A stretch of DNA of 34,918 nucleotides, taken from NCBI GenBank assembly GCA_026390585.1, contig JAPLFP010000055.1, forward strand, positions 1 through 34,918, in the 5' to 3' direction. The position numbers and the translations under genes were made by a program. This DNA is from Ignavibacteriales bacterium. GTDB lineage: Bacteria > Bacteroidota > Ignavibacteria > UBA10030. Of the stretch, positions 1 to 34,918 are shown in pieces. Each line of letters opens with the position of its first letter. Within the stretch, counting starts at the first letter, position 1. Below the pieces are notes generated by a model. It saw nothing but the letters and a program-made list of their open reading frames with translations. It was not told where the DNA came from and ran no database searches.

Positions 1-28
1 ATGTATAATGTATAATGTATGATGTATG
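1..28. repeat. Heptamer tandem repeat ATGTATR, four copies
   Basis: Four consecutive 7-base units (ATGTATA twice, then ATGTATG twice) begin at the first base, so the array may continue beyond the window. It is AT-rich and non-coding. No function is evident; slipped-strand repeat or promoter-like DNA are possibilities. Confidence 0.75.
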
Positions 29-354
29 ACATTGCGAGGTTACAAAAAGAAAAAACAATTGTCAAGGACATTTTGAGCAGCTTACGCAATGGCAACACCG
101 TACGGATTGTCAGGCCGCCTTAGGCGTTGGTATTTCTGAGAACGGCTCCGAACGCCCCGCTGGAAGAAAATCCGCAAGTCCTTGAGACTTCAGGGGTTTG
201 TGTGGAACCAGAGACCTTAGCCGACACGCTGCTCCACCCACGACGTCGACAGCGTGTCGCTGGAGATGTTCGTCCTCCTACTACCTCGCCCCCCTGTGCT
301 TTGCTGACTCAGCTTTGTCAACACCCCCCAGACTGAGCAGCTAGAGACAAAAAC

Positions 355-383
355 AAAATCCCCTTAGTTAGAGGGGATTTTTC
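355..383. terminator. Intrinsic terminator, possibly bidirectional
   Basis: A perfect 9-bp stem, AAAATCCCC (355-363) with GGGGATTTT (373-381), encloses a 9-base loop and runs into TTTTTC on the plus strand. The A-rich left side could serve minus-strand transcripts. No gene inside the window obviously ends here from the left. Confidence 0.65.
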
Positions 384-428
384 GTGTACTCAAATTGAAG
401 TGGGGGGAGAACTGCCAGCCGGTGCGAT

Positions 429-461
429 GAGATTCGAACAAGCGTATTGAGCTTCAAAAGC
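429..461. other. tRNA-Glu-like segment, candidate attL
   Basis: This 33-base segment matches the tRNA-Glu gene (31141-31173) without gaps at 27 of 33 positions. The shared blocks are GAGATTCGAAC (T-arm), GAGCTT and AAAAGC (anticodon arm), in the same orientation and spacing. It does not fold as a functional tRNA because the T-stem does not pair. It could be a decayed attachment site left when an element entered the tRNA gene, or a relic of another tRNA. Confidence 0.45.
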
Positions 462-523
462 ACAGGGGAAGTGAACAAGACCTAATAGAATCAGCTCTCT
501 TTGCAGCCTCAGTCTGAAACAAC

Positions 524-541
524 TGTTAGCAGTTGTTAGCA
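524..541 (+). repeat. TGTTAGCA direct pair, left end
   Basis: Two direct copies of TGTTAGCA at 524-531 and 534-541, start to start 10 bases apart. The same octamer pair recurs in the same orientation at 31084-31103. Paired short direct repeats just inside both ends of an element are typical of arm-type binding sites for tyrosine recombinases. Confidence 0.6.
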
Positions 542-655
542 ACCTGTCTTAAGAGGCTCGTCGAAGATTAAGGCAAGTGCATCGCCACCGCAATCGAATC
601 AAGACGCCGACAAATGCAGTCTGTCTCCCAACCGAATGCATCATAGGTGCTGTTA

Positions 656-687
656 AATCGGGGTAGCGCAGTCCTGCCACCCCGATT
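656..687 (-). terminator. Hairpin downstream of the nSTAND gene
   Basis: A perfect 9-bp inverted repeat (AATCGGGGT 656-664 with ACCCCGATT 679-687) lies about 95 bases beyond the stop codon of the leftward NTPase gene. On the minus strand it is followed only by a weak T-rich stretch, so termination is plausible but not certain. Confidence 0.4.
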
Positions 688-781
688 CCACCCTCCACCG
701 CTCCAACAAATCGTCAACCCTCTATTTTTCGGCAAGATACCTTCTCCCAGAGTGCGAGCATCTGCCGAAACCTGTCCAGAC

Positions 782-3700
782 TCAGTCACCCATGAAGTCA
801 CTTTTCTTCTCCGATTCCTTCCGCTTCCTCAAGTAATCGATCTGCTGCTCAACGAGGACCTTATGTTCCAGAAGTTCCACGACATTCAATAACGGCAACA
901 GGGTCTCCAGGTAATCAATTCGGCTTTGAATTACGGGTACCCAACTGCCCGATGCCGACCACGAAGTCGGCTCGATCGGAATCTTCTTGAAATCTTCAAT
1001 GTTCTTGTTGCGTTTTAAAAATTCTTCAAGGTACTTCCGACGTCGGTCCGGCTCGAATGACGTGAGCAGCCAAAACAGAAATTCCATGAGTTTGGACTCG
1101 ATAGCTCGCTTCTCGATCAATTCCAAAATCACCTCATCTTGGCGCGCCCTGATCTCTACCGCTTCTTTTGTTGCTTCTTTAGTTGCGAAGAAACACTCCA
1201 GGTAACTCGAGCCAAAATACCCAGAATCCCCCACCTTTCTTTGGACGTGCTCAATAATGCTAGTCATCAGGTCTTTGTAGTCAACTTTCATCCACAAAAA
1301 TGAATAGTCGTGCATGTCGTCGTACATGCTAAGCCAATGTTTTCTTGCATACATCCAATCGATGTATTCGATCATAAACCCGCGATCGACGCCGAGTATC
1401 ATCGCGAGGATTGCTCTGTTGTAGTCCGCATGTTCATCGGCATTTAACACGGCATAATACAGTTTCTTTAGGAGGGTCAGATGTTGCGTGAAAAACGATC
1501 GTAAGCTCTTGCACACTTCTGTATATGGATTGAAAAGCATCGATAGCGATCGAGCGAACTCAGGTTTGCCGACCGCCTTCTCGAGAACAATTTCAACGAC
1601 TTGAAGTACTAGCCCCGTTCTTATGGTCTCATATCTCAGCAGAAAATCCAAATGATGGGGCAGGTCGCTTTGGTCAGATTCACGATAGCATTCGAGTAGA
1701 ATCGAAGCATACTTGTGATCGATTTGATCTTGTTCAAGTAACGAAAAGAACATGAACATCCATCTTCTCTTTGATCGAAAGGACCGGCTGTCGATGAATT
1801 CAAACGTGGCGGGGACCCCCTGGACATCGATCAAGCCCTTGATTATCGGCCAGGGTTCAAGAAGAATTTCATCATCGTACATCAGATAGTGATGCACCAC
1901 AGCAGAAAACAGGTCTCCGTGATGCTCTGCAATTGCAATCATTGCAATAGCAAGTCCTTCCCGGAATTGCCATCTTTTGTGTTCGTTTCTCAGAACGGAT
2001 AACGCAACCCTGCACTCATCGATGAATTCACAAAGGCCCTTTTTGTTCTTGTCTTTCAGATGTTCATGGATTTCAGCCTTTCTCTTACTCATGTATTGAT
2101 CATATGACATATCCCGATATCGCTCATCGACAATGTCAGCCATCATAAAATCCGCGACCTGCAGCACATCGCTTTTGAAGGCACGCTTCAACCCTTCGTC
2201 CACAACCACCCCCGCTCGCGCCAAACAATCGAAGTATTCACCTGCAATCAGACTCTGATTTAAATCGTTTCGATCAAACCGCTCCTTTACAAATGGTATC
2301 AGTATTTCTGAATCGCTCTTGATTATCTCACTAGAAGAGACATGATACCCGGCGGTGCCGTACGTATGAATAACCTTTAGAACTGATTCTTTGTAGTCGC
2401 CCATGTCAAACAGAAGGATGAGGCCCCTAAGAATTGACCTCCTTACTTCAAAAAGCGACGGCATCGGCGGGAGCTCAAAATTGATCATGTTGAACTCCTG
2501 CCCCCCTTTGAATTCTGTCCGGTGAAATCGTGTTCGCAGAAAATGTTTTGCCACCAATAAGAACATTCTAATGGGCAAATTTGAATTCTCCCCTTTGCAT
2601 CTCTCAAGCACCTTGTCTATTACCTTCTGCTGATAAACAAATCCTTCTGCGTACGAGCGATGTGTGAAACCAAATCGGTCAATGAGCACGTAGGCTACCT
2701 TCATTGAATCGCCTGGCCGCTTCACCAGATAATCGAGTAATAGCCCGAGGGCAATCTCGAACGATCTAATACTCATCTGGTTGAACAGACCTAGTATGCT
2801 CAAGATAGATGGAACCTCCGCGGGCGCTGATACGAGTTCGTCGACATCAAGACTCACAGCTGCATTTTCAACCTCGAGGTTCTGAATTTTGTCCCTCATA
2901 AACAGAAGCGTGTCTGTTTCTTTTAGAAAAAAGAACATGTTCATGAGGTGGAGCAGTTTTTGAAAATCGTCTTGCTGAATGGCCCTCTGCCACGCCTTGT
3001 CTACTGGAGGCCTCATTGCTTCAACGAGTGCATCCCCATAGAAAGCATCGACAACAGGGTTCAGGCTCTCGATCAAACGTTCACGAAGTTGAGGAAAGAA
3101 GAACTCCAACAAGGCAGCGAAATCGATGACCTTCTCTTTAAAGAAAGCCCTATAAAACAGATATGTCGAGAGAATTTGGTCCGAAACACGAACCACCTCA
3201 TTCTCATAAAGATCGAAGATCTCAAGCTCATGCAGTCGCACAACAGCGTCGCGTATTGTCAACTCACCCATTCCAAACGCCTGCTCAATATCCTGCAACT
3301 TGTTCTTGTCACTTAAATCAATCACTCGGAAGAATGCTATGATCCCGGCAGTCTTCAGTAATGCAGGTTTCAAGAGATCGACCATGTCAGTTCGTAAACT
3401 GTTGTAGTATGCATCATATAGCGAGCTGACATCAGAAATACTCTCAAATGTTCCGCTTTGTTTTGCCAGAGTTGCCGCCATCATTGCCAATCGAGGATTT
3501 CCCTTTGAGATCCGCGCAATCCTCTCAAGAAAGAGATAGTTATCAATCCCAAACACATCACGAACGAGCCCGACGATTTCTTCATCTTTCCAATCATGCA
3601 GGACGATTTCTTTACTTATGCCAAAAGCTGCACTCGCCTCCTTCACTTTTGGCAAAGCATAGTCCCGCACGGTCGCGACAACCTTAATTCTTCGGTCGGG

Positions 3701-4549
3701 CTGATGATCTTGTAAAAGTTGAAGAATGTATTCAAATCGATTGACTCTATTTGCGTCATCTACAAATATCAAATAATCCCCCGGCTCAGCAAAATGAACT
3801 CGCAGGTCTTCAAAGAGATCGGGTCCGCGATTCGAAATGCAAGCCACCTTGTAATTAGGATGACTGTTCATGAATTGAGTGCAACATTCAAGTGCGATCC
3901 TCGATTTGCCAACTCCAGCCTTGCCTGACACGATGAGAAGATCGCTCTCTTCCAGATACTTCACACTCTCTCCAAGCTCAGCATCGCGAAAATGGAAAGT
4001 CGTATCTATCGGCGCAGCAAGCAGGTTGGCATTGTACCAAGTAACGAACTCCTCTTGTGTGACAATTTGACCCGTGTCAATTTCAATGCCTAAAAAATCC
4101 TTAGCAAGCCCCGGATACTTCTGATACAAATCAAACGACATCGGCCCCACGCCAAAAAGAGAAAGGTTCACTCCCTCACCCCGACACGCCTTTCCCAAGG
4201 ATTCGACCTCCGGGAGTGTCAGCTCGGAGGCATAGCAAAAGACAATTTCCTCGATTTTCCCCACCGGAACGCCAGTCTTCGACTCATTGAAACACTTATC
4301 AAGGTCAGACTCCAGCTTTTCCAGCAGTCGATCCTTTTGGACGGTGTGCTCCGCAAATACATATTTGCCGTTGGCAAGTGGAATGAAGGTATCCGGAGTG
4401 CCTTGCCTTACTCGATCGGCTCCGACCACGGATCCCATGGGATTTATTCGCTCATAACCTTTTCTGCGCAAGTACGCATCGGCGAGCTTCTGAAAGGCAG
4501 CTCCATCCAGCTCTTTCAGTCGATTTTGAATCTGATTGAGTTTCGACAT
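782..4549 (-). CDS. Endonuclease-like domain plus nSTAND-type NTPase, putative defence protein
   Basis: A 1255-residue protein. Residues 1-155 resemble a divergent PD-(D/E)xK restriction-endonuclease-like domain: D53 in GTPDTF and E67 in FAEHT, but threonine (T69) where the usual lysine of (D/E)xK would be. Residues 180-430 form a P-loop NTPase with Walker A GKAGVGKS (209-216) and Walker B LIFVDDAN (260-267), in the style of novel STAND ATPases (nSTAND3). The remaining 800 residues are leucine-rich, mostly helical sequence without recognised motifs and could be the ligand-sensing part. In known STAND defence proteins, target sensing triggers oligomerisation and effector activation; that role here is inferred. 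The gene diverges from the type I restriction operon across a 544-base gap. The start has only a weak ribosome site (GGTAAG). Confidence 0.7.
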   Translation of the reverse strand: MSKLNQIQNRLKELDGAAFQKLADAYLRRKGYERINPMGSVVGADRVRQGTPDTFIPLANGKYVFAEHTVQKDRLLEKLESDLDKCFNESKTGVPVGKIEEIVFCYASELTLPEVESLGKACRGEGVNLSLFGVGPMSFDLYQKYPGLAKDFLGIEIDTGQIVTQEEFVTWYNANLLAAPIDTTFHFRDAELGESVKYLEESDLLIVSGKAGVGKSRIALECCTQFMNSHPNYKVACISNRGPDLFEDLRVHFAEPGDYLIFVDDANRVNRFEYILQLLQDHQPDRRIKVVATVRDYALPKVKEASAAFGISKEIVLHDWKDEEIVGLVRDVFGIDNYLFLERIARISKGNPRLAMMAATLAKQSGTFESISDVSSLYDAYYNSLRTDMVDLLKPALLKTAGIIAFFRVIDLSDKNKLQDIEQAFGMGELTIRDAVVRLHELEIFDLYENEVVRVSDQILSTYLFYRAFFKEKVIDFAALLEFFFPQLRERLIESLNPVVDAFYGDALVEAMRPPVDKAWQRAIQQDDFQKLLHLMNMFFFLKETDTLLFMRDKIQNLEVENAAVSLDVDELVSAPAEVPSILSILGLFNQMSIRSFEIALGLLLDYLVKRPGDSMKVAYVLIDRFGFTHRSYAEGFVYQQKVIDKVLERCKGENSNLPIRMFLLVAKHFLRTRFHRTEFKGGQEFNMINFELPPMPSLFEVRRSILRGLILLFDMGDYKESVLKVIHTYGTAGYHVSSSEIIKSDSEILIPFVKERFDRNDLNQSLIAGEYFDCLARAGVVVDEGLKRAFKSDVLQVADFMMADIVDERYRDMSYDQYMSKRKAEIHEHLKDKNKKGLCEFIDECRVALSVLRNEHKRWQFREGLAIAMIAIAEHHGDLFSAVVHHYLMYDDEILLEPWPIIKGLIDVQGVPATFEFIDSRSFRSKRRWMFMFFSLLEQDQIDHKYASILLECYRESDQSDLPHHLDFLLRYETIRTGLVLQVVEIVLEKAVGKPEFARSLSMLFNPYTEVCKSLRSFFTQHLTLLKKLYYAVLNADEHADYNRAILAMILGVDRGFMIEYIDWMYARKHWLSMYDDMHDYSFLWMKVDYKDLMTSIIEHVQRKVGDSGYFGSSYLECFFATKEATKEAVEIRARQDEVILELIEKRAIESKLMEFLFWLLTSFEPDRRRKYLEEFLKRNKNIEDFKKIPIEPTSWSASGSWVPVIQSRIDYLETLLPLLNVVELLEHKVLVEQQIDYLRKRKESEKKSDFMGD

Positions 4550-5093
4550 TTTCGCTTACCATTGAAGTTATCGATTGGGCTTGTTCCTCTGCTATGCTCG
4601 TATCACTCCGCGTAATTATTGAAGATTTTCAAGCGAATAGCAAACGACCTTGGCATTGTCTCGAATGCTCATTCGGAAGACCTCACCCCAGGTGGTTGCA
4701 GATCCCGCGGAATAGCTCCTCAATTTCCACTATTCAACAAGTACTTTTAATGATTTTGATCGCTTTTTTCACTCGAATGAATTCAAGGGAAATCCGAAGA
4801 TAACCATTCCTAGTTTCTATCGTGCGATAGTAGTTGCTCTAGCATGCTACACAATCTGGAAGCTGCAACTAGCCGGTTCCACCCTCAGCTACTCTATTAC
4901 TCAGCTCATGACTCATCCATTCTTTGCTCGTCCCATCTCACGCCTTTCGTTTCCACCTTCTGCACGCATTTGCCTCGACGCCGCTTTGAGCGCTTTTGCG
5001 GGCGTTGATTTTCAGGCAAAGATTGGCGTCTTTTGGCAGTAGTGCTGTCGGAATCGCCGGCGGCGCTCCCTTCCTTCACAATGCTGCTCAGAT
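4550..5093. promoter_or_regulatory. Divergent intergenic region
   Basis: These 544 bases separate the leftward NTPase gene from the rightward hsdM and must hold promoters for both. I see no gene and no clear consensus promoter. Confidence 0.5.
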
Positions 5094-6734
5094 ATGACCA
5101 CCAGGCCCAAGACCACATATCCGACTAAGGCAAAAAAGCCCAAGAAGGTCAATGCCACCGTCAATGGCCAAACGGACCTCATCAACAAACTTTGGCAGGC
5201 TGCTGTAACCCTTCGCGGCTCTATCGAGCCAGCAGATTACAAGCGGTACGTTTTGCCAATCATTTTCTTGCGATTTCTGTCACTCCGATTTGAACGGCGG
5301 CGTGATGAATTGACAAAGTTGGTTCAAGACCCCAAGAGCGAGTACTACACAACAAATCGCAAATCCGCAGAAGCTACCCTGAAAGACCCTGATGAATACC
5401 GCTCAGCCGGCGCGTTCATTGTCCCCGAAAAAGCCCGATGGGATCATATCCGAATTAATGCGCAGGCTGACAACGTCAAGGTCGTCCTCGACGATGCACT
5501 GGAGCTGTTGGAGAATACATATCCTGAGAAACTGCGTGGTCTCCTACCCCGCATCTACGCCGGATCCAACCTTGAACGGGAAAGCGTCACCGGGCTGATC
5601 AATCTCTTCTCAAAGGACGTCTTCAAGCAGGACCTCAAGGGAGAGGATCTGATCGGCAGGGTCTACGAATATTTCATTGGGGAGTTTGCCAACTCGGAAG
5701 GGAAACGGGGCGGCGAGTACTTCACACCGTCAAGCATAGTTCGCATGCTCGTAGCCATGCTCGAACCTGAAGAAGGCTCTGTCTTTGACCCGTGTTGTGG
5801 CTCCGGCGGCATGTTCGTGCAATCCGATATCTTCACTAAGCACAGTCACCGGCTGTCGTTCTTCGGACAGGAATCCAAGGACTTCACCTACCGCCTCTGC
5901 CGGATGAACCTCTTCATTCACGGCATCGATGGGAACATTCAGCTTGGCAACTCCTACACCGATGACAAACATGCGACGGTGAAAGCAGATTACCTTCTGG
6001 CAAATCCGCCCTTCAACGATGGTTCGAAAAGCGAAACCGGCTGGGGTGCAGACCGGATTCCCGACAAGGATCCAAGGCTCCAAATTCGTAATGACCGGAT
6101 GCCCCTGTCCCCGCGCAATGCGAACACAATGTGGATCATGCACTTCCTATACCACCTCGCTGAGGGAGGTGCGGCAGGATTCGTCATGGCGACGGGTGAG
6201 CTTTCCAATGGCGAAACCGCCCGCCTCGCCGTCCGAAAGACATTGGTGGAAAACGAATATGTTGATTGCATCGTCCAGCTCACGGGGCAACTCTTTGCCA
6301 ACACTCAGATCCCCTGCGCTCTGTGGTTTCTTTCTAAGAACCGCACCGGCACACATCGCTGCCGTAAGCGGACCGGTGAGATTCTGTTCATCGACGGCCG
6401 TAAGTTAGCCTCTCTCATTCCCGGCTCACGGAAGCAGAAGTATCTTTCTGACCTAGAATTAGAAAAGATGGCTGTTGTATACCGGAAGTTTCGACGGGAA
6501 GGCCGACCTGAAGATGTACCCGGCTTCTGCAGGGTGGCGGCGCTCGACGAAATCCGCGAGCACAATTATGCTCTGACACCCGGTCGATATGTCGGGTCAG
6601 AGAATGGTGTTGAGGACGACGAGCCGTTCGAAGAGAGATTCCCGAAACTCATGCAACAATTGAAAGAGCAGTTTGTGGAAGGGTCAAAGCTAGAGAAAGA
6701 GATCACGAAACAATTGGAGCAATTCAACGAGTGA
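5094..6734 (+). CDS. hsdM: Type I restriction-modification DNA methyltransferase subunit
   Basis: A 546-residue HsdM that transfers a methyl group from S-adenosylmethionine to the N6 of adenine and forms the M2S core with HsdS. An N-terminal HsdM helical domain (about 20-150) is followed by the N6-methyltransferase domain. Visible motifs are FDPCCGSGG (D232; SAM-binding motif I) and NPPF (304-307; catalytic motif IV). The length is normal and no lesion is seen. The C-terminus overlaps the first codon of hsdS in a GTGA junction (6731-6734), which implies translational coupling. The ribosome site before the ATG is poor. This is the one core subunit of the system that looks fully intact. Confidence 0.93.
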   Translation: MTTRPKTTYPTKAKKPKKVNATVNGQTDLINKLWQAAVTLRGSIEPADYKRYVLPIIFLRFLSLRFERRRDELTKLVQDPKSEYYTTNRKSAEATLKDPDEYRSAGAFIVPEKARWDHIRINAQADNVKVVLDDALELLENTYPEKLRGLLPRIYAGSNLERESVTGLINLFSKDVFKQDLKGEDLIGRVYEYFIGEFANSEGKRGGEYFTPSSIVRMLVAMLEPEEGSVFDPCCGSGGMFVQSDIFTKHSHRLSFFGQESKDFTYRLCRMNLFIHGIDGNIQLGNSYTDDKHATVKADYLLANPPFNDGSKSETGWGADRIPDKDPRLQIRNDRMPLSPRNANTMWIMHFLYHLAEGGAAGFVMATGELSNGETARLAVRKTLVENEYVDCIVQLTGQLFANTQIPCALWFLSKNRTGTHRCRKRTGEILFIDGRKLASLIPGSRKQKYLSDLELEKMAVVYRKFRREGRPEDVPGFCRVAALDEIREHNYALTPGRYVGSENGVEDDEPFEERFPKLMQQLKEQFVEGSKLEKEITKQLEQFNE

Positions 6735-7938
6735 CTACAACAGTTCACAGAGTCAGAGATCTCATCGACGCCAATCATTTGATGGCTTTCATCTCGACGA
6801 TGCAGATCGGTTTCCAGAAGAAGACTTGCACAAAGTGGGTGATAAGATCAGCCGACCAGGCGACGTGGTGTTCACATCCAAAGGGACAGTCGGCAGGTTT
6901 GCGTTCGTCCGGCCAGAAACGCCAAGGTTTGTCTATTCCCCGCAGCTCTCATACTGGCGAAGTCTGAATCAGGATTTCATCGATTCACGCTTCCTTTACT
7001 ATTGGTTGCAGTCCCGGGAGTTTCTTGAGCAAGCTGCTGGAGTGAAGGGCCAAACTGACATGGCAGACTACGTGAGTCTCAAAGATCAGAGATTCATGAA
7101 AATCACGCTGCCGCACGTTGATATACAACGTGCTATTGCTTGCATCCTCGGTGCATTGGACGACAAGATCGAGCTCAACCGAAGGATGAACATTACGCTT
7201 GAGGCCATGGCACAATCACTCTTCAAGTCGTGGTTCGTGGACTTTGATCCGGTGGTTGTCAAGATGGACGGGAAGAAGCCATACGGCATGAATGAAGCAA
7301 CGGCAGCACTATTTCCCGACAAGCTGGTCGAGTCGCAGGTTGGGCTGATGCCGGAAGGGTGGGACCTAAGAAGACTTGACGAAGTCTGCAGTATCAATCC
7401 ACAAACTATCAGCAATGGCTACGCATTGAATCACATTCAATATGTTGACATTTCATCTGTCACGCGTGGAATACTCACTCAAACAACGCCTTACTCATTG
7501 AAAGAAGCCCCTAGTCGAGCCCAGCGGTTGGTGTCTGATGGTGATACAATCTGGTCATGCGTTAGACCTAACCGTCAGTCTTATTTGTTTATTGACCACC
7601 CACCCGAGGATCTTGTCGTTTCGACTGGCTTCGCCGTCTTATCGCCCACAGATGTTCAACCAGTCTATCTATACACGTGGGTGACTACAGACGACTTCGT
7701 TGACTATTTGACAGCCAACGCTGAGGGGAGTGCCTACCCCGCTGTCCGTCCGGAAGCCTTTGCGAAAGCTCTTGTCCTCGTCCCTACGAAGCAAATCCTC
7801 AATCACTTTGAAGTACAAATCAACCCAATGCGGAGGCTGATCGCTCAGAACAACAGGGAAACTGTTGCCCTCCAATCAGTACGTGGCACGCTTCTCCCGA
7901 AGCTCTTGTCCGGCGAGGTGAGTGTGAAGGAGGTGTAA
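6731..7938 (+). pseudogene. hsdS: Type I specificity subunit with 5' out-of-frame deletion
   Basis: HsdS carries two target-recognition domains that set the DNA sequence bound by the complex. Reading from the GTG at 6731, the frame gives a typical HsdS start (VHRVRDLIDANHL) and then nonsense from about 6780. In the next frame, typical HsdS sequence begins abruptly at about 6781 (DGFHLDDADRFPEEDLHKVG) and stays open to 7938. The piece that normally joins these two parts, roughly 25-30 residues around an IGDGYRAKN-like stretch, is absent. An out-of-frame deletion of about 80 bases explains this. The rest is normal: central conserved region LGALDDKIELNRRM, a second recognition domain, and the end LLPKLLSGEV. 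A TTG at 6826 could start a shortened protein without the beginning of the first recognition domain. A sequencing or assembly error is the alternative. Confidence 0.75.
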
Positions 7939-8015
7939 CATATCTTAGTGGAGAGCGAGCTGCCTTGTCGGCAAGTTCGCTGGCCATCCCCTCCATTCCA
8001 AAGAAAGGGTAAGGG

Positions 8016-8480
8016 ATGAACATCTTTCTGAGCTACAGTGTCAACGATATTGACCTGGTCCGTCAGATTGCTGATTGCATTCATCGCCATGGCCAAGTAT
8101 ACTACTGGGATAAAAGCAAAATTCCAGGCCAAGAATCTTGGCCATCTATCTTTGAATGGATTGACGCGTCTGATCTTGTCATCGCAATTATCACAGGCAA
8201 CACTGTAAGTCGCGCGATGGCTGTTGGACAAGAGATCGGGCATGCAAGAGCCAAGGGGAAAGCGATAATCCCGATTGTTACCCCTGAGGTACCTGCAACT
8301 GAACTCGGCTTTTTGAGTGGAATAGTCTACCAACGTCTCGATAGGAACAACCCGAAAGAGGCTATCGCGGCAATTGAGAAGATTGTCCTCGACATGAAGC
8401 GTCGGAAAGAGGAGAATGTTCAGGCATTCTTTGTCATTGGCGGGCTGGTTGCGTTGATCCTGCTGGCTTCACACGAATGA
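8016..8480 (+). CDS. TIR-domain protein with C-terminal membrane anchor
   Basis: A 154-residue protein. Residues 1-125 read as a bacterial TIR domain: opening MNIFLSYSVND, a WDKSKIPGQESW loop, SDLVIAIIT, and VGQEIGHARAKG with a glutamate in the position of the TIR catalytic Glu. Residues 134-150 (AFFVIGGLVALILLA) form one hydrophobic helix, likely a membrane anchor. Many bacterial TIR domains cleave NAD+ when a partner senses infection; whether this one does is inferred. It lies between hsdS and hsdR on the same strand, with 77 and 69 bases on either side, so it probably shares their transcript. A ribosome site (AAAGGGTAAGG) precedes the ATG. No separate sensor domain is fused to it. Confidence 0.8.
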   Translation: MNIFLSYSVNDIDLVRQIADCIHRHGQVYYWDKSKIPGQESWPSIFEWIDASDLVIAIITGNTVSRAMAVGQEIGHARAKGKAIIPIVTPEVPATELGFLSGIVYQRLDRNNPKEAIAAIEKIVLDMKRRKEENVQAFFVIGGLVALILLASHE

Positions 8481-8549
8481 AGCAATGTAGCAAAGCCCAA
8501 GACAAAGAAACATCATTTCTCTAAACAAGCAGAAAGCAGACCTTGAGTC

Positions 8550-11390
8550 ATGCCCCACCGTGGCACTGAAACCGAGTTTGAGCTAACCACGATCGAGCGT
8601 ATTGAACGCCTCGGGTACGGCTACATTCACGGAGAGGAGTTGGACCGCCCCCATGAGGAGGTCGTGCTGCGAGACGTGCTGAGAAGGGTGTTGGTAAAGG
8701 GCTATCCCGACCTGCCTCCCCGCTCCATCGATGAAGCCGTAGCCCGCTTTGCACGCCCTGAAGGAGTGGACACGCTACGCCGCAACATGTCGTTCCACAA
8801 TGACCTCACTCGTGGCATCGAGGTTAAGGTTGAACATCCGAACGGCAAAGTTGAGCACCGCCACTTGTACGCAATCGACTGGGACACACCTACGAACAAT
8901 GAGTTCCTTGTTGTCAACCAGTTTCCCATCCACGGCAAGAATGATCGCCGTCCAGACATTCTCATCTTTATCAACGGCCTTCCTCTGGTTCTCTTCGAGC
9001 TTAAGAATCCATACGACAAACACCCGACAGTCGATCACGCACTCAACCAGATAGCACACTACAGGAACGACATCGCACAACTGTTTGACTTCAACGCCGT
9101 CACCGTCGTCTCGGATGGGGTCACCACACTGCACGGGGCGTGGACTTCAACGTCGGAGTGGTTCGCACCGTGGAAATCCATCGATGGTTTCAACACCGAG
9201 GCAAATTCCACAGGCAGCATGAAAATGCTGGTCGAGGGTATGTTGCCAAAAGACCGCCTTTTGTCCTACATCAGAGATTTTCTTGTGTTTGAGGTCGTCA
9301 ACGACAAGATTACCAAGAAGGGCGCGAAGTACCATCAATTCTTCGCCGTCCGGATCGCCGCACAAAAAGCCATCGAATCATTCAGACCCGATGCCGACAA
9401 ACGAATCGGCGTCATTTGGCACACGACCGGTTCAGGTAAGTCATTGTCCATGGTGTTTCTCGTCGGAATCCTCCGTCGACATCCCGAGATGCAGAACCCC
9501 ACTTTCGTGATCGAAGTAGACCGAACCGACCTCGACAATCAGATCCATGACCAGTTTGTTGCTGCGCGCGCTCTCGTTGGTGATGTCAAACATGCTGACA
9601 GCGTCGATGATTTGCGCACCATGCTTCAGACTGAAGGCGGCGAAGTGATCTTTACGACCATCGAGAAGTTCAGGCTCAAGTCCGATGAAGGTGAAATTGA
9701 GCACCCTGTTCTTTCGAATAGATCCAACCTCATTATTATCGCGGATGAAGCTCACCGCACTCAGTATGGTTTCCTCAAAGGTTACGCTCGCTATCTCGCA
9801 GAAGCACTCCCAAATGCCAGGCGCATGGGATTCACCGGGACACCGGTCAGCTTCAGCGGATCTGACACCGTTGAAGTGTTTGGTGATCTGATCCATTGGT
9901 ATGATATCAAGCAGTCGCAGGCCGACAAGGCAACCGTTCCAATCTTCTATGCGCCACGACAAATCAAACTGCATCTTACCAGTGCCGACATTGACGCTGC
10001 ACTTCAAGACATTATTTCTAGACACCCCGTCGATGACCTCGAACGAAGGCAGGCACAGTGGTCAGCTTTGGCGTCGGCAGCAGGTTCGAAGGACCGGCTC
10101 GATCGACTCGCGAGTGACCTTCTGATGCACTTCCTGGATCGCACAGCCACGCTGAAAGGTAAGGCGATAATTGTGTGTATGACGAGGGAAAACTGCGTCC
10201 GTCTCTACGATGCCCTTACTGTATTGCCCAATTGCCCTGAAGTCAAGATTGTGATGACGGGCGACCTCTCGAATGATCCGCCTGAATGGAGCGCCGCAGG
10301 TCACATCACGACGAAGGCTCAACGTGATGCAATCAAACAACGGATGATCGACCCCGATGACCCGCTCAAAATTGTCATCGTGTGTGATATGTGGCTCACT
10401 GAGCCGGCGCCAGATGTGGCTGAAGAAGCAAAACCTGTGTTCTTCGAATGTCTAGAGGTCGTGCGCAAACAACTCCCCACCAACGTTGATTACGGCTCCT
10501 GGCGCCGGTTGTCACGAATTGAACTTGAGGACAGATTTGCTGCAGTGTTTGGTCACCTCACAGACACAGAAGAACGACAGGATGACTTCTTGCAGGATGA
10601 GTTGAGGCTTACACAGTCCTATCTCCTTGTGAAGCATCTTGACGAGTGCCGCCGTATTGCAGACGAAATCATATTCTATCAGCGGGTCCGCAACCAGCTT
10701 CTGAAGCTGTCTCCCGGACGTAAGGATAAGCCAGAACTCGATCAGGCCGTTCGAGACCTCGTAGATGACAGTCTCCAGACAGAGGGGGTCGTCGACATTT
10801 TCAATTTGTCAGGTATCGAGAAAGCTGACATTTCAATTCTCGATGACAAGTTCCTCCAAACGTTCAAGGACAAGCCGTTCGAAAACCTTCGTGTCAAACT
10901 GCTCGAAAAGCTCATCAGTGACGCGATTGAGTTTCGGCAGAGAGGCAATCTTGCAAAGGCAAGGAGTTTCAAGGAGCTGCTGGAAGCGACTCTCAGGAAT
11001 TATCACAATCGGCTGATTGATGCGGCAGCGGTTGTCAAGGCAATGATCCAGATCCGGCTGGAGATGGAGAATGAGGATAAGCGCGCCGCGGAGTTGGGAC
11101 TAGAGCCAGAAGAGCTTGCATTCTATGATGCAGTTGCAGCTAACTACGACAACATTTATGGTGTGAAGTTCCTTCGTGACCTAGTCCATGAGGTCGTCCT
11201 GACGATCAAGCGAAACCTCAAAGTTGACTGGACGGAACCTCATAGAGAGGATATCAAGGCAACAATTCGTTCTGCAGTCAAACGTGTGCTGCGTAACCGA
11301 GGAGTCAAGACTGAGGACTTCGACAAGTTTGTTGGCGAAATCATGAGACAAGCAGAAGCTCTATATGCCGACTGGCCGTTAGCGGCGTGA
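8550..11390 (+). CDS. hsdR: Type I restriction subunit with internal deletion
   Basis: HsdR is the ATP-driven translocase and nuclease of type I systems. This copy has 946 residues, shorter than the usual 1000 or more. The nuclease domain is present (D136 in RPDILIF; E150-L-K152). So is the first helicase lobe: Walker A TGSGKS (293-298), DEAH (399-402), GFTGTP (428-432). The second lobe runs normally to VIVCDMWLT (609-617) and then jumps to EPAPDVAEEAKPV. The expected GFDAP stretch and the QAIARVNR-like motif VI, plus the VVDY stretch, are missing, about 60-75 residues. The reading frame is kept, so a product is made, but ATP-driven translocation should be impaired. The C-terminal helical domain looks normal. 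The stop overlaps a possible GTG of the next gene. Confidence 0.88.
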   Translation: MPHRGTETEFELTTIERIERLGYGYIHGEELDRPHEEVVLRDVLRRVLVKGYPDLPPRSIDEAVARFARPEGVDTLRRNMSFHNDLTRGIEVKVEHPNGKVEHRHLYAIDWDTPTNNEFLVVNQFPIHGKNDRRPDILIFINGLPLVLFELKNPYDKHPTVDHALNQIAHYRNDIAQLFDFNAVTVVSDGVTTLHGAWTSTSEWFAPWKSIDGFNTEANSTGSMKMLVEGMLPKDRLLSYIRDFLVFEVVNDKITKKGAKYHQFFAVRIAAQKAIESFRPDADKRIGVIWHTTGSGKSLSMVFLVGILRRHPEMQNPTFVIEVDRTDLDNQIHDQFVAARALVGDVKHADSVDDLRTMLQTEGGEVIFTTIEKFRLKSDEGEIEHPVLSNRSNLIIIADEAHRTQYGFLKGYARYLAEALPNARRMGFTGTPVSFSGSDTVEVFGDLIHWYDIKQSQADKATVPIFYAPRQIKLHLTSADIDAALQDIISRHPVDDLERRQAQWSALASAAGSKDRLDRLASDLLMHFLDRTATLKGKAIIVCMTRENCVRLYDALTVLPNCPEVKIVMTGDLSNDPPEWSAAGHITTKAQRDAIKQRMIDPDDPLKIVIVCDMWLTEPAPDVAEEAKPVFFECLEVVRKQLPTNVDYGSWRRLSRIELEDRFAAVFGHLTDTEERQDDFLQDELRLTQSYLLVKHLDECRRIADEIIFYQRVRNQLLKLSPGRKDKPELDQAVRDLVDDSLQTEGVVDIFNLSGIEKADISILDDKFLQTFKDKPFENLRVKLLEKLISDAIEFRQRGNLAKARSFKELLEATLRNYHNRLIDAAAVVKAMIQIRLEMENEDKRAAELGLEPEELAFYDAVAANYDNIYGVKFLRDLVHEVVLTIKRNLKVDWTEPHREDIKATIRSAVKRVLRNRGVKTEDFDKFVGEIMRQAEALYADWPLAA

Positions 11391-11419
11391 CGAGTCCAAG
11401 ATCGACGAAGGACCGAAAC

Positions 11420-12262
11420 ATGAATCGTGAATTACTGAGAGTAGTTCAAAAGAAATATCTCGAGGGTGAACGGTCAATTTCCTTTTCGGAAATCGGGAAA
11501 CTAGGCATCAAGCAAACCGAGAAAACAGTGCAGATTGGCAACCTACGCCTTAAGAGTAATAGTTTTCTGGAATACTACAGCGTGTCTCTTATTGATGAGG
11601 AAAAAGATCTCGACGGACTGCCGATTCGAGAGAACAAGAAGCTCTTTGCCCGGCTCCTGACCCTTTGGGAGGAAGGCAAGACTCGAATCTACTTCGATGA
11701 AATGAAGAAACTAAATATCTACACACCAAAATCCTCGTTTGAGATCAAGAATTTTAGATTGAGCAGTGTCGGCCCCTGGCGAGTGGATCATTATGGGATC
11801 AGCTTGATAGATGAGAAGAAGGATCCTGAGGGCAAATGGATCGACGAGATGACAAATGCCAAACGGGTGCTTGCCGAACTCGAGTCTTTTGAGCCTTCCG
11901 GTGACTCTTACAAGAAAGAGACTGCACTCGAGAAGGAACTTTTCTTTTTCTTTCGGGATCGATTCCACACGGTCCAGCGTCAGCTCTACATCGGAGGCAG
12001 CGTGAAGGCACTGAGAATTGATTTCGATATCGCCGATGGAAAAATTGGCCTGGAACTTAAACTCGCAGAAAGTCTCTTGGACTCCACCGAGAAGCAAAGA
12101 CTTATTGGCCAAATGCATGATTACACCACAAAACGATATAAACCCGAGAATTTCATTCTGGTAATCGCAGGTGAACTGCGATTAAGAAGTGATCCGACAA
12201 TCAGTGAAATCAGGAATCTTGTTAAGGCCAGATCTCATCTCTTTTTTTTGAGCCTCGATTAG
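11420..12262 (+). CDS. PD-(D/E)xK nuclease-like protein with two tandem repeats
   Basis: I chose the ATG at 11420 because AAGGA (11408-11412) stands 7 bases before it; a GTG at 11387 overlapping the hsdR stop would add 11 residues. The 280-residue protein has two related units of about 55 residues (13-66 and 83-138). Each starts with an EG(E/K) helix, passes through a (G/K)NLRL/KNFRL strand and ends in SLID(E/K)KKD-like sequence. The C-terminal part shows a nuclease-like signature: D201/D203 in LRIDFDI and E212-L-K214 in GLELK, followed by a helix with QMHDYTT. I do not recognise a named family. Its place directly behind hsdR suggests a role in the same defence block, perhaps as a separate nuclease effector. 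Confidence 0.7.
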   Translation: MNRELLRVVQKKYLEGERSISFSEIGKLGIKQTEKTVQIGNLRLKSNSFLEYYSVSLIDEEKDLDGLPIRENKKLFARLLTLWEEGKTRIYFDEMKKLNIYTPKSSFEIKNFRLSSVGPWRVDHYGISLIDEKKDPEGKWIDEMTNAKRVLAELESFEPSGDSYKKETALEKELFFFFRDRFHTVQRQLYIGGSVKALRIDFDIADGKIGLELKLAESLLDSTEKQRLIGQMHDYTTKRYKPENFILVIAGELRLRSDPTISEIRNLVKARSHLFFLSLD

Positions 12263-12401
12263 AATCTCCGGACAGCTTGGTATTCAGTTTGAGATTTTTC
12301 AGGAACCGAGTCAATTGCGGAAGCTCATTGAAACAAGCTGAGATTCAAAGACCTTGCATTATGCTTCTCAAGCAGACCTCAATTCGCTCTTGGAGTGAAA
12401 A

Positions 12402-13040
12402 TTGAAAAAGGCACCCCCTACAATACTAGTCTCCTCAACCGTTCACCGAATTGAGGACTTACTCGATCAAGTATATGGAGTACTGGGAAGTCTTGGATAC
12501 AAAGTCTGGATGTCACACAAAGGTACTATTCCGGTTCATCCCAGAAAATCCAACTTCCAGAATTGTCTAATTGCTGCGGAAAGATGCGACCTATTTTTCG
12601 GAATTATCACTCCATTCTACGGAAGCGGAAAAGCTGGCTCTGGCCTCTCCATTACTCATCAAGAAATGCTGAAGGCGATCAAGCTGGACAAACTCCGATG
12701 GTTCGTCGCACATCACCATGTCGATTTTGCTCGCAAGCTTCTTAGGCAATATCGCTTCTTCAAAAATGGGAACCCCAAGAAAATCAAGTTTAGTAAAACT
12801 GACGTCATGGATGACCTCCGAGTATTGGACATGTATGAGGCTGCCACACGCGACAATGTACCTCTTCTTTCGAGAACTGGGAACTGGGTGCAGCCATATG
12901 TTCAATCTGAAGATGTCCTGCGCTTTATCACGGCGCAGTTCGGAGATTTGAAACGAATAGAACAACTGATCGAGGAGCAAAAAGCACATGCAAAAAGCAT
13001 TAAGCGATCTGCTCGCCCAGGGCGAAACAGAAAACACTGA
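12402..13040 (+). CDS. DUF4062-domain protein
   Basis: A 212-residue protein starting with TTG, supported by GGAG at 12392-12395. The sequence matches the DUF4062 style: ILVSSTVHRIEDL at the start, GYKVW, a cysteine-rich NCLIAAERCDLFFGII strand, YGSG and SITHQEM. DUF4062 is a Rossmann-like domain, often N-terminal in STAND-type and other conflict proteins. Here it stands nearly alone, with a basic tail (KSIKRSARPGRNRKH). It overlaps the next gene by 53 bases in another frame, which ties the two together in translation. A regulatory or sensor role with the downstream ATPase is inferred. Confidence 0.75.
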   Translation: MKKAPPTILVSSTVHRIEDLLDQVYGVLGSLGYKVWMSHKGTIPVHPRKSNFQNCLIAAERCDLFFGIITPFYGSGKAGSGLSITHQEMLKAIKLDKLRWFVAHHHVDFARKLLRQYRFFKNGNPKKIKFSKTDVMDDLRVLDMYEAATRDNVPLLSRTGNWVQPYVQSEDVLRFITAQFGDLKRIEQLIEEQKAHAKSIKRSARPGRNRKH

Positions 13041-14355
13041 GTTCAAGGCATTTGCTGATTCAAGAGTAATCGCGGAAACTGTCTGTGCCTTTCTCAACGC
13101 GGGTGGAGGCACTTTGCTTGTTGGGGTTGGCGACAAGGGAAAAGTTAGGGGCGTTCCGCAAGCAGAGGAGCAGGCAGCAAACATTCTGAGACGATTGTAT
13201 GTTGACATCAGTCCCAAAACGATCTGGTCGGTCACTGTCGAAAACGGCGGAGTCATCATGATCGGTGTTCCGTCTGGCAAGGATAAGCCATATACGTTTA
13301 ATGGCAGAATCTTCGTGCGTGAAGGTGCAGCAACACAGGAAGCCAACTCAGACGCCATTCGCAAGATGGTGGAGGCCCAACTCCAGGAACCGATGCGCTG
13401 GGAAAGACTGTTCGCCCAGGGGCTTGAACCGGACAGCCTGAATGAAGAACAGATCCGGCAAACTGCTTTGGACGGAACCAACTTCCGTGGCTGTCGTTTT
13501 CAAGATCTCAAAAACGTGTCTATTATTCTAGAGGACCTTTCTCTCCAACGAGGGGGTACGCTTACAAATGCTGCGGATGTTTTGTTCAACAAGAATCCCA
13601 ACCGGCGACTGCCACAGACAAGGGTCCGGGCAACAGTGTTCCCCACCGACAAAGGGGGAAAGTACACCGATGATCGCCTTTTTGAAGGCAACGCACTTGA
13701 GTTGTTTAATAATCTCCAGTCCTTTCTTCGCCAATACGTGAGCATTGAGGTTGATTTCCCCAGGGGAAAGTCCGAAAGAAAAGAAAAACCCAAATACCCA
13801 TTCACGGCACTGGACGAGGCGCTTGTGAACGCCTTCGTTCACAGGGACTACTCACAATTCAGCGGAGGAATGTCAGTCGGAGTTTATCCAACGCGCATAG
13901 AAATTTGGAACTCGGGAGGATTGCCAGAAGGGCTGAGCATTTCTGATTTGAGGCGACGACATCCATCCAAGCCTAACAATCCGGACATTGCTCACGTTTT
14001 TTACCTCCGACGGTTGATGGAACGTGTTGGTCGAGGTACACAGAAAATCATTGATGAGTTCAAGGCCGCGGGACTTCCGGCACCCGTTTGGGAATCCTCG
14101 CCGACGGGTGTAACACTTATACTCAAATCAAAAGCAACCAAAGATAAGGTCGCTTTGAATGCGCGACAATTGTCTCTTATCGCCAAACTCCGTTCTGGGG
14201 ATTCTATCGAGCCAAAGAACTATTACTCGCAGATGTCTTCGGAGATCACACAACGACAGGCCCAGCGTGATCTGGCAAGGTTGGCAGCTGGTGGCTGGTT
14301 GCGCCGAGTAGGAACAGCACGTTCGACGATATATATTCGAACTGATAAGGAGTGA
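12988..14355 (+). CDS. AlbA_2 domain / HATPase-like regulator (COG2865 type)
   Basis: A 455-residue protein. Residues 8-115 form an AlbA_2 (Schlafen-like) domain: TEFKAFADSRVIAETVCAF, then FLNAGGGTLLVGV. Residues 265-370 match the C-terminal HATPase-like domain of COG2865 proteins: ALDEALVNAFVHRDYS, RIEIWNSGGLPEG, RVGRGTQKI. The last 70 residues look like a winged helix (TQRQAQRDLARLAAGGWLRRVG). Such proteins are annotated as putative transcriptional regulators or RecG-related and are common in defence islands. GAGGAG (12972-12977) precedes the ATG, which lies inside the DUF4062 gene. It may regulate the island or act with its neighbour; neither is shown. Confidence 0.82.
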   Translation: MQKALSDLLAQGETENTEFKAFADSRVIAETVCAFLNAGGGTLLVGVGDKGKVRGVPQAEEQAANILRRLYVDISPKTIWSVTVENGGVIMIGVPSGKDKPYTFNGRIFVREGAATQEANSDAIRKMVEAQLQEPMRWERLFAQGLEPDSLNEEQIRQTALDGTNFRGCRFQDLKNVSIILEDLSLQRGGTLTNAADVLFNKNPNRRLPQTRVRATVFPTDKGGKYTDDRLFEGNALELFNNLQSFLRQYVSIEVDFPRGKSERKEKPKYPFTALDEALVNAFVHRDYSQFSGGMSVGVYPTRIEIWNSGGLPEGLSISDLRRRHPSKPNNPDIAHVFYLRRLMERVGRGTQKIIDEFKAAGLPAPVWESSPTGVTLILKSKATKDKVALNARQLSLIAKLRSGDSIEPKNYYSQMSSEITQRQAQRDLARLAAGGWLRRVGTARSTIYIRTDKE

Positions 14356-14376
14356 TTTGGTGCAATAGTGTTGTAT

Positions 14377-14716
14377 CCAGACACTTTCAGACTTTAGTGG
14401 TTTCTTCCTTGTCCCTCAAGCTGTTAAGCTTTAATAGGTTAGCTGTGCTCGGTTCCGGTTCATTCCAGAATCCAGACATATCCAGACATTGCTGTGTCAC
14501 TCAACAAGCATCAATTGCCTTATTCGAACCGAACCTTTCGACGGATTCACCGAAGCGGTCCATCTCATGTTAAAGACTGGCAAAGATGAATCAAGTAGAA
14601 CCAGACATCTCCAGACATTCGAGCCTTTTGCGCTTTTTCCACAACTACTTACATCACAGTGGATTAACTACGGTTGGTCAATTCGCCACCTTTCATTCCG
14701 GACATACTCAGACATT
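14377..14716 (+). repeat. Four spaced CCAGACAT double repeats
   Basis: Four 19-base sites at 14377-14395, 14472-14490, 14601-14619 and 14698-14716, all in one orientation, share the pattern CCAGACATNTCCAGACATT. The two middle copies are near perfect and the outer two diverged. Start-to-start spacings are 95, 129 and 97 bases. Each site is itself a 9-10 base motif in tandem, as expected for a protein that binds cooperatively. No gene is recognised between them. Confidence 0.75.
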
Positions 14717-14725
14717 CGACTTCCA

Positions 14726-15097
14726 TCAGCCATACTTTGACCATAATCGACCCGGACTTGGGTCACACTCGATCCAAGATAGGCCTAAAATTGAGTCAGG
14801 CTGACGGAAATGCCAGTCGGACAATCCCCCCCAGCGAAAGAAACGATCCAGAGGAATCATCATCGATTCCATCAGTATTTCGATCACCATGGTGCCGATG
14901 ATGAGCAGCACACCGAGACCGACACCGCCGCCGATGCCACCCTCACCATTCACGACGCCAATAACGACTTCGATCAGCGTACAAGCCACCGCGATGTCCA
15001 CAACGATGACGATCTGGAGGTAGATGAGAAGGAGAAGGAGCACGGGAAGGAGGATGCAAAGGAGGACGAGGAGAAGTACGAGAAGGAGAAGGAGCAC
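14726..15097 (-). CDS. Possible small membrane protein, uncertain
   Basis: A 123-residue minus-strand frame: a leucine-rich start (from the purine tract on the other strand), a long hydrophobic helix, a glycine-rich turn (GEGGIGGGVGLG), a second hydrophobic segment and a polar tail. It could be a two-helix membrane protein. However, the complementary plus-strand frame (14810-15184) is also open, highly charged and followed by a terminator. No ribosome site is visible. Either frame, or neither, may be real. Confidence 0.22.
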   Translation of the reverse strand: MLLLLLVLLLVLLCILLPVLLLLLIYLQIVIVVDIAVACTLIEVVIGVVNGEGGIGGGVGLGVLLIIGTMVIEILMESMMIPLDRFFRWGGLSDWHFRQPDSILGLSWIECDPSPGRLWSKYG

Positions 15098-15240
15098 AAG
15101 CAGCAGGATGAGAAAGAGGCAAGAATGGGGATCAGGATCATGCAGAGATTGCGGCTATTCCATTCCCGCGGTTGTTTCTCCTGACCACATTTCCTATATT
15201 CTCTCCGAAGTTGCTTCATAACATTTCATCCGAGTCCAGA

Positions 15241-15294
15241 GACCTAAGCCACCACGGCGTGCTTTCAGGCCGTCGCTTTAGGTCTTTTTCTTTT
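15241..15294 (+). terminator. Intrinsic terminator, plus strand
   Basis: The outer stem is GACCTAA (15241-15247) with TTAGGTC (15278-15284), the inner stem ACGGC (254-258) with GCCGT (269-273), followed by TTTTTCTTTT. There is no T-run on the other strand. It ends a rightward transcript that may come from the AlbA_2 operon or from the charged frame at 14810-15184. Confidence 0.7.
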
Positions 15295-15575
15295 CAATCA
15301 GATCGGATTGAATATGGGCTCAACGAGGGACTTCAAACGGACAACGCTCCGTTTGGACGCGCCTGTGCATGCCTGCGAATTGGTAGGAATTCGAGCAACA
15401 TTGTTTTCCTAAGTTTCTGTGCTCCCGATGATAAAACAACATTTTGGCCCTGCGTTCGGACCGTCGAATCGCTTACTTCGCAGCGAGCAATCTGGGCACA
15501 TTGGCAGAAATTTTTTGAGAATCCGGATAGCTACTTGAGCTGGGGGTATATCGGTAGGCCTTTTGAGAAATGAAC

Positions 15576-15734
15576 ATGGCACGAAGAAAGAAGCAGCCTG
15601 AGGTCAAACCTCAAGAGGTTGAAGCTGGGGAAATGACCCCACAAGACACATACGATTTAGTCCGTCTGCTGGCAACTTGGATCACACGTTACCAACAGCT
15701 TCGATTTGATAGGTATTCTATCACCTGCTCTTGA
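15576..15734 (+). CDS. Small ORF, possible truncated gene
   Basis: A 52-residue frame from an ATG directly after another open frame: basic start (MARRKKQPEV), an acidic stretch, then an amphipathic helix (TYDLVRLLATWITRYQQ) and a sudden end. The composition looks protein-like, and the abrupt end suggests the front of a longer gene that lost its tail. The ribosome site is weak (TTTTGAGAAA) and no family is recognised. Confidence 0.3.
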   Translation: MARRKKQPEVKPQEVEAGEMTPQDTYDLVRLLATWITRYQQLRFDRYSITCS

Positions 15735-15754
15735 CCCCGTTTTCTAACCAAACT

Positions 15755-16498
15755 TCAATGACTTGGAAACCTTGCATCCTTGAACAAATACACCGTAAAG
15801 TCATCTGTTGATCTGTCTTCAAGTATATCCAATCTATTCGTAACACCTTTCAGTGCCTTTCTTACTTCCTCTGGAGTTGGATAATTCAAATCCCTGCAAT
15901 TTTCTGCATTATTCATCAAAAAATTAACGGCTACGCCAATGCGTGCCGTTTTAAACATACTCTCGACAACATCATGGACATATTTCTTCCAGTCGGGATG
16001 CCTTAAGAAGAATATGCCCGAACCAAACACATAATCATAACTCTCCTCTTTCATCGGATCCAAGCGGATATTTCGACGCTCGAATTCATATTCAACATGC
16101 CTCTTCCGGGCCACCTCAAGCATCTTCTCGGAAAAGTCAAGTCCCCTGTAGTTTCCAATTTTCATACCAAGCTTTTTGAAGAAATCCAAGAGATCGGCAA
16201 AACCACAACCCACATCTAGTATGGACTTACCTTCCAAATCACCAATCTTTGCCAAATACATGAACCGCCTCTGCTGAGGCCTAAACCCATCACCCCACTC
16301 AACGTGCACATCCTCTCCCAACTCATCCAAACGCTTCTCGAAAGGCTCACAATACTCCTTCTCGAGAACTTCAAACAAGGTCTCAACAGCTTCTTCGACA
16401 ACCGGCGTTGGATCATGAGGCTCATAAGGGAGTATCATCTTCTTAAAGTCATCCTTTTTAATAGAAGCAGTTTTCATCATTTGAGACGATTGCACCAT
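15755..16498 (-). CDS. Class I SAM-dependent methyltransferase
   Basis: A 247-residue protein with the Rossmann methyltransferase motif I, ILDVGCG (93-99), then the acidic loop of motif II (YRGLDFSEKML) and YDYVFGSGIFF as motif IV. The N-terminal 80 residues are charged and helical. The substrate cannot be read from the sequence; the motif order fits small-molecule methyltransferases rather than DNA enzymes, since no DPPY/NPPY is present. An internal MMKTASIKK start is possible because the first ATG has no clear ribosome site. It stands alone, with 232 bases to the next gene on the same strand, and is not an evident part of a restriction system. Confidence 0.82.
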   Translation of the reverse strand: MVQSSQMMKTASIKKDDFKKMILPYEPHDPTPVVEEAVETLFEVLEKEYCEPFEKRLDELGEDVHVEWGDGFRPQQRRFMYLAKIGDLEGKSILDVGCGFADLLDFFKKLGMKIGNYRGLDFSEKMLEVARKRHVEYEFERRNIRLDPMKEESYDYVFGSGIFFLRHPDWKKYVHDVVESMFKTARIGVAVNFLMNNAENCRDLNYPTPEEVRKALKGVTNRLDILEDRSTDDFTVYLFKDARFPSH

Positions 16499-16730
16499 AT
16501 GATCTATTTCCCAATCGAATGAAAAAGATAAGCCCTTTGTTCCAAATCCTTCTCAGCAAACTCTGTATATTCTAAATATTCTTAGATTCTTTTTGCTGGC
16601 ATGCGCATTCTTTTTTCACGCCGAATCAGTCCAATGCAAACGCCATTGAACCAGAAGCTCCAGTTCCCGTTACATGGACTTGTTTCTCGTTATTGAAAGT
16701 TTTTGTCTCCGTGTATTCTCCGGCCTGCAG

Positions 16731-17573
16731 TTATTCCGGCAGGGCCTTGACAAGCCTATTCATTCTCAAAAGGAACGGGACCGCCATCCAGTGAAGAAGT
16801 CCCACTCGTTCCGAAGCCTCTTCTTCACCCTCGATGCCACCCCAATCCAGCACTTGTCTAAGCCCATTCCATTCATCCGTAAGCGATTGAGATGGCAAAA
16901 AGGGTGGAGATTCTGGATCGATCCGAAAGAACACACAACTAATTGTGCACAAATTGTCAAGAGGACCCCTGACTGGTGTCAAGTGCTCGATGTCAGGCCA
17001 CTGGTCGGGTTGTGCAAGGTATTTGCGGCAAAGAGATATCACAAATGTCGATACATCCTCATGGAGAATTCGCAGCTTTTCCTTGATCTCAGAGAATTCT
17101 CTAGCACAACTATCAAACTCCGAGCGAAAATCATCTTCTGAAAGTTCCAAAATGCTAAGTAGCTTCTCCAGAATGCCGGCTCGCAAGACAATTCTCCCAA
17201 AATCCGAATCTCCTCCAACAGGTAGACAGACAGCGTTCTTTCCTTTTGCCTCCCACTTAGCGCCAAAGTTTTCAATCTGCCTTGTCAGGACACTCAATTC
17301 GTCCGCTTGAGCGGCCGGTCGTAGGCTTCTGAGCAAGCCGCAAAAACGGACAATCGCATGAAAGTTCTTTATCCCCTCCACCTCCTTTTCCACCGCTTCC
17401 ACCTCCTCTTTGTGCTCTAGGTCGTTTAATGAGTCGCTTTCGTCACTGAAGAAATTCTGCAGAGCGTCTTTGGTGACTATCCCGGGATTGCGAAGCTCCT
17501 CTCCAAGACGTTTAACGCTTCGTCGACGACGGGGTATTCGTAATCTGTATAAAAACACTGGTGGAAATATCAT
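16731..17573 (-). CDS. Protein of unknown function
   Basis: A 280-residue protein preceded by a strong ribosome site (AAAGGAGG read on the minus strand, 17579-17587). It opens with a short basic segment (YRLRIPRRRRSVKRLG). An acidic, probably coiled-coil part follows (about 45-75, EHKEEVEAVEKEVEG), then helical sequence with three cysteines. No catalytic motif, signal peptide or membrane helix is evident and no family is recognised. The good ribosome site and continuous frame argue that it is real. The genes on either side do not hint at its job. Confidence 0.6.
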   Translation of the reverse strand: MIFPPVFLYRLRIPRRRRSVKRLGEELRNPGIVTKDALQNFFSDESDSLNDLEHKEEVEAVEKEVEGIKNFHAIVRFCGLLRSLRPAAQADELSVLTRQIENFGAKWEAKGKNAVCLPVGGDSDFGRIVLRAGILEKLLSILELSEDDFRSEFDSCAREFSEIKEKLRILHEDVSTFVISLCRKYLAQPDQWPDIEHLTPVRGPLDNLCTISCVFFRIDPESPPFLPSQSLTDEWNGLRQVLDWGGIEGEEEASERVGLLHWMAVPFLLRMNRLVKALPE

Positions 17574-17753
17574 TTTAGCCTCCTTTTAGATTGGGTGTAG
17601 CGGGAACTGCATTACACAAACGGTGCTTTCGGTCGGCAGAAGATCTCACCACCATTCGGGGCCTTGCTGTACATCCGGAAGTCATCAAACCGCCTTTGTC
17701 ACGCCCTAGCACCTTCTAAGTGAATGATAGCGACTTAGGGGGTCTATTCTAGA

Positions 17754-19553
17754 TTACCAACCACCTTCATGGTACAAGAGTTGGACCTCAGCCGGAGCCA
17801 GCGGCCTGTTATAGAGTCTAACGTCATCGATCATCCCCTTGAAAAAGTTCTCTGGTACATCAATGTTGCCAATTTTGATGTTTGCCGTTGATGCATGCAC
17901 ATACGTCATACTCGTCATAGCCCTTTGTTGCCCGTCAATGTACAGGTATCCGTTAGTCCCATCGTAGACTCCACAGACAAAATGCCAGCTCCCTTTGATC
18001 GTGGAATTATCAGCTACAGCGAATTGTCCATCAACCACTAGGTCCACTTTAGACCCTACAATGGCGAGAAGATAGCCGGCAGTGACGTTGCTCAAGCCCT
18101 TGCCGAAAATACACTGGGTGCGTGTATCATCTGTGAAGTTTATCCATGCTGCAAGCGAGAAGCCACCAGTCAGAAAATTCAGGTTCGACGTGTTGGGGAT
18201 ATCTATGTAGCTCGATGAACCGTCAAACTGATAAGCAGAATTCACCTTTTGGAATCTGTCCATTGTCAGCGGCGTCGTACCATGAACAACGCCATCATAG
18301 GAGTTTGCACTCTGATCTTTAGCGTTGCCATTGAAAGGATAGTAGGCAACGAGTCCAGCACTGGGAAGGGCGGTAACTTGGAATAGCCTGAAGTCCGCTT
18401 TGACCGTTGCCCAACGTCCTACACTTATTGTTACTGAATCACTTCTATAGCTAGCCTGCGACGCAACCACCTTGTATGCTCCCGGCAGAGCACCAGTTAT
18501 CGAATAATTCCCGGAATTGTCACTGGTCACGGTACTCGTTGCGGGCGTAGTAGTGATCTGGACATTGGCAATGGGGTTAGCGCTGACGGCATCCACAACA
18601 TTGCCCGTGATGGTACCTACTGGTTGTTGAATCGTAGTGTTCACTGTCGATGATGTGCCGATATTTCCTGCTGCATCGTACGCTTTCGCAGAGATAGTGT
18701 GAGCAGTCAGCGGCACGAGACTGGTTGTGATCCACGCATACTGCCAAGGCGAACTCGTCCGATTAGATGCAAGAACTGCATCTATATAAACTTCGACCTT
18801 CACCACCCCTATGTCATCCGTTGCTTGTGCCTGAATGAGTACAGTGTCCTGAACTGATGCGTTGTTGGCAGGAGAGAGGATAGCAATGACCGGAGGGATG
18901 ATATCCTTCAGTACGACGCTAATTGTCGATGACGTGCCGACATTGCCGCTCCCATCATAGGCCTTCGCCACCAAGCTGTGAACACTCAATGACGGCAAGC
19001 CTCGCGTTGGCCATTTGTAGACCCAAGGTGCGCTGGACTTAGTGGACGCCAAGTTCGCATCGATGTAAAACTCAACCTTTGAGACTCCCACATCGTCGCT
19101 CGCCTGAACGGTAATCGTCACGGTGTCAGATACGACCGAATTGTTGGCTGGAGTGAGGATTGAAACAATAGGTATAGTGACATCTTTGATCGTTACGGTG
19201 TCTGTGGGGGAGGTTCCTACATTGCTAGACGCATCATACGCTTTCGCTATGATTGTATGCGTACTGAGGACCTGAAGTCCCTTCGTGGCCCATCTGTATT
19301 CCCATGGAGCGGTTCCTTTTGTCAGTACGAGCACTCCGTCGATGTAGAACTCCACCTTTGTAACACCCACATTGTCTGATGCTTGTACCTGAACCAGAAC
19401 CGTGTCCGTCACCGCACTATTGTTCAACGGACTGAGTATTGAAACCGTAGGAGGAGCCGTGTCAGTTGGTTCAGTAGGCGATTCCTTCTTACAACCAACT
19501 GCTGCTAGCACAAGAACGGACAGCAGCGCAAAGACACTCATACGTCTTTTCAT
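17754..19553 (-). CDS. Surface lipoprotein: three Ig-like domains, carboxypeptidase-regulatory domain, LamG domain
   Basis: A 599-residue lipoprotein. A signal peptide ends in a lipobox LAAVGC (C21 lipidated). Three Ig-like repeats (about 34-125, 130-218, 220-312) each contain SIL(S/T)P.NN, a V.KVE.YID strand and a closing AKAYD..(S/G)NVG-like strand. A carboxypeptidase-regulatory-like domain follows (315-392; GTITGNVVDAVSANPIANV). A concanavalin/LamG domain ends the chain (400-590; GLVAYYPFNGNAKD, DDVRLYNRPLAPAEV). It probably sits on the outer membrane and binds carbohydrate or another surface ligand. The ribosome site GGGGAGGA precedes the start. Domain make-up of this kind is common in the Bacteroidota/Ignavibacteria group. 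It is not an obvious mobile-element function. Confidence 0.88.
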   Translation of the reverse strand: MKRRMSVFALLSVLVLAAVGCKKESPTEPTDTAPPTVSILSPLNNSAVTDTVLVQVQASDNVGVTKVEFYIDGVLVLTKGTAPWEYRWATKGLQVLSTHTIIAKAYDASSNVGTSPTDTVTIKDVTIPIVSILTPANNSVVSDTVTITVQASDDVGVSKVEFYIDANLASTKSSAPWVYKWPTRGLPSLSVHSLVAKAYDGSGNVGTSSTISVVLKDIIPPVIAILSPANNASVQDTVLIQAQATDDIGVVKVEVYIDAVLASNRTSSPWQYAWITTSLVPLTAHTISAKAYDAAGNIGTSSTVNTTIQQPVGTITGNVVDAVSANPIANVQITTTPATSTVTSDNSGNYSITGALPGAYKVVASQASYRSDSVTISVGRWATVKADFRLFQVTALPSAGLVAYYPFNGNAKDQSANSYDGVVHGTTPLTMDRFQKVNSAYQFDGSSSYIDIPNTSNLNFLTGGFSLAAWINFTDDTRTQCIFGKGLSNVTAGYLLAIVGSKVDLVVDGQFAVADNSTIKGSWHFVCGVYDGTNGYLYIDGQQRAMTSMTYVHASTANIKIGNIDVPENFFKGMIDDVRLYNRPLAPAEVQLLYHEGGW

Positions 19554-19623
19554 ATGTCCTCCCCGCAGTGGTGTGAATCTATGAATGGCCTACGTTCGGT
19601 GCGTGGATTGGGGTGATAAAACG

Positions 19624-19658
19624 AAAAAACCTCACCGAGCAATTCTGCAAGGGAGGTT
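19624..19658 (-). terminator. Intrinsic terminator, minus strand
   Basis: The stem AACCTC (19628-19633) pairs with GAGGTT (19653-19658), extended inward by a CC/GG pair past one bulge. On the minus strand it is followed by a run of six T (19629-19624). It ends the AAA/cREC transcript or a structured RNA just upstream of the lipoprotein gene. Confidence 0.7.
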
Positions 19659-19710
19659 CAATATGGCATGTGACAATAGAAAGCCCCTGCAGCGATGCTT
19701 TCGGCAACCT

Positions 19711-19847
19711 AAGTAGTCGGCAGACTAACAGAGGAAGCTTATGCATGATGCCACAGGGGCAACTGGTCTTGCACAGTTGCCGATGAAGTACATGCATAAG
19801 CCTGTCTGTAGTTCTACCCCTGTTAGTCTGCCGTTTAAATCCTACTT
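19711..19847 (-). ncRNA. Candidate structured RNA (nested hairpin)
   Basis: Four nested complementary blocks: AAGTAG (19711-19716) with CTACTT (19842-19847); CGGCAGACTAACAG (19718-19731) with CTGTTAGTCTGCCG (19820-19833); GCTTATGCATG (19737-19747) with CATGCATAAGC (19791-19801); GGCAACTG (19758-19765) with CAGTTGCC (19774-19781). All are perfect. The internal loops are unequal, so this is not a simple terminator. On the minus strand it lies after the cREC gene and before a terminator, so it would be transcribed. It could be a 3'-UTR structure, a leader element of the lipoprotein gene, or an independent small RNA. DNA-level roles (cruciform) are also possible. Confidence 0.45.
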
Positions 19848-19924
19848 CTTTTTCAAGCCAAAATCAATCTGCTCAGTTTCCTCATAGAGATCCGCTGAGC
19901 AGATCGTAATCCATCTACAGCTGT

Positions 19925-20221
19925 CTAACCTTTTGCCTTTTCTTGAATCGCTGCGATTGCCTGCAACATTCTCTCGGTTGCAGGCGCATTCGCCGAGTGA
20001 ACCGACATGATCGGAGGTTTGAAGCCGTGAAGATGGACTTCCCTTTCAATCCATTCCAAAACTTCGTATCCGGTCCCTTCCACCTGTTCGTCACCGAGGT
20101 CGTGGTCCAAACTGATTTCCACAACCTTGCCGGTTTTCAAGTACTCGATTGCCTCTCGTGCTGAATTTGCTCGAACCCACCCTCGTGGAGTTTCTCTCAC
20201 ATCATCCAGGTATACTTTCAT
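19925..20221 (-). CDS. Cyclic-phosphate-processing receiver-like (cREC) protein
   Basis: A 98-residue protein that matches the cREC family, a receiver-like fold predicted to act on cyclic phosphates of RNA or nucleotides. Key residues are visible: D6 and D7 (VYLDDVRETP), D39-H40-D41 (SLDHDLG), and H75-S76 with N78 (VHSANAP). GTGYEVLEWIE forms the central helix. A clean ribosome site (AGGAG on the minus strand) precedes the ATG. It follows the AAA+ ATPase gene by 112 bases in the same direction, and both probably belong to one transcript. The biochemical role is a family-level prediction, not established for this protein. Confidence 0.8.
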   Translation of the reverse strand: MKVYLDDVRETPRGWVRANSAREAIEYLKTGKVVEISLDHDLGDEQVEGTGYEVLEWIEREVHLHGFKPPIMSVHSANAPATERMLQAIAAIQEKAKG

Positions 20222-20333
20222 GCTTCTCCTTTCTCAATCACTGACAGCAATATTCATTCAACCATATTCTATTCACATGTTCAATCCTTCAGGAGCCTCT
20301 CATCTTTTGGTCAGAAGCGACAAGCCAGGTGCC

Positions 20334-21587
20334 CTAGTTGGATACAAATCCTAACGACTTCTCCTTGTTCCTGGGAGTTTGGTAAAAGCCCCGATGCAAC
20401 CGTTCGATAGTCTGAAGAACAAATCCTTCATCGAGTGTAGCTGATTTCAATGCTGAAGCAATCTCAAGATGTTTGACAACATTCATTATGAATGCGCCGG
20501 AAGCCCTCTTTTTCTCCAGCAACTCAAAGACGTTGATCGTAAACAATCTCACAATACTCTCGTCTGGACATCGCTCGTGTATCATCTGTCGATAGAGGTC
20601 GGGATCAACAATATCCGTGTCGATGATTGCATCAAATCGGCCCGGCCTTGCCGCAGCTTGATCAACCCATCGTTTATCATTCGTTGTGGCGAGCACAAAC
20701 ACATTCAATTTGGACAAACCATCTATAGCGCCAAGAAACTCTCCCAAACGCTCCCGATTAACAACGTCCCTCCGGTCCCCAAAAACCAAATCTAGATCAT
20801 CGACGCACACCACGACAGGGGAAAACAATGCAGCAAAATCGAACAAGTCGATGAACTCAACCGGGCCTTCAATGAGCAAAAATGTCGCATAGCCACGGGT
20901 GGCTTCGATAATGGAGCGGATGATCTCCGATTTTCCCGTACCCGGCTTGCCCTCAAAAAGGTATCGTAATGGTTTTTGAACAACCGGAAAATTCTTGATC
21001 GTTTCGATCATAAATTCGATTGCGGCCTTCGTGTCCTCTTTCATCATCATCTTGCTCAGGTCTTGCCCCGTGACTTTGCAGGGCTTGATAGTCAGTGAGT
21101 TTTCACCCAGAGGATTCCACGTTATACGGAGAACCTCGTGCTTGAAGTGTGAGTTTGCGACAGATTGTTCCATCAACCTATCCAACAATTGTTTGGGCGA
21201 GGCTGCTTCCTGCGACAGGGACAAGCAATAAGCCATGTGAATCCTTTGGCCATCGTGCATGGATTCTTTGGACGCGTTCACCTCATAAAGGCCTCCGGCC
21301 CAATCCAATGTCACTTCCAAAACTCCGTCGGAGACCAATGAAAAAGTACTCGATGTAGTATCGACGGTTGATGGTGTGAGGGGACGATGGGAAAGAGATG
21401 TGTGGCTGACACAACGGACGATCTTTACATCGGGGTCCTCAAACCTTCCGGCGTGTACTGCATGAAGGTATGATTTGAGGAAGTCATACTCGTAAGCCGT
21501 GATCACGCGTTCCGATGCTTTACTGTCAGAAATCTGGTTGCGTTTTGGTAAACTAACAAGCCTGTGGTGTAGTTGCATATGTCTCAT
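20334..21587 (-). CDS. AAA+ ATPase (CDC48/FtsH-like module)
   Basis: A 417-residue protein with one AAA+ module in its second half: Walker A GKPGTGKS (213-220), Walker B VVVCVDD (258-264, aspartate in place of the usual final glutamate), sensor 1 N303 in ATTND, and an arginine-finger region AARPGRFD (312-319). The N-terminal 190 residues are unlike known adaptors and may bind the substrate. The build resembles remodelling ATPases that unfold or disassemble proteins; no protease or membrane segment is fused. An AAAGGAGA ribosome site precedes the start, and the next gene downstream encodes the cREC protein. The substrate is unknown. Confidence 0.85.
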   Translation of the reverse strand: MRHMQLHHRLVSLPKRNQISDSKASERVITAYEYDFLKSYLHAVHAGRFEDPDVKIVRCVSHTSLSHRPLTPSTVDTTSSTFSLVSDGVLEVTLDWAGGLYEVNASKESMHDGQRIHMAYCLSLSQEAASPKQLLDRLMEQSVANSHFKHEVLRITWNPLGENSLTIKPCKVTGQDLSKMMMKEDTKAAIEFMIETIKNFPVVQKPLRYLFEGKPGTGKSEIIRSIIEATRGYATFLLIEGPVEFIDLFDFAALFSPVVVCVDDLDLVFGDRRDVVNRERLGEFLGAIDGLSKLNVFVLATTNDKRWVDQAAARPGRFDAIIDTDIVDPDLYRQMIHERCPDESIVRLFTINVFELLEKKRASGAFIMNVVKHLEIASALKSATLDEGFVLQTIERLHRGFYQTPRNKEKSLGFVSN

Positions 21588-21691
21588 TCTCCTTTGCTAC
21601 ATCAAAAATAAGGAGAATGGCACGCAGAGGTAAGATAGCGTCAAATGAAATTACGCCATGGAGGAGGATGGTAGGCTGTGAAACAGGTTAT

Positions 21692-22291
21692 TCAGGTACT
21701 CAATGTGATCTTTTCGATATCCCGCAAAGCAACTTCATCGGTGATACCATCGCTAATGTTTTCAAACTTCAGACTCCATCTTCCGTTGAATTGAAGTGCC
21801 AAAGGCCGAGCAAGTACAGTCTCACGATTTGTCAGCACCATTTTCACGTTTTGATGACCCTCGAACGCAAGATGAAGGTTCACAAATGCCGAGAACCTTT
21901 CGCTCTTATTGTTCAATCTCTCAATACCTAGAAGCTCGCCGTGTTTCAGCAGGGTAATGGAAATGACTTCACGAAGGAGCTCATTCCACACTTTGTTTGG
22001 GACACGCTCACTTAGTCGATAGAATACCTTTGATTGGTCACTGTCGCTGTGTCTTACCTCGATGATTGGTAGTGGTTTAGGGGATCCAAAGCTGTACTTC
22101 CAAGAATTTAGGTCCTTTATCGACTGATGAACTTGCTCTCGAGCGAGTTTTGTCCCGGTCTTATCTCTAAAAGACTTGATGATATCACCCATTACCATAC
22201 CAGACCCCGGAAACGAGCGTTCCTTCAATATTGTGATCAAAATCAATGCTCTTCGCTCAATCGTCATTCGATCAGTGGCAGTTGTTCCCAT
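21692..22291 (-). CDS. Putative HTH / WYL-like regulator
   Basis: A 199-residue protein with ribosome site AAAGGAG ahead of its ATG. Residues 8-70 suggest a winged helix (TIERRALILITILKERSF, REQVHQSIKDLNSW). The end has a pattern like the core of WYL domains (ARPLALQFNGRWSLKFEN, then DEVALRDIEKITL), but the diagnostic W-Y-L triad is altered to WSL and the domain is short. It may bind a nucleic-acid ligand and control the AAA/cREC genes just downstream in the same direction. The assignment rests on weak similarity only. Confidence 0.5.
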   Translation of the reverse strand: MGTTATDRMTIERRALILITILKERSFPGSGMVMGDIIKSFRDKTGTKLAREQVHQSIKDLNSWKYSFGSPKPLPIIEVRHSDSDQSKVFYRLSERVPNKVWNELLREVISITLLKHGELLGIERLNNKSERFSAFVNLHLAFEGHQNVKMVLTNRETVLARPLALQFNGRWSLKFENISDGITDEVALRDIEKITLST

Positions 22292-23309
22292 TAATTCTTT
22301 CTCCTTTCGTCAGATGCTTCGAGAATCATCATCACACGGGTTGTCCCCAGACAAGAAAAAACGTAGGACCTTCCTCAGCCTGAAAATTGGCCAGAAGGTC
22401 CTATAGTGTTGAATAAATCGACTGTGTGAAGTTTTTTGCGCCCCCCTATTGACATAAAGTTACGGGATTTCGCCAGTCGAAACAACGGGCGAACGAACTT
22501 CGGGATTACAATCATTTTGGAACCGCAATTTGAAAAACTATCCCCTTTCGCTAAAAGGGTTTCATTCCCATAACCCATTATACAACAACAAGTCGCTGGA
22601 TTTGTTTGCTATGCAAGTTGAACCGGCTCGCACGAGAAAACTTTTGATCCGTCTAGCCAGATTTCGCGCGGGGAAGGACATGTCAACGAAAGAAAACAGT
22701 GCTTGCTGATCCCGTAGTTTGTGAAATGTTTGATTGTTCTCAGAGTGGGACCACGTTGCCTCTGAGGGATTGACTAAATCGACCTCTTTTAAGTCTTCTT
22801 TCAGAGGTGACGTAACCTTACGTCTAACTAACACTATAGATCCTACGCTCCCGATCGCAGGTAATCATGCCTTACAAATCCGCCATCAGCCCGTGTACTC
22901 GTACACTTCGGCCTTTGATGGTCGATCTTGGGTTTCTGGAGATTCCCACGGCTGTATTCATCTTAAGCTCTTCACGCTTTCCTAGCTTGCGTGAAGACGT
23001 ATCAGCCACCTGAGTCTTCATGCTATTGCATGGTAGAAGGCGTATCGGAATTCTCGTGTCTTCAAAACTCGGGCTTTCCTCGTGTTGGCATAATTGAGTG
23101 AAAAGGATTAGATTTCCACCAGTCTTTCCAACACCGTTTTGCCTTTCTACACCAACAAACCAAGCCAACGCCACAGAGCCGCTGTCAGTCGATGTCGTGT
23201 CTCACATGCAGCATGCTGGACTATTCTACACGGATTCGGTTCTAGCGACAAGAATTTCCGGTTCATGTCTTCATTCATTATGGTTCCAATTCTTAAGGAT
23301 TAGGATAGT
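22292..23309. other. Long stretch without a recognised gene
   Basis: Only short open frames without ribosome sites occur on either strand. The one clear element is a minus-strand terminator (22355-22403). A TATAAT at about 22577-22582 (minus strand) could be a promoter for a short RNA ending at that terminator. The rest may be the remains of decayed genes; I recognise none. Confidence 0.5.
22355..22403 (-). terminator. Orphan intrinsic terminator or attenuator
   Basis: A perfect 10-bp stem, TAGGACCTTC (22364-22373) with GAAGGTCCTA (22394-22403), followed on the minus strand by CGTTTTTTC. It lies about 70 bases upstream of the HTH/WYL-like gene, so it either ends an upstream minus-strand RNA or acts as an attenuator in that gene's leader. 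Confidence 0.7.
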
Positions 23310-24236
23310 ATGCCGAGACTTTCAAACACAATAGAAAAGAGGATGAATTCATTGTCTACGGGGTCTTTGACAGAACACTCAAAATTGATACTACTTTGGA
23401 ACTGTATTGAATCGCAAACATCTGAATCCATAGTAGAAAACCCAAATCTGCAATCCTTCTTCCTAGCCGATTTTCAATCCAGAAATATCAAGTCGATTTC
23501 TTTGAAACGGGTGGTGAAGGAATGCTTGGACAAGCTTCAATTCGCTGTTGATCTGATACTGCAGAGTGAGCTGTATGAAGGCGGTTTTAAAGACCTTGTA
23601 TACGATTTTACAAAGATGATTGTTCATGACACTCCCCGTTCGAGATCGACATATCTGAAGATGCTGAGAAAGATTTCACATCGTGAGGAGATGACAAATG
23701 ATTTTATGAAATGTGTGAAGAAATCCGGCACAGCTTTGCTACAGAGCCTGAAACATCCCCTGCCTCCACCGGGAGATACCATCGTGGCGCTTGGAGGGCA
23801 GGAGGTTTTCAATGATTGGGTTAAAAAGATCCTTGAAGATTATGAGAAATACAAAGAGCCAATAAAAACGAACAACGAGTATCTCAAAAGGTTGATCACA
23901 GACCATTTCACCAACACAAGAGCTTCTCTGCAAGAATCACATGATTTACTGAAGGGACTATTTGATAAATGCAGAGGGAAAAAGAAACAAGAAGCCCTTC
24001 TTAACGCCATTGCTGATGTGTTCGTCTATTACGGACATGAAGACGCCGCGTTTGAGGCATACCTCGGATTTTCCGACGTTAAAGAGAAAACCAAGCATCT
24101 CAATTTGCGAAGAAGATTCCACAAAGACAGAATCAGAAAGATCAGTTCAAGAAAGCCCTCGAAATCGCTCCAAGAGTATCGGATGAAGAAAGAATTCGAA
24201 AGAAGTGTTGATGACCAGTCGATAAACCACCTCTAG
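23310..24236 (+). CDS. Protein of unknown function
   Basis: A 308-residue protein, helical and rich in lysine, serine and leucine, with a basic tail (RRRFHKDRIRKISSRKPSKS). A central proline segment (HPLPPPGD, about 148-155) divides two helical parts. The second part ends with an ADVFVYYGHEDAAFEAYLGF stretch that resembles a single helical repeat unit. No catalytic motif is seen. The ribosome site is poor (GGATTAGGATAG). It is the only rightward gene between the leftward group and the replication-like module and ends 49 bases before the first origin-like hairpin, so it could belong to that module. Confidence 0.6.
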   Translation: MPRLSNTIEKRMNSLSTGSLTEHSKLILLWNCIESQTSESIVENPNLQSFFLADFQSRNIKSISLKRVVKECLDKLQFAVDLILQSELYEGGFKDLVYDFTKMIVHDTPRSRSTYLKMLRKISHREEMTNDFMKCVKKSGTALLQSLKHPLPPPGDTIVALGGQEVFNDWVKKILEDYEKYKEPIKTNNEYLKRLITDHFTNTRASLQESHDLLKGLFDKCRGKKKQEALLNAIADVFVYYGHEDAAFEAYLGFSDVKEKTKHLNLRRRFHKDRIRKISSRKPSKSLQEYRMKKEFERSVDDQSINHL

Positions 24237-24284
24237 CAGCACCCCTTAGCATTCCTGCTTCACATCTCCGCCGTCCCTTGTAAT

Positions 24285-24322
24285 GTGGACAAGGTGGATC
24301 CTCATTTCTTCGTCATGTCCAC
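24285..24322. repeat. Origin-like hairpin repeat, copy 1
   Basis: 38 bases: GTGGACAAG (24285-24293) and CATGTCCAC (24314-24322), pairing 8 of 9, with a loop containing ATTTCTTC. The left arm with its preceding T reads TTGTCCACA on the other strand, a DnaA-box-like nonamer. Confidence 0.75.
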
Positions 24323-24513
24323 AAGCGCCAACCCTAAACTTTAGCATTATATGTTCAGCTGAGAGTGTCTTGATAATACTCCCGTCGAGGTCCGCTGATA
24401 AGGCCTGATATGAACGGACATCAACCCGATCGTGGATGTGATCGTTGAAAGTGAATTCCGCACATAAGGTGAGCACGTGGCACTTCTAGCGATTATGAAA
24501 TTGAGGGTTCCCT

Positions 24514-24551
24514 GTGGACAGGGTGGGTAATCGTTTCTTTTCCTTGTCCAC
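24514..24551. repeat. Origin-like hairpin repeat, copy 2
   Basis: 38 bases: GTGGACAGGG (24514-24523) with CCTTGTCCAC (24542-24551). The loop has GGGTAATCGTTTCTTT, closely matching copies 1 and 3. Confidence 0.78.
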
Positions 24552-24670
24552 GAGTACTACGCTTAGAAAGTGGTAAATACATCCCGGCGGGATAGATCTC
24601 TCATGGATCAAATCCATGGAAGTGATCCAGAAGTACGATCACTCCTACAATCACAAGAAGTGTGATTCTT

Positions 24671-24707
24671 GTGGACAAGCGGGTATTCATTTCTTCTTCT
24701 TGTCCAC
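24671..24707. repeat. Origin-like hairpin repeat, copy 3
   Basis: 37 bases: GTGGACAAG (24671-24679) pairs perfectly with CTTGTCCAC (24699-24707). The loop is GGGTATTCATTTCTTC-like. It lies about 207 bases before the polymerase-like gene. Confidence 0.8.
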
Positions 24708-24810
24708 GATAGATCACAGAATGCTTGACGTTCTTATGGTTAGAGACACCGACACAACTGGCCGGCAGCAGATGTTCATCAAATGAAACAATCGAATAGC
24801 GGGGAAGAAT

Positions 24811-24882
24811 ATGGAAAAGATTAAGAAAGCAATTGATCCTAAAAGAAGGATTTTCGAGTTGAAAGCCTTCGTAAATGAGTAA
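24811..24882 (+). CDS. Possible 23-residue leader peptide
   Basis: ATG at 24811 after GGGGAAG opens a lysine-rich 23-residue frame (MEKIKKAIDPKRR then IFELKAFVNE) that ends 31 bases before the polymerase-like gene. It could be a leader peptide or chance. No known leader motif is present. Confidence 0.25.
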   Translation: MEKIKKAIDPKRRIFELKAFVNE

Positions 24883-24913
24883 TCAAGTAATTACTGCATA
24901 GGGAGGTACCGAA

Positions 24914-26761
24914 ATGTCTAGGGCATTAGAGGAGATTATTTCAAGCGGAAGCATTACTAGCGCCAAGGAATTGGAGATTACCCCCAGTCTTGTGGGTTAT
25001 GGCAGTAATTTCACGCCTAATCCGACGGCAATTAAGATCAACGATTCATCTGAAGTCGGAAATTTGGACTCAACTGGTTACAACCATTCCTCGTCCTCAA
25101 TTCCCGACCAAACCTGTTACCTAAATATCACAGACTCGAAGGGCAGTATGGCTTCTCCGGAAATCGCTGATAAACTCAAAGGTGGGATATTGAGAGGCGG
25201 AAAGGATTACTTCAGGGATCGTTCTCCAATTGTGGCAAGAGGTAGAAAAGACCGGGAAAAGAAAACGATAGTTTTCTATGTCCCGAACAACTTGGACCTC
25301 GAAGCAAAGCTAGCTCAACATTACCCAGATATGCTTAGACACAAAGACAAATTATACTATGTGTTGGATAAATTGTACGTAATGGCCTTCCTTGACAAGC
25401 GGTTTAGTTCTTCAAGTTCTTACTTACCATTTCTAAGTCAGAATTCCTCTAGTTCTAATGCAATTTCTCCTTCTGACTATAACACAATTACTTCCCTTAG
25501 CAACAATCCTTTTTCAACAAATAGTTTTAATACGTTTAGCTCTTCATCTCTTTGTAATGCCATACCATCTCCTCCTTTTTCTTCAAATACTCCATTTCAT
25601 AACAATAATATGAATGTGTTACACACTTATGGTGTCTACTCAGAAGGTTTGTGTACTAAACCGAAGAAAACGAGAAAGGGATTAGGAAAAAGAAAGAGGA
25701 CAGCCAAAGAACCGACAAAGCATGGCAAAAGGCCCGGAAAAAGGGAATACATACGTCTTAACACCAAAATACTCAGGAGGGTGCTGACGTGCGAGCTGGC
25801 TAGGCCAATAATGGAAGCCTTAACCTCTCTCAATTTCGCGGAAACTGACAACCAATACATTTTGGGAGAAAAGTCGAGAGGATATAAACTGACCCTACCA
25901 TATAGATCCGCTCCGTTCACAACAGTGACGATCGCAGACAAACGATTTCACAACAAGTTGGTGAAGATCAAAGAAAGAGAGATCCTGAATCTGTCCCCCC
26001 TTCACCAACAAATTTATCAGAACCTGTCTTCGTTTTCCTTCGACTTAGTAGCTGCCGAGGCTCTCTTAGACCAGATGAATGGCAATACTAGACAATTTCT
26101 CACCGTGAGACTCGCTATTGACAAAATACAGAAACAGGACTTCTTTTTCTCGACAGATAGGAAGACGGGGCGAATCTTTCACAATTACTGCAATCTTAAG
26201 AAAGAATTCCGCCAGTGCATCCTGGATGCAGATGGACTGACGATGGTTGACATCGACATTTGCAACAGTCAACCCTTCTTTCTCGCCCTCATGCTAAAGG
26301 AGAGTCTTGTCGAGTCTGACAACGTTCTTAAGTACATCGCACTGACAGTGGATGGACAACTGTATGATCATATCGGCGAGAAGTATTCCATGGAAAGAAC
26401 ATACGTGAAAAAACTTGTCTTCACACTCTTCTTTTGCAGGAACAATCAGAAGGCAAAACTCAAGGAGATATTCCAAGAAGAGTTCCCGGATGTCAATTCA
26501 TTTATCGAAGAAGTCAAAGGAAACGACTACAAGAACCTTTCAATCCAGTTACAGAAGCTAGAAGCATCGATGATGATTGACACGATCGGTCAAAGACTTT
26601 TGGAAAAGGGAATCACGTTCATCACAATTCACGATAGCTTCATGGTGTCCGCAAAAGATGTTGAGATTACACTGCACGTGATGAAAGAAGCCTTCATGGG
26701 GGGATATGGGGTCGTGCCAAAATTTGGAGTCACGCGTGGGGATTGTAAGGTGATCCGATGA
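24914..26761 (+). CDS. Divergent family-A-like polymerase, putative replicase
   Basis: A 615-residue protein behind a strong GGGAGG site. The C-terminal 240 residues carry the order of motifs seen in family-A polymerases: a GRIFHNYCNLKKEFRQ segment, motif A VDIDICNSQP (D446/D448), a basic helix in motif B position (K499, K500; YVKKLVFTLFF) and motif C ITIHDSF (H573-D574). There is no 3'-5' exonuclease domain. The N-terminal part is unlike known domains; residues 163-242 are a Ser/Asn-rich low-complexity insert whose coding strand is very poor in G, followed by a basic linker (KKTRKGLGKRKR). Position behind origin-like repeats suggests it replicates the element. The T7-like RNA polymerase family shares the HDSF motif C, so DNA versus RNA synthesis is open. 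Its stop overlaps an ATG of the next frame. Confidence 0.68.
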   Translation: MSRALEEIISSGSITSAKELEITPSLVGYGSNFTPNPTAIKINDSSEVGNLDSTGYNHSSSSIPDQTCYLNITDSKGSMASPEIADKLKGGILRGGKDYFRDRSPIVARGRKDREKKTIVFYVPNNLDLEAKLAQHYPDMLRHKDKLYYVLDKLYVMAFLDKRFSSSSSYLPFLSQNSSSSNAISPSDYNTITSLSNNPFSTNSFNTFSSSSLCNAIPSPPFSSNTPFHNNNMNVLHTYGVYSEGLCTKPKKTRKGLGKRKRTAKEPTKHGKRPGKREYIRLNTKILRRVLTCELARPIMEALTSLNFAETDNQYILGEKSRGYKLTLPYRSAPFTTVTIADKRFHNKLVKIKEREILNLSPLHQQIYQNLSSFSFDLVAAEALLDQMNGNTRQFLTVRLAIDKIQKQDFFFSTDRKTGRIFHNYCNLKKEFRQCILDADGLTMVDIDICNSQPFFLALMLKESLVESDNVLKYIALTVDGQLYDHIGEKYSMERTYVKKLVFTLFFCRNNQKAKLKEIFQEEFPDVNSFIEEVKGNDYKNLSIQLQKLEASMMIDTIGQRLLEKGITFITIHDSFMVSAKDVEITLHVMKEAFMGGYGVVPKFGVTRGDCKVIR

Positions 26762-26856
26762 TTAATACCTCTAAACGTCAAGCATTTGCAGGCAGAAAGA
26801 CTGTATTACGATCCAACATTTCAGTTTTACCAAACAATAACATAAAGGAGCAAGTT

Positions 26857-27525
26857 ATGCGCAATACAAAGCAGTCCGTTCAACGTTCATTCAAATCCAG
26901 AGCTCATTCACCACGGTTCAAGATTGACAAACAGCTGAAAAAGGAACGCTCTAACCAAGTCAGGGTCTACGTAAAGGGGCTTTCGGAACACGGATATTTC
27001 CCCAAAGGAGCCTTCGCTGTCATCATTGATTTTCGTGGCAACACCATAGAGCTGAGTGGATCCGAAGAGAACCAATCAAACATTAGGATGGAGATGTTCG
27101 CTATGATCAAAGCCATTGAACATCTCAAAGCTGAATATCGAACAGTTGTCGTCTTCTCTGAATTGAATATGCTGGTGGATGCCTTTCAGAAGGATTGGAT
27201 TGGTAATTGGGCACAATTGGGATGGAGGAAAGGAAATGGAAGTCGTCTTGAGAACCGTGACCTTTGGAAACAAATCTATGAAAGTTCTTACTCAATGTTC
27301 GTTGAATTCAGCAGACCCGAGAGTCCAAGGGACGTGGAATTCATCCGACTGGCTACCCATTATGCAAAAGTGGCCTTGAATCTTCCATTGATAAAAGACC
27401 AAGTACGATTTCTTCCGATCAGTTCAAAGTCGGGCATACACATGGTCACGTTTTATCCAGACTTGCAGGACATTCCAGAAGAAGACTTCGAATTTAGCGG
27501 AGGTGAGAGTGAGGATCGAAAATGA
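26857..27525 (+). CDS. RNase HI-fold protein with replaced catalytic residues
   Basis: I prefer the ATG at 26857 because AAAGGAG stands 6 bases before it; an ATG at 26758 overlapping the polymerase stop would add 33 residues. The 222-residue protein follows RNase HI along its length: VRVYVKG, then GAFAVIIDFRG, IRMEMFAMIKAIEHLK, VVVFSELNMLV, DWIGNWAQLGWRKGNG, ENRDLWKQI. Against E. coli RNase HI, the catalytic set D10-E48-D70-D134 becomes K40-E79-E102-I163, so only one residue is unchanged. It is probably not a standard RNase H and may bind RNA-DNA hybrids or serve as a structural partner of the polymerase. D159 or E161 might compensate. It is co-transcribed with the polymerase gene. Confidence 0.75.
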   Translation: MRNTKQSVQRSFKSRAHSPRFKIDKQLKKERSNQVRVYVKGLSEHGYFPKGAFAVIIDFRGNTIELSGSEENQSNIRMEMFAMIKAIEHLKAEYRTVVVFSELNMLVDAFQKDWIGNWAQLGWRKGNGSRLENRDLWKQIYESSYSMFVEFSRPESPRDVEFIRLATHYAKVALNLPLIKDQVRFLPISSKSGIHMVTFYPDLQDIPEEDFEFSGGESEDRK

Positions 27526-27944
27526 ACGATTCATCTTTTGATCATTGGAAAATTGGTGGCGGCGAAAGCCGTGTCTGGATGAACTCACCAGAGCTTGTGA
27601 AAGAACTTCGAAAAGCTTGTGGAAGAGGTGCGACTTACGAAAAAGCCGGCAGGGTGATTGAGTGGCAATTTGTCGTCCCCTTCAAGCTTGTCAGATTCTA
27701 TTACCGCAGGTTTCTGTTGTTGAGCTCCCAAAATCGTGTTTTGGAGGGTGTTGAAAATGAACGAGTTACAGAGGCGAGTACAAAGAAATTTGCCCGTGGC
27801 GAAAGCTCTGGGAGAAAAAGGTACATAGACAAGCCCAGAAGAGCTTCTAAGGCAAATCGGCAGATTTCGAGTAACAGCAGACAGATCAGCAAACAGGGGA
27901 AAGCTCTAACTGGAAATCCACTCTACAAGGAGGACAAAACATGA
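27522..27944 (+). CDS. Small basic protein of unknown function
   Basis: A 140-residue protein whose ATG overlaps the stop of the RNase H-like gene (ATGA), so translation is coupled. The first half (about 10-65) looks globular: ESRVWMNSPELVKELRKACG, YEKAGRVIEWQFVVPFKLVRFYYRRF. The second half is basic, Ser/Asn-rich and probably disordered. It contains no cysteine pair or catalytic motif. It may be a DNA-binding accessory of the replication module; no family is recognised. Confidence 0.55.
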   Translation: MNDSSFDHWKIGGGESRVWMNSPELVKELRKACGRGATYEKAGRVIEWQFVVPFKLVRFYYRRFLLLSSQNRVLEGVENERVTEASTKKFARGESSGRKRYIDKPRRASKANRQISSNSRQISKQGKALTGNPLYKEDKT

Positions 27945-28084
27945 AAACCTGATCCGTTGTTTTAGAAACCGTTCTCGTGCCAAACAAGAACGAGAAGATT
28001 CCCAACTAGCGCAAATAAGCGGTGAAGCAAAACTATCACACAAACTAAACGGAGTTACAGAAAATGGAAAAAGGAGACGTTGTA

Positions 28085-28423
28085 ATGTACACTTTTGAAA
28101 TCGGTCTGTGGGCTGATGATGAAACATACAAGACTGAAAAAGCCATCGCAGGAGGTGTCTATTGGGGCAAAGAGGCTTCGAGGAACAACTTGGTGGATGG
28201 CAGTTTGACTACGGCAGTTGCATACCTGACTGAGAACTTTCCTGTTCCCGAGGGACAGATGATTCGTGATGTAAGGCTTGTGGGAATGGAAAAGGCAGAT
28301 CAGGGCATTAAGATGTTTGGCATGTCGAGTCGAACAAATAGCGGCGATTCTCTGTGTCAGTTGAAATCACCGAGAGGTTCCTCGGCTAGGAACAAACTGG
28401 ACAAGACAAATTCAGATTCATAA
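28085..28423 (+). CDS. Small acidic-start protein of unknown function
   Basis: The ATG at 28085 is preferred because AAGGAG (28071-28076) stands 8 bases before it; an ATG at 28064 would add 7 residues and has no ribosome site. The 112-residue product begins MYTFEIGLWADDETYK and has a compact first part to about residue 75 (SLTTAVAYLTENFPVPEGQ), then a polar Ser/Lys-rich tail. No family is recognised. A 140-base gap with a 7-bp inverted repeat (TTCTCGT/ACGAGAA, about 27973-27995) precedes it. Confidence 0.5.
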   Translation: MYTFEIGLWADDETYKTEKAIAGGVYWGKEASRNNLVDGSLTTAVAYLTENFPVPEGQMIRDVRLVGMEKADQGIKMFGMSSRTNSGDSLCQLKSPRGSSARNKLDKTNSDS

Positions 28424-28446
28424 TTCAATATCATAAGGAGAATACT

Positions 28447-28647
28447 ATGAACTTTCCAAAATACTATGTGCATTGCATGTATTGCAAGACTAGAGCAAAA
28501 CGTACAGGCCTCAAAGACAAAATTGGCCATTGGCAATGGAAGTGGTTCTACATCAGAGAATACCTATGCCCAAAATGCGGCATTAAGTATATTCATGACG
28601 AAATACGCAGGGTCGGTCATTACAATACGAGATATTTTCCGGATTAG
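28447..28647 (+). CDS. Zinc-ribbon small protein
   Basis: A 66-residue protein behind AAGGAG (28435-28440). Two CxxC pairs, C10/C13 (HCMYC) and C41/C44 (LCPKC), 27 residues apart, form a likely zinc ribbon. The segment between is basic and aromatic (HWQWKWFYIR), which suits nucleic-acid binding. It is the last gene of the replication-like block. Confidence 0.65.
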   Translation: MNFPKYYVHCMYCKTRAKRTGLKDKIGHWQWKWFYIREYLCPKCGIKYIHDEIRRVGHYNTRYFPD

Positions 28648-29027
28648 GGTATCGGCCCAGTCCAGTTTCGCCGGATCGCCTTCCGATTTTGCGGACTGGA
28701 ACAATTCGATTCTAACGCACCCGTTTCAAGCGGTGACAATGAACAGGTGCGTCGGTGGAGTAGCATCACTGGAGAATCCGACGATTAGCAGCAAATAGAT
28801 ATGCGTGTGAGTTAGAGGAGTTAGATAGGTAGCAACAGTTGAAACAGCCGGAGAGCTATTTTACTCACAGGGTTAATACTTGCTGTTGATCTTTCAATAG
28901 ATGGAATATCAAGGGAACGAACCTTCTATCAAGCAGTCCGAAAGGGTATGTATGCGGTACGACCAACGTGGCCGGTTGCGGTTCACCCGTCCATGCTCCA
29001 AACGTTATGATAGCACAGTAGAATACC
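28648..29027. other. Intergenic stretch before the recombinases
   Basis: No gene is recognised. CAGTCC (about 28658-28663) pairs with GGACTG (about 28693-28698) around a long loop, without a T-run. A short minus-strand frame near the right end lacks a ribosome site. Confidence 0.5.
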
Positions 29028-30047
29028 ATGGCTTCACTTATCAAGGGAAACAACCGTAACTACACCATAGTTTATCACGACTTCGAGCGTCGGAGATGGA
29101 AATCCACGTTTACTAGCGACCATGAGGAAGCCCAACGAATATTCGATTTGTTGGTACCAAATCTCGAGCGTTCGAGGAAGACGAGTCTCAGTTACCTTGC
29201 CCATCGAATCGATGAATATACCAAGGCAAACCTTTCAGGGGAAACCGCCAAGATGTACTCAAGGACATTCAGAATGCTACAAAGTTCCCTCGGAGATTTG
29301 CCCCTCAGAAATATCACTACACTCAATATCGAAAAGTTTAAGCAGGACCGGCTAAAGCATGTACTTCCTGTCACCGTCAATATTGACCTTCGAACGCTGC
29401 GTTCTGCGTTCAACCTTGCTGTAGATTGGGGACTGATGGACCAAAATCCTGCCAAGCGCTGCAAGCTGTTAAGGATTCCACAGATAGACCATATGTTCCT
29501 TTCAAAATCGGAATTTCTCAACCTCTGTTCGTCTATCAATGATGAGCAGTTTCGTCGTCTTCTCCTTCTTGCAGTCCGAACTGGAATGCGACGAGGAGAA
29601 ATTGTGAATCTGTGCTGGGAAGATATGGACTTCACAAGAAAGTCTATTCGAATTCGAAATAGGCAGACCTTTGTGGTCAAGGGAATGCGACCTCGCACAA
29701 TCCCGATGCCTGAGGACATTTGGCAGCACTTTCAGACTTTGAGCAAGACCAGCGGTTATGTCTTCACTAAGGTCAATGGTTCACCACTCAGCGCGCACTC
29801 CGTTTCCCGTAGATTCAAGCGCCTCCTGCGAATATGTGGGTTGCCCCAGGAACTACATTTTCACTCACTTCGCCGAACCTACGCCTCTTGGTTAGCTTTG
29901 GCAAGCGCTCCGATTCATGACATTCAACGTCTTCTCGGTCACCAAAATGTTCAGACAACCGAGCTGTACATAACCTTGCCCTCCGAGCACCTCAGGCAAA
30001 GTGCGAGTCGAGTAGAACTGCCTGAGGTCCTCAAACGTACTGGTTAA
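29028..30047 (+). CDS. Tyrosine recombinase, copy 1 (rightward)
   Basis: A 339-residue site-specific recombinase with an N-terminal SAM-like core-binding domain (about 55-150) and a C-terminal catalytic domain. Catalytic residues are visible: R188 (TGMRRGE), H279 and R282 (HSLRRT), the GH box (LLGHQNV) and nucleophile Y314 (TELYITL). The residue after the second arginine is R where most relatives have H (HxLRH). No ribosome site is evident. It faces the second recombinase tail to tail, sharing TTAA as stop codons. It could carry out integration or excision at the tRNA site, or belong to an older element. Confidence 0.9.
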   Translation: MASLIKGNNRNYTIVYHDFERRRWKSTFTSDHEEAQRIFDLLVPNLERSRKTSLSYLAHRIDEYTKANLSGETAKMYSRTFRMLQSSLGDLPLRNITTLNIEKFKQDRLKHVLPVTVNIDLRTLRSAFNLAVDWGLMDQNPAKRCKLLRIPQIDHMFLSKSEFLNLCSSINDEQFRRLLLLAVRTGMRRGEIVNLCWEDMDFTRKSIRIRNRQTFVVKGMRPRTIPMPEDIWQHFQTLSKTSGYVFTKVNGSPLSAHSVSRRFKRLLRICGLPQELHFHSLRRTYASWLALASAPIHDIQRLLGHQNVQTTELYITLPSEHLRQSASRVELPEVLKRTG

Positions 30048-31063
30048 TTCAGGACAATCTGTTTTGATAACCCTTCCACCGTACTATGCAATTGTGAAGG
30101 TGCAAGGTGACTATAGCGTGCCGTAACTGAAATGGTCGAATGACCCATGAGTTGTTGGACTTCGTAGATGGGCACACTATTCTGAACCAACCAACTTGCA
30201 AAGGTATGGCGTAGTGAATGAAAATGGTAGTTATCTTTGAAGCCCAGACGGCGAAGATATTGTTTGAATCTTCGCGTGACCCAGACATCTCGGACTTTTC
30301 TACCATTAATGGTGACAACATACTCCGTTTGCTCGGAGATCTTGAGTTCACTCAACAATTGAATAGCCACATTGTTCAGCGGTATGACCCTCCTTTTTCC
30401 TGCTTTCGTTCTGAACGTAGAATCTGACTGAATCCTGACGACTCGTTCCGTCAAGGAAATGTCTCTCCACTTGAGATTGACGAGTTCACCCCTCCTCATT
30501 CCCGTGCAAGCAGCCAAGACAACGATTGACCGCAACCATTTTTCCTTAAACGCCGAAACCAAGGCTTGAAAATCGGAAGCACTGAAGAAAGCGGGAGAGC
30601 ATTCTGGAATCCGACACAGCGGTACATGAGAGAATGGGTTCGATTTTAACATCTCCCATCGAACGGCATAGGAGAATGCTGCCCGGAGCGTACGCAGTTC
30701 GATGTTGAGAGTAACTGGCGAGACCTCACCGAGTCTTCGCTGACGGTACAGATCAATGTGGCGAGCCGAGATGTTAGAGATTTCCAGATCACCGGCAACT
30801 CTCAGGAAGTGCGTCAGAGACTTCTTGTAGATTCCGACTGATCCCTTTGAATAGATGCTCGCTGCGAAGGAAAGAAAATCCCGGATGTAGATTGAAAGGC
30901 GTGGTGGTTGTTTCTTCCGAACATCATCAAGATCGATTGCCGGAAGTTTTCGCAAAGCATCTGACTTCTGACGTTCTCCGGTACTGATCCACCGGCGTCG
31001 GCCGTCGCGGGTATAGGAGATGAAATAGTACACTCCGTTGGAGCGCTTGAAGAGGGTAGGCAT
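30044..31063 (-). CDS. Tyrosine recombinase, copy 2 (leftward, next to tRNA-Glu)
   Basis: This 339-residue recombinase shares the architecture of its partner but has only moderate identity to it. The full catalytic set is present: R190 (TGMRRGE), H282 and R285 (HSLRHT), H308 (LMGHST) and Y317 (ARYSHL). The N-terminus has an arm-binding-type start (TLFKRSNGVYYF) as in lambda-like integrases. Its start lies 21 bases from the TGTTAGCA pair and about 70 from the tRNA-Glu 3' end. It is the likelier integrase of the element, its gene reading away from the attachment site. Confidence 0.92.
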   Translation of the reverse strand: MPTLFKRSNGVYYFISYTRDGRRRWISTGERQKSDALRKLPAIDLDDVRKKQPPRLSIYIRDFLSFAASIYSKGSVGIYKKSLTHFLRVAGDLEISNISARHIDLYRQRRLGEVSPVTLNIELRTLRAAFSYAVRWEMLKSNPFSHVPLCRIPECSPAFFSASDFQALVSAFKEKWLRSIVVLAACTGMRRGELVNLKWRDISLTERVVRIQSDSTFRTKAGKRRVIPLNNVAIQLLSELKISEQTEYVVTINGRKVRDVWVTRRFKQYLRRLGFKDNYHFHSLRHTFASWLVQNSVPIYEVQQLMGHSTISVTARYSHLAPSQLHSTVEGLSKQIVLN

Positions 31064-31083
31064 GTGTCACTCCTGCGAAAGAC

Positions 31084-31103
31084 TGTTAGCAGAAGTGTTA
31101 GCA
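31084..31103 (+). repeat. TGTTAGCA direct pair, right end
   Basis: TGTTAGCA at 31084-31091 and 31096-31103, start to start 12 bases apart, between the leftward recombinase gene and tRNA-Glu. It matches the pair at 524-541 and is a candidate arm-type site for the integrase. Confidence 0.6.
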
Positions 31104-31130
31104 GGTGAGATTTTGCGGCTGTAAGTCTAG

Positions 31131-31203
31131 TACCCCCAACGAGATTCGAACTCGTGTACCGAGCTTGAAAAGCTCGTGTCCTAGGCCTCTAGACGATGGG
31201 GGC
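31131..31203 (-). tRNA. tRNA-Glu (anticodon TTC)
   Basis: A 73-base cloverleaf on the minus strand. The acceptor stem GCCCCCA pairs with TGGGGGT (one G-T pair at the end). The D-arm, the anticodon arm CGAGC-TTTTCAA-GCTCG (anticodon TTC) and the T-loop TTCGAAT are all in place. The 3' CCA is not encoded. Its 3' end faces the recombinase genes, so it is the likely attachment site. Confidence 0.95.
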
Positions 31204-31218
31204 AATACAAAGTAAAAA

Positions 31219-31284
31219 GCAAAATTCAAAATGAAAAAATGGTTTGGACACTTCCCATTTTTACTTTTTCACTTTCAATTTTGC
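31219..31284. repeat. Imperfect inverted repeat between the tRNA genes
   Basis: GCAAAATTCAAAATGAAAAA on the left mirrors a right arm that ends in TTTCAATTTTGC (about 31273-31284), with ATGG/CCAT near the centre. It forms a long AT-rich hairpin. Repeats of this type are often dispersed between genes; here it separates two tRNA genes on one strand. Confidence 0.55.
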
Positions 31285-31294
31285 ATTGATTCCG

Positions 31295-31369
31295 GGTGAC
31301 CAGTGGGATTCGAACCCACGACCTCCAGGGCCACAACCTGGCGTTCTAACCGACTGAACTATGATCACC
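31295..31369 (-). tRNA. tRNA-His (anticodon GTG)
   Basis: A cloverleaf on the minus strand with GTGATCA/TGGTCAC acceptor pairing, anticodon loop TTGTGGC (GTG) and T-loop TTCGAAT. An extra G at position -1 pairs with C73, the identity mark of tRNA-His. CCA is not encoded. Confidence 0.95.
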
Positions 31370-31737
31370 ATGTGCTTGTACAGACCGAAAAGCCCGTTAT
31401 TCTCATAACAGGCCTTCCGGTATAAAAATACCAAAACTCCGCCGCAAAGGCAATATGATTTTGAGGGCTTTTCGCCTGTTTTTCCTGATTGTATTCCCAT
31501 GCCTGAGACCGCCTTTGTCGTTTCCGGAAATACCTACCTTCTTGCAGGAACCATTCTTACCTTCAGCTAACTTTCCGAGTGGATTCCGCGGTGGAGAGCT
31601 CCGGTTCTTTGTCTACTGGGCATCATCATGTGGCACGTATCTTGAACCTGTCCTTCTACGCTCGTGTGCTCGGTCAAGTTCATCCATTCGATATTTATCG
31701 ACGTTCATGTATAAACATCCAAGGGAGTAGCAGAGCA
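31370..31737. promoter_or_regulatory. Upstream region of the carbamoyl-phosphate operon
   Basis: This 368-base gap with no recognised gene must hold the promoter of the two tRNAs (leftward) and of argF (rightward). TCGATA-TT-TATCGA at 31688-31701, 36 bases before the argF ATG, is a 6-bp inverted repeat and a possible operator. It does not match the classic ARG box. Confidence 0.4.
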
Positions 31738-32652
31738 ATGAAGAAAGATTTTTTGACCATCCGCGATTTCACACGAGAAGAAATCCTCGGTACCTTCAAG
31801 CTCGCATCGGATATGAAAGCTCACCCGCAGAACTACACATCCGCGCTGAAGGGAAAAACGCTCGCCATGATTTTCGAAAAACCCTCCCTCCGCACGCGCG
31901 TATCGTTCGACGTCGGCATTCATCAGCTCGGCGGATTTTCCGTCTGTCTCCTTCCAATGGAAATCAGCCTCGGTAAACGCGAATCGGTGCACGATGTCGC
32001 CAAGAACCTCGAACGCATGGTGCAAGGCATCATGATCAGGACATTCGCTCATCAGATTGTCGTCGATATGGCGAAACATGCTTCCGTCCCGGTCATCAAT
32101 GCGCTCACGGACTATTCTCACCCGTGCCAGGCACTGGCAGATTACTTGACGATCCAGGAGGTGAAAGGCGATCTCAAAGGACTTAAGCTCTGCTTCGTCG
32201 GCGATGGAAACAATGTCGCTCACTCGCTGATGTTCGCCGGAGCACGACTCGGAGTCCACGTCACGGTCGCCTGTCCTAAAGGCTACGAGCCGAATCCAAC
32301 TGCACTTCAGAACGCCACCGAAGATGCAAAAGAAACAGGAGCGCGAATCGAGGTCGTTCACGACGCCGCCGAAGGCGTCAGGAATGCAGATGTTATCTAC
32401 ACCGATGTCTGGACCTCGATGGGCCAGGAATCGGAAACGGAAAAACGCAAAGCCATCTTTCATCCATTCCAGGTCAACAAGCAGTTGATGGCAAAGGCGA
32501 ACAGCGGTGCGATCTTCCTGCATTGCCTGCCAGCTCATCGTGGAGAAGAAGTGACGGACGAGGTAATCGACAGTCCGGCCTCTGTTGTGTTCCAGGAAGC
32601 TGAAAACCGCCTGCACGCTCAAAAGGCAGTGATGTACCAACTGATGAAATAG
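31738..32652 (+). CDS. argF: Ornithine carbamoyltransferase
   Basis: A 304-residue enzyme that interconverts ornithine plus carbamoyl phosphate with citrulline plus phosphate. The start at 31738 follows GGGAG and gives the usual family length; an open frame reaches further upstream but lacks support. Motifs: carbamoyl-phosphate loop SLRTR (50-54, in FEKPSLRTR), HPCQ (128-131), ornithine-binding DVWTSMGQE (223-231) and HCLP (262-265). HPCQ and HCLP mark ornithine rather than aspartate specificity. The next gene, carbamate kinase, starts 12 bases later. With it and ornithine aminotransferase, the direction could be citrulline breakdown yielding ATP, or biosynthesis; the sequence alone does not decide. 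Confidence 0.94.
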   Translation: MKKDFLTIRDFTREEILGTFKLASDMKAHPQNYTSALKGKTLAMIFEKPSLRTRVSFDVGIHQLGGFSVCLLPMEISLGKRESVHDVAKNLERMVQGIMIRTFAHQIVVDMAKHASVPVINALTDYSHPCQALADYLTIQEVKGDLKGLKLCFVGDGNNVAHSLMFAGARLGVHVTVACPKGYEPNPTALQNATEDAKETGARIEVVHDAAEGVRNADVIYTDVWTSMGQESETEKRKAIFHPFQVNKQLMAKANSGAIFLHCLPAHRGEEVTDEVIDSPASVVFQEAENRLHAQKAVMYQLMK

Positions 32653-32663
32653 AACGGGTTCGA

Positions 32664-33629
32664 ATGGCACGGAGCGCACTCATTGCTGTCGGGGGTAACT
32701 CGCTGGTTCACGTCGGACAGCGCGGAACGATCGACGAACAACTCGCGAATGCCCAGACGACTGCACGCAAGATCACACAACTTGTTGCAGACGGTTGGCG
32801 CATTGTCATTACCCATGGGAACGGGCCCCAGGTCGGCGCAGCACTTCTCCGTTCAGAACGCGCAGCCGGAGAAGCGTATACACACCCGCTGGACGTGTGT
32901 GTCGCGACAACGCAGAGCGAAATCGGGTACATGCTCGAGCGAGGTCTCGAGTGCGAGCTACGACGCGCAGGTTTCTACATGCCCGTCCTTACAATCCTCA
33001 CACAGGTTCGGGTGAGCCCGACAGATCCTGCTCTGAACAATCCAACAAAGCCAATTGGCCCCTTCTACACCAAGAAGGTCGCCGAGGAAAAAATGCGGTC
33101 CCTCGGTTGGACGATGGTGGAAGATGTCGCCCGCGGCTATCGGAGGGTTGTCCCTTCCCCGGAACCGATCGAAATCCTTGAGCTTGAAGTGATCCGTCAG
33201 GTGCTGGAACTGGGAATCATCGTGATTGCCCTTGGTGGCGGCGGAATTCCAGTCATCGTGGGGGACGATCACTCTATTAAAGGTGTAGAAGCAGTGATTG
33301 ACAAAGACCGGGCATCGTCCCTCCTGGCGTCAGGTCTCGGACTGGACTGCTTCGTCATCAGCACTGACATCGATCAGGTGTATCTGAACTACAAACAACC
33401 CAATCAACACGGCGTCAAACGGGCTACCGCTGACATGATGGAATATTATCTCAAGAGTGGCCAGTTCCCCGCCGGAAGCATGGGTCCGAAAATCGAGGCG
33501 GCGACCCGGTTCATTCGCAGCGGAGGCAAGGATGTCTTTATTACATCGACCGATCAGTTGATCGAGGCGATCCACGGTAAGGCTGGCACGCATATCACTG
33601 CACGACACGAACACGAGCAGGAACTATGA
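32664..33629 (+). CDS. arcC: Carbamate kinase
   Basis: A 321-residue kinase of the amino-acid kinase fold that converts carbamoyl phosphate plus ADP to ATP, ammonia and CO2 (reversible). Visible motifs: GGNSLV near the start, THGNGPQVG, VIALGGGGIPVI, VIDKDRASSLLA and TDIDQVYLNY, in the usual order and length. It overlaps the next gene by 4 bases (ATGA). It sits between two carbamoyltransferases, both of which use the same high-energy intermediate. Confidence 0.94.
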   Translation: MARSALIAVGGNSLVHVGQRGTIDEQLANAQTTARKITQLVADGWRIVITHGNGPQVGAALLRSERAAGEAYTHPLDVCVATTQSEIGYMLERGLECELRRAGFYMPVLTILTQVRVSPTDPALNNPTKPIGPFYTKKVAEEKMRSLGWTMVEDVARGYRRVVPSPEPIEILELEVIRQVLELGIIVIALGGGGIPVIVGDDHSIKGVEAVIDKDRASSLLASGLGLDCFVISTDIDQVYLNYKQPNQHGVKRATADMMEYYLKSGQFPAGSMGPKIEAATRFIRSGGKDVFITSTDQLIEAIHGKAGTHITARHEHEQEL

Positions 33630-34543
33630 ACCTACAGCATGTAATCCAATCGCAACAGTTCTCCGTTCCGAATCTAATGGAGCTGTTTGGACGTACGCGG
33701 CAGATGGAAACAATTGTCCAACGCGGCGGCACCCGCGACTACGACGACAAGATCATGGCATCGTTGTTCTACAGGCCATCGACAAGAACTCGCTTTTCGT
33801 TTGAGTCGGCCATGTACCGCCTAGGCGGCAAAGTGCTCTCCACCGAGTCGGCGAAGTCTTTCTCCTCGGCAATCGAAGGTGAACAGCTTGAGGATACGAT
33901 CCGCATCATTTCAAACTACTGCGATGTGATCGTTCTCCGCCACAATGAAGAAGGGGGCGCACAGCGTGCAGCAGCGGTCTCTCCTGTTCCCATTATCAAC
34001 GCAGGTGACGGGGGGGGCGGGCAGCATCCGACGCAGGCACTTCTCGACCTCTACACAATTTACAACGAGTGCAAGACACTGGACGGGCTTTCTGTTGCTA
34101 TGATTGGAGCGCTCGACACGGGGCGCACGGTCCGGTCACTTGCCTATCTCCTGAGCAAATTTGAGAGGGTGAAACTGTACTTCCTCGCCCCTCCCGAGAT
34201 GCAGATCAAAGAGGACATTGTCAGCTACTTGCAGGAACACGATGTGTCCTTCCAGCTCGAGTCAGATCCGTCAGAGATTATTCCGAAGGTTGACGTTGTA
34301 TACCAAACGCGCATCGACCGCGAGCGGCTTCAGGGAAAAGATGTGGACCTTTCGCAGTACAACATTAATCCGGATATGCTCAAGCGGATGAAGTCCGATG
34401 CCATTATCATGCACCCGCTGCCGCGATCGGTGGAAATCGATCCGACGGTCGATCGTGACCCGCGCGCAGCGTACTTCCGGCAATCACAAAACGGCCTTTT
34501 CGTCAGGATGGCATTACTGACGATGCTGTTCGACAAAGAATGA
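33626..34543 (+). CDS. pyrB: Aspartate carbamoyltransferase-like protein
   Basis: A 305-residue transcarbamylase. The carbamoyl-phosphate loop STRTR (52-56), HPTQ (in QHPTQALLDLY), the TRIDRER segment and HPLPR match aspartate carbamoyltransferase catalytic chains. Two deviations stand out: the loop holding the essential lysine (K84 in E. coli, GKKGE) reads AIEGE, with Glu85 in place of that lysine, and the TRVQ motif reads TRID. The enzyme could have another acceptor or be weak. No pyrI is seen. It lies in an ornithine/carbamate operon rather than with pyrimidine genes. Confidence 0.82.
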   Translation: MNLQHVIQSQQFSVPNLMELFGRTRQMETIVQRGGTRDYDDKIMASLFYRPSTRTRFSFESAMYRLGGKVLSTESAKSFSSAIEGEQLEDTIRIISNYCDVIVLRHNEEGGAQRAAAVSPVPIINAGDGGGGQHPTQALLDLYTIYNECKTLDGLSVAMIGALDTGRTVRSLAYLLSKFERVKLYFLAPPEMQIKEDIVSYLQEHDVSFQLESDPSEIIPKVDVVYQTRIDRERLQGKDVDLSQYNINPDMLKRMKSDAIIMHPLPRSVEIDPTVDRDPRAAYFRQSQNGLFVRMALLTMLFDKE

Positions 34544-34573
34544 AACACGACTTCACCTTGGGGCGAGTTTTGC

Positions 34574-34918
34574 ATGACAACGCAACAGTATATTGAACTT
34601 GAGGAACGATACGGCGCCCGTAATTACCATCCTTTGAATATTGTCATTACCCGGGGTGAAGGAGTCTGGCTCACCGACGTCGAAGGAAAGATGTACCTGG
34701 ATTGCCTGGCATCGTATTCGGCAGTCAACCAGGGACATTGCCATCCGAAGATCCTGAAGGCATTCACGGAACAAGCACAGAAATTGACTCTCACCAGCAG
34801 GGCTTTCCGTAACGATCAGCTTCCCCTTCTCTATAAAGAGCTCCACGATCTCACCGGCTACGACATGGCGCTGCCGATGAATTCTGGAGGTGAGGCTGTC
34901 GAAACTGCGATCAAGGCA
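34574..34918 (+). CDS. rocD: Ornithine aminotransferase, N-terminal part
   Basis: The first 115 residues, cut by the window edge. This PLP enzyme moves the delta-amino group of ornithine to 2-oxoglutarate, giving glutamate semialdehyde. The start [16 protein letters not shown], the stretch [15 protein letters not shown] and [13 protein letters not shown] fit ornithine rather than acetylornithine aminotransferase. The PLP lysine lies beyond the window. Together with argF and arcC it points to use of citrulline/ornithine as a carbon, nitrogen and energy source. Confidence 0.9.

Follow-up and report, generated by a model that had tools for sequence, protein, structure and literature searches.

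The polymerases known as TV-Pols were defined in 2008 by Iyer, Abhiman & Aravind as predicted primase-polymerases of mobile elements (PMC2579912). In a subset of these there is an additional N-terminal domain and the gene adjoins λ-type integrases; Bacteroidetes members are listed, and SCCmec CCPol was counted as a TV-Pol by the same authors (PMC2579912). CCPol is an active polymerase which, in complex with its small partner MP, is able to prime de novo, and as of 2020 was the only TV-Pol to have been tested biochemically (PMC7581432). Pairs of an A-family polymerase and an SSB are also widespread in the elements of Bacillota (PMC10061031).

Here we compare these systems with a locus in a 34,918-nucleotide stretch of DNA from an Ignavibacteriales bacterium (referred to as the window, meaning the whole stretch analysed). 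The initial annotation had described an undescribed replication-like module with repeated hairpins, a truncated polymerase, an inactive RNase H-like protein and small partners. The genes and repeats it listed (polymerase, RNase HI fold, small ORFs and zinc ribbon) are all present where it had placed them (Table 1), but the module cannot be called undescribed, as the polymerase family is widespread and fits the TV-Pol kind of 2008 (PMC2579912). What stands of the proposed specialised replication module is a polymerase-type replication gene within an integrative element, though of a kind already described, and nothing but the apparently dead RNase H of the operon sets it apart as unusual.

Table 1. 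Positions of the features of the integrative element and its polymerase operon in the window.
Feature	Position	Strand	Remarks
Decayed left attachment core	429..461	+	82% of 33 nt
Left-end TGTTAGCA pair, putative arm-type sites	524..541	+	
Defence-type cargo	782..15573	.	nSTAND, type I RM, TIR, DUF4062, Schlafen/AlbA
Dyad repeat 1 (TGTGGACA-24-TGTCCACA)	24284..24323	+	Candidate origin/iteron unit
Dyad repeat 2	24513..24552	+	
Dyad repeat 3	24670..24708	+	Single-strand fold z -4.7
TV-Pol-like superfamily-A polymerase, 615 aa	24914..26761	+	Pfam, PHROG, predicted fold, family alignment
RNase HI-fold pseudoenzyme, 255 aa	26758..27525	+	PF00075 E 1.8e-9; ATG overlaps polymerase stop (ATGA)
ORF of 140 aa, no assigned function	27522..27944	+	Start overlaps RNase H-like stop (ATGA)
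ORF of 119 aa, no assigned function	28064..28423	+	No phage relatives found
Zinc-ribbon ORF, 66 aa	28447..28647	+	Two CxxC knuckles
Tyrosine integrase INT1	29028..30047	+	HxxR...Y box present
Tyrosine integrase INT2	30044..31063	-	Adjoins tRNA
Right-end TGTTAGCA pair, putative arm-type sites	31084..31103	+	
Right attachment core	31130..31173	+	3' 44 bp of tRNA-Glu (31130-31203, minus strand)

The operon lies in an integrative element of ~30.7 kb (about window 429–31173) in tRNA-Glu, and the integrative setting suggested earlier is borne out by the two tyrosine integrases, the att-like repeats and the paired arm-type sites at this tRNA. INT2 starts 67 bp from tRNA-Glu, and INT1 and INT2 are convergent with a 4-bp overlap (29028–31063). 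The sequence TGTTAGCA has four copies in the window, found only at 524, 534, 31084 and 31096 and thus forming two close pairs, and of 200 shuffled windows just two had three plus-strand copies and none had four; paired sites at both ends are as expected of integrase arm sites, which they would appear to be. In one relative of the same genus (G003) the same tRNAs and argF'-argB region are present and the 4 kb that were read past the tRNA contain no integrase; an integrase at a tRNA, an att repeat and a site that is integrase-free over ~4 kb are thus all found, as in a tRNA-site element. A second relative of the genus (G002) has orthologues of both integrases (55–58% amino acid identity) facing each other at the same tRNA-Glu, and there the element carries other cargo and no polymerase of the window's family. 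The left att copy has decayed and excision may therefore no longer work. We note that a perfect copy of the 44-bp tRNA-Glu core is present in the same genome (G000) at contig C209:3408–3451 (L218) and that the ~80 bp following the attachment core are alike there and at window 429–461; this copy may belong to a second element, or a composite island may have its true left end there. The defence-type cargo, taken across window 782–22291, also includes a cREC receiver domain and an AAA gene (20334–21587) similar to that of the defence protein IetA. Nothing in the window was recognisable as a replicative helicase, and an Rfam search of it returned nothing beyond the two tRNAs.

The polymerase has no dedicated Pfam or NCBIfam match, its only Pfam match being to RNA_pol just under the cut-off (E 1.6e-4), and it is matched clearly by PHROG 4756 (E 3.8e-10) and weakly by PHROG 2051 and 414, both annotated as 'RNA polymerase'. 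PDB sequence searches with the polymerase profiles matched no polymerase chain, so the link to the superfamily-A fold is one of predicted structure. In the AlphaFold model, which has most of the core at pLDDT ≥ 90, a small N-terminal domain is followed by a core of ~330 aa, with residues 21–108 and a low-complexity insert at ~168–272 as disordered additions to a complete catalytic core. Structure comparison gave Z scores of 15–16 over ~245 residues against Pol theta, Bst and Taq Pol I and T7 DNAP, nearly matched by the T7 and mitochondrial RNAPs (Z ~15), and Pol I structures ranked first in Foldseek (E ~1e-5), so that DNA polymerases head both searches; the closest viral models include a 'putative DNA polymerase I' of a marine phage. 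The family-A-like character proposed in the initial annotation is thus upheld by the predicted fold and the PHROG match, whereas its view of the polymerase as truncated is not: members of the family range from about 390 to 690 aa, and by the standard of that family the window protein is complete, with a low-complexity insert added. Homologues of 387–397 aa span the same core.

An alignment of 57 diverse homologues shows R420, D448, S452, Q453, P454, K499, E550 and D574 to be invariant and N451, Q547 and H573 nearly so. Read as motifs, these residues would correspond to the β-hairpin Arg (R420, which precedes the strand at 421–423 in the model), motif A (D448-xx-NSQP), the fingers Lys (R495-x3-K499, in which the Lys is invariant and the first position is R or K in most members) and motif C (H573-D574) of superfamily-A polymerases, with Q547-xx-E550 lying between the last two. 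At Q453, as the motifs are aligned, a Gln takes the place of the steric-gate Glu of Pol I, and at the position aligned with T7 RNAP Y639 nearly all members have a Phe (F507 in the window protein). Changing Y639 of T7 RNAP to Phe relaxes sugar choice, and on the alignment F507 and Q453 together would suit a loose choice of sugar, as in a primase.

These features are shared with the TV-Pols, which have a minimal superfamily-A core with thumb helices, a β-hairpin Arg (here R420), a palm with two Asp (D448 and D574) and RxxxK fingers, and which resemble the window protein further in the extra N-terminal domain, the adjacency to λ-type integrases and other recombinase linkage in mobile elements, and the occurrence in Bacteroidetes and phages. 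The window differs in having no recognised D5-like helicase and in the RNase HI-like gene that follows the polymerase. Microcystis phage Ma-LMM01 MAP_030 is encoded next to a transposase and for that reason is taken here to be the Ma-LMM01 TV-Pol of the 2008 paper; it gave a weak hhalign match with its profile (P 0.003, probability 10%) which nevertheless comprised 306 co-linear columns including the N-terminal domain. As the structural features agree and there is this weak link in sequence, we refer to the polymerase as TV-Pol-like, an assignment with good but not complete support. The locus also resembles CCPol–MP and PolA–SSB (PMC7581432, PMC10061031) in that the A-family polymerase of an integrating element is followed by a small partner, with a few repeats near the putative origin, but the gene adjoining the polymerase here encodes an RNase H fold and not an OB-fold; SCCmec differs further in using a serine rather than a tyrosine recombinase and in its Cch2-type helicase, of which none was seen in the window.

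On its sequence, the polymerase belongs to a large PHROG 4756-like family which is widespread in phages and integrase-bearing elements. Relatives found by tblastn were from uncultured phages of 595–735 kb and a Hymenobacter plasmid, and the family profile built from these was needed for the IMG/VR viral finds: when the window polymerase by itself was used for a pattern scan, viral contigs gave no match, and the profile search recovered at least 119 IMG/VR stretches with a family polymerase. Among 395 genomes sampled from the phylum, 15 had a family polymerase, as had 6 of 150 relatives, and the 38 named genome loci are mostly from Bacteroidota, with others from Verrucomicrobiota, Planctomycetota and one Rhizobium MAG. 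A tyrosine integrase is located within 3 kb at 25 of 55 distinct cellular loci (28/60 before the removal of duplicates), and other neighbours are HTH_17 excisionase-like and Sak4/AAA_24 genes; across the phylum, integrases and excisionase-like regulators recur beside the polymerase, whereas defence genes do not. The family tree groups the window polymerase with that of an 'Ignavibacteriae' MAG of the host order (G060, same contig as L161; support 97), in which an integrase likewise adjoins the polymerase. The PHROG 4756 family-A polymerases of huge phages (LR756501, LR756511 and others) are of the same family but have no low-complexity insert, no RNase H partner and no integrase close by, all three of which are found in the window.

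The gene following the polymerase encodes a protein with the fold, the RME motif and the GWR...ENxDLW handle region (here GWR...ENRDLW) of bacterial and phage RNase HI (PF00075; phrog_531), with an N-terminal extension of 60 aa and a C-terminal one of ~45 aa. When this protein is aligned with the RNase HI of related genomes (19 sequences), the earlier view that most catalytic residues are lost is confirmed: D10 is replaced by K, E48 is kept, D70 is replaced by E, the His (H124) is lost and D134 is replaced by L, so that three of the four catalytic carboxylates are altered and the D-E-D-D plus His of an active RNase HI is not present. RNase H matches in the related genomes resemble ordinary rnhA with intact active sites, and viral contigs scanned by pattern for the window protein yielded no relative. 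The initial annotation had set beforehand the lack of a conserved association between the two genes as counting against it, and this is what we found: an RNase H gene adjoins a family polymerase at 1 of 145 loci, which is the window itself, and none was found in flanks of up to ~10 kb at the other 144, so the two genes do not make up a conserved system. Through ATGA start–stop overlaps the operon's first three genes form one translational unit; the 140-aa product is modelled with low confidence (pLDDT 60) as β-α-β-β plus a helix.

Ahead of the first gene of the operon are three dyads of ~40 bp with arms TGTGGACA...TGTCCAC(A), spaced by 229 and 156 bp and with the spacer conserved as well. The repeated hairpins noted earlier are therefore real. 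Across the 4.7-Mb genome, TGTGGACANGN{14,26}TGTCCAC has no forward match other than these, and on the reverse strand it matches once, at one of these three sites. Three hairpins with a common arm did not arise in any of 2000 dinucleotide shuffles of the intergenic region, and the single-strand folds gave stem z scores from -2.0 to -4.7. The arms (TTGTCCACA/G) are one base away from a DnaA box, which makes the label 'DnaA-box-like' fair but not specific. The repeats could be the origin of the element; no consistent iterons or dyad repeats were seen upstream of the polymerase genes of other family members, so the evidence for an origin function comes from this single locus.

Taken together, we consider that the region is probably the replication-priming module of the integrative element, in which the TV-Pol-type polymerase would prime and/or extend DNA on the excised circular form, with synthesis starting near the three dyads, and in which INT2, perhaps with INT1, would integrate and excise the element. 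We infer polymerase or primase activity, origin function, excision and replication in this scheme, together with whatever role the RNase H-like protein and the small ORFs may have. It should be noted that CCPol works with a helicase, and the lack of one in the window counts against a priming module. A single-subunit T7-like RNA polymerase, with a role in transcription of the element's own or its defence genes and not in the priming of DNA replication, would agree with the RNA_pol and weak PHROG matches and with RNAP structure scores close to those of the DNA polymerases, but the large N-terminal promoter-recognition region of such enzymes is missing, DNA polymerases lead both structure searches and Phe is found at the Y639 position in nearly all members, and we regard this as very unlikely. 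It is less improbable, though still unlikely, that the polymerase gene is cargo unrelated to replication, for instance encoding a polymerase for gap filling or repair, or else belonging to the defence island. The element does bear such an island, the Hymenobacter plasmid with a homologue also encodes an ordinary replication initiator, so that family polymerases need not be the replicator, and a Thermus ICE without its primase-polymerase is reported to have been unaffected in replication (PMC7693054); against this, PADLOC had no match for either the polymerase or the RNase H-like protein, and it is integrases and excisionase-like regulators that recur as neighbours of the family.

The RNase H-like gene might also be a functionless, decaying passenger in a degenerate relic of a module, which would be compatible with a priming role for the polymerase and which we consider a serious possibility, albeit not the favoured one. 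Its single occurrence beside a family polymerase, the altered catalytic site and the decayed left att are in keeping with this, but the 255-codon frame is intact and coupled by 4-bp start–stop overlaps on both sides, which argues against plain decay, and the adjacent polymerase keeps every catalytic motif. This one example fits either function or drift. In the priming module that we prefer, the protein, if active at all, would be an accessory binding DNA or the RNA–DNA primer end, comparable to MP with CCPol; it may bind nucleic acid, and with the catalytic site mostly lost and the scaffold and much of the handle kept, a binding accessory is its most likely role. A more specific proposal, that the dead RNase HI stands in for an MP-like subunit for ssDNA binding and holds the template or primer end for a TV-Pol start at the dyad origin, is rather improbable. 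With this operon it can be tested directly whether a protein of unrelated fold can serve a TV-Pol-type enzyme as accessory subunit, and the presence of the family in huge phages and in the integrase-bearing elements of Bacteroidota and their relatives provides many further primase-polymerase candidates.

Other arrangements were seen amongst the family loci. A recurrent set in Bacteroidota consists of an integrase, the polymerase, a Sak4/AAA_24-like ATPase and a DUF3871 protein (L123, L177, L180, L184, L186 and L188), and the Tenacibaculum homologue (L122:9522–11582, in G144:C4; also L179) has a NUMOD1/GIY-YIG homing-endonuclease-like insertion in the polymerase region. In the 595-kb phage LR756511 (L007:3761–6207) the TV-Pol-like gene shares a 4-bp overlap with another gene, one which matches Pfam DNA_pol_A (E 1e-19), and this huge phage thus encodes two tandem superfamily-A polymerases; two genes ahead of the polymerase (L007:2167–3102) is an aspartate/ornithine carbamoyltransferase-like gene.

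Follow-up and report, generated by a model that had tools for sequence, protein, structure and literature searches.

The window, by which we mean the whole stretch of 34,918 nucleotides analysed here from an Ignavibacteriales contig, carries an open reading frame for a polymerase-like protein, with palindromic repeats upstream and an RNase HI-like gene, two tyrosine integrases and a tRNA-Glu downstream (Table 1). The frame starts with an ATG that follows an AGGGAGG sequence 7 nt upstream, runs uninterrupted and retains the residues that are invariant in its family. An earlier note on this DNA had picked out the motifs VDIDICNSQP and (T)IHDSF, and both are present in the frame; the upstream repeats, the degenerate RNase H gene and the integrase/tRNA setting of a mobile element were absent from that note.

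Table 1. Polymerase gene, its predicted parts and its surroundings in the window.
Feature	Position	Strand	Basis
Palindromic repeat 1, TGTGGACA...TGTCCAC	24284..24322		Repeat search
Palindromic repeat 2, TGTGGACA...TGTCCAC type	24513..24551		Repeat search
Palindromic repeat 3, TGTGGACA...TGTCCAC type	24670..24707		Repeat search
Polymerase ORF, 615 aa	24914..26761	+	Open frame, Shine-Dalgarno, family of relatives
N-terminal extension, residues 1-115, mostly low confidence, missing in most relatives	24914..25258	+	Alignment A1, model
Winged-helix domain part 1 (helix 1), residues 120-162	25271..25399	+	pLDDT >90; isolated L119 domain
Ser/Asn-rich insert, residues 163-240, predicted disordered	25400..25633	+	Absent in 80 relatives, GC3 16/78
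Lys/Arg-rich linker, residues 241-279; nearest relatives have a shorter basic linker	25634..25750	+	Alignment
Winged-helix domain part 2 (helices 2-3 and wing), residues 280-342	25751..25939	+	Model; isolated L119 domain
Thumb helices, residues 343-406	25940..26131	+	Model; named by position
Palm and fingers, residues 407-611	26132..26746	+	Structure alignment Z about 15, conserved columns
RNase HI-like protein, overlaps polymerase gene by ATGA	26758..27525	+	Pfam 1.8e-9; alignment to 3h08
Tyrosine integrase	29028..30047	+	Pfam 7e-32
Tyrosine integrase adjoining tRNA	30044..31063	-	Pfam 4.4e-33
tRNA-Glu, probable integration site	31130..31203	-	ARAGORN; site differs in G002 and G003

At the same tRNA-Glu, one congeneric genome (G002) carries a different mobile element (L030, 2600-14500) with other replication-type genes and the same kind of integrase pair (339-aa tyrosine integrases), and in a second congener (G003) the tRNA-Glu is followed by unrelated genes and no integrases. 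Since the cargo differs in the one genome and the element is lacking in the other, the tRNA-Glu seems to be a hot spot of integration whose cargo can be exchanged. In the window we found no second att copy of this tRNA, and the element's left end was not located. No SSB partner was identified in the window either, which includes neighbours without a Pfam match. The window further encodes a type I restriction-modification operon (5094-11390; methyltransferase, specificity and restriction subunits), an ATP-binding-type protein that distantly matches pAgo-associated models of PADLOC (12988-14355; 1e-21) and an AAA ATPase that matches the defence protein IetA (20334-21587; 5e-10). When the RNase HI-like protein was aligned to 3h08, three of its four catalytic carboxylates appeared to be replaced, by Lys, Glu and Thr. 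The protein is therefore probably not an active nuclease, and on its residues it was rejected as an active RNase H partner of the polymerase; judged from its sequence, it might possibly bind hybrids rather than cut them.

The three palindromic units upstream of the polymerase gene measure 38-39 bp each. Six of the eight copies of TGTCCAC in the 35 kb fall in the repeat region, a count made post hoc, and a whole-genome pattern scan that allowed up to 3 mismatches matched just one of the three units, at the polymerase locus. The 9-mer TTGTCCACA may resemble a DnaA box. In the closest relative, L119, a different 21-mer occurs three times at the same position upstream, and most other relatives have no comparable repeats.

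Using AlphaFold2 on an alignment of relatives (A2), residues of about 120-160 and 280-611 were predicted with a pLDDT >90. Residues 353-611 aligned to the PolA/T7 polymerase fold with Z 15-15.7 over about 248 residues at an rmsd near 3, the partners being Pol theta, Taq, Bst and T7 DNA polymerase; T7 RNA polymerase reached Z 14.9, and mitochondrial RNA polymerases aligned over a longer stretch (about 340 residues, 112 to 605) at an rmsd near 5. Fold prediction and structure alignment (Z about 15) thus bear out the PolA/T7-class palm that had been suspected from the motifs. Since T7 RNA polymerase and the mitochondrial enzymes also align, the fold alone cannot separate a DNA polymerase from an RNA polymerase. 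Profile comparison gave 94.7% for canonical PolA (E 6e-8) versus 0.4% probability for T7-type RNA polymerases, and on this ground membership among the latter was rejected. Of the earlier assignment to 'PolA or T7-type RNA polymerase', the fold class, the shared HDS(F) motif and the link to PolA stand, and the affinity to T7 RNA polymerase does not.

The core residues are R420 in the hairpin, D448 in motif A, R495xxxK499xxxF503xxxF507 in motif B and H573-D574-S575 in motif C. In the alignment to the PolA profile, D448 takes the place of the catalytic Asp and Q453 that of the steric-gate Glu, and the fingers motif RxxxKxxxFxxxF matches RxxxKxxxFxxxY of Pol I. In alignment A2, D448 and K499 are invariant and D574 nearly so, and R420 is conserved. 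The steric-gate Glu of DNA polymerases is replaced by Q453 in a motif, NSQP, that also served to collect the sequences: the collections were scanned with the pattern DIxNSQP, so that part of the motif's invariance in A2 stems from the way of collection. DIxNSQP is also present in the relatives that tblastn returned, while one distant genome match has CSQF. G481 and Y484 are conserved columns of the fingers, where no clear column was seen for the Asp by which TV-Pol fingers are recognized. Pfam gave no match to a 3'-5' exonuclease domain and the model has no space for one, as the earlier note had supposed; the only Pfam match of the protein was RNA_pol, below the cut-off (21.1 versus 22 bits). 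The predicted structure is that of a superfamily A polymerase without exonuclease, and a catalytically plausible one.

The statement that no known N-domain is present has to be revised, as AlphaFold2 and structure alignment place a predicted winged-helix domain in front of the thumb. The corresponding domain of L119, the nearest homologue, was folded by itself with 50 relatives and reached a pLDDT of 89.5. Foldseek returned marginal winged-helix matches (E 0.2) for this isolated domain, and in VIA-align plasmid initiator structures ranked 1, 2 and 6 with Z 7.3, 7.0 and 6.5, tied with other winged helices and all with Z <8. The modelled N-domain may thus be most like plasmid RepA initiators, a weak resemblance that we treat as a lead and not as proof. 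With the matched entries (PDB 4pql, 4pt7 and 5kbj) it shares the topology and the presence of repeats near the gene; unlike the window protein, these entries lack a polymerase domain, and the likeness is structural and not drawn from sequence.

The Ser/Asn-rich insert (pLDDT 25-45) and the basic stretch after it separate helix 1 of the winged-helix domain from helix 2, in a loop whose length varies across the family. The linker between these helices comprises 123 aa in the window protein versus at most 28 (median 16) in 80 relatives. Comparison with homologues, the check proposed at the outset, found the insert in none of these 80, far from being conserved in all. It is a lineage-specific insertion, predicted to be disordered, in the winged-helix loop and not a family-shared domain, genuine but private to this polymerase copy. 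The reported count of 13 G in 180 coding-strand bases (25441-25620) is exact, and neither strand of the 35 kb has another 180-base interval with 13 or fewer G. The encoded residues account for most of this deficit: they predict 17.6 G, with P = 0.06 for 13 or fewer. For residues 163-240 the codon usage of the element itself predicts a GC3 count of 38.4 +/- 4.3; the observed one is 16/78, and the next-lowest 78-codon stretch among those sampled had 30. The composition break within one gene is therefore real and extends to synonymous sites; since third positions break too, segment 163-240 has a separate mutational or donor history, beyond the choice of residues. An RNA element and a repeated DNA were considered for the insert and rejected, as there is no Rfam match, no second copy in the genus and an internal periodicity limited to one 66-nt pair.

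No Pfam model exists for the family and a PDB sequence search returned no relative of it; among 81 aligned members, none passed DNA_pol_A and two touched RNA_pol. An unnamed PHROG family matched at 3.8e-10 and an 'RNA polymerase' PHROG at 7e-4. A tblastn search yielded one Hymenobacter plasmid and six megaphage records (595-735 kb), among them two whose matches score the same and lie at the same place; genome searches returned relatives within the same order and class. Single-sequence scans with the whole window protein or its catalytic part yielded nothing in the viral and bacterial genome contig collections; a nine-sequence profile yielded 119 viral and 38 bacterial loci, the nearest in Ignavibacteria. 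The family ranges over jumbo phages/megaphages, Ignavibacteria, Bacteroidota, Planctomycetes and Verrucomicrobia, and is patchy within the class (22 of 294 genomes). In the tree, the window protein grouped with L119 at low support (0.60). The relatives were rejected as plasmid replicons: the Hymenobacter plasmid was the only one, two other queries gave none, and small contigs showed no terminal overlap. In the same class of genomes there is a second A-class family, with the motif GGRFY...VExDYxxxH...RxxxK...HDSF, which is homologous at 98.1% in profile comparison. Its members (L269-L281) are uncharacterised, roughly 420-690 aa long and present also in 109 phage records, mostly of Vibrio phages. 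Going by its motifs, this second family would fit the TV-Pol description as printed (PMC2579912).

Tyrosine integrases were found on the examined flanks of 20 of the 38 bacterial loci, several within 100 bp, and other bacterial loci have HTH_17 excisionase-like genes nearby. A helicase, D5-like ones included, was not seen beside bacterial copies among the 25 of 46 neighbour families listed (106 neighbours). In six jumbo-phage loci (L004, L039, L041, L042, L044 and L045) the gene stands immediately before that of a canonical A-family polymerase (about 430 aa), and the two genes often overlap. Since these phages have a PolA of their own next door, the relative presumably serves another purpose; the role of primase is free, and priming is the natural guess. 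A beta-rich protein of 110-130 aa without Pfam match recurs in Bacteroidota, 0.2-1.3 kb from the polymerase in L132, L140, L147 and L152 and 3.3 kb from it in L153. It is a candidate for an SSB/OB-type partner.

Among known systems, the TV-Pol family (Iyer, Abhiman, Aravind 2008, PMC2579912) is described in print with a compact core of superfamily A like the present one, consisting of thumb helices, an Arg in the hairpin, an Asp pair in the palm and RxxxK, without a nuclease, and the window protein has the residues of the minimal core as printed there (R420, D448, R495/K499, D574). Both occur on mobile elements with integrases, and on the side of the present family also in jumbo phages. Unlike TV-Pol as described in print, the present family has the NSQP motif and a winged-helix front, and a D5-type helicase was not seen among the neighbour families listed. 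A gene of phage Ma-LMM01 taken as TV-Pol yardstick gave no profile match to the family, although the choice of gene may be wrong. CCPol-MP, a tested A-family primase and the closest biochemically tested analogue, can extend on RNA templates, and CCPol without its partner performs primer extension only (PMC7581432). CCPol-MP and the PolA-SSB primases (PMC7581432, PMC10061031) resemble the window protein in their family A catalytic domain, their mobile elements and the recombinase genes nearby, and by analogy it would likely be a primase; CCPol differs by a steric-gate Glu (E174) where the window protein has Gln, an SSB-like partner and a helicase. With DNA polymerase I and T7 DNA polymerase it shares the palm-fingers fold (Z about 15), the motif B spacing and the catalytic Asp pair, but it lacks the exonuclease, has HDS for HDE and Gln at the steric gate, and comprises thumb-palm-fingers and a winged helix only, together about 330 residues. 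The T7-like single-subunit RNA polymerases have the fold class and the HDSF motif C in common with it, yet there is no profile similarity and the window protein is much smaller.

We lean towards the view that the frame encodes an element-borne, origin-binding primase/polymerase of a distinct branch near TV-Pol. It would be the replication protein of a mobile element integrated at the tRNA-Glu. Its winged helix would bind the repeats adjoining the gene, here the three palindromes, and its palm would make short primers, or a primer plus its extension, on the opened DNA; the excised element would then be copied by the polymerase and host enzymes. Some jumbo phages may use the protein as primase for the canonical PolA whose gene follows immediately. 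This explanation is the best one and narrowly probable. It draws on the palm with its conserved D448, D574, R420 and K499 and its profile ties to PolA and the TV-Pol-like family, on the plasmid initiators among the top structural matches of the winged helix, on the three repeats here and the three different ones in L119, on the integrases near bacterial copies and the patchy distribution, on the jumbo-phage tandems and on CCPol-MP as the nearest tested analogue. It has to contend with a weak winged-helix match, with repeats that are not clear in most relatives and could be operators, with the lack of a helicase by bacterial copies (families listed) and of an identified SSB partner in the window, and with the missing left end.

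A polymerase for repair, gap filling or replication that extends the primers of others would have the same family A fold and motifs, and partnerless CCPol does just that (PMC7581432), but the minimal size, the absence of an exonuclease, the DNA-binding domain of its own and the full PolA that follows it in jumbo phages make this unlikely. Rather more doubtful is a miniature single-subunit RNA polymerase of T7 or mitochondrial type that would transcribe the element's genes or make RNA primers. The sub-threshold RNA_pol match, the T7-like HDSF, the PHROG annotation and the long mitochondrial alignment point that way; F503 occupies the PolA position of motif B where T7 RNA polymerase has Met, the repeats lie upstream of the polymerase gene only and are not scattered like promoters, and the profiles clearly favour PolA. 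We consider it very unlikely that this is a decaying, non-functional copy of an active family: it has the unique 78-codon low-complexity insert of deviant composition and a degenerate RNase H-like neighbour, but the frame is open behind a Shine-Dalgarno sequence, invariant residues are kept and the insert sits in a loop of variable length. A reverse-transcriptase-like or primer-processing pair of polymerase and RNase H, suggested by the ATGA overlap and by the extension of CCPol-MP on RNA templates (PMC7581432), is highly improbable given the replaced carboxylates and a neighbour found by sequence beside no relative.

Within the reading as an initiator-linked primase/polymerase, we tentatively propose a stronger form, in which one polypeptide would be origin-binding initiator and primase/polymerase at once: a RepA-type winged helix on element-specific repeats would bring in a palm of superfamily A for the de novo start of DNA strands (or strands of mixed RNA/DNA). 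The family lacks a Pfam model and has a winged-helix domain of its own, and some phages encode it in a tandem with canonical PolA. Nearly all known primases have one of two folds, DnaG and AEP (PMC10061031). If the proposal is true, this widespread and unnamed family would form a branch of primases outside DnaG and AEP, common to bacterial integrative elements and the largest phages, in which it would act beside a canonical PolA. It would offer a testable case that Pol I-class palm enzymes became primases more than once, and a model for a possible fusion of initiator and primase functions.

Follow-up and report, generated by a model that had tools for sequence, protein, structure and literature searches.

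Most known cases of RNase H domains that have lost catalysis come, to our knowledge, from reverse transcriptases, from the spliceosome (Prp8) and from one inactive bacterial group. The original RNase H domain of the Ty3-type reverse transcriptase became an inactive connection domain (PMC11363490, PMC5603734), and the RNase HI of B. subtilis was reported to be without nuclease activity, the Group A to which it belongs being devoid of the basic-protrusion handle (PMC1950709). In the laboratory, the double replacement D10R-E48R turned E. coli RNaseHI into a sensor of hybrids that does not cut them (PMC6296784, PMC5706798). According to a survey of the superfamily, every RNase H-like enzyme conserves the Asp of strand beta-1 (PMC3985635). 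Here we describe a 222-aa RNase HI homologue of an Ignavibacteriales bacterium, encoded within the window, i.e. the whole stretch of 34,918 nucleotides that was analysed. The protein, referred to below as pseudo-RNase HI, is a real, somewhat unusual pseudoenzyme and a singleton.

The gene and its fold

The pseudo-RNase HI gene is found within a tight gene run, 95 bp downstream of the gene for a 615-aa polymerase, and its stop overlaps the start of the next gene (27522). This part of the window holds the following features:

24914..26761, + strand: unannotated family A DNA polymerase core, 615 aa (AF2 model, 6vdd_A match, invariant motifs)
26758, + strand: alternative in-frame ATG of the pseudo-RNase HI frame, from which the product would be 255 aa
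26844..26850, + strand: Shine-Dalgarno-like AAAGGAG, 6 nt before ATG 26857 (from sequence)
26857..27525, + strand: pseudo-RNase HI gene, 222 aa (Pfam, PDB and PHROG matches, AF2 model, fold matches)
26857..26952, + strand: basic N-terminal extension, residues 1-32, with 11 K/R and 2 D/E, calculated pI 11.9; the first 20 residues of low confidence
26953..27399, + strand: RNase HI-fold domain, residues 33-181 (AF2 and fold matches, 3h08_B)
27400..27522, + strand: acidic C-terminal tail, residues 182-222, calculated pI 4.4, low confidence
27522..27944, + strand: 140-aa ORF overlapping the pseudo-RNase HI stop (ATGA), with a basic C-terminal half and of no known family (Pfam, PHROG)

The open reading frame and its start are sound as given in the preliminary description, ATG 26857 being preceded by a good ribosome-binding site; the alternative ATG at 26758 shares nucleotides with the stop codon of the gene before it. 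Between the two charged ends, the fold domain itself is neutral (calculated pI 7.0), which counts against the binding role considered below. A hidden frameshift restoring a normal C-terminus was considered and rejected, as the other two frames hold no RNase H tail motif, and the intact helix E at residues 157-175 of the AF2 model also argues against it. Over 27457-27522 the acidic tail includes the motif DIPEEDFEF, which appears reminiscent of SSB-type tails.

Judged by sequence searches, the similarity of the 222-aa protein to RNase HI is far beyond chance. The Pfam family RNase_H (PF00075) was matched at 1.6e-9 with 38.5 bits, above the gathering cut-off of 25.8, the best sequence match in the PDB was the Chlorobium tepidum RNase H1 (3h08, 5e-14), and the PHROG RNase H match reached 4.8e-19; the score for the NCBIfam RNase HI equivalog NF001236 was 69.3 bits and thus below its cut-off of 160. 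The AlphaFold2 model, built with 62 sequences, has block pLDDT of 86-97 over residues 31-180 and contains, with the complete fold at residues 34-175, every RNase HI element in order, i.e. a five-strand sheet and helices A-E, the handle included (handle helices at 104-111 and 114-120, helix E at 157-175). Foldseek matched the model to 3h08 with a TM of 0.88 of the target. The best match in the VIA comparison was 3h08_B (Z 21.5, 2.0 A over 141 residues), and matches were also obtained with the E. coli D10A variant 1jl1 (Z 18.7) and with human RNase H1 D210N bound to hybrid (Z 17.6). The high-confidence model and these PDB matches bear out the RNase HI fold that had been proposed earlier.

Active-site and substrate-handling residues

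Residue columns were read from an alignment with 70 RNase HI sequences (E. coli, bacterial relatives and viral-contig relatives), which placed the following codons:

26974..26976, + strand: K40, at the D10 position
27091..27093, + strand: E79, at the E48 position, retained
27160..27162, + strand: E102, at the D70 position
27196..27225, + strand: retained Trp handle W114, W118, W123 (E. coli W81, W85, W90)
27355..27357, + strand: T167, at the D134 position

The columns of D10 and D70 hold D in all 70 reference sequences, and the preliminary description correctly read K40 and E102 there. It was right as well that D134 is lost, but it placed the wrong residue at this position: the D134 column (D in 68/70) is occupied by T167, and the I163 that it named belongs to the N130 column (N in 68 of the 70), which is a further loss. 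Two points had gone unmentioned, namely that H124 (68/70) is replaced by P157 and that E48, an E in 70/70 sequences, is kept as E79. Pseudo-RNase HI hence presents K/E/E/T in place of the DEDD metal-binding carboxylates of the RNase HI enzyme; DEDD was found in 105 of 109 RNase HI sequences, and KEET in pseudo-RNase HI alone. Four acids in a proper metal site were sought by alignment and element mapping and were not seen in this way: D159 and E161 align near E. coli 126-128, upstream of the D134 position, and the beta-1 carboxylate position is a Lys, with no acidic residue replacing the beta-1 Asp. The K/E/E/T columns, the AF2 model and the fold matches together give good support to the earlier view that the fold is conserved and the active site lost. 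From these residues RNA hydrolysis appears very unlikely, and we regard the protein as inactive with high confidence. On a different contig the host encodes a complete DEDD RNase HI, and it also has an RNase HII, thus the activity is not needed from the pseudo-RNase HI gene.

The losses are centred on the active site, and residues that handle the substrate are retained; the kept E. coli positions include N44, R46, M47, W81, W85, W90, N100, D102, L103 and W104. In structures of RNase H with hybrid, the handle Trp residues and N100 lie on the DNA-strand side of the groove. Among strongly conserved columns, 14/20 are kept in helix A and the handle/helix D region versus 4/23 in the beta1-loop, beta4 and beta5-helix E regions (Fisher p 0.0007, a post hoc value, with the regions grouped after the data were seen). 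Furthermore, N45 is replaced by I and the basic K86/K87/R88 patch by A/Q/L, losses that could weaken hybrid binding. The most economical inference would be that the protein binds or acts as a scaffold, as suggested in the preliminary description, since the retained conserved positions belong mainly to the N100/DLW region, the Trp handle and helix A.

Comparison with known systems

With the bacterial RNase HI (rnhA; E. coli 2rn2 group, C. tepidum 3h08), pseudo-RNase HI shares the whole fold, the three-Trp handle, E48, N44, R46-M47, N100 and D102-L103-W104. It differs in D10=K, D70=E, D134=T, H124=P and N130=I, in the added basic N-terminal arm and acidic C-terminal tail, and in a less basic handle patch. 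The engineered D10R-E48R sensor and human D210N resemble it in that active-site charge is reversed or lost in an intact fold, with uncut hybrid binding to be expected; by analogy, the change of D10 to K reverses the charge in the same way as D10R does in the sensor. In contrast to the sensor, pseudo-RNase HI is natural, keeps E48 and has many more active-site changes, and its binding is predicted. The closest arrangement in kind is that of the retroviral reverse transcriptase, in which the connection (tether) domain is a catalysis-less RNase H fold working next to a polymerase, whereas pseudo-RNase HI is encoded by a separate ORF, without fusion, and its neighbour is a family A polymerase and not a reverse transcriptase. 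With the B. subtilis-type Group A it has in common that it is a bacterial RNase HI homologue, inactive according to the report on B. subtilis; unlike that handle-less group, it possesses the handle (W114, W118, W123; helices 104-111 and 114-120) and has lost carboxylates.

A separate family of dead RNase HI was found in four phage contigs (L275-L278; L067:6011-6376), with S/T/G fixed at D10/E48/D70. For the closest pair, dN was 0.08 and dS about 2.4, indicating strong purifying selection. Conservation of this family indicates that dead RNase H proteins are maintained in mobile genomes, which is no proof for the window protein. The two have RNase HI homology, a partly kept handle/DLW region, the loss of D10 and D70 and a mobile genome in common, but the replacements in the phage family are different ones (S/T/G) and E48 is lost too. 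Specific kinship was considered and rejected, as pseudo-RNase HI ranks well below canonical enzymes with the profile of the phage family, so that the losses in the two are independent. In the first phage contig, the dead RNase HI gene stands with two DEDD RNase HI paralogues.

The neighbouring polymerase and the mobile element

For the 615-aa polymerase, Pfam gave only a weak sub-threshold RNA_pol match (21.1 bits vs 22), NCBIfam gave no match and the sequence-profile search of the PDB yielded nothing useful; fold comparison alone provided a match. The AF2 model is confident over most of residues 280-611, and its residues 353-611 match 6vdd_A with Z 15.4 and 3.0 A over 243 residues, showing the palm/fingers fold of Pol I, an assignment made among the fold families on the comparison list. 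Residues D448, N451-P454, K499, H573 and D574 are invariant in two alignments, and they include the motif A Asp (D448), the motif B Lys (K499) and the motif C His-Asp (H573, D574). The polymerase family (24914-26761; L167-L246) displays the motifs DIxNSQP, RxxxK and HDS and is unnamed by Pfam or NCBIfam, and the best PHROG match is phrog_4756, of unknown function. Its relatives occur in huge phages, in a Hymenobacter plasmid, in 156 viral-contig stretches and, sporadically, in genomes of the same phylum (15/395, counting the genome from which the window comes). When viral and genome contigs were scanned with the polymerase or pseudo-RNase HI as a single protein, by short exact peptides that could miss distant relatives, no relative was confirmed. 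The locus points to a polymerase family that is widespread, occurs in huge phages and has no name in the libraries searched.

Downstream, the window contains the following features:

29028..30047, + strand: tyrosine recombinase of the element (Pfam Phage_integrase 7e-32)
30044..31063, - strand: second tyrosine recombinase (Pfam 4.4e-33), tail to tail with the first and 66 bp from tRNA-Glu
31130..31203, - strand: tRNA-Glu, a likely insertion hot spot

The two recombinases are 36% identical and their stops overlap by 4 bp. Genomes of the same genus carry both, one or no such recombinase at the tRNA-Glu, and the polymerase and pseudo-RNase HI are absent from the same-genus genomes examined; the region therefore represents variable mobile DNA. 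Att-like direct repeats marking the element ends were looked for in the window contig and none were seen. In one genome of the genus (L254), the orthologous recombinase pair is about 3.5 kb apart with an 825-aa ORF in between.

No ortholog of pseudo-RNase HI was detected in genome contigs of 84,980 species (scanned with short exact-peptide seeds, which could miss distant relatives), in viral contigs or in 391 class and 296 phylum genomes. As no convincing RNase H was found beside 115 polymerase-relative loci (1.5-8 kb flanks), the pairing of polymerase and pseudo-RNase HI may be accidental. A 52-aa ORF fragment beside a polymerase relative (L050, E 0.008) was taken as a chance match. A conserved neighbourhood around the polymerase was likewise discarded, as neither pseudo-RNase HI nor any of six neighbouring window proteins recurs beside the 115 relatives. 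In the 109-sequence set, the terminal branch of pseudo-RNase HI measures 2.5 against a median of 0.37, and for so long a branch relaxed constraint fits as well as new function.

Possible function of pseudo-RNase HI

We give an even chance to our preferred reading, namely that the pseudo-RNase HI of this integrative element binds an RNA-DNA hybrid or a duplex for the polymerase of the element. Taken by themselves, the binding of hybrid or duplex appears equally balanced, and service to the adjacent polymerase, a partnership for which gene order is the one suggestive line of evidence, is possible but doubtful. Lys40 would take the place of the metal beside or between E79 and E102, and since it would occupy the metal position, two-metal catalysis would not proceed. 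With the retained handle and the basic N-terminal arm, pseudo-RNase HI could then grip an RNA-DNA hybrid, or else the duplex of primer and template, and leave it uncut, so that an RNA primer or R-loop would be held or protected against host RNase H for the element's polymerase. In a more far-reaching and rather unlikely version, the element would replicate with a polymerase in two parts, a minimal family A core and, encoded separately, a pseudo-RNase HI whose task is to clamp or protect the hybrid of RNA primer and template. This would be a bacterial parallel, of independent origin, to the polymerase and connection domain of retroviral reverse transcriptase.

The same degenerate RNase H could instead be a protein-protein module of a replication complex, keeping the fold as a scaffold with no hybrid recognition of its own. 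The inactive connection domain of Ty3-type reverse transcriptase is a precedent, the charged tails on both ends would suit such a module, and so would the adjacent polymerase, which has no annotated exonuclease and whose match covers the palm/fingers region only. However, the retained residues are largely those that face the hybrid in RNase HI, and there would be no need for a mere scaffold to keep them; moreover, pseudo-RNase HI is a separate protein, unfused and absent beside other polymerases of the family, hence we regard this role as unlikely. Somewhat less likely still is a decaying passenger, i.e. an RNase HI that was captured by the element, lost its function and is now drifting. A singleton on a very long branch, with no orthologs found, in a pairing unseen elsewhere and in a host that supplies RNase H, would be in line with such drift; nevertheless, the 222 codons are intact behind a good ribosome site, the fold is confident, and the changes concentrate at the active site while fold and handle stay, whereas random decay would strike core and handle alike and usually break the frame.

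It is very improbable that the protein is still a nuclease whose metal site has been rearranged to use E79, E102 and either D159 or E161, perhaps with E44 as well; such an enzyme might work with a single metal or on a different substrate. Two carboxylates do stand at canonical positions, D159/E161 lie at the start of helix E, and the helix acids are those that vary most among RNase H-like enzymes (PMC3985635), but the beta-1 Asp, described as universal among these enzymes (PMC3985635), is a Lys here, H124 and N130 are lost and D159/E161 fall near E. coli 126-128, not 134. Marginally the least probable is that the protein acts as a competitor independently of the polymerase, keeping host RNase H or host defence away from R-loops or hybrids. 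R-loops are bound but not resolved by dead RNase H proteins (PMC6296784, PMC5706798), and restriction and other defence-like genes are also present in the window, yet PADLOC gives no match for pseudo-RNase HI, and there is no link to a known anti-defence family.

If binding for the element's polymerase is the true function, nature would have its own version of the laboratory R-loop sensor, in the form of a free-standing dead RNase HI with handle that a mobile element carries behind a family A polymerase; this would suggest that the RNA primers of elements are guarded from the RNase H of the host. If the gene is only drifting, pseudo-RNase HI would be a curiosity.

Other genes of the window

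Type I restriction-modification genes are located at 5094-11390, and a small ORF with a TIR domain and a hydrophobic C-terminus (8016-8480) lies between the specificity and restriction genes; the Pfam match of the specificity gene starts inside the domain, and its gene start may be truncated or misread. In addition, we observed a large protein with a weak match to the PADLOC candidate PDC-S73 (782-4549) and an AAA ATPase with weak similarity to IetA, an anti-phage ATPase (20334-21587); the region of these genes may be a defence island. A charged low-complexity ORF (14810-15184) has 12-nt periodic Lys/Glu repeats at 15014-15119.
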